From a virus: a stretch of DNA of 34,642 nt. Location of the stretch: the IMG/VR virus record IMGVR_UViG_3300025131_000203, positions 1 to 34,642 of that record. One strand, given 5' to 3'. Under the pieces are notes generated by a model, which did not search any database, was not told the origin of the DNA, and was given only the letters and a program-made list of their open reading frames with translations. The position numbers were made by a program, and so were the translations under genes. This document shows, piece after piece, positions 1 through 34,642 of this stretch (positions are counted from its first letter, which is position 1; each line of letters starts with the position of its first letter).

Positions 1-1725
1 AAGTTAGAAGATCAAATAAGGGATAATTATAAATTTGTATACGAAAAGAAAGTTCTACCATCGATGCGTAGTTTACAATTTGGTGGGAAACCAATTGAGA
101 TATCTCCTAATCGTATATATAACTGTGCATACTTACCAATAGATCATATTGATTCATTTCCAGAAACAATGTTCTTATTATTAGGGGGAACTGGTGTTGG
201 ATATTCTGTCCAGAGACATCATATAGAAAAACTACCACACGTAAATAAACCTTATACTAAACGTAAGAGAAGATATTTAATAGGTGACTCAATAGAAGGT
301 TGGGCTGACGCTATAAAAGTACTTATGAAATCCTATATGGGAGAGAGAAGGAGTTCAAAGATAAAATTTGATTATTCAGATATACGTGCTAAAGGAGCAC
401 AATTAGTAACGTCCGGAGGTAAAGCTCCAGGACCATATCCATTAAAAGAATGTATTACAAAGATAAAAGGGTTGTTAGAGAACAAGGACGACGGAGAACA
501 ACTGACAACATTAGAAACTCACGATATAATATGTTATATAGCAGACGCTGTCTTAACTGGTGGGATTCGCAGAGCCGCACTAATTTCTTTATTTAGTGCA
601 GATGATGCAGAGATGATATCATGTAAAGCTGGTAACTGGTGGGAACTAAATGCTCAACGTGGTAGAGCTAATAACTCAGCTTGTTTGATGAGACATAAAG
701 TAACCAAAGAGTTCTTTATGGATCTATGGGAGAGAGTTCAATTCAGTGGATCTGGTGAACCTGGTATTTACCTTAACAATGATAAAGATTGGGGTACAAA
801 TCCATGCTGTGAAATAGCTTTAAGACCGTATCAGTTTTGTAATTTATGTGAGGTAAATGTAAGTAATATTGAAAGCCAAGAGGATCTAGAAACTAGAGTT
901 AAGGCAGCTGCATTTATTGGAACACTTCAAACAGGTTATACTGAGTTTCATTACCTACGGGAGATATGGCAAGAGACAACTGAAAAGGATGCTTTGATAG
1001 GTGTCAGTATGACTGGAATTGCTAGTGGAAGAGTACTAGGATATGACCTTGAAAAAGCTGCGAAAATGGTTAAAAGAGAGAACGCGAGAGTAGCTAAATT
1101 GATCGGTGTCAAATCGGCAGCCCGATGTACGACCGTGAAGCCTGCAGGGACGACATCTCTGGCATTAGGAACCTCTTCGGGTATTCATGCATGGCATAAT
1201 GATTTTTATGTCCGTAGAATGAGGGTTGGAAAAAACGAATCTATCTACCAATATTTAAAAACAAGTCATCCGGAATTAGTCGAAGACGATTATTATCGAG
1301 CACACGACACAGCTGTTATTTCTATCCCTCAAAAAGCACCGAATGGTTCTATTTTAAGGACTGAATCACCGTTTGATTTATTAGAAAGAGTTAAGAAAAT
1401 ATCAACTGAATGGGTTGTACCTGGTCATAGAAAAGGTAGTAACACACATAATGTATCTGCTACTATATCACTTAAAGATAATGAATGGGAGGATGCTGGA
1501 GAATGGATGTGGGAGAATCGTAATCATTATAATGGATTATCAGTATTACCCTATGATGGTGGTAATTATAAACAAGCTCCATTTGAAGATATTTGTAAGA
1601 CAAAATATAATCTAATGATGGAAACTTTAACTGAAGTTAATTTGTTAAATATTTCAGAAAATGGTGATAATACAAATTTATCAGGGGAACTAGCTTGTGC
1701 AGGTGGGAGTTGTGAAATAAAATGA
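1..1725 (+). CDS. nrdJ: Class II (adenosylcobalamin-dependent) ribonucleotide reductase, 5' end cut by window
   Basis: Converts ribonucleotides to deoxyribonucleotides with a B12-derived radical. The frame is open from base 1, so the first Met at 64 is internal: the bases before it encode KVLPSMRSLQFGG, a conserved RNR stretch, and an estimated 75-80 N-terminal residues are missing. Seen: NCAYLPIDH with the first redox Cys (124-126); NPCCE, the N-x-C-x-E radical/catalytic motif (799-813); the partner Cys 11 residues after the catalytic one (838-840); the PAGTTSLALGTSSGIH substrate loop (about 1141-1190); and a C-terminal C-x4-C thiol pair, CAGGSC (1696-1713). The NCxYLPxDH and TGVGYSV stretches fit the monomeric RTPR-type class II enzyme rather than class I NrdA. 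It appears shorter than the roughly 740-residue bacterial type, as phage versions often are. The stop overlaps the next gene by 4 nt. Bases 1101-1180 are unusually GC-rich. Confidence 0.93.
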   Translation, partial: KLEDQIRDNYKFVYEKKVLPSMRSLQFGGKPIEISPNRIYNCAYLPIDHIDSFPETMFLLLGGTGVGYSVQRHHIEKLPHVNKPYTKRKRRYLIGDSIEGWADAIKVLMKSYMGERRSSKIKFDYSDIRAKGAQLVTSGGKAPGPYPLKECITKIKGLLENKDDGEQLTTLETHDIICYIADAVLTGGIRRAALISLFSADDAEMISCKAGNWWELNAQRGRANNSACLMRHKVTKEFFMDLWERVQFSGSGEPGIYLNNDKDWGTNPCCEIALRPYQFCNLCEVNVSNIESQEDLETRVKAAAFIGTLQTGYTEFHYLREIWQETTEKDALIGVSMTGIASGRVLGYDLEKAAKMVKRENARVAKLIGVKSAARCTTVKPAGTTSLALGTSSGIHAWHNDFYVRRMRVGKNESIYQYLKTSHPELVEDDYYRAHDTAVISIPQKAPNGSILRTESPFDLLERVKKISTEWVVPGHRKGSNTHNVSATISLKDNEWEDAGEWMWENRNHYNGLSVLPYDGGNYKQAPFEDICKTKYNLMMETLTEVNLLNISENGDNTNLSGELACAGGSCEIK

Positions 1726-2168
1726 AAACTCTATTAACAATATTATTAGTATTAATTTTTAATAATAACTATAGTCAAATCTACGACAACTATAGAGTAA
1801 GGGCTTACAGTAACCCTATTTGTTTAGGTAATGATACAATTCCTATAGAAGTAGTTTCAATATCTAATACCATCACTGTTGATAAACCAATGACTATATA
1901 TATACCAACAGTCTTTACTCCAGATGGAGATAATATAAATGATGTGTTTTATGTATTTGGTAATTTTCATTTTAAAGATCAAGGTATAGGTGGGTTGAGT
2001 TTTGAGATCTACAACCGTTGGGGACAAATGGTATTTAAGACAGAAGATTTAAGTGAAGGTTGGGATGGTAACTATAGTGATAATCCATCACCTATAGGTA
2101 CGTATGTGTATCAACTAAAGATCCGTGATCTTATAACAACATCTGGAACAATAACATTAATTAGGTAA
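1722..2168 (+). CDS. Secreted mini-protein with T9SS type B (CHU_C) sorting domain
   Basis: 148 aa. Residues 1-19 are a signal peptide (MKTLL, hydrophobic core, polar NNNYSQ). Residues 20-60 are a short segment with one Cys and no recognisable domain. Residues 61-148 match the gliding-motility-associated C-terminal domain: IPTVFTPDGDNINDVF, then IYNRWGQ (96-102), GWDG (113-116), PIGTYVYQLK and the terminal GTITLIR. In Bacteroidota this domain sends cargo through the type IX secretion system after Sec export. Here there is almost no cargo. The start overlaps the nrdJ stop as ATGA, suggesting translational coupling and early or middle expression. A terminator follows directly. Domain identity is confident; the function for a phage is not known to me. 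Surface modification, a bait or inhibitor of the host T9SS, or superinfection exclusion are all speculative. Confidence 0.85.
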   Translation: MKTLLTILLVLIFNNNYSQIYDNYRVRAYSNPICLGNDTIPIEVVSISNTITVDKPMTIYIPTVFTPDGDNINDVFYVFGNFHFKDQGIGGLSFEIYNRWGQMVFKTEDLSEGWDGNYSDNPSPIGTYVYQLKIRDLITTSGTITLIR

Positions 2169-2171
2169 TTA

Positions 2172-2199
2172 AAAAGGGGACCCGTTTGGATCCCCTTTT
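2172..2199. terminator. Bidirectional intrinsic terminator between convergent operons
   Basis: Stem AAAAGGGGA (2172-2180) pairs with TCCCCTTTT (2191-2199). Two further pairs extend it inside a C/A mismatch (2181/2190) and leave a GTTT loop. Read on the plus strand it ends in TTTT, 4 nt after the CHU_C stop. Read on the minus strand it ends in TTTTTT about 50 nt after the stop of the giant gene. It therefore serves both convergent transcripts. Confidence 0.8.
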
Positions 2200-2208
2200 C
2201 TGGTTACA

Positions 2209-2243
2209 GGAACTTTGGGTATGGTGCCCATTTTTGTAGTTCC
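2209..2243. other. Possible 3'-UTR stem-loop of the giant gene
   Basis: GGAACT (2209-2214) pairs with AGTTCC (2238-2243), with an inner TGGG/CCCA pair (2216-2219 with 2227-2230). It lies between the stop of the giant minus-strand gene and the terminator, so it would be in that transcript's 3' end. The outer stem has only six pairs and the loop is large. It may protect the 3' end or may be chance. Confidence 0.3.
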
Positions 2244-2247
2244 TATT

Positions 2248-5200
2248 TTATTTATTTTCTAGTTCATATATTTTGTTTACTCTATCTCTTTCATATGTTA
2301 AAGCTCTTATTTGTTTTGCTGTTAACCCTAATCTTAATAACAAATTAACTTGTTCTGCTTTGTTCATATCATTAATTTCCTTCTTTCTTTTACCTTCTTT
2401 ACTAGATTTATATTTACTAAGTTTCTTTAAAGCTTTATTAACTTTATCTGGATTTCTTTTGTATTCATTTACAATTTGTTCCACTCTTTCTGGTTCTGTA
2501 GTAGGATGTCTTTGTAATATTTCTAATTCTATTAATAAATCATGTTGCTCGTTAGCATTTAGATTAAAGATATTTTTTTCTAATTCTTTTACGGGATTTA
2601 CTTTTTTAATTTTCCAATCATCGTTTTTCTTAGGTTCTGTAGGTTCATCATATAACTTTAATGATTCTTCAATTTCCTCTTTTTTCTTTTCTTCTTTAGA
2701 TTTAAATCTATTTTCATCATATTCAGAAGGAGTATATATTTTATTATTTTCTCTTTGAGCTTTTAATATTGCAGCTACTCTACTATCTTCATTTTTCATA
2801 GCTTTGATCTCTTCATCACTGTATCCTATCTGCTTTAAGATATTTTCTTGTTCTTCTTTAGTATACAAACTAGGTTTAACTTTAGCTTTCGTCTCTAGTC
2901 TAATTTTCTTATCTTCCTCTACTCTAATACTTTGTTCTGAAGGAGATTCTAATTGCCATTCTGGCCATCCAAACAGCATTGCTACTCTTTTCCACCATGC
3001 ATTATTAGCATCTAAAGCTCCTTTAACGTTTTCCATTTTTTGGAATAATCTATTTAAAGGTGCATTGGTAGTAGCTGCAATTACTTTTGCAACAGATTCA
3101 TATATTGGGTTATTTATATCCCATGGATTACTAGCTTCAGGTTTGTCTTTATTATACTCCCAATTACTAGCTGCTTGAGTAAGTTGACTTAATTTTATAT
3201 CTAAAGGAGGAGCAACATCAAACATTTTTAAAGCTGATTTCTCAAACTGAGGTCCTTTCCAACTATCACTTTGAGAACGTTCATATATATCTAATCCAAC
3301 ATTTTTCAATGTAGAAACTATAGCTCCTCCAACACCTAAACCTCTTAAAGTGCTATCTAACATTCCGTTAGCAATATCATAGTACTTTTCTTTCTCATCA
3401 TCTGACATTTCATCATCATTAACTATAGCAAATATTGCTTGTTGTAAAGCATTGAATATAAGATTCTGAACAAATAAGTAATATATTATTTTAGATACGT
3501 TATGTTTCCAATCTCCTCTACCATTAATAAGATCTTGCGTAGCTTTCTTTATCAGTCTATTATACTGTAAAGGAGTGTTTGCGAAAGCTAATATAACTCT
3601 ACCTGCTCCACTAGCTTGTTGCATACTAATTTTATCTGGTCTAGAGGACTGTTGGTTTTCCTCCGATATTTCCTTCCATTCTCTTTTAGAAATTACTTCA
3701 GCTTCACTTTCAGTATATTTCTTATTAGTATCAGGGTTTGTTTTCTTCTTTAAATCATTAATTCTATTTCTATAATAAGTAGCACCACCAAACGCTATAG
3801 CAAAACTATCAGCTATTTGAGTAGGTTTAAATCCTTTTCTAAGTAACAAATTTACAAATGCTGCTGCTTTATTTGATTGACCATCTAAAGCATCTGCTAT
3901 TTCTGATTCAGCAACGTTTATCTTTAAACCCTTTCTACGCGCAACTAAGAAATCAGAATTAAATAAATGCATAAAATCTTTCCAAAATCGAGGCTGATTA
4001 GCAAATGCAATCGCCATTTTAGCTGGATTGTTAAAATTCCAATTACTATAATTTATCATAGATATAGTCTGCAACACAGCAGATCTCATATTATAGAACA
4101 TAACAACACCAACAGAATTATTAACCCAGTTATTTATTTGTCTTTCTAATCTACCAGCATTTTGAGGTCGGTTACTACCTCTTTTCATACGATCTAACAT
4201 GTTCTCTAAAGCTTCTCTATACTTTGCTCCATGTATAGCTTCTAATTTATTCAAGTTTTCTTCGGAGAATATTATATCAGCATTTTGTATGAATTGCTGC
4301 ATATACTTATTTCTTTTAGTAGTAGATAATCCATGTGTTAAATCACCTGTTATATTTCCAGTTCTCCAATTTCCACCAGGATAAGCATAGCCATCACCTT
4401 TGTTTATTGCAATAAGTTGCCCTGCAAATACATCTAATTCTAAATTATCTTTACCAATTTTTCTTATAGCGTTTAAATCTGTTTTTGATAATCCGTCTAT
4501 AGTTATACCTTGTTTATCCCATGCTAATATCCTAGCTACTTCTTCATTAGTAAAGTTTTTATAAACCTTTTGAGTTAAAGGATGTTTATAAAACCAACCT
4601 TTTTTACCTTTTAATTTTTTTACTAAGGTACTATAATCATTTAACAATGCACTTTGATCAAAATTAAGAGCAGTATATCCTTTGGCATATGGGTCTAGTA
4701 AATTATCTTTTAACCATTGCATGTCTTTATTACCTTGTTCACCTTTTCCAAGGTTAGGATACATTAAACCAACGAAATCTTCAGCTGATGGTGGGATAAA
4801 GAATTTAAATTTACCTTTACGTTTACCTTCTTCTTGAGCTGTTATCCTAGAGTATCTTTTGTAATATGGGATTCCGCTTACCCTCTCTAATATCTCATTG
4901 AAATCCTTATCTAATGTTCTACTATATTTTACGTGCTGTGTTCTATGTGTTATATCTTGTTCAGTTAAATCTTTTTCGACTGCATCTACATTTGGTTTTG
5001 AGTCATCAGCAAAATATACTTCATTATAACCATCTTGAGCAATTAAAGCATTAATAACATCGACTTTCGCTTGTGGATCACTACTACCCACACCAAAAAC
5101 ATCAACATCACCTAACCCTACTGATGCTAAAAATAATTTTATATAAGGAGCAGCCTCTGCATTCCTAGCTGTGATAACTTTTACATTTTCAGATCCATGC

Positions 5201-8200
5201 TTATCTACTATATTCTTAGCTACCACAACCATTTTTCCTTCTTTAATATCACTGGGTTTATCAAAGTCTGAGAAGTCAAAATCAGCTCCTGCTTCTTCTA
5301 GCTCCGCAGCTTTATCTGCATATGCTTTAGGATCTAGTTGTGCTTTTACATATCCTTGAGTGAAGGAGTTGGTTCTTATTTCTACCTCTGCTGGAACTGG
5401 ATCTGCTATTCCTTGTTTATCTGTATCTATTTCAACAAAATTATCTTTGTATCTATCTTTGTAGTATTGCTTAGATTCATTTACTTGATTCCAATTGTTA
5501 GTTACGATAAAATCTTTTAATCTTCTTTCTTTCCTTTTTCTATTAGCTTCTAAACTACTTTCTAAAGATCCTCCTGAAAACAATATTAATACATCATAAC
5601 CTTTATCTTCTAAATCTTGAATCTTCCTATCAGTAGCTTTAGTAGAAGCTCCTGTGAGATCAAGAGTTAATCCTTTACCTTCATCTGATAGCTTTTCTAA
5701 TTCAGCGTCAGCTAGCTTTTTTGCTTTTGCACCAATACTAGCTCTAATACTACGTTGTCTAGTAGTATAATTAGTTTCATCCGTAGGTAAACCAGCCTCT
5801 TTTTTTAGTTTTTCTACGAAAAAATCTTGATTAATAGGTGAAAATCCCTGATCAGTTAAACCTAACTTCTCCATGTTGGTAGTTTTATAGCCACCACTAG
5901 GACCTATTATTATAACAACTTTATTATCAGACAAAGGGTAACCTTGATCCGCTAACTCAGGAGGTCCAACAACCCTAACTTTATCACCTGTTTCTATTAA
6001 TACATCATCGGCATCAAAACCATATAATTTTTTATTTTCAGTATCTAGATCAAAAATTGTATTATCTGCATCTGTTTGGTTAACGGCGTTTAATACATCT
6101 AATCCATCTCCGTTTTGTAATTCAGTTATTAAACCTTCCTCTTCAAAATATACCTTATCAGTATCTATATCTATTAAAGGAATGTTATCATCTTTATATC
6201 TAGTACCTTCTTCTAACGTGTGAGTACCAGGTTTTCTAATTCCAGGAGTTTCTATTTTTAAATAAGTTCCTTTGTTATCAAACTCTTTTCCTGTAAAATT
6301 AACATTCTTATCAACTGCGTCCGGAATTATAGCAGAACTATATACCTCTAACTCTTTGTCAAAAATTTCTTTAGCTTTATTTACTTTTGAAGGATCGCTA
6401 ATTATATAGTTATATGTATATCTTTTCATTTTCTGAGCTGGTAAAGTATGTTCTAACACAAAAGGATCATTAGCATCTAACTTATATAAATCTATAATTT
6501 CTGATCTAGTCATTGTTGGTATGTATCTAATATCTGAAGCTATTTTTCCAAGTGCATCCATTGCATCTGGTCCGTAGATTATTTCAGTTATTGTAGCAGC
6601 CCCTTGCTCATCTATCTCATTATTAACATAAGCTTCCCTTAATTTTTCAACTAGCTTTTTTAATATTTTTTTAGCTTTTAAACCTTCTGGTTGTATTTCA
6701 TTTCTGACATATTCAATTCTTTTTTCAAGTGGTAATTCATCAAAATATTCCACTCCATATTTAGCTTTATCTGCTTTGGTAAATCTTTGTGTATACCATT
6801 CTTTATGCGAATTTATTTTACTAGGTACTTTCCATTCTTTCTTTACTATTTCTATAGCTTCTTTTTCAGTATATTTTTTATTAGTATCAGGGTTTGTTTC
6901 ATTTTTTAAATCATTGACTCTATCCCTAATACGATCACCTAGACTTTCCTCAATTCCTAGTTGTCTTCTACCATCCTCTACATTTCTAAATAAACTTAAA
7001 CGTTTTCCATGTCCATGTAATTTAACATCACTCTCAGTTAATTCCGCTCCAAAATCATCATTAGTAGTCTCCCATTGACCAAGTCTAGCAGGTGATGTAA
7101 AAGCTGGTAATATATACTTATTTACCTCTTCCTTTGTAAAAGTACCATCTTCTATTAATCCATTTAATAAATTTATTATTTGTACTCTTGCGGCATTGAG
7201 TTTATCTAATGTGTTAATAGCCGTAGTACCAGTTTCTATAACAATTTCTTTATCTGCCGCAATAGCTTCTAATGTTGAAAATATACCTATTTCAGCTTCT
7301 TCTTCATATACTTTTAGTTGTATACCAGAAAAATCTTTCCATGTACCCAAAGATGTAACTTTATCAAATTCTCTTTGAAACTCTTTACCAATGTTTTTTA
7401 GTTTAGCTCTGTTTTCAAAATCAGCTTTAGGTACAGATTGCATCAGCGTATTTATAAACCAATCCTTATCTCCACGTATTCTTCTCTCATTTGCTTTTTC
7501 TTGAAAATCAACACCACTTATTACATGAGCTATTCTTAATTGAACATCCCTAGGTTGAGCTTTAAATGTGGTACTAAAGTATACATCACGATCTCTTTCT
7601 ATACGCGTAGCTATGGCCGCTATATAATCACTTACCGGTTTAAATCCTTGTAGCTTTTGATTTTCTTTTAATTTATTTACAAATGCAGGATCTTGTGCTA
7701 TTTGCATAAAAGCATCAAGACCAATTTCAACTGTTAATCCACCCGCTAATGCATCTTTCCTTGTTCCTTTAGTTGATTCTGCGTATGGTTTACCAGTTTT
7801 CTTATTAATTGCCTCAGTACCTCGTAGCAAAAAGAAATTTACTACATCATCTTTTGTAAAATCTTTTTTAATATACAATGTATTACCAGCTGTTTCACTT
7901 TTAACTACATATCTACCTTCTTTTTCCGCTATCCTTGTTTCTTCCACTGACATTTTTTCAAGAACAACCTCTGTAAAAATTCTGTCTTCAGGTTTTTTAA
8001 GTCTTTCAAGTTCAACTAATTTACTTATATGTAAATCTTTTACTACGTCCCAATTGTCTTTTAAAAACTGTTCATATTTATCACCTCTACCTAATAATTT
8101 TTGGATAGGTAATCTAAGTTTTTCTTCAATAATATTTTCTACGGTATTTTTAAACTCATAAGAAGTTACATCAGGTAAATCCTTAGCTTTATAAATTCCT

Positions 8201-11200
8201 TTTATAGTTTCTAAAACTTCATTATAAAGAGGATCACCTTTACTAATACCTAGTTTTTTCCTAAGTGTAGATTCAACTATATTTTCTATCTTTGCTGTAG
8301 CTATGTCAATTTCTTCTATTATGTCTTGAGTAGTTACTAGTTCAGCTATTTCTGCTGCTGATAAATCATCTATTGTTTTAGAGAAATTTTCTATTACTGG
8401 CAATGACTTATGGCCTTCTAATACTATCTTTTTATATAAATAGGCCATTATCCAACCATCAAAATCATCATTTTTAGTATGATCAAAATTTCTTACATGC
8501 TTCATAAATGGTATAGAAGCTGCATCATAAATAGTTTGTTCTCTTTGTTTTTTTGTTAAGTTTTGATATTTAGGTGTATTGAGTAAATTTCTTTTATAAG
8601 CTATAGAAATAATTTTATCCCTGTAACCTGCCCAAATTTGCTTATATGGTAAGCCATTCCTTGTGGTTACAATATCGTCTGCACCTTTTAAGTGATCTTC
8701 ATAAGTTTCATTAACTCTTTCTTTTCGAGCTCTATCTGATTCATCTTTTTTATATTTTTGTATAGGAATAGGTTTTATAACTTTATTAGCATCACTTACA
8801 ATTTTCCGTAATGCAGTTAATTCATCTTCTTGTTCTTTAGAGTATGTAGGTGACGTAGTATTTTGTGCTAATTTAGCTTTAGCTACTATGTCTTGAATTT
8901 CCTTAAGTGCTTTTTGCTTAGCTGATACTGCCTCTTTAACAGAAGAATAATAAACACTTTCTTGAGTTGCTACTATATCAGGGACAGTTAGTGTTGTTGG
9001 TTTTTCACCAACTTTTGCTTTTGCGGCATAAATATCTTCTACAGTTAATTCACCACTTTTTAACTTCACCCCTATATCAGTAAATATTTTTAATATTTGA
9101 TTAGATCCTGCTAAATCCATCCAATATTCCCCGTCTGTAGCATTTTTTAAACCTTCATTCCATAATAAACCTAGTTGATTTACAAAATGATCAATCTTTT
9201 TTAAATCAATTTTATCTATCGATTCAAAGAAAGCTGCTATAACTTCATCATGATTAATTCGACCCTTATCTCCTAAATCCTGTTCAAAAACCCATTTCGT
9301 ATAAAGTTTTGGTTGATATTCTTGTACATATTGCAATATCTGTGTGCTTAAATCCTTAAATGCTCTTGGATTTTCTTTTAAAATCTCGATTGCTAATTTA
9401 TGTGCTGGTTCATGTAGAGTAGTATAAGGTCTATCATTTTTAACAGAATTTTCTCTTACAACCCATTGAACATCATATCGGTCATCATAGAAACCATTAT
9501 AATCACCACTGCTTATTCTGCTAATTGCATCATTTCTTCTATCTTCTAATATCTTTTTTTCTCTTTTGAATTTATCTGTATCAACATTACCATAATTCCA
9601 AGCTTCTTCTATTAGATCGTCATAAAATTTAGTTATTTCATTAACAAAATCTTCTATAGTATTAACACTTCTATAATCAAAATTAAATCCTTTTTTATTT
9701 AAAATTTCAACAAGCTTAATATTACGCACATCCTGAGCATCAAATTCTTCTTCATTATAAATCTTAATACCTTCAGCTCTTATTTCTGAATCAGTGATTT
9801 CATGATTATCACCTTTTTTATCACGAATTCTTTGCTTTGCTTTTGTTTTTATATCATTTAATCTCTTTCTCTTTTTTCCATTTATTCTATCAAAAATACT
9901 AGAAGCTTCTAAAGCAACATACCCAGAATTAAAAGGACCATTTTTATCTCTAAACATTTCCATTAATCCCATCATACTTTGATATCTTAGCTCAAATTCT
10001 TTTACTTTTTCTTTCTTTTGATTTATATCTAGATCTGGATTAGTTATTATATCTTTATATAGTTGTCTAACGTTATGAGCATCTATCAAGGCGTCTGTAT
10101 AGTATTCTAAAGCATTCTCATTAATACCTTCTTCATAAAGTCTATTCTCAATTTCAGTTTGTGTTTGACCCATAGTTTCAAGAGCCATTTCTCTAAGTCT
10201 ATTATTATTTTCTATCTGTTTTTTTATCTCTTTTATTCGATTTAAATATTCTTGATACCCAATACTTTGTTTATCTTTAATTTTAAGACCATCATATTGT
10301 TGTTTTAATATCTCTAATTGTTCTTCTAGTTGTTTATTTTCATCTAAAGCTTTTTGAACTTTATTAATATTCTCCCTAAGTGCATGTAATTCACTACTAC
10401 TAGCAAAATTTGTTAAGATTGTAGCTGTAATAACTGGTGAAGCACTCATGGTAAAACCATATGCTAATGATACTACTGTTGTTTCACCTAAATTTTCAAA
10501 AGGATGTCTACCATCTATTAAGTTTTGACATATTGTAGTTGCGTTTTCACAAGCAACTTCACTAGCGGTCATTACTGCAACACCTGTTTTTCCAGTAAAA
10601 TTTCGTATAAAAAAATCTCCTCTATGTTTGTAAACTTCCCCTTTAAGTCTAGGATTTTTTATACCTCTTAATATTTTGTTACCTTGAAGAAGTATTGGTG
10701 CTGTACTTAAATAAGCAAATGCTCCTTCCGCGACTCCGTAACCTATACTTTTCCAAAATATCTCCCATTCACTATATGTTTTAAAACCAGATGCCCTTAG
10801 TGCATCATTTTGTAAGTTCATTTCAATATCTTTCTTACCATAACCAGTAAGTGCAGCCCATACAGCTGGATTGATTGCACCATCCGTTGCTACTGTAGCG
10901 GCTATCATTAGTACTATTAATGGGAGTTGAGTTACAACTGTACCAGACATGTATTCTCCAAAATCCCATATATTTTCTATATCACCAAAAGCTGGTGTAT
11001 TTCTAAATTGCTCAAATTCCATATCTTCGTCTGTGAAAATACGATAAGCTTTATATACCTCTGTTACAATTTTTCTAGGCCCCGATGGATATAGATGATT
11101 TAATGTCAATTGAGTAGGATCTAAATAACTACCTATTTTACTTGCAGCGTATACAATAGAAAGAACTAAATCTAAAGTTTCCCACCCTAATCCTTCATAT

Positions 11201-13608
11201 GTTTTTTCCCAAAGATTATAATTTAATTGAAAAGCTTTCCATCTAGCGTCTAACTCATCAATGTTTTCTGTCGCTGCTTCAGTTCTTTGTTTTAAGTATT
11301 CTATTCTAGATTTTAATCGTCTATATTCTTTTGCTTCATTAACAGCTTTATCATATATTATTTTTGGACATTTCCCACCGTTTATTTCATAAAATGGTTC
11401 AAATTCCTCCCATTTATATACGAACTCTTGATTTTTAAAATTTGTATATTCCCCTGTATTGTCATCATATGCTACTATTTGATCAGCTGTATCTGGATTT
11501 GCATTTATGAATTTTTCAAATTGTTTAGTATAATAACATCCTTTATCTGTAAAATCTTTTAAGTTTTGAAGAGCTTCATTAGTTTTAAAAGCCCATTCAA
11601 TAGCATCATGTAATTGTTTTTTTATTTTATAAGAAGAAGCAAATCTTAATATTCCTTGAATATCAATCTCCTTTCTATACCATTTACCCTCTTCAATAAA
11701 TTCATCTGTTGCATCTTCAAGATATTTCTCTTTTTGTTTTTCCACTACCGCTTCAAACACTTCGTTATACCAGGGTTGATCCAAAGGATATCTAAAACCA
11801 ACTGCTGTTTCACCATATTTATCTAATATTTCTCTTACAAGAGGTTCAACCCATGATGGCTTACCACCAAGTATAGTGGGTGCACCAAAATCCCACTCCA
11901 TCAACCCAGGTTCTTGAAAATCAAGGTGTAAATAACGTAAATACCATGAAGCCGCTTCTCTAAATTCTGACATCTTAATATCACTTACTTTCATACCACC
12001 TTCCTCAACAGTAGTAGACATAATTTTATCATAACGCTCTAATGCTTTTCTTATTCTTTTCTTTGATTGTCTTATTTGTGCAACATCACTAGCATTACGT
12101 TCTAGAAAAGCAACAAGTTTGTTTCTATTATATTCTAAAGCATTTACAATATTTCCATTTGATAAAGTTATTTCTTGATCGGGATGATAATCAAAACCTA
12201 ATTCTACTGTTTCACCGTTAGGAGCTTCAATTTCTAAATAATCAAAACCAGCTGTAGTTTCAGTTATTTTAAATTTATCTGGAAGAAAATGTTTTATATA
12301 ATTATAAGCATGTTTTTCTTCCTTTCTAAAAATCCACTTTGATATATCTTCTTCATAACTTTGACCTTTAACATCATTTAAATCTTTACCTTTATGCCAA
12401 CCTGTAAGTAAATTTTCCCAATAATTATCAGTAACAGATTTATCTTTTTTGTTTATTTCATCTTGTCTTATTATATTAGATGTTGATTTTACCACAATTT
12501 CTTCCAGAGGATTCACAACACTAACTGCATCATAACCCCATCCCTCATTCATTTTAGCAGCCCAATCTTCTAAACTATTATATTCCCCAGATTTAACATA
12601 TTTTTGTTCTAAATCTTTGTAGTTATAAATAGCTTTTAATTTAGTATCCTGCACCGCTAATCCTACCCAAGGATTATTTATTGGATCAGCATTAGGATTT
12701 TCTTTTTCCCACGTTAATGCATTTTGATTGTTTTGAATTTGTTTTTGTTGTTTTTCTTCTTCACTTAATTTAACAAAATAAAGTACTTGAGCTTTATCTT
12801 TATTCTTGCTTAATTGTTTAGCTCTGTCTATTTTGTTTTTCTTATACTTAATATTTTTATTGTAATCTTTTATTAATTTATTACCAATTTTATTTAATTT
12901 CTTTAACTCTTGGATATTTAAATTATATTCATCTAGTAAAATTTGTGCTGATTTAAGTTTTTCAGGATCATCGATTACCATTTCACCTTTTTCATTTTTA
13001 GGTATATCTTCAAGAGACATTCCTAAAACCTCTTCAGATTTTGTTTTAAAATCGTTATATATAGATTCTTGTCTTTCTTTTATATTAGTAGGAATACCAA
13101 CTACATCAACTCCTTCTCCAAAAATTTCTTCAGCTTCTGCATCTAAATCTTCAACTGTTACTTTCCTGTTAGGTTTAAGTATTTCTGTTATGTTATCAAC
13201 ACTTGAATCAGGCTCTTCATCTAAAATATCTTCATACATTTCATCTAAAGAAACTTCTTCTTTTTCTACATCCTCTATATCAGGAGCTTTATATGTGCCA
13301 TCAGCTTTTCGTCTTGCTTCTAACTCGTCAGCTGGTATATCTTTAAGTTCGCCTTCTACTACCTCATCGTACTCATCTCGATAATATGGGTTTGGAACTT
13401 TAGCACCTGTATATATAGTTCCTGGTTTCTCTTCTTCCTCTTTCTCTTCCTTCTTCCCACACTCATCACCAGTTGGAATACATTGCTGTTCTTCCTCGCA
13501 CCATTTTAAACCAGGATCATCACATGGTCCTTCATCTTTTACTACAGGAGCATCTGCTTCTGTTGAAACGTCTTTTTCAGGTGGTTCGTAAGTTGTTGCT
13601 ATTGGCAT
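2248..13608 (-). CDS. Giant polyvalent internal-virion/ejection protein with metallopeptidase-like, kinase and HAD domains
   Basis: 3786 aa, the largest and last gene of the structural block, after two smaller internal virion proteins. By eye: acidic N-terminus with four Cys (C29, C37, C43, C50); hydrophobic segments near 880-912, 953-976 and 1039-1070; coiled coil about 1070-1170; HEPAH at 1399-1403 with a possible third ligand E1455; HAD motif I DADDV from D2532; a P-loop-like GPSGGYKTT (2569-2577) opening a zeta-toxin/polynucleotide-kinase-like domain to about 2690; the rest of the HAD domain with T2813 (VITAR) and D2868-D2869 (FADDS); then a conserved helical module about 2890-3480 and a Lys-rich tail. 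Large multidomain proteins of this kind occur in many marine phages (polyvalent proteins), probably packaged and injected with DNA. I infer roles in DNA translocation and early takeover of the cell. The start ATG follows an A/T-only leader, 22 nt after the previous stop. Confidence 0.8.
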   Translation of the reverse strand: MPIATTYEPPEKDVSTEADAPVVKDEGPCDDPGLKWCEEEQQCIPTGDECGKKEEKEEEEKPGTIYTGAKVPNPYYRDEYDEVVEGELKDIPADELEARRKADGTYKAPDIEDVEKEEVSLDEMYEDILDEEPDSSVDNITEILKPNRKVTVEDLDAEAEEIFGEGVDVVGIPTNIKERQESIYNDFKTKSEEVLGMSLEDIPKNEKGEMVIDDPEKLKSAQILLDEYNLNIQELKKLNKIGNKLIKDYNKNIKYKKNKIDRAKQLSKNKDKAQVLYFVKLSEEEKQQKQIQNNQNALTWEKENPNADPINNPWVGLAVQDTKLKAIYNYKDLEQKYVKSGEYNSLEDWAAKMNEGWGYDAVSVVNPLEEIVVKSTSNIIRQDEINKKDKSVTDNYWENLLTGWHKGKDLNDVKGQSYEEDISKWIFRKEEKHAYNYIKHFLPDKFKITETTAGFDYLEIEAPNGETVELGFDYHPDQEITLSNGNIVNALEYNRNKLVAFLERNASDVAQIRQSKKRIRKALERYDKIMSTTVEEGGMKVSDIKMSEFREAASWYLRYLHLDFQEPGLMEWDFGAPTILGGKPSWVEPLVREILDKYGETAVGFRYPLDQPWYNEVFEAVVEKQKEKYLEDATDEFIEEGKWYRKEIDIQGILRFASSYKIKKQLHDAIEWAFKTNEALQNLKDFTDKGCYYTKQFEKFINANPDTADQIVAYDDNTGEYTNFKNQEFVYKWEEFEPFYEINGGKCPKIIYDKAVNEAKEYRRLKSRIEYLKQRTEAATENIDELDARWKAFQLNYNLWEKTYEGLGWETLDLVLSIVYAASKIGSYLDPTQLTLNHLYPSGPRKIVTEVYKAYRIFTDEDMEFEQFRNTPAFGDIENIWDFGEYMSGTVVTQLPLIVLMIAATVATDGAINPAVWAALTGYGKKDIEMNLQNDALRASGFKTYSEWEIFWKSIGYGVAEGAFAYLSTAPILLQGNKILRGIKNPRLKGEVYKHRGDFFIRNFTGKTGVAVMTASEVACENATTICQNLIDGRHPFENLGETTVVSLAYGFTMSASPVITATILTNFASSSELHALRENINKVQKALDENKQLEEQLEILKQQYDGLKIKDKQSIGYQEYLNRIKEIKKQIENNNRLREMALETMGQTQTEIENRLYEEGINENALEYYTDALIDAHNVRQLYKDIITNPDLDINQKKEKVKEFELRYQSMMGLMEMFRDKNGPFNSGYVALEASSIFDRINGKKRKRLNDIKTKAKQRIRDKKGDNHEITDSEIRAEGIKIYNEEEFDAQDVRNIKLVEILNKKGFNFDYRSVNTIEDFVNEITKFYDDLIEEAWNYGNVDTDKFKREKKILEDRRNDAISRISSGDYNGFYDDRYDVQWVVRENSVKNDRPYTTLHEPAHKLAIEILKENPRAFKDLSTQILQYVQEYQPKLYTKWVFEQDLGDKGRINHDEVIAAFFESIDKIDLKKIDHFVNQLGLLWNEGLKNATDGEYWMDLAGSNQILKIFTDIGVKLKSGELTVEDIYAAKAKVGEKPTTLTVPDIVATQESVYYSSVKEAVSAKQKALKEIQDIVAKAKLAQNTTSPTYSKEQEDELTALRKIVSDANKVIKPIPIQKYKKDESDRARKERVNETYEDHLKGADDIVTTRNGLPYKQIWAGYRDKIISIAYKRNLLNTPKYQNLTKKQREQTIYDAASIPFMKHVRNFDHTKNDDFDGWIMAYLYKKIVLEGHKSLPVIENFSKTIDDLSAAEIAELVTTQDIIEEIDIATAKIENIVESTLRKKLGISKGDPLYNEVLETIKGIYKAKDLPDVTSYEFKNTVENIIEEKLRLPIQKLLGRGDKYEQFLKDNWDVVKDLHISKLVELERLKKPEDRIFTEVVLEKMSVEETRIAEKEGRYVVKSETAGNTLYIKKDFTKDDVVNFFLLRGTEAINKKTGKPYAESTKGTRKDALAGGLTVEIGLDAFMQIAQDPAFVNKLKENQKLQGFKPVSDYIAAIATRIERDRDVYFSTTFKAQPRDVQLRIAHVISGVDFQEKANERRIRGDKDWFINTLMQSVPKADFENRAKLKNIGKEFQREFDKVTSLGTWKDFSGIQLKVYEEEAEIGIFSTLEAIAADKEIVIETGTTAINTLDKLNAARVQIINLLNGLIEDGTFTKEEVNKYILPAFTSPARLGQWETTNDDFGAELTESDVKLHGHGKRLSLFRNVEDGRRQLGIEESLGDRIRDRVNDLKNETNPDTNKKYTEKEAIEIVKKEWKVPSKINSHKEWYTQRFTKADKAKYGVEYFDELPLEKRIEYVRNEIQPEGLKAKKILKKLVEKLREAYVNNEIDEQGAATITEIIYGPDAMDALGKIASDIRYIPTMTRSEIIDLYKLDANDPFVLEHTLPAQKMKRYTYNYIISDPSKVNKAKEIFDKELEVYSSAIIPDAVDKNVNFTGKEFDNKGTYLKIETPGIRKPGTHTLEEGTRYKDDNIPLIDIDTDKVYFEEEGLITELQNGDGLDVLNAVNQTDADNTIFDLDTENKKLYGFDADDVLIETGDKVRVVGPPELADQGYPLSDNKVVIIIGPSGGYKTTNMEKLGLTDQGFSPINQDFFVEKLKKEAGLPTDETNYTTRQRSIRASIGAKAKKLADAELEKLSDEGKGLTLDLTGASTKATDRKIQDLEDKGYDVLILFSGGSLESSLEANRKRKERRLKDFIVTNNWNQVNESKQYYKDRYKDNFVEIDTDKQGIADPVPAEVEIRTNSFTQGYVKAQLDPKAYADKAAELEEAGADFDFSDFDKPSDIKEGKMVVVAKNIVDKHGSENVKVITARNAEAAPYIKLFLASVGLGDVDVFGVGSSDPQAKVDVINALIAQDGYNEVYFADDSKPNVDAVEKDLTEQDITHRTQHVKYSRTLDKDFNEILERVSGIPYYKRYSRITAQEEGKRKGKFKFFIPPSAEDFVGLMYPNLGKGEQGNKDMQWLKDNLLDPYAKGYTALNFDQSALLNDYSTLVKKLKGKKGWFYKHPLTQKVYKNFTNEEVARILAWDKQGITIDGLSKTDLNAIRKIGKDNLELDVFAGQLIAINKGDGYAYPGGNWRTGNITGDLTHGLSTTKRNKYMQQFIQNADIIFSEENLNKLEAIHGAKYREALENMLDRMKRGSNRPQNAGRLERQINNWVNNSVGVVMFYNMRSAVLQTISMINYSNWNFNNPAKMAIAFANQPRFWKDFMHLFNSDFLVARRKGLKINVAESEIADALDGQSNKAAAFVNLLLRKGFKPTQIADSFAIAFGGATYYRNRINDLKKKTNPDTNKKYTESEAEVISKREWKEISEENQQSSRPDKISMQQASGAGRVILAFANTPLQYNRLIKKATQDLINGRGDWKHNVSKIIYYLFVQNLIFNALQQAIFAIVNDDEMSDDEKEKYYDIANGMLDSTLRGLGVGGAIVSTLKNVGLDIYERSQSDSWKGPQFEKSALKMFDVAPPLDIKLSQLTQAASNWEYNKDKPEASNPWDINNPIYESVAKVIAATTNAPLNRLFQKMENVKGALDANNAWWKRVAMLFGWPEWQLESPSEQSIRVEEDKKIRLETKAKVKPSLYTKEEQENILKQIGYSDEEIKAMKNEDSRVAAILKAQRENNKIYTPSEYDENRFKSKEEKKKEEIEESLKLYDEPTEPKKNDDWKIKKVNPVKELEKNIFNLNANEQHDLLIELEILQRHPTTEPERVEQIVNEYKRNPDKVNKALKKLSKYKSSKEGKRKKEINDMNKAEQVNLLLRLGLTAKQIRALTYERDRVNKIYELENK
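3708..3770. repeat. Direct repeat copy 1 inside the giant gene
   Basis: Matches 6864-6926 in the same orientation and frame at 55 of 63 bases by hand comparison. It encodes the segment containing NDLKKKTNPDTNKKYTESEA (about residues 3280-3301 of the giant protein). Confidence 0.75.
6864..6926. repeat. Direct repeat copy 2 inside the giant gene
   Basis: Partner of 3708-3770, exactly 3156 nt away (a multiple of three). It encodes NDLKNETNPDTNKKYTEKEA (about residues 2228-2249 of the giant protein). Confidence 0.75.
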
Positions 13609-13630
13609 ATTTATATTCTATTTATATTAG

Positions 13631-14968
13631 TTAATCCTCTACTAATTCATATTTACCATTCTTAAATAAAAGATGTTCATTATAGGTTTTAGATTTCGGG
13701 TTATTGTCATAGTAATATTTGCCTTCTTCAGCTTCATTAACAGGTACAATATCCAGAGACTGCAGTGGTGAAGAACCGTCAATTACAGCATCAGCAAGAT
13801 CACGTGTCTCTTCAAAATTCCCTGTTCCTTCCACTTCAACAGTGGGAATTACATCAGGTCCTATATTTTTATCTTTATCATCATCTAAATTAACATCAAC
13901 AACATCGTCATCAAGTTCGTCTTCAACTGCCGCTGTTTGTTCTTCTGCTAGGAAAGCATATTTTTTCATATATTCATCTACAACTTTGCTTTTAAGTTTC
14001 TTTAGTTTTTCTGGATCTCCTTTATGTGTTTTGGGGTCTATATAAGGATCTGTACCATCTGGATCAAATAATGTGGCCCAATATTGTGCAGCGGTTCTAT
14101 CGTTATTAAATTCTTCAAGTAAATCTACTCCACGAGGACCTTCACCCAACATAAATTGTTTAATAAAATCTCTATTATATGTCACGCTACCATCAGCGTT
14201 TTTAGTTGTAAATCCTTCAACTTCTGAGGCAGTACCCTTCTTTTGAATATTTTCCCTTAAAAACGTAAATACCGCATATCCGGCCGTTCCTGCTTTAGGG
14301 TTTTGATTTAACTCTTTTGATCTGTTGAAGAAAGTACCACCTTGACTTAGTTTCTCTTTTAATTGTCTTGCTGTAAAAGTAAATTCACCATTTTCACCTG
14401 CTTGAATCACATATCCACTACTCGTTTTAATAAGTTTAACATCACCACCTGTGTTTATACCGGTTAATATCTTTTGCATACCCAAATTATCAAGTAGTCG
14501 AGCACCTTCTTCGTGGGCTGCATTCGCATCATCATTAATTAATTTTATAAAAGCAGTTAACTCTGTTAGATCACCTAATCTAATATTAGCATCATCATAC
14601 CAACCTTGTTTCTCACTTTCAGATGCATTTGGATATTTATTGTTTAAATCAGTCAATGCTTGATTCTCTTCAGTAACAGCATCTTTGATAGTACCATAAA
14701 AACCAGCTTTTATTCCTTGATCCGCATTTAGCGCATCTACGTTTGCTTGAGAATCTTCTAGATCATCTCCAGTAACGTTTTTTAAAGTCTTTTGAAAATC
14801 ATCTTGGATCTTTTTATTTTCTTCATTACGTTTTTTAGCATCTTTCGCTCTTTGTTTATCTAAAGCCTTCTGAAGTGCTGACATATCATTTAAAATCTTA
14901 TCCCGACCTTCAATTAGTTTCCTACCACTAGTATCTACTATTATTTTGTAATCTTCGTATGCTCCCAT
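13631..14968 (-). CDS. Acidic internal virion protein (putative ejection protein)
   Basis: 445 aa. The N-terminal 80 residues are highly charged and helical (KALDKQRAKDAKKRNEENKK). The middle is mixed alpha/beta with Gly-rich turns. Residues from about 345 form an acidic low-complexity linker (VEDELDDDVVDVNLDDDKD), and the C-terminus ends in a Tyr- and Lys-rich segment (YYYDNNPKSKTYNEHLLFKNGKYELVED) resembling C-termini I associate with internal proteins of short-tailed marine phages. It lies between the Ala/Gln-rich putative gp14-like protein and the giant ejection protein, the position of gp15-type proteins in T7-like gene orders. No enzymatic motif was seen. Role inferred from position and composition. 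Confidence 0.6.
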   Translation of the reverse strand: MGAYEDYKIIVDTSGRKLIEGRDKILNDMSALQKALDKQRAKDAKKRNEENKKIQDDFQKTLKNVTGDDLEDSQANVDALNADQGIKAGFYGTIKDAVTEENQALTDLNNKYPNASESEKQGWYDDANIRLGDLTELTAFIKLINDDANAAHEEGARLLDNLGMQKILTGINTGGDVKLIKTSSGYVIQAGENGEFTFTARQLKEKLSQGGTFFNRSKELNQNPKAGTAGYAVFTFLRENIQKKGTASEVEGFTTKNADGSVTYNRDFIKQFMLGEGPRGVDLLEEFNNDRTAAQYWATLFDPDGTDPYIDPKTHKGDPEKLKKLKSKVVDEYMKKYAFLAEEQTAAVEDELDDDVVDVNLDDDKDKNIGPDVIPTVEVEGTGNFEETRDLADAVIDGSSPLQSLDIVPVNEAEEGKYYYDNNPKSKTYNEHLLFKNGKYELVED

Positions 14969-14979
14969 TATTTATATTA

Positions 14980-15828
14980 TTAAGTTGATACCCATTGTCC
15001 AGTTACACTATTCCAATAACCACCTGATTGAGGTCCCCATTGGTTAGTTTCAGGTGGTAACATATAACTAGGTACATATCCTTGTGTTGTAGTTGATTGT
15101 TGTAGTGGATCAGATGTTGGATTTACAGTAGTAGTTTTAGTATCAACCGTACCACCTGTACCACCTGTACCACTTTTCATTCCGGCCCCTACCATTTGTG
15201 TTGCAGCTTGAGTTGTTTGAGCTGCCGCTGCGTTTGCTTGAGCTGAATATTCTGCAGATTGGGCTCTAGATTGATCTAACATTCCAGCTGTCCTGTTAAT
15301 CTCAGCCATTGACCTTGTTTCTTGTGCTGAATACATCCATTGTTCAGCCCCAGCACGCGCACCTTGTAGTCTTTGTTGTTCTTGCATTTTAGCCATTTGT
15401 AAACTTTGTTCACCTCCAGCCCTTAGTTTCTCATTAGCAACCTCTTGGGATTCTATACTAGCAGAAATACCTTGTTTACTTCTTAATGCTGCTTGAGCTA
15501 ATGCAGTTGCTCCACCGGCAGATGTACCGGAGGCACGTAACGTATCTAGTGTATTAGCTAAGGCTATATCAGATTCTTCCGCTTGCATTTCTGCAGCTTG
15601 AGTTGCTACAGCTAAATTAGCATATGGATTTGATAAGTCCTTACTTAAATCTTTATAATGTCTACCAACATTTGGAATAGCCTGTCTAGCGTCTAATAAG
15701 GCATTCATTTGATCATTCATATCCTTCATATGATCTAATTCATCATTACGCTTTGAATTAGCACCAACCTGTTGTACAATCGCTCCAGTTACAGCAATTG
15801 CACCCATTACTATCAATGCATATGACAT
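14980..15828 (-). CDS. Ala/Gln-rich internal virion protein, gp14-like
   Basis: 282 aa. Residues 2-22 form one hydrophobic segment (ALIVMGAIAVTGAIV), followed by a long helical region rich in Ala, Gln, Met and Ser (NPYANLAVATQAAEMQAEES, then TLDTLRASGTSAGGATALAQ). The C-terminal third is low-complexity Gly/Thr/Pro with a short tandem repeat (KSGTGGTGGT, from 9-bp DNA repeats at 15149-15173) and ends in a Trp/Tyr-rich tip. One N-terminal membrane segment plus an Ala-rich helical body is typical of the smallest ejection protein of podoviruses, which forms the outer-membrane part of the DNA channel. The position, after the tail nozzle genes and before two larger internal proteins, agrees. Sequence-level homology to T7 gp14 is not claimed. 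Confidence 0.65.
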   Translation of the reverse strand: MSYALIVMGAIAVTGAIVQQVGANSKRNDELDHMKDMNDQMNALLDARQAIPNVGRHYKDLSKDLSNPYANLAVATQAAEMQAEESDIALANTLDTLRASGTSAGGATALAQAALRSKQGISASIESQEVANEKLRAGGEQSLQMAKMQEQQRLQGARAGAEQWMYSAQETRSMAEINRTAGMLDQSRAQSAEYSAQANAAAAQTTQAATQMVGAGMKSGTGGTGGTVDTKTTTVNPTSDPLQQSTTTQGYVPSYMLPPETNQWGPQSGGYWNSVTGQWVST

Positions 15829-15831
15829 AAT

Positions 15832-16344
15832 TTAAGTTTTAAGTTGTTTAATTTCTTCATTTTTTAAGCTTTTAAAAGTCTCATATTCTTCGTAATTATT
15901 TGCTGTAATTTCCCCTTCTAATTTATCCAAATCTTCTGTATTTGTTGGGTTTAAGTGAACAGTTGTCCATATTAAATCTGTTTTAGCATATATAGCTCGT
16001 TTGATACCACCTTTTGATATCATAGATAATGGAGCTGATAATTCTTCAACACCATCTTCTGTTACTACTATAACATCTCCTTTTAATAAGAAATTAGGGT
16101 GATCATGTTTATGTATTTTACCAACTACAAACATACCAGCTGGTACAGATATCTCTCTTACATATATACCATTAGAAAAACTATGTTTTAAAGGACATAT
16201 TAATTCAGTATCCTTGCCTTCAAATACACCAAATTTATCTCTATCTGCATTCCTAAGCATATCTTCAAATTGTAAAATCTTATCCCTAATTTCTTCATTA
16301 GGTTTTACTATATCTTGTTCTTGTGTAATTATTTCTTCTTCCAT
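15832..16344 (-). CDS. Cupin-fold protein in the virion gene cluster
   Basis: 170 aa from the start preferred here. An upstream in-frame ATG at 16386 would overlap the previous gene by 32 nt. The ATG at 16344 lies 10 nt after that gene's stop behind an AAATTAAATAAA leader like the others, so it is chosen. Residues 50-135 read as one cupin barrel: CPLKHSFSNGIYVREISVPAG, then GKIHKHDHPNFLLKGDVIVV with H78, H80 and H82 as candidate metal ligands, and WTTVH with H130 as the motif-2 His. Similar small cupins sit in structural clusters of marine phages. Substrate unknown: it could be an enzyme, or a metal-stabilised structural or assembly protein. The acidic N-terminus and Lys/Glu-rich C-terminus show no motif. 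Confidence 0.65.
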   Translation of the reverse strand: MEEEIITQEQDIVKPNEEIRDKILQFEDMLRNADRDKFGVFEGKDTELICPLKHSFSNGIYVREISVPAGMFVVGKIHKHDHPNFLLKGDVIVVTEDGVEELSAPLSMISKGGIKRAIYAKTDLIWTTVHLNPTNTEDLDKLEGEITANNYEEYETFKSLKNEEIKQLKT

Positions 16345-16354
16345 TTTATTTAAT

Positions 16355-18208
16355 TTAATGTGATGACACAACATATTTAGATCCAACTGAAAATAATTCT
16401 TTCATTCCACCTAAATTAGTAGTAGCATCTGTTGCTAATTTAACAGTTGCAAAATAACCTTTTATACCAGATATTGGAAATCCACCAAATCCATCTGGTC
16501 CTATAATTACCTCACCAGGTCGTGGAGCACTTTCACTAACTAAGTTAGCTACATACCTATTTTCTTTTCTATAAAAACCAGATCTATATGTAATACCATC
16601 AGAAGGATCAACATACTCACCTTCTGTATAACTTTGTACTACATCACTTTCATCTTGAAAAGACTTATTCATACCAGATGGTAAAATATCCGCTCCTTCA
16701 AATCCTGATTTAAAATAATCAGCTTGCCAGCCATTACTACCTTCATAATTAACAGTTTGGAAATTTTTAAGAACTGATGCTTGAGGATTAACAACAAAAG
16801 TAATACTTGAACCTTCTCGTTGTCCATAGTACATACCTCTATTGTTATCACTGGGTAGTTCATAATAATGTTCATACAATCCACCATTATGAAATGAATA
16901 ATATTTGTTTTTCAGACTACCTACAAACGTAGGTTTATAAGTATGAAAACTAGACCAACCATTTATTCTTTCATCAAAAGTTACAGTATCATATGAATTT
17001 AAATCAGTTGTATAATTACCTGAATTTTGTTGTATTGAAACAACATAATTTTTATTATGTATATCCCATCCCCCAATTATCTTACTTTTAACATTTTTTG
17101 TAAATCTAATTAGAGTACCCGAGTCACATAAGGTATGAAAAGTTGGATTTAGTGGATCACCTGGAGCAAATATTGGGCTAGGACCAGCGAAAGGAGAATC
17201 TGTAGGGAATCCAGTTAAATACACTTTACAAAAGCCATGTACGGTTTGTGTTGCTGTTACATAATACTGTGTTGTGACCCAACTGTCTACGCACCAACAT
17301 CCATTACAAAGATTTGAATAAGATAAAATATCACCAATTCCTATATCACAACAATTATATCCCGTATCTAAATTTAGTATTATCCAATATTCTTGTGGTT
17401 TTATATATGGAAAATATCCCCAATGTGTTACTGTAGTACCAGTAGCTGTAGTTACCAACTGCCAATTATCTGTTACGCCAGCTAAAGTATCTCTAAAGTA
17501 ATCTGTCATACCATACATAGATATCTCTGTAATACCATCTCGTGATAACCTACATATAGTACCACGATATCTATCTGAAAAATATTTAGCATACCCAAAT
17601 GTTGCAAAGCTTTCTGGATTTTTACTAATACCATATTCACCTAAAAATGGAAATACTTGTCCTATAACAACATTAGATTGAGTTTTCATCGGCGAACCAT
17701 CAGCTGAATATATAGCATTTTTATCTATCTGTGCATTGCTAACTTTATTCTCTTGGAATATTATTAAATCACTTTCTGAAGCATGTAATTTTTGTATAGA
17801 ACCATAAGCTGGATTTAATGATTTTGTAATTGATTCACCAACAGAAAATACATTAGTTTGGTTAATCCCAGTTCTAGCATTATAAATTCCAGAGTAAATT
17901 AATCCACTATCTAATTGTTGTTGATTAATATCTTCTTCTACTATATAAGCTTTTACACCTAAATCTAGAGCTGTATTATTAAATCCACCTTTTATTTGCA
18001 TTTCTTCAATAAACCAGGTTTGTGCAGTACCATCTTGACTTCCTGGTGGGGCAAACTCTCCAGGAGTTACAAGATCTCCAAATGGAAATTTTGGATAACC
18101 CGGAGGATCCCACGGTAAACCAGGCCATCCTGCGGAAATATTACCTTTTTCTACTACTTTTTTTAACCAAAAAGCGTTGTAATATTGCACTTCCATTGTG
18201 TATGCCAT
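16355..18208 (-). CDS. Tail nozzle/muzzle-type structural protein, second component
   Basis: 617 aa, beta-rich, with no signal peptide or membrane segment. Residues 145-240 hold the most conserved-looking block: SESDLIIFQENKV, then NAIYSADGSPM, GEYGISKNPESFATFGYAKYFSDR and LSRDGITEISMYGMTDYFRD. This resembles beta-propeller-like tail proteins following the T7 gp12-like or crAss-like stabilisation/muzzle protein in other phages. The N-terminal 60 residues are Pro/Gly-rich. An odd Cys cluster (C286, C287, C301, C304, C306, C327, and one near 358) interrupts the central part. The gene lies 19 nt after the stop of the 1405-aa tail protein. Homology is by reading only; role inferred as distal tail tube or nozzle. 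Confidence 0.6.
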   Translation of the reverse strand: MAYTMEVQYYNAFWLKKVVEKGNISAGWPGLPWDPPGYPKFPFGDLVTPGEFAPPGSQDGTAQTWFIEEMQIKGGFNNTALDLGVKAYIVEEDINQQQLDSGLIYSGIYNARTGINQTNVFSVGESITKSLNPAYGSIQKLHASESDLIIFQENKVSNAQIDKNAIYSADGSPMKTQSNVVIGQVFPFLGEYGISKNPESFATFGYAKYFSDRYRGTICRLSRDGITEISMYGMTDYFRDTLAGVTDNWQLVTTATGTTVTHWGYFPYIKPQEYWIILNLDTGYNCCDIGIGDILSYSNLCNGCWCVDSWVTTQYYVTATQTVHGFCKVYLTGFPTDSPFAGPSPIFAPGDPLNPTFHTLCDSGTLIRFTKNVKSKIIGGWDIHNKNYVVSIQQNSGNYTTDLNSYDTVTFDERINGWSSFHTYKPTFVGSLKNKYYSFHNGGLYEHYYELPSDNNRGMYYGQREGSSITFVVNPQASVLKNFQTVNYEGSNGWQADYFKSGFEGADILPSGMNKSFQDESDVVQSYTEGEYVDPSDGITYRSGFYRKENRYVANLVSESAPRPGEVIIGPDGFGGFPISGIKGYFATVKLATDATTNLGGMKELFSVGSKYVVSSH

Positions 18209-18227
18209 AACTAATTATTTCTTATTT

Positions 18228-21200
18228 TTAAACGTAGTAAGGTTTTTCTTCTACAAATTCAGTTTCCACGAATCTGCAATAAAATGTTGCAGTAGTTGAT
18301 AAACCACCACCACCACCAGTAGCATCTCTCCATTCTACTTCTACTTCAAATAAGTCGTCAATATAAATATCTGGATTATTAGGATCTCCTTGACCGGTTC
18401 CTAAAACTTGTGATTGTAACCATGCATAGGGGTAAGTTATATTACCACTGTCTGTATTAAAATAATAAGGGCCCAAAGGATTTGATGGAGTAACATTTGC
18501 GAGTTCAGATCCATTAACTCCTTTATCCAAAACACCATGATCAACTTTCCAATTACTTGATATAAAGAAAAATGTACATGGAGTATTATCCGGTTGCGGG
18601 TTGTTGCTGCCAAAATTACTTTCTATACGTTTTTGGTTAATGACGGTAATCTCTAATCCTTCATGTAATCTTGGAAAATTGTCATCCTCCCAAACACCAC
18701 GCACACCTGAGTTATTAAGATATGATCCATTAAATGTTGGTAAACAAAACCAATTAAACAATGTGTTTCTTATATAAGCGGTAAGAGTTATTGGAATATT
18801 ATTAGCGTTATAAACAGTCCGTAAACCAATCACCCATCTTTCTTCAGGATCAGCTAGAGTGTTTCCACCTGGTATTCTGTATGTGTCATCTTGATGTATA
18901 AAAGCAGATCTAAAATCAACAGTGGGGTTGCCAAAAGCTAGAGGATCATCAAGTTGCGCCCATAAAACCGATAAACCTTCATTACCAGTAAGTGGTATAG
19001 GTGACTGTCCAGCACCTCCACAATTTTGTCCATTATATTGATCATACCAATATTCACCACATGGTGCTGGTATAGCATTTTGATTCATTAGAAAATTCCA
19101 TACACTCGTAGTTGGAGTAATATCATTGTGCCAGCCTAAAAACATGTCATCCTCATAGTTTACCCAAGATGGTCCACCTGGACTGGATGGCATATTCTTT
19201 ATATCTAAATATCCAGCAAAAGGAGGTATATTTCTAAAAAACACCCCTGGCTGCGTAAAACCAACAGTGGCAGCTCCGTGCGTAACTACAAAAGTAAAAA
19301 CAAAATTATCACTCTGTCCAGATGAATTACCTGAATACCAATGATAATCTGTTAAATATATAAAAAACTCTCCTGGATTAGATATGTCTTCTTGTATATC
19401 AAATTTATCAACAATTATTGTACTATTCCCATTTACAACCTTATGAATCGATATGCTTATATTAGTAGTAATCTTGTTTCCATTTTGACCTAAAACCCAA
19501 AAATTATTTGATATTCTGCAATTGTCTATTGTTGGGGGATTTAACCATCCACCACTAGCACTATCATAATCCAAATATGCAACTTCTCCAAAGGGAGGTC
19601 GATTTTCATAATTCAAGTCACTCATCTCCCATGCATTTTCCCAATTTTCAAAACTAGTAGGGTCTAGACCTAATGCATTAGTTTCTTCGATATCACTATT
19701 TAGTTGTTCAATCAAACCTGATGATGTAGTTTCCCAAAAAAGTTTTAATCTTGAATATTCCGGTTCGGTTTCATATACAGCAAGAATAGGTAATTTTGGT
19801 GCAGCACCATCAATTTGTCTGGCACCTTCACCACTAACTCCTATAGTGTAATCTTGAACTTGTAATTCTCCATACAAAGGATTGCTTTGTGGATTATAAA
19901 ACTCATTAGGATACGTAGCACCTGTAGATGGATATAATCCCAAATCCACTCCAGTACCTATAGTTGTTACCACATCACCTGATAATCCTGGTGTAAATTG
20001 CTTATTTTCGTATCCAGTTGTAATGTTGCGAATATTTTCAACTCTAGGAAAAAGTTCAACACTAGCATTTTCAACTTCCTTAGGTTCTATTAAACCTAAT
20101 TCCACATTTCTAGTTTGAATAAACGCTTTAGCTTCAGGGGAATCCCAGTTATCAAAATGCGCTACTTTAGTATTACCCATAACATCAACAACAGCATACC
20201 ATAGCGGATTTTCTGTTTTAGTTGGTTTATTTGTTCTAAATATTTTTTGATCAGGACCAACATTTTTAAGATCCCTAGGTATTTTATTTATATTATCTCC
20301 TTGTAATGTTATGTAACACGTTGGATCCTTCGGTGTTGCTGGTGTTGCTGTGGTTTCAGTAGTAGTAACAAAGATACTACCATTTAGAATACCTGGAAAA
20401 TATATATTATAGTAATCTTGTTCTTGTTGTTTAACAACTATTTTGTAAGAATGCCACCCAAGGGGATTAGTTTGTTCATCATATAAACCTGGAGCACCAC
20501 TATTTATATCTCTAGTGGAAGTAATTGTAGAATTAAACAATATTTTTAAAGAATCACCTGGCCATGTTCTTAGTAACGGATTGGGGTTAGAAGGATCTAT
20601 TATAAAATCGTCTTTATAATTATGAAATAATGTAGATCCAGCAAAATGAGAAAAAGAAGAGTAATCAGCATCTTGTGATGATAATATTACAGACGACTGT
20701 CTACCGTATCTATCTGATAATATAATACCAACTTGGTATGTTCTATTTTGTTTTAATGTATGATTTGGATATTCTATTATACTATCTTCTCTAGGACCTA
20801 CTAATGGAGGGATACTATCTCCGGTTTTTTCAGTAGCTAATATATTATAATCTATAGTAAGTGGTGGAGTATGTTTATTTATATAATTTCCATATATAAT
20901 TCTATTACCTGAAACTTCTTGAGTAGCAGCTCTTATAGGGGTTTTATCATATACCCTTATAGTGTCTTTTTCTGGTAAAGTTTTGTAAGCTTTTTGAGAT
21001 TTATAGTTATATTCAAAAAAAGAATTATGGGATGTTAAATTATTATTATCTTCAAAATTTTCGCGGGATATAGTTTCAACAACTTTTACAGATAATCCAT
21101 CAGATTCTTTTATTAAAATATCTATTTCCTTAACTTTAAGAGCATTATGAACACTTTTTTTAATCACAAGTCCACTAGGTGTAAAAATTGGTGTAATTTT

Positions 21201-22445
21201 CCAAGCAAACTCAGGAGGTGATGGAATCATAAGTGATATATCGTTTACTCTATTCCTAAAAAACCCTACTTCAGTACTTTTGTAAGATTTATCCTCGTCA
21301 CCTTCCATAAAATAACCATCCTGCTTTGGGATAAATGCTTGTTGTGTAAAAGGTGCCATTAAAGAATATTCGTTATCTTCAAATTTAAATCTATAACTAA
21401 ATCTAGCGAATTTATCTTTTAAAAAATTAGGGTCCCCGGGCCAGTCTTCATTGTAATTTGGATTATTTGTAGGGTTATGAGCACCTTCTTTATATTCTAT
21501 TTGACACGGAAAGTAAGTTACCAGATCAGGTATTGAGCCATCGATATTTAATATTGTTAATAAATCATTATTAATATATGGTGTATTACCAGGAAAACTT
21601 ATAACAGCACTTGAGATGAATGATTGAGTGTCGTCATTTGGATTTTCTTTTACAAAAATATCAACTGCTAATCCTGTTCCACTTGTAGATGTAGTATTAG
21701 TAAATACATTAGCATGATGGCCAACTGGCATCTTTACTATGTCATATGTATTAGTAGCAATAGGTGTACCTGGTTGTGGATCTGAAATTTCTACAAAAGT
21801 TTGTGTAATATTATAAAGATATTTATCAGTACGATTTTTCATTGTACTCTCTAAGACATTAGTTGGGTAGTCTTCAGTATTTAACTTCATCAACTTTATA
21901 GGTTGAAAAGGATAATATTTAGCAACTGATATATGATCTTCGGTATTATAGTAAGAACCATTAACCGCGGCAATATCTACATTTATTTTTCTAGGTTGGT
22001 TTCGGTTATCTGTCCAGAAAAGTAAATCTTCTATTAAATTTATATGATTAATAGGATGTGTCTTAGAGAAGTTCAAAAAATATCCTTCTACTAGTATATC
22101 CATCACTTCAGTTATAACATTGTATGAGCATATATAGTGTAACGCTCCACTAGGACTAAAATTATCTAATTTAGTTGCTGAATTATCTGTATAGTTTGTT
22201 AACATCACAAATATCCTATCACCAGTAACATCCATATATCTACCTATAACTTCTGCACCACAACTATTTGCGAAGTTACTTATCAATTCATTACCTAAAA
22301 CATTTTCAATAGCTCCAACGTCAGCATCTTCAGATCTACTAATAGATATATTACGCGCATCTCTATACTCACCAGGAGGCATTAATCTGTCATCTAAGTC
22401 CTTATTCATTTTGGACTTGAGAAAAGTATTCTTACTTTCAGCCAT
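18228..22445 (-). CDS. Large tail nozzle/stabilisation (muzzle-type) protein
   Basis: 1405 aa. The N-terminus (KSKMNKDLDDRLMPPGEYRD, about residues 11-30) followed by ISISRSEDADVGAIENVLGN and LLFWTDNRNQPRKINV (141-156) is the hallmark arrangement of the large tail tubular B/stabilisation-type protein of many marine and crAss-like podoviruses: the fully packed particle's nozzle plug, probably a propeller plus inserted beta domains. The rest is long, beta-rich and Asn/Pro/Gly-rich, with presumptive inserted domains between about residues 640 and 1250 that may be surface-exposed receptor-contact domains. A short tandem stretch (TATPATP) lies near 20331-20350. It starts 5 nt after the stop of the neck protein gene. 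No enzymatic motif seen. Confidence 0.7.
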   Translation of the reverse strand: MAESKNTFLKSKMNKDLDDRLMPPGEYRDARNISISRSEDADVGAIENVLGNELISNFANSCGAEVIGRYMDVTGDRIFVMLTNYTDNSATKLDNFSPSGALHYICSYNVITEVMDILVEGYFLNFSKTHPINHINLIEDLLFWTDNRNQPRKINVDIAAVNGSYYNTEDHISVAKYYPFQPIKLMKLNTEDYPTNVLESTMKNRTDKYLYNITQTFVEISDPQPGTPIATNTYDIVKMPVGHHANVFTNTTSTSGTGLAVDIFVKENPNDDTQSFISSAVISFPGNTPYINNDLLTILNIDGSIPDLVTYFPCQIEYKEGAHNPTNNPNYNEDWPGDPNFLKDKFARFSYRFKFEDNEYSLMAPFTQQAFIPKQDGYFMEGDEDKSYKSTEVGFFRNRVNDISLMIPSPPEFAWKITPIFTPSGLVIKKSVHNALKVKEIDILIKESDGLSVKVVETISRENFEDNNNLTSHNSFFEYNYKSQKAYKTLPEKDTIRVYDKTPIRAATQEVSGNRIIYGNYINKHTPPLTIDYNILATEKTGDSIPPLVGPREDSIIEYPNHTLKQNRTYQVGIILSDRYGRQSSVILSSQDADYSSFSHFAGSTLFHNYKDDFIIDPSNPNPLLRTWPGDSLKILFNSTITSTRDINSGAPGLYDEQTNPLGWHSYKIVVKQQEQDYYNIYFPGILNGSIFVTTTETTATPATPKDPTCYITLQGDNINKIPRDLKNVGPDQKIFRTNKPTKTENPLWYAVVDVMGNTKVAHFDNWDSPEAKAFIQTRNVELGLIEPKEVENASVELFPRVENIRNITTGYENKQFTPGLSGDVVTTIGTGVDLGLYPSTGATYPNEFYNPQSNPLYGELQVQDYTIGVSGEGARQIDGAAPKLPILAVYETEPEYSRLKLFWETTSSGLIEQLNSDIEETNALGLDPTSFENWENAWEMSDLNYENRPPFGEVAYLDYDSASGGWLNPPTIDNCRISNNFWVLGQNGNKITTNISISIHKVVNGNSTIIVDKFDIQEDISNPGEFFIYLTDYHWYSGNSSGQSDNFVFTFVVTHGAATVGFTQPGVFFRNIPPFAGYLDIKNMPSSPGGPSWVNYEDDMFLGWHNDITPTTSVWNFLMNQNAIPAPCGEYWYDQYNGQNCGGAGQSPIPLTGNEGLSVLWAQLDDPLAFGNPTVDFRSAFIHQDDTYRIPGGNTLADPEERWVIGLRTVYNANNIPITLTAYIRNTLFNWFCLPTFNGSYLNNSGVRGVWEDDNFPRLHEGLEITVINQKRIESNFGSNNPQPDNTPCTFFFISSNWKVDHGVLDKGVNGSELANVTPSNPLGPYYFNTDSGNITYPYAWLQSQVLGTGQGDPNNPDIYIDDLFEVEVEWRDATGGGGGLSTTATFYCRFVETEFVEEKPYYV

Positions 22446-22450
22446 TAAAT

Positions 22451-23704
22451 TTAGTGTTTAATCCATTTAGATTTACCTCGCATTACTTCGATTATCTCTT
22501 CTACTTTTATATTGGATAATCTTATTTTAGCATTTCTAAGTGCTGCTCTTCGATCCTTCTTAAATCTTTGTACTACATACTCAGGTTGACCAGCTCTTCC
22601 AGCTAATATACTATATGCTATATGCATGTATAAAGCTTCTTCAGCTAGTTTTGGTATTCTAGTATCTTCATCATATGCTAATCCATCAGATATGTATTCT
22701 AGTACAATCAATTTCTCAGCTAAATCGCTACTAAAAGAAAACTTACCTTCTCTTTCGTTTATCGTAAACCATCCATTAATTTGTGATGTTTCTGGATCTA
22801 ATCCATATCTTTGTCCATACCAAGAGTTAAAATATGGATAAATATTTCCATAGTAATTTTGTTCTTGTAATAATTGAAGATTTGGATTAGGAGCTGTTGC
22901 CCATTGTTCTTCAGTAGGGGATTGCGTGGTCAAATTTTTCCCATCTGTATCTTGGATTGGGATACCATTAGAATCTTGTACAGGTGTTTCACCTGGATTA
23001 ATAGTTAACCTAGTTGGATATATAATATGTTTCACACCAGAACTATCAATCCATGAACATTGAACGTAATTTACATAGTCTTGCGGTATTATCACAGATA
23101 AACTAGGGGGGACTGTTAATTCTTGAGATTTAATACTTTTTAATGTATCATAAGTGAATTCTTGTAAACCTCTTTTTGCATGGAACAGTATATCTGTTCT
23201 TTCAACTTTTGGGATTAGTTTTCCATTTCCAACATATCCTACTTTAAAATTATTTATAATATCATTTAAAGTAACATATGCATAATTATTATAATTAAGT
23301 TCCTTTAATCTTACTCTAATAAACCAAGTAGGATCTACAGAGTAATTCTGAGGTGGACTTTGATATGGATATTTAAATGTTATTATATTATTGTTTAAAT
23401 CAAAAGCTCCACCTATACCAGTTGGTCCAACTGAACCATTTGAACCAGCCGATGTATTTGGATCAACACCATCATATATAGTCCACGGCCCATTAACAGT
23501 AGGACTTGTTTCTAAAAAAAAGTTAGTTTCTGTATAATCTGGTGGGCTAGTAGTTGGTAATGGTGGTGTCCATATGTTAATATTACTCCCTAAACTTAGA
23601 GGTATATTAAAAGTAAAATTATAAGGAGCAGGATAAGCTGTGCTAACTGGTAATACTTGGGTTCCTGTGTAATATTGCGCGTTTGTTTGATTAATTAATC
23701 CCAT
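22451..23704 (-). CDS. Neck/ring protein (head-tail connector)
   Basis: 417 aa. The N-terminal 150 residues form a beta-rich, Pro/Asn/Gly-rich domain (FNIPLSLGSNINIW, then a low-complexity GSNGSVGPTGIGG loop). The second half is the conserved core: ERTDILFHAKRGLQEFTYDT, PQDYVNYVQCSWIDSSGVKH, IIYPTRL, and a helical C-terminus (EALYMHIAYSILAGRAGQPE, RRAALRNAKIRL). The helix-barrel-helix layout and position straight after the 230-aa protein and before the nozzle protein match the adaptor/ring proteins of short-tailed Bacteroidota phages. It starts 6 nt after the previous stop. The exact ring cannot be assigned from sequence. Confidence 0.65.
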   Translation of the reverse strand: MGLINQTNAQYYTGTQVLPVSTAYPAPYNFTFNIPLSLGSNINIWTPPLPTTSPPDYTETNFFLETSPTVNGPWTIYDGVDPNTSAGSNGSVGPTGIGGAFDLNNNIITFKYPYQSPPQNYSVDPTWFIRVRLKELNYNNYAYVTLNDIINNFKVGYVGNGKLIPKVERTDILFHAKRGLQEFTYDTLKSIKSQELTVPPSLSVIIPQDYVNYVQCSWIDSSGVKHIIYPTRLTINPGETPVQDSNGIPIQDTDGKNLTTQSPTEEQWATAPNPNLQLLQEQNYYGNIYPYFNSWYGQRYGLDPETSQINGWFTINEREGKFSFSSDLAEKLIVLEYISDGLAYDEDTRIPKLAEEALYMHIAYSILAGRAGQPEYVVQRFKKDRRAALRNAKIRLSNIKVEEIIEVMRGKSKWIKH

Positions 23705-23710
23705 AATTTA

Positions 23711-24403
23711 TTAACTTTTTTCGTTTACTTCATCTTGTTGTAATTCCTGCGCAGCGTTTTGGATTATTTGTGGATCACGTATTACAATACCAGCGTACAT
23801 TAATACATTCAATATCACCTCAGTTTGCTCAGATACATGTAACTCAAAATCTTGGGAACCGGTTGTAGTAAATGTAAAATATCCTTGTGTTGGATCTACA
23901 TCATATGCCCAAACAACATTCTCAGGTTTAGTAACATACGAAACAGTAACAAGATTAGGGTCAACTATCTCTTCTGGATATACATAGATTAAACCAGTTT
24001 GATCAGTATATACTGGAAATTCGTGAGTTGGTGATGTTAATGCAGACGCTTGAATTTTATAAAGTTCAGTAACATTTATTTTTTCTATATTGGTATATTT
24101 ATCATAAAAAACCCCACCTATTCTATAATTAGTTGGTGGAGTAAAAGGATTGGCACCAGTGCATATATTATCCCTATAAAAAGGTTCTAATTTTTCTTCA
24201 ATGTTTTTTACCCTATTACCAAATTCACTATCATTTTCCGGAACACGTAATTGTTGGTTAAGATCTTCAAAATATCTTTCGAATATTTCGAGTTGCACTT
24301 GAGTGGCTATCTTGTTAAACTCATCAGGTGTTAAATAACCTCTTTGTTCTTTATTTAGTATAAGTAAAACTGTTTTATAAACTGTATCTACATCTATTGC
24401 CAT
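23711..24403 (-). CDS. Neck adaptor/ring protein, tail tubular A (gp11)-like
   Basis: 230 aa. The N-terminal helical part (VDTVYKTVLLILNKEQRGYLTPDEF, FNKIATQVQLEIFERYFEDLN) is a recognisable opening of the gp11-type adaptor of marine and crAss-like podoviruses. The middle is beta-rich (NYRIGGVFYDKYTNIEKI, FPVYTDQTGLIYVYPEEI, VTVSYVTKPENVVWAYD) and the end is helical with a Gln/Glu-rich tail (AAQELQQDEVNEKS). It would attach the portal to the tail. The ATG lies only about 17 nt downstream of an intrinsic terminator's U-tract, so its transcript probably comes by read-through. Confidence 0.65.
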   Translation of the reverse strand: MAIDVDTVYKTVLLILNKEQRGYLTPDEFNKIATQVQLEIFERYFEDLNQQLRVPENDSEFGNRVKNIEEKLEPFYRDNICTGANPFTPPTNYRIGGVFYDKYTNIEKINVTELYKIQASALTSPTHEFPVYTDQTGLIYVYPEEIVDPNLVTVSYVTKPENVVWAYDVDPTQGYFTFTTTGSQDFELHVSEQTEVILNVLMYAGIVIRDPQIIQNAAQELQQDEVNEKS

Positions 24404-24420
24404 ATTAATATTTTTATAGT

Positions 24421-24446
24421 AAAAAAGGCGGCGTAAAAGCCGCCTT
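24421..24446 (-). terminator. Intrinsic terminator upstream of neck gene
   Basis: Perfect 8-bp stem AAGGCGGC/GCCGCCTT (24425-24432 with 24439-24446) with a 6-nt loop. On the minus strand it is followed by TTTTTT (24426-24421). It comes about 28 nt after the stop of the 250-aa gene and stops some 17 nt before the neck gene's ATG, leaving no room for a promoter in between. Confidence 0.88.
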
Positions 24447-24473
24447 ATTAGTATTACATGTTATAAAGACTTT

Positions 24474-25226
24474 TTATGAAAATTTCTTTTCAATAGACTT
24501 GTAAACTTCTAAACCTTCATCAGTTTTAAAGAATGCAGCCATAGCTGAATAAGGATTTTCATCGAAAGGTACTGTCATTAACTTTCTACCATTACTACCC
24601 CATTTAAAAGTTCTTTGATCATCAGCTAATTTAATTATACTCATTTCAGTTGCTCTTATAGCAAAATTTCTGAGTACAACATTTTCGTCATTAGCTAGAT
24701 TAATAAACAATTTTGGGTTTTTCTTAGCAAAAAGTAATATATCTCTTTTGATTTCTTTAGAACTCAAATTAGATACACTAGAACCTATTTCTACTCTAAG
24801 AATTGCTTCGGCTTGATCTATATCAATAGCTTTAGCAGCGTTTAAAGCATCAATTTCAATGTTTAAATCTAATAATTCATCTTTAGCAACTTTAATAGCA
24901 TTATGTTCAGCATATCTCCTATTTAATAATGGGTGATACATAGAAAGCATTTTCTGTAAGTTTTGCTTTTGTTTTGGCACCATTAAAGTACCATCTTCAA
25001 ATCTTATATGCTCTAACGTCACTTGTCCTTTTTGTTCATCTACAAATGGAGATGCTTGGTTACTTGCGTATCTTAATTCTCTTTGCACACCTGCCTCTTC
25101 ATCAAAATATAATAAAGGGGATTTTTTAGTGTGTCTAGAATTCATAACATATGTTAAAGGAGCCATTCCATTTAAAAGAAAGTAATACCTATCTTTTATC
25201 TCCCATGTTGTTTCTTCTTTTTCCAT
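24474..25226 (-). CDS. Structural-cluster protein of unknown function (250 aa)
   Basis: 250 aa, soluble, no signal or membrane segment. The N-terminal part is beta-like (WEIKDRYYFLLNGMAPLTYV, PLLYFDEEAGVQRELRYASN, VTLEHIRFEDGTLMVPKQK). The middle is a long charged helix (AIKVAKDELLDLNIEIDALN). The C-terminal half is helical (SSKEIKRDILLFAKKNPKLF, FAIRATEMSIIKLADDQRTF) and ends in FKTDEGLEVYKSIEKKFS. It resembles a protein I associate with structural regions of marine phages, but I cannot name a function. It lies alone between two strong terminators, between the capsid genes and the neck genes, so its dose may be set separately. A virion component or assembly factor is possible. Confidence 0.6.
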   Translation of the reverse strand: MEKEETTWEIKDRYYFLLNGMAPLTYVMNSRHTKKSPLLYFDEEAGVQRELRYASNQASPFVDEQKGQVTLEHIRFEDGTLMVPKQKQNLQKMLSMYHPLLNRRYAEHNAIKVAKDELLDLNIEIDALNAAKAIDIDQAEAILRVEIGSSVSNLSSKEIKRDILLFAKKNPKLFINLANDENVVLRNFAIRATEMSIIKLADDQRTFKWGSNGRKLMTVPFDENPYSAMAAFFKTDEGLEVYKSIEKKFS

Positions 25227-25257
25227 GATATAATATAATATAAATAATTAATTTGTT

Positions 25258-25286
25258 AAAAAAGACCCCAAGTTAATGGGGTCTTT
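25258..25286 (-). terminator. Intrinsic terminator after capsid genes
   Basis: Stem AAAGACCCC/GGGGTCTTT (25261-25269 with 25278-25286), 8-nt loop. On the minus strand it ends in TTTTTT (25263-25258). It lies about 29 nt after the stop of the 127-aa gene and about 31 nt before the 250-aa gene's ATG. It would end the capsid-gene transcript and attenuate what follows. Confidence 0.88.
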
Positions 25287-25314
25287 GATTTGTCTACAAT
25301 AGACATATTTTAAG

Positions 25315-25698
25315 CTACACGAATTGTATATCCTCAACAGTAAATACTGTCTCAGGTTCTAAATATCCAGCTTCTCTACTTGCTTGTGAAAAATCTGGAA
25401 TAGCGTAAGGATCAGCTACAGCTTTTTCCATCAAGTTATTCAAATTCTCAACGATTTGATCTTGAGTTATTCGATCAGCTACAACTCCTGAAGCGTGACC
25501 AAAATCCATTTGAATATCGGTCGATGCGCCTGGTAAATCTGTGCATGCTATATCTACTGTTGTATGATTTGTTCCCACACCTCCAGCATGTGTAAAATTG
25601 GAGGGGTTAATAGGAAAATCCATATCTACTATAACTGGAGTAGTTAGCGGTGCAGCTAAGTCTCCAGTTTGCGTTGTATTTACTTTTACAAGTGCCAT
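25315..25698 (-). CDS. Small capsid-associated protein (possible decoration/head protein)
   Basis: 127 aa, acidic, Thr/Asp/Ala-rich (TTQTGDLAAPLTTPVIVDMD, VDIACTDLPGASTDIQMDFG), with a short helix (DQIVENLNNLMEKAV) and an acidic C-terminus (YLEPETVFTVEDIQFV). No family recognised. It sits 26 nt downstream of the major capsid gene and immediately before a terminator, so it shares the capsid transcript and probably its high expression. That fits a head decoration or head-stabilising protein, though this rests on position only. Confidence 0.5.
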   Translation of the reverse strand: MALVKVNTTQTGDLAAPLTTPVIVDMDFPINPSNFTHAGGVGTNHTTVDIACTDLPGASTDIQMDFGHASGVVADRITQDQIVENLNNLMEKAVADPYAIPDFSQASREAGYLEPETVFTVEDIQFV

Positions 25699-25724
25699 AA
25701 TTTCTATTTTTAAAGATTAATAAA

Positions 25725-27200
25725 TTAAGCTATGAATTCTACGAAGTTATTCGCAGCTTGAACACATAGACATCTTTCAGATAAGAAATTGACTCTCATT
25801 ACATCAAATCCATCAGTATACGCTCCTCCTACAGAACCAGTGATCCAGGTTTTATACCTTCTATCATCAGTTTGTGAGGCCCTATATCTAACATGTAGAA
25901 ATGGTCTACGAATGTTCTGACCAAGTATTTGATCATAAACGGTTGAAGTACCAGCAGGTACTAAAACACCTTGAACATCAGCAGCCATACCACGAGTAGA
26001 AGCATCATTTAGATATTTCCAATCAGTTTTATAGAAGTCATAAGAACCTCTTCTAAACCCAGAAAATCCAAAGTTTAATGCCATATCTGCATTATTGTCA
26101 AAAAGACCATAAGAAGCTGAAGTTGCAGCAGCATAACCACCACCTGCTTGCGCAGCAATCATATCATCAAAGTCAAGAGCAGTTGCTCTGTCTAAGAATA
26201 ACATGTTTTCTTCAATAGCTCCTTGAGCATCTAATTGTGCTAATATAGCATCAAAGTCACCTAAAGCTCCAGAACCTGGTGCAGCAGCACCTGCGAAACC
26301 TTGCCAAACATTTCCTCTAGCATTTATAGCAGAAAACAATCCTTGAGTACCACCGGTAACAGCTGTAGCTCCAGTACCAGCCGTAGCAAAGTATGAAGTT
26401 TGAGCATTTATACCTGCAGCAGCAGCAGCAAGATCGCCTTCTATCATCGCCATCTCTAGGTAATCATCAAATCTTAACCTTGTTTCAGATTCAGATTTTA
26501 GATACCAAAGATATCCAGATGTACCATCTTCAGTTGCAACTTCAACCCAACCAATCTGAGCAGTATCGGATCCATTGATCTCGAAATGATCTTTGATTAT
26601 AATTGGTTTGTTGTTAAACTGTGTGAATTGTGGTTCAACTGAACCAGCCATTGTATTTGTTCCTTTTACAAATTCAGATCCATAAACAAATATGTTTACA
26701 GTAGCAAGCGCAAAAGCAGCTGGCCAGTTACCTGTAGCTGGATCACCAATATACGGATAAGCTGTAATTTGTCCCGGTAGTTGAGCAATTGTTGGATCAA
26801 CTAAAGCTGTTACACTCGTATTTGATATAGGTTCAGTTACAACTATAGTAGCTCCAGGTCTAATAGCCTGAGAAGCTGCAGTACCTAAAGCAGCTGCTGG
26901 TATAGTTATAACAGCATTACCTACAACTCCCATCGTACATCCAGCATAACTTATATGTAATCTGTTTTGTTCAGACCAAACTACTTGATCTGATGTCATA
27001 GGCATTTCAGCCCCGACCATTCTTAAAAATCCAGAGATGGTTCTATTACCAAATCTCTCGACTTCTTGTTCGTATAATTCCGGTAAATACTGCTGTCCAA
27101 AATCATTCCCAGCTCCAGTTGTGAAGTCAAGATAATTTGTGGTTTGCAGCATCATATCCGGCGCGGGCAATAAGCCCGCATTCTGTGCGGTAAACGGCAT
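25725..27200 (-). CDS. Major capsid protein (HK97-like)
   Basis: 491 aa. It has the composition of a phage capsid protein: Ala/Gly/Thr-rich, few Cys, mixed alpha/beta, with an opening DFTTGAGNDFGQQYLPELYE (N-arm), a spine-helix-like segment (QQYLPELYEQEVERFGNRTI) and a C-terminal beta domain (FLHVRYRASQTDDRRYKTWI). Size and placement between scaffold and neck genes support the call. An Ala run (LAAAAAGIN) comes from a short GCA repeat at about 26415-26431. The first 48 coding bases are strikingly GC-rich (28/48) and contain a perfect hairpin, unlike the rest of the gene. The ATG is preceded by an A/T-only leader and lies 21 nt after the scaffold stop. Confidence 0.8.
   Translation of the reverse strand: MPFTAQNAGLLPAPDMMLQTTNYLDFTTGAGNDFGQQYLPELYEQEVERFGNRTISGFLRMVGAEMPMTSDQVVWSEQNRLHISYAGCTMGVVGNAVITIPAAALGTAASQAIRPGATIVVTEPISNTSVTALVDPTIAQLPGQITAYPYIGDPATGNWPAAFALATVNIFVYGSEFVKGTNTMAGSVEPQFTQFNNKPIIIKDHFEINGSDTAQIGWVEVATEDGTSGYLWYLKSESETRLRFDDYLEMAMIEGDLAAAAAGINAQTSYFATAGTGATAVTGGTQGLFSAINARGNVWQGFAGAAAPGSGALGDFDAILAQLDAQGAIEENMLFLDRATALDFDDMIAAQAGGGYAAATSASYGLFDNNADMALNFGFSGFRRGSYDFYKTDWKYLNDASTRGMAADVQGVLVPAGTSTVYDQILGQNIRRPFLHVRYRASQTDDRRYKTWITGSVGGAYTDGFDVMRVNFLSERCLCVQAANNFVEFIA
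27163..27179 (-). promoter_or_regulatory. GC-rich hairpin inside the start of the capsid gene
   Basis: GCGGGC (27163-27168) and GCCCGC (27174-27179) form a perfect 6-bp stem with a 5-nt A/T loop, at nt +22 to +38 of the capsid mRNA (codons about 8-13). There is no U-tract, so it is not a terminator. It could affect initiation or mRNA stability. Function inferred only from the structure. Confidence 0.45.
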
Positions 27201-27221
27201 AATTTATAGTTTTTAGTTTAT

Positions 27222-28421
27222 TTATTTTTGTTTTACTTTCAATCTAGAACTATCTATACCACTAATTGCTTTTACTTTTAATCCACCAACATAAACATTA
27301 CCTGGAGAACTTGCTCTAGGTTTATCACTTATATTTTTAGATTTTGCAGTAATCTCTTTTATAGCATCGGCTTGACCTTGCTCATAAAAATGTTTTGCAA
27401 TTGTATCTGCGTTATCTGCAGCGTATATAGCTTTATGATAGCCCTTATAATCTACTACATCTCCTTTGTCATCTAGGAACTTCCCTAATAAACTAGAAAT
27501 GTTAGATTGGTTATCAGCCACATCACTTACATTATTAATGCCATATCTAAATTTTTTTTCACCTAAGTTAAACTCAAAACCTTTGAAATCTCCAGTAAAA
27601 TAATTTTTAGTAGCATCTATAAATGCATCGTGTTGTTTTTGAACTACTTGTTGTTCTTGATTGTATCTATTGAAAAAGTCCGTGGCTTTTTGTTGCTCTT
27701 GAGTTACTCCTGATCTCAACTTGATCTCATCGTAGTATTTATCTTTTAAGTTTGTTAAAAAACTTTTGGCTTTTGCAACTTCTTCTTTTAATGCGAGTTT
27801 CTTTTTTCGAATAGCTCGCTCTTCATCTACTTCTTCATCAAATGAAAATTGATCATCCATTAGGAATTCTATTTCATCTAAATCCAAATGAGACTTAGTA
27901 TTTTTATAATATTCTTTCAATAATGTTAAATTATCTACATCGTCATAATTAGCATTCAACCTAATATAATCTTCTATATTTCCCCCTGTCTCTTGCATGA
28001 AAGTAACAAGTTTATCTACATTTTCAGGTAAAGGGGTTGTTTCTAATATTGGTTCTTTTTCAACCACTTCTTGTGTAGTTGTTTCTTCGTCTGTAACTTC
28101 TTGAATTATACTTACTTCTTCTGTTGTTGGTTCTGTATCTTGTACCCGTATTTCTTCTTCCACTTCTGATATAATCCCGGTAGATTCTTCCTCATCCATT
28201 CCCTCTGTTTGTTGCTCTGAAATCCCATCTTCTTTATTATTTTTAAGTGGTTGAGATAAATCTACTTTAGTTACATTGTTGTCTTTATTTTTAAACTTTG
28301 TAAATTCAACTTTTTTTACTTCTTTAATTTCTTCATCTTCCTTAACTTCTTCAACTTCGTTAATTACTTCTGTGTTCTTCACTGGTTTTTCTTCTTTCTT
28401 TGTTTTTTTCTTTGTAGCCAT
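27222..28421 (-). CDS. Scaffolding protein
   Basis: 399 aa. A Lys-rich start (MATKKKTKKEEKPVKNT) leads into a very acidic, Glu/Thr/Val-rich disordered region to about residue 140, then helices (VDKLVTFMQETGGNIEDYIR, LDLDEIEFLMDDQFSFDEEV, KKKLALKEEVAKAKSFLTNL), a short beta-like stretch (FKGFEFNLGEKKFRYGINNV) and a basic C-terminus (GGLKVKAISGIDSSRLKVKQ). Acidic N-terminus, helical core, basic C-terminus and placement between portal and capsid genes are the standard signature of an internal scaffold that binds the capsid shell through its C-terminus and is released or digested before packaging. No protease motif is seen in it. Confidence 0.75.
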   Translation of the reverse strand: MATKKKTKKEEKPVKNTEVINEVEEVKEDEEIKEVKKVEFTKFKNKDNNVTKVDLSQPLKNNKEDGISEQQTEGMDEEESTGIISEVEEEIRVQDTEPTTEEVSIIQEVTDEETTTQEVVEKEPILETTPLPENVDKLVTFMQETGGNIEDYIRLNANYDDVDNLTLLKEYYKNTKSHLDLDEIEFLMDDQFSFDEEVDEERAIRKKKLALKEEVAKAKSFLTNLKDKYYDEIKLRSGVTQEQQKATDFFNRYNQEQQVVQKQHDAFIDATKNYFTGDFKGFEFNLGEKKFRYGINNVSDVADNQSNISSLLGKFLDDKGDVVDYKGYHKAIYAADNADTIAKHFYEQGQADAIKEITAKSKNISDKPRASSPGNVYVGGLKVKAISGIDSSRLKVKQK

Positions 28422-28445
28422 AATAAAATATTATATAATTATTGT

Positions 28446-30851
28446 TTATCTAGGATTAAATTGACCTAATCCTATATTACCAGTTAGCTGATCATTACTT
28501 ACTGATTCAAAATTTTTCGGTGCAAGATCCTTTTTCCTTTGATCTATAAGTTCACTTTGTTGGGTTGCTTGTATTCTAGTTCTCTCATCTTTAGATTTTT
28601 CTTTATATTCTTCTTCACCTCTTTTAGCTTGAGATTGAGCTTGAGTTAATTGCATATTAAATTGAAACTCTAGTTCCATTAATTGTTTTTTGATCTGACC
28701 TTCTTGTTGTAGTTTTTGTATATCAAATTGTGATTTACCTTTTTCTATTTGTAATGTTGTTTCAGCTATAGCTTGTTGTTTTTGAACTTCAGCCATAGCT
28801 GCTCTTTCTGCAGCTTCTGAATTAGCCTGTGCTTGAGCTTGTATGTTTTGAAGTTGTATTTGCTCGTCATATTGTTGTTTCTTTTTTCGCCTTAATTTTA
28901 ATACCTGATTAGCTAGTTTTAAATTATGAATTTCTCGTATATCAATAGCATCTTCTAGGTATATAGATTGTTGTTGAAGGCACATTTGAATGTTTTGCTC
29001 TAACATTGCCTTTTCTTCTTCATCTGGTTCCAATTCTAGGAATATTCCAAAATCATGTATGCGTAAAGAACTTAATTCATCTAATGTGGCTACATTATAT
29101 TTTGATATACTAGCTTCTAAAGCCATCCTAGTTAACGGAAATAATAAAGCATCCGCAACTCTTAAAGAAATATTTTCACATGTTTTTAATATTAAATATA
29201 AACTGGTTTGCAATATATGTCTAGTTGCGGTATTTGAATTAGCTGCTGCTAGTTTTTGTAATCCAACTAATGAATCTGGATCTGGAACACTCCCATCTCT
29301 AGCTTCATTTAATCCGGTTACATCCCTTATCATTTGAAGATAATATTGATAAGTTTGAATTAATGCGCTGATTTTATTTTGACCACCTGATGATTGTAAT
29401 TCTTGAATTGGTATTTTAGCATGATTTAAATCACCATCTTGAGTTAATGATCTACCTATAATACTACCAGTTTGAAAATACATGTTTAGTGCTTCAGCTG
29501 GATTATAGTTTGTTCCATTTCCTAAATCAACTTCTGCTAAACCATCAGCATCTAAGTAAACACCATCAGGTACCATTCTCGCTAATACTTGTTGGAGTTT
29601 TAAATGTGTTATTTGAATCATATCTGCGAAACTAGTTATTCTACTAACAGTAGATTCTATATTTCCTTTATACATTCTAGGTGCAGCTATACTATAACTC
29701 ATGTTAACTTTAACAGTATCAGCATTTGGTCTAGTCATGTTTCTTGCTAGTTCCCAACGTAACATTGTCTCATGCCCTACTATTTTAGCTCCAGAATATA
29801 AAACTTCTATTGCTCTAAATGCTTTTTTGAAATTTTCGCTTTCAGGTGGATTAAATGTATCTCTTTTTTCTATTGCTTTCTCTAGCCCCGACGTACCTTG
29901 TTTTATTTTAAAAACTTGATTAGCATATGTTTTATATTCGAAAAATAAAACTTGAATTGTATTATCACTATTTCTACCATTCCAATCTCTAGCAAAACTA
30001 CTATTTCCAGGATATTTTTGGATTTTAGATAACTCATCACTAGTTAAATGAGGAAACTGTTTTTTTAATTCAGGTAGACTTAATGTTTTAATTTCACCTA
30101 CATACCATATATCTTCAAAATTTGGATCTTCCGTGTAAGACCATACCAAATTAGTAGGATCCACGTAATCAATAGTAATACCCTCTGATCTATTGAATCC
30201 TGTCTTTGTTGCACCAATTCCTAAAACAGTTAAATCATAATTTACTCTAGATTTAATTAAATCATGTCTATTTGAATCTAAAACGTTATTTATAATCTCT
30301 TCTTCCGCAATCTCTATACTTTGTTTATAGTCTAACTGCATATGGACAGGTAACTCGTCTATAGTTTTAGGAATATTATCTCCTTTAGGTCCTTCTGATA
30401 TATTTAAATTTAAATTAGTTTTAACAGCATCAATATATTGTTTATTACGTATATCATTTAAAATACTATTAGCATATTTAGTTCTTTCTTGAACTGAGGT
30501 AGGATCTTGAGCAAAAGATTTTATTTTGTAATCTCTTTGAGACATACCATTTACTAGTATGTCTACAAATTTAGGAATTACTGGAACGGGTTTCCAATCT
30601 AAGTTTAGATATGATAAATCACCATTTATAGATAATTCATTTTTATATTTTTGAATTGATTGTTCTCCTCTTGCATAAAGTTTTAAATTATGAAATCTAG
30701 CATAACTATTCGCGAATCTAGCATTTTCGTACCCACTGAACCATTCTCCTTCTATTGCTCGTGCAACTTGAAGTCCATAATCTAAACTTTGTTTCTCTTC
30801 ATCAGGTACTACCTGATCTGGGAAAGAACTATTAATGTTAGTATAAACCAT
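28446..30851 (-). CDS. Portal protein
   Basis: 801 aa. Forms the dodecameric DNA gate at the capsid vertex. The N-terminus (SLDYGLQVARAIEGEWFSGY) and a long helical core lead to the recognisable block QTYQYYLQMIRDVTGLNEAR, DGSVPDPDSLVGLQKLAAAN and SNTATRHILQTSLYLILKTC at about residues 495-555, which I associate with portals of marine Bacteroidota podoviruses. From about residue 655 the C-terminus is a Gln/Glu/Ala-rich coiled coil (IQAQAQANSEAAERAAMAEV), which could form the portal barrel extending into the head. It starts 3 nt after the TerL stop, as usual for a terminase-portal pair. Size agrees with the large portals of this phage group. Confidence 0.85.
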   Translation of the reverse strand: MVYTNINSSFPDQVVPDEEKQSLDYGLQVARAIEGEWFSGYENARFANSYARFHNLKLYARGEQSIQKYKNELSINGDLSYLNLDWKPVPVIPKFVDILVNGMSQRDYKIKSFAQDPTSVQERTKYANSILNDIRNKQYIDAVKTNLNLNISEGPKGDNIPKTIDELPVHMQLDYKQSIEIAEEEIINNVLDSNRHDLIKSRVNYDLTVLGIGATKTGFNRSEGITIDYVDPTNLVWSYTEDPNFEDIWYVGEIKTLSLPELKKQFPHLTSDELSKIQKYPGNSSFARDWNGRNSDNTIQVLFFEYKTYANQVFKIKQGTSGLEKAIEKRDTFNPPESENFKKAFRAIEVLYSGAKIVGHETMLRWELARNMTRPNADTVKVNMSYSIAAPRMYKGNIESTVSRITSFADMIQITHLKLQQVLARMVPDGVYLDADGLAEVDLGNGTNYNPAEALNMYFQTGSIIGRSLTQDGDLNHAKIPIQELQSSGGQNKISALIQTYQYYLQMIRDVTGLNEARDGSVPDPDSLVGLQKLAAANSNTATRHILQTSLYLILKTCENISLRVADALLFPLTRMALEASISKYNVATLDELSSLRIHDFGIFLELEPDEEEKAMLEQNIQMCLQQQSIYLEDAIDIREIHNLKLANQVLKLRRKKKQQYDEQIQLQNIQAQAQANSEAAERAAMAEVQKQQAIAETTLQIEKGKSQFDIQKLQQEGQIKKQLMELEFQFNMQLTQAQSQAKRGEEEYKEKSKDERTRIQATQQSELIDQRKKDLAPKNFESVSNDQLTGNIGLGQFNPR

Positions 30852-30854
30852 TTA

Positions 30855-33077
30855 TTATATTATTTTTGAAACAATTCCGTTATTATCATATTTCTTAATT
30901 CCTAAATCAATATATTTTGTCGTTCTATCAGCAATTGGTTTATACCTGTTTTTATTACAAGCCATTATCGCTAACCCCGAACTTATTGAAGCATCATGCT
31001 TTGTTCTTTTATTTATATCAAATTGCGACCAATCTTCTAATGTTCTTTGAAAATACATATCACCATATGTATCTCCTTTTAAACCTACATAATTTTCAAT
31101 ATAAGATTCTATAGCCGCTGCGTGAGCTTGTTTGATATCTTCACTTGAATTTGGTATCCCACCAATTTCTCTTTCTGTAACTGATAACTTATTCCAAACT
31201 TTATCAGGACGATTCATAGAGAATCCTCTATAACCTCTTCTTTTAAAATGATAAAGTAATCTTGGTTTGTTGTTTTCACATAATATAGGCATTCCATAAA
31301 ATACACATGCCATTAATACATCTTCAAAAAACACTTCTGCGGTTTGTGGTCTCGCCACATACTCTAAAAAAAATTGATTAGGCGGAGCATCTTCCATGCT
31401 AAATTTAGTTAGTCCATGTAAAGCTCCATTAGACCCTTTTCCATCTACAGTTCCAGATATATCATAACTATCACAACCAAAAGCTCCAATATGCTCGTTT
31501 CCAGGATATTTAATACCATTCTTTAAGATCACTCGATTTTGAAGATTTTTAGGTGGAACCCATGATATTTTAAATCTACCGTTTTGGTTTGGTGCAAATA
31601 CTACTCTTGTATCTTTTATTCCATCTACCCACTGAAAACTACCAGTTGTTATATTAGCAGTATTATTAACACCATCATTGTAATCTATTTGCTCATATAT
31701 CTTAACTAGATTAAATAAACTTTCTTTAGCTTCATCTCTAAAAGCATGTGCTTCTGATCTTGGAAATTGTCTATATAATTCATTTAAACTATCTTGATCA
31801 CTTTTTAGTCCATCAACTTCATTCTCCCAATGATTTATAACTCCGATTTCGATGGGATGTCCATCAATTCCAGCCACGGGTACTTCTGGTGTAGTGAATA
31901 CAGGTAACCCATAATTATCAATGTATCCTTCGTAAGACCATTCCATAGGAATGAACAAAGAATATAGTCCCGAGCTTGTTTGGCCATTGCGATTTCTTCG
32001 TGTGACATCTGAATTATAATATAATTTTTTAAAATTGTTGCCTCCTTTATCTAAGGCATTTGAAGTACTTCCCATCATACATTTACCGATTATTCTACTA
32101 CCTAATCGTAATGTAGTCTTTGTAACTCTCCAGTTATTTAATATGTTATCAGGTCTCTCCCATTTACCACTTTCATCATGTGCTAATAACATTAATTTCT
32201 CACCATCATAAGAATTGTCCCCAGTATTTTTCCAATCTATAGTAGTATCCAAACCTACTATTTCCTTCATCTTTTCGTTTGCTTCTAACTTACGTCTAGT
32301 AAACTTAGATGCTGGAACTCTGTAAGCTAACTCTGATTTAGGTCGATCCATACCATCTTGAATCGGTTTAAAGAAGAATGGGTAGTTAACACTTATTGGT
32401 ACTACTTTGTCAGTAAACATCTTTTTAGCATCACTACCAGTCTTAGATAATACTCCATATCTTCCATCACTTGTTATCGTAGCTTGATTAACAAGTTCTG
32501 ATGACGCCATAAATGAAAACCCTGAACGTCTATTCTTTAAATAACATATACCATAGCATCTCTTATCAGCTTTACAAGCTTCCCAAAAAATATAGAAAAG
32601 GCGGTTGGATTCTCTGTAATCGGGTTTACCCACATCAATTTTAGTCCATTGTAAATACATATAATGAGAGCCAGTGATATAGACAGGGGTGCCACTATTA
32701 TAAAACCAATAACCTTCATCACGTCTTTGAAATTCTCCATCTATATAGTCATAATATTTTTCTTTAAATTCTTCTGGGTACTTGTCCCAATCAAAAACAT
32801 TTTTTATCCTTGATAATTCTTTTGCGTATTCGTGAGGTTCCCAATACTGTTCTTCTTTCTTTTCGCTTCGTTTAAACGATTCAGATTCTGCTGGTAAAGC
32901 AATTCTGAGATTTTGTATTTCGTAGATTTCTCCAATAGTACCGTTTTTACTTATTACAATGAAATCGTAATCTTTATTATAACCATACTCCCATTTCTTA
33001 AACCTATTATTCTTTTTAAGAATTTTAGGATTTACAACATCTGGGATTATCTTATATAAAGTCTGTTCGTAACTCAT
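30855..33077 (-). CDS. terL: Terminase large subunit
   Basis: 740 aa. ATPase motor and nuclease for genome packaging. Seen: a Walker A-like loop CYLKNRRSGFSFMASSE with K181, R183-R184 and S188, an R-R-x-G-x-S variant rather than classic GKT; Walker B KLMLLAHDESGKWE with D301-E302; a coupling motif GSTSN (336-340); and the nuclease start GAFGCDSYDISGTVDGKGSN with D536 as candidate metal ligand, followed by ENNKPRLLYHFKRRGYRGFS (601-620). The last two stretches are typical of terminases of marine and crAss-like Bacteroidota phages. The N-terminal 130 residues are an extra domain before the ATPase. The start overlaps the preceding gene as ATGA (4 nt). Confidence 0.92.
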   Translation of the reverse strand: MSYEQTLYKIIPDVVNPKILKKNNRFKKWEYGYNKDYDFIVISKNGTIGEIYEIQNLRIALPAESESFKRSEKKEEQYWEPHEYAKELSRIKNVFDWDKYPEEFKEKYYDYIDGEFQRRDEGYWFYNSGTPVYITGSHYMYLQWTKIDVGKPDYRESNRLFYIFWEACKADKRCYGICYLKNRRSGFSFMASSELVNQATITSDGRYGVLSKTGSDAKKMFTDKVVPISVNYPFFFKPIQDGMDRPKSELAYRVPASKFTRRKLEANEKMKEIVGLDTTIDWKNTGDNSYDGEKLMLLAHDESGKWERPDNILNNWRVTKTTLRLGSRIIGKCMMGSTSNALDKGGNNFKKLYYNSDVTRRNRNGQTSSGLYSLFIPMEWSYEGYIDNYGLPVFTTPEVPVAGIDGHPIEIGVINHWENEVDGLKSDQDSLNELYRQFPRSEAHAFRDEAKESLFNLVKIYEQIDYNDGVNNTANITTGSFQWVDGIKDTRVVFAPNQNGRFKISWVPPKNLQNRVILKNGIKYPGNEHIGAFGCDSYDISGTVDGKGSNGALHGLTKFSMEDAPPNQFFLEYVARPQTAEVFFEDVLMACVFYGMPILCENNKPRLLYHFKRRGYRGFSMNRPDKVWNKLSVTEREIGGIPNSSEDIKQAHAAAIESYIENYVGLKGDTYGDMYFQRTLEDWSQFDINKRTKHDASISSGLAIMACNKNRYKPIADRTTKYIDLGIKKYDNNGIVSKII

Positions 33078-33352
33078 GATCTACTTCTTCCTTCGGCAAA
33101 GCCTCTAAATGATTCTTCTTTCTTTTCCTCTTTTGGTTTATTCTCTAGTATTCTATCTTCTTCTTCTATACGTGTTAGTATTTCAAAAGCATCGAAGATA
33201 GCTAACTTCTTTGTAGCTGCAGCGTTTTTAAGTCTATCAGCAGAAATATCATCATCTGAATCAACTATAGGTTCTTTAGCAACCTTAATTAATTCCTCAA
33301 CGGCTTTGTGCCCAGCTCGGATTATATTCTTCTTCGTCTCCTTTATACTCAT
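33074..33352 (-). CDS. Small terminase subunit-like protein
   Basis: 92 aa, helical and highly charged. RAGHKAVEELIKVAKEPIV leads into DDDISADRLKNAAATKKLAIFD, then AFEILTRIEEEDRI and a Lys/Glu-rich disordered tail (KPKEEKKEESFRGFAEGRSR). This arrangement is frequent in a short protein directly upstream of TerL in marine phages and would suit a DNA-recognising terminase small subunit or packaging cofactor. No clear helix-turn-helix is visible, so the role rests on position. The gene begins inside the last 56 nt of the upstream gene in another frame and its stop overlaps the terL start by 4 nt, so these genes are translationally linked. Confidence 0.6.
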   Translation of the reverse strand: MSIKETKKNIIRAGHKAVEELIKVAKEPIVDSDDDISADRLKNAAATKKLAIFDAFEILTRIEEEDRILENKPKEEKKEESFRGFAEGRSRS

Positions 33353-33902
33353 GTTTTATTACTATATCATTTGATTTCATACAATACAAACGTTCATCTT
33401 CTATAATAAATTCAAATTCACGATTTGGTTTAAATGTTATCAACATCCCATTTGTGATTCCTAGATCATTTAAGGACTTATTATCATATTTTATTATTCC
33501 GATACAATATTCCTCAACACGATTAATTACAGATGATCTATTTTTAATTGGTTTTACAAAACATCTATCCATAAAACTTTCCCATTCTCCATCTTTCTTG
33601 TGCATATAAACTTGATCAATACCACAAAAATACATGTTATCTTTGAAATATGATCTACTATTTTTCTCATCTCCTTTTATATCATAAAATCTTCTAAACA
33701 CATTATGATGTATAGCAATAATATCACCTGGTTTTATATCTGTATTTAAAATACTTGGAACAGCGATAACAATAGCAACTTTACTAACTGACTTGTAATC
33801 TTCAATTCTAGTGTTAGTTATAAGAGTTTTATCACCAATTTTTGTTTCATTATTGTATCTACTATTTAAAGGTTCAACAATAAAATCATATAAACTCTTC
33901 AT
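33297..33902 (-). CDS. Putative GroES-like double-barrel protein
   Basis: 201 aa. Two beta-barrel-like halves are visible. The first (about 20-118) has SKVAIVIAVPSILNTDIKPGD (a GroES-style GD turn at 55-60), then IIAIHHNVFRRFYD and YFCGIDQVYMH. The second (about 128-185) has EEYCIGIIKYDNKSL, TNGMLITFKPNREFEFIIED and RLYCMKSNDIVIK (173-183), recalling the GroES C-terminal strand. The pattern (barrier loop, KxGD turn, final DIxI strand) fits a co-chaperonin-like fold, which would help fold the capsid protein with host GroEL. Sequence identity to GroES is low. It starts as TAATG overlap with the previous gene and its last 56 nt overlap the terminase small subunit-like gene. Confidence 0.4.
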   Translation of the reverse strand: MKSLYDFIVEPLNSRYNNETKIGDKTLITNTRIEDYKSVSKVAIVIAVPSILNTDIKPGDIIAIHHNVFRRFYDIKGDEKNSRSYFKDNMYFCGIDQVYMHKKDGEWESFMDRCFVKPIKNRSSVINRVEEYCIGIIKYDNKSLNDLGITNGMLITFKPNREFEFIIEDERLYCMKSNDIVIKHEYKGDEEEYNPSWAQSR

Positions 33903-34129
33903 TAATATTCTAAGTTATACTCAACTGATATTGCCATATTAGAATTAAACTTTTTCCAAGGCAGTATTTCATCTTCTTTACTAATGAAAATATTATATGA
34001 GTTATCACCATCATTAAATAATATATCAGATATCTCATGTCCTCCATATACTTGTTGACCAACAGCATAATGCATTGCCTCGTTTTTATAATCAGCACCT
34101 ATACTGATTTTCCTTATAACACTAGACAC
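33902..34129 (-). CDS. Small hypothetical protein (GTG start)
   Basis: 75 aa, mixed alpha/beta, no motif recognised: KISIGADYKNEAMHYAVGQQ, then YGGHEISDILFNDGDNSYNI and an acidic C-terminus (ISVEYNLEY). The start codon is GTG (34127-34129), 2 nt after the preceding stop. No in-frame ATG is nearer than Met19, so GTG is accepted. The stop overlaps the next gene's ATG by one base (TAATG), which supports translation in one polycistronic message. Function unknown. Confidence 0.55.
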   Translation of the reverse strand: MSSVIRKISIGADYKNEAMHYAVGQQVYGGHEISDILFNDGDNSYNIFISKEDEILPWKKFNSNMAISVEYNLEY

Positions 34130-34131
34130 GA

Positions 34132-34407
34132 CTATAATGGATTACCAACACCTTCTTCAAGCACAGGTTTTTCAATAACCGGTTCTTCGATTTTAGTATA
34201 TGTACCGTCTTGTATATTTATATTAACAGCACCATACTGTGCTTCAAGTTCAGTTTTAAAAGCATCTACTTCTTGGTTTATACTACCCAATTGATGCAAC
34301 AATCCATGTTTTTGCGCTTCTAAAACTCCAATATCATTTATTATTACATTTAATTCTTTTTGTTGATTCTGTACTTTACTTAATTGTTCATCTGTAATTT
34401 TACTCAT
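34132..34407 (-). CDS. Small coiled-coil protein of the packaging cluster
   Basis: 91 aa. Residues 5-60 form a heptad-like helix rich in Leu, Gln and Glu (QLSKVQNQQKELNVIINDIG, VLEAQKHGLLHQLGSINQEV), followed by a beta-like strand (YGAVNINIQDGTY) and a Pro/Glu tail. This layout occurs in short proteins near packaging genes of marine phages. It could be an oligomeric assembly cofactor, but no function is established to my knowledge. The leader is AATTAAATAAAGTAAA before the ATG, with no Shine-Dalgarno sequence. Confidence 0.55.
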   Translation of the reverse strand: MSKITDEQLSKVQNQQKELNVIINDIGVLEAQKHGLLHQLGSINQEVDAFKTELEAQYGAVNINIQDGTYTKIEEPVIEKPVLEEGVGNPL

Positions 34408-34427
34408 TTTACTTTATTTAATTGTTA

Positions 34428-34642
34428 TTATTCCGGTGGTTCTTCTGGAGTCCACTCTGGTGTTGCCATCAATGCTAATACATCTTGATGATCTAATATT
34501 TCTGATGGTACCACTGTACCATTGTTGATGAAAGTAGGTATCACACCTGTTGGATACTTTATTACAAACAGTGTATCGTCTAAACTTCTTCTACAGGTTA
34601 ATCCATTAGATTGCGAAACTTGTGAAAAATCTACTTTTGCCA
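34428..34642 (-). CDS. Small hypothetical protein, 5' end at window edge
   Basis: An open frame reading leftward from the right edge gives AKVDFSQVSQSNGLTCRRSL, then DDTLFVIKYPTGVIPTFINN and an acidic, Pro-rich end (TPEWTPEEPPE), stopping with TAA at 34428-34430. The last two bases of the window are TG on this strand just before the GCA codon, so the start is very likely an ATG split by the window edge and the protein about 71 aa. The coding sense is the same as its neighbours and a 20-nt A/T-rich spacer follows before the next ATG. No family recognised. Position at the head of the visible part of the packaging block suggests a small virion or packaging-associated protein. Confidence 0.55.
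   Translation of the reverse strand, partial: AKVDFSQVSQSNGLTCRRSLDDTLFVIKYPTGVIPTFINNGTVVPSEILDHQDVLALMATPEWTPEEPPE

Follow-up and report, generated by a model that had tools for sequence, protein, structure and literature searches.

The window, the whole 34,642-nucleotide stretch of viral DNA analysed here (IMG/VR record IMGVR_UViG_3300025131_000203, positions 1 to 34,642), opens with an operon on the plus strand. It comprises a class II (AdoCbl) ribonucleotide reductase (RNR; 1..1725, +), whose 5' end is cut by the window edge, and a stand-alone type B sorting protein of the type IX secretion system (T9SS) of 148 aa (1722..2168, +), identified by ORF calling and domain searches. The RNR is recognised by TIGR02505 (2.4e-78) and PHROG 367 (5e-121), scores below the TIGR02505 cut-off because its 5' end is missing, and is 60-65% identical to the RNRs of Microcystis, Vibrio and Oceanospirillum phages. 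Its stop codon overlaps the start of the small gene in an ATGA (1722..1725, +), through which the two genes are possibly translationally coupled. A terminator-like hairpin (2165..2207, +; -20.9 kcal/mol, z=-2.8) separates convergent gene blocks, and beyond it structural genes with crAss-like muzzle domains run towards the small gene. Two muzzle-like ORFs on the minus strand (16355-18208 and 18228-22445, together 16355..22445; PF25731 5e-10, PF25729 1.4e-8, PHROG 14478) mark the contig, by homology, as crAss-like; the muzzle homology is divided between them, with the N-terminal part in one and the C-terminal domain in the other. The small gene adjoins a 3,786-aa ORF on the other strand (2248-13608) that has no confident Pfam match.

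The small gene lies near the contig end, and the first-pass annotation had raised the prospect of a chimera with bacterial DNA at this end. No sign of one was seen in composition, neighbours or relatives: the G+C content of the small gene is 30% against 32% for the rest of the contig, the adjoining RNR is of phage type and shares the ATGA overlap, and relatives of the small gene occur beside other phage genes in five other independent viral contigs. We therefore regard an assembly chimera at the left end as barely credible.

The small protein consists of a signal peptide (residues 1-19; 1722..1778, +), 40 further residues and a complete type B domain (CHU_C; residues 60-148; 1899..2165, +), leaving a mature protein of ~129 residues. 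The signal peptide, MKTLLTILLVLIFNNNYSQ, was recognised by eye without a predictor and has the same position in all phage relatives. PF13585 (CHU_C) matches residues 60-135 (E=1.4e-16, 60.8 bits, cut-off 27) and TIGR04131 residues 60-148 (E=9.2e-16, 57.8 bits, cut-off 35), the latter over model positions 2-85 of 85, so that nothing of the domain is missing up to the terminal ...GTITLIR. Both matches exceed the curated cut-offs and uphold the initial description of a signal peptide, about 41 residues and a complete CHU_C domain. The type A model TIGR04183 scored 15.3 bits against a cut-off of 23, a Pfam-type domain search returned no cargo domain, and PHROGs held no family for the protein. Among solved structures GhpA alone matched by sequence (2.9e-8); fold matches were weak and included the T9SS-bound NucA C-terminal domain (CTD; 8glk_D). 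The profile searches confirm a real phage-encoded type B T9SS domain without ordinary cargo.

In large bacterial proteins ending in CHU_C, an FN3 domain often stands directly before it, with F and G strands reading [C]YRVxA ... SxSNxx[C]. Residues 20-59 of the window protein (1779..1898, +) correspond to this region, aligning from position 80 onward of a contiguous FN3+CHU_C model. AlphaFold2 places strands at residues 20-29 and 45-55 (block pLDDT ~90), and in a modelled contiguous bacterial C-terminus (L023) the corresponding strands lie at 98-107 and 114-123, the FN3 part being of moderate confidence (pLDDT 52-85). A Foldseek search with the L023 model matched mainly FN3 pairs and bacterial adhesins. 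The window hairpin carries a 9-residue loop insertion otherwise seen only in one phage relative (L001), and of 18 contiguous proteins 12 have cysteines paired across the hairpin, as does none of 28 bacterial stand-alones or six phage proteins. Judged by alignment and structural model, the segment is not cargo; it is the F-G hairpin that closes an FN3 domain, its final two strands. The earlier remark of "almost no cargo" is right, with the correction that these 40 residues belong to an FN3 domain that has been split. The suggestion that the protein is a carrier for segment 20-60 does not hold, the other half of that domain being found at the ends of giant CTD-less proteins in bacterial genomes.

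Phage relatives of the window protein

The survey of viral contigs proposed in the first-pass annotation yielded five further phages with stand-alone proteins of the same short build, of 142 aa (L001), 133 aa (L004 and L009), 134 aa (L002, with the near-copy L003) and 139 aa (L103, with the near-copy L102). In this build, to which the window protein conforms, a signal peptide, the F-G hairpin and CHU_C make up the whole protein (~130-190 aa). The relatives are 48-65% identical to the window protein, and the phage proteins form one clade in 96% of bootstrap trees. Seven residues of the segment preceding the domain (Y24, R25, A28, S30, S46, S48 and N49) are invariant across the six phages. Estimates of dN/dS range from 0.06 to 0.45 across the phage set, with 0.20 for the least saturated pair (L004/L009) and 0.11 for the hairpin of that pair, indicating that the phage modules are under purifying selection. 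This is a real type B domain that a phage encodes and that further Bacteroidota phages have kept, so the sequence is most naturally read as engaging the host T9SS. The roles suggested in the first-pass annotation, a decoy that jams the machinery, a surface mask or a superinfection-exclusion factor, may each apply.

The neighbours of the window gene and of two relatives (L001 and L004) are genes of nucleotide metabolism and replication (RNR, clamp loader, thymidylate synthase ThyA), which argues against a virion part. The L002 gene adjoins genes for ClpC, a methylase and Hsp20 (names assigned by eye). Other sorting domains were encountered in the same viral material. Two uncultured phage genomes of more than 630 kb (LR745206 and LR756502) hold four and three CHU_C ORFs, respectively, of ~116 to 1,675 aa, among them a 116-aa protein lacking the hairpin (L007, in LR756502) and one of 126 aa (L207). 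The phage carrying L009 (G005) has, in addition, a gene for a CUB protein of 523 aa that ends in a type A T9SS tail (L170; 14398-15969, minus strand), and phage G118 has one for a signal-peptide protein of 832 aa whose tail is type A-like (L209; 2967-5465; GMYIVKVKNRRQLGIGKFIKE).

The complementary split in bacterial genomes

A profile of the six phage proteins was searched against 295 genomes of one Bacteroidota class. Chromosomal proteins of the same build (140-200-aa open frames) were found in 30 of these genomes, which speaks against the premise that bacteria use the domain only as a C-terminal tag on large proteins. A first survey had suggested that short CHU_C proteins are rare in bacteria (0 of 150 at ≤150 aa, minimum 181); the profile search showed this to be a ranking effect. 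No prophage signs were evident around the bacterial stand-alones; near them lie housekeeping genes and genes for response regulators, for kinases and for secreted proteins of very large size. L126, L128, L138, L140, L141 and L157-L168 often adjoin genes for histidine kinases and small CheY-like response regulators. At 13 loci the small gene lies directly upstream of a giant gene (gap -23 to 43 bp). The adjoining giants are proteins of ~1,750-2,140 aa with PKD and FN3 domains, and the three scanned with Pfam (L132, L134 and L136) gave no match to a T9SS sorting domain. They break off within their final FN3 domain, immediately ahead of the F strand (...GVDYYLIEKKDKYGEWEPVKKIDGKSSNTKIDE-stop). 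LamG-type giants adjoining L127 and L131 differ in having a type A-like tail of their own.

The two halves were placed on a common reference profile of 203 positions built from 18 contiguous FN3+CHU_C termini. In 12 giants the final domain spans profile positions 1-7 to 65-78, its end coinciding with the protein C-terminus, while the 28 bacterial stand-alones span 69-86 to 201-203 and the six phage proteins 80-86 to 203. Earlier FN3 domains of the same giants extend to ~90-118 on this profile, and therefore only the last FN3 domain is cut. Searching with a profile of the cut ends (A3) recovered split giants in every genome with a stand-alone, including those in which the genes are not adjacent. 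All 19 giants read at strong A3 hits, from 14 genomes, stop 0-4 residues past the A3 match; at weaker A3 hits, in control genomes and elsewhere, the chain goes on for at least 120 residues. The 30 genomes with split giants at E ≤ 2.4e-26, a threshold chosen after part of the hits had been read, are the same 30 of the 295 that hold a stand-alone (Fisher p = 1e-41, an overstated value because related genomes are non-independent). In 24 of the 30 the giant was read to its stop codon (the rest being G020, G041, G104, G202, G258 and G283). One module may serve several giants, since five genomes (G040, G067, G084, G124 and G244) pair two split giants with a single stand-alone.

The phage proteins score as high against the contiguous model as against the stand-alone model (108 and 105 bits, respectively, for the window protein), and a joint clade of phage proteins and stand-alones has an AU p-value of 0.30. 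Given these similar scores and the AU result, the phage gene may have arisen by a truncation of its own, independent of the bacterial stand-alones.

Split proteins in phages and the search for partners and shuttles

A second kind of split was found in phages, involving Ig-like domains. One-chain Ig-array CHU_C proteins of 733-758 aa occur in viral contigs (L014-L018), the phage proteins L014 and L016-L018 combining Ig-like domains with CHU_C. On the one-chain profile, a 186-aa secreted protein at L013 ends at position 171, and a CHU_C protein encoded in that operon resumes at ~176; at L208 a 187-aa protein ends at position 169 and is followed by an overlapping CHU_C gene. The break falls close to where strand A gives way to strand B in the final Ig domain. 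The donor-side proteins end in hydrophobic-x-[HT]-[ND], which was seen in six distinct proteins of viruses and in one of 151 signal-peptide-like ORFs of bacteria obtained with a crude filter. Phage operons in which secreted proteins with this ending adjoin an Ig-CHU_C protein were located at 4710-8345 (L013), 5130-8357 (L104) and 154-1902 (L208), and from their sequences they look like a donor-strand version of the same split. The 210-kb phage G118 has an Ig-type pair as well as an FN3-type module. Phages thus do encode sorting domains apart from cargo, as in the two-gene splits at L013 and L208. The first gene of the L104 operon (5130-5798) encodes a 222-aa signal-peptide protein without a Pfam match that resembles an outer-membrane barrel by eye and may have a shuttle-like role. 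The Ig-type two-gene set (L013, L104 and L208) is marked by a complete or almost complete Ig domain ahead of CHU_C and by adjoining secreted proteins with the ending given above. The window gene was considered as a member of this set and rejected, its neighbours being RNR and structural genes.

Searches for an FN3-type partner, using the giant-end and contiguous FN3+CHU_C profiles against ORFs of the 246-, 210-, 74- and 45-kb module-carrying contigs, returned none, as did the A3 search of the two phage genomes of more than 630 kb. The one weak hit, in G005, proved to be the CUB protein, which is complete and has a type A tail of its own. PorP/SprF shuttles (PF11751) were absent from 15 viral records, the same search finding 3-14 copies in each of six bacteria used as a positive control. 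The phage records being devoid of PorP_SprF, a host shuttle would be needed; and as no FN3-type phage partner was found, any unfinished giants of the host would be the likeliest target.

A putative sorting subunit acting in trans

Known type B substrates, such as SprB and others of F. johnsoniae with PorP/SprF and the PG1035-PorP-PorE system of P. gingivalis, have the same CTD and a Sec signal (PMC12618676, PMC9143113), and by analogy the translocon and shuttle class are presumably the same for the window protein. In the known substrates cargo and CTD share a single chain, and a shuttle gene often lies downstream, whereas the window protein joins its CTD to one half of an FN3 domain and the phage has no shuttle gene. 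A cognate PorP/SprF gene nearby is common and not strictly defining, as orphan type B substrates exist (PMC12618676). Phage-encoded T9SS cargo is already known from the type A proteins of Cryophage (PMC7468147) and from sorting-domain proteins of crAss-like cluster 2 (PMC6949934), which resemble the window protein in being phage products addressed to the host T9SS. The Cryophage type A tags sit on endoglucanase, glycoside hydrolase and PA14 cargo, whereas the window tag is of type B and cargo-free. Two proteins of uncultured Caudovirales phages (A0A6J5NJX2 and A0A6J5L8Z9; 187-199 aa) have the same fold and are annotated, by name alone, as "Gliding motility-associated, C-terminal domain"; none of the sources found mentions the two-chain arrangement. 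As a candidate for a known mini-CTD, RemZ was set aside: it is of type A, is homologous to the adhesin RemA, and has residues numbered beyond 1100 (PMC10994853). Searches of the open-access literature turned up no T9SS substrate that is split or sorted in trans. Completion of a beta-sandwich by strands of a second chain is familiar from chaperone-usher pilins and from SpyTag/SpyCatcher, derived from a split CnaB domain. The arrangement considered here would differ from these in being a natural FN3/Ig split that attaches a secretion address, with no pilus polymer and no isopeptide bond.

We infer that the module is a detachable subunit for sorting and anchoring by the T9SS and that it acts in trans, probably by plugging into giant adhesins of the host during infection, a reading to which we give about an even chance. 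The module would be exported by Sec and would offer its FN3 F-G hairpin to a partner ending in an unfinished FN3 domain (strands A-E). Fragment complementation would complete the partner's FN3 domain and lend it a type B CTD, and the pair would then pass the T9SS and be held by a host shuttle of PorP/SprF type. The CTD-less giant PKD/FN3 surface proteins of about one tenth of the sampled Bacteroidota genomes would be sorted in this way. The phage copy, made with nucleotide-metabolism and not virion genes, most likely plugs into the host's unfinished giant adhesins; alternatively within the same proposal, it would compete for the shuttle of the host giants. For export to be efficient, type B signals reportedly require 150-235 residues (PMC12618676), and the ~129 residues of the mature phage protein would fit a subunit completed by a partner without proving it. 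In either case the display of the infected cell would be changed, probably altering the adsorption of further phages. T9SS substrates and gliding adhesins have been reported as phage adsorption factors (PMC13288928), for which reason altered receptor display or superinfection exclusion would be the likeliest benefit to the phage.

The main rival, which we hold to be possible at lower probability, is a free competitor: a secreted mini-CTD that occupies the SprA translocon or the PorP/SprF shuttle and displaces or delays host adhesins without any docking, the hairpin being a mere N-terminal extension of the kind that type B signals need. Such signals do extend past the conserved domain (150-235 aa reported), and type B shuttles are cognate and limiting, sfGFP-CTD fusions being secreted only with a co-expressed shuttle (PMC12618676). 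The missing PorP_SprF, which makes a host shuttle a requirement, and the hairpin-free 116-aa version in LR756502 also suit a competitor. It leaves unexplained, however, why the hairpin is exactly one half of an FN3 domain under purifying selection, and why it matches a bacterial two-gene system.

That the phage itself encodes a partner with an unfinished FN3 domain (tail, surface or secreted), outside the 34.6-kb fragment or too diverged, seems rather unlikely. The window is indeed a fragment, and Ig-type phages encode both halves (L013, L208), but the profile searches of the four module-carrying contigs and the two larger genomes were empty. A functionless remnant, in which a host adhesin tail was acquired by chance and is decaying, is very improbable: the protein is short, has no enzymatic cargo and occupies a phage accessory position, yet it is intact in six phages, with the identities and dN/dS values given above and a single origin of the phage clade.

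The detachable-subunit reading can be widened to T9SS sorting in trans as a general device, in which interchangeable CTD subunits, encoded by Bacteroidota as well as by their phages, finish split FN3 or Ig domains on giant cargo proteins, the phages having captured such a subunit for control of host adhesins. This broader proposal we hold tentatively, at a little under an even chance. The T9SS substrates of the cited papers bear the sorting domain on the same chain, and a separate sorting and anchoring protein working through a split FN3 domain would, if true, be a new way to address giant adhesins. It would also explain the CTD-less giants of about one tenth of the sampled genomes, and the split pair could be used directly as a tag in two pieces for displaying proteins at the surface. 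In phage biology, it would point to a specific means for Bacteroidota phages to reprogram the surface of the cell.
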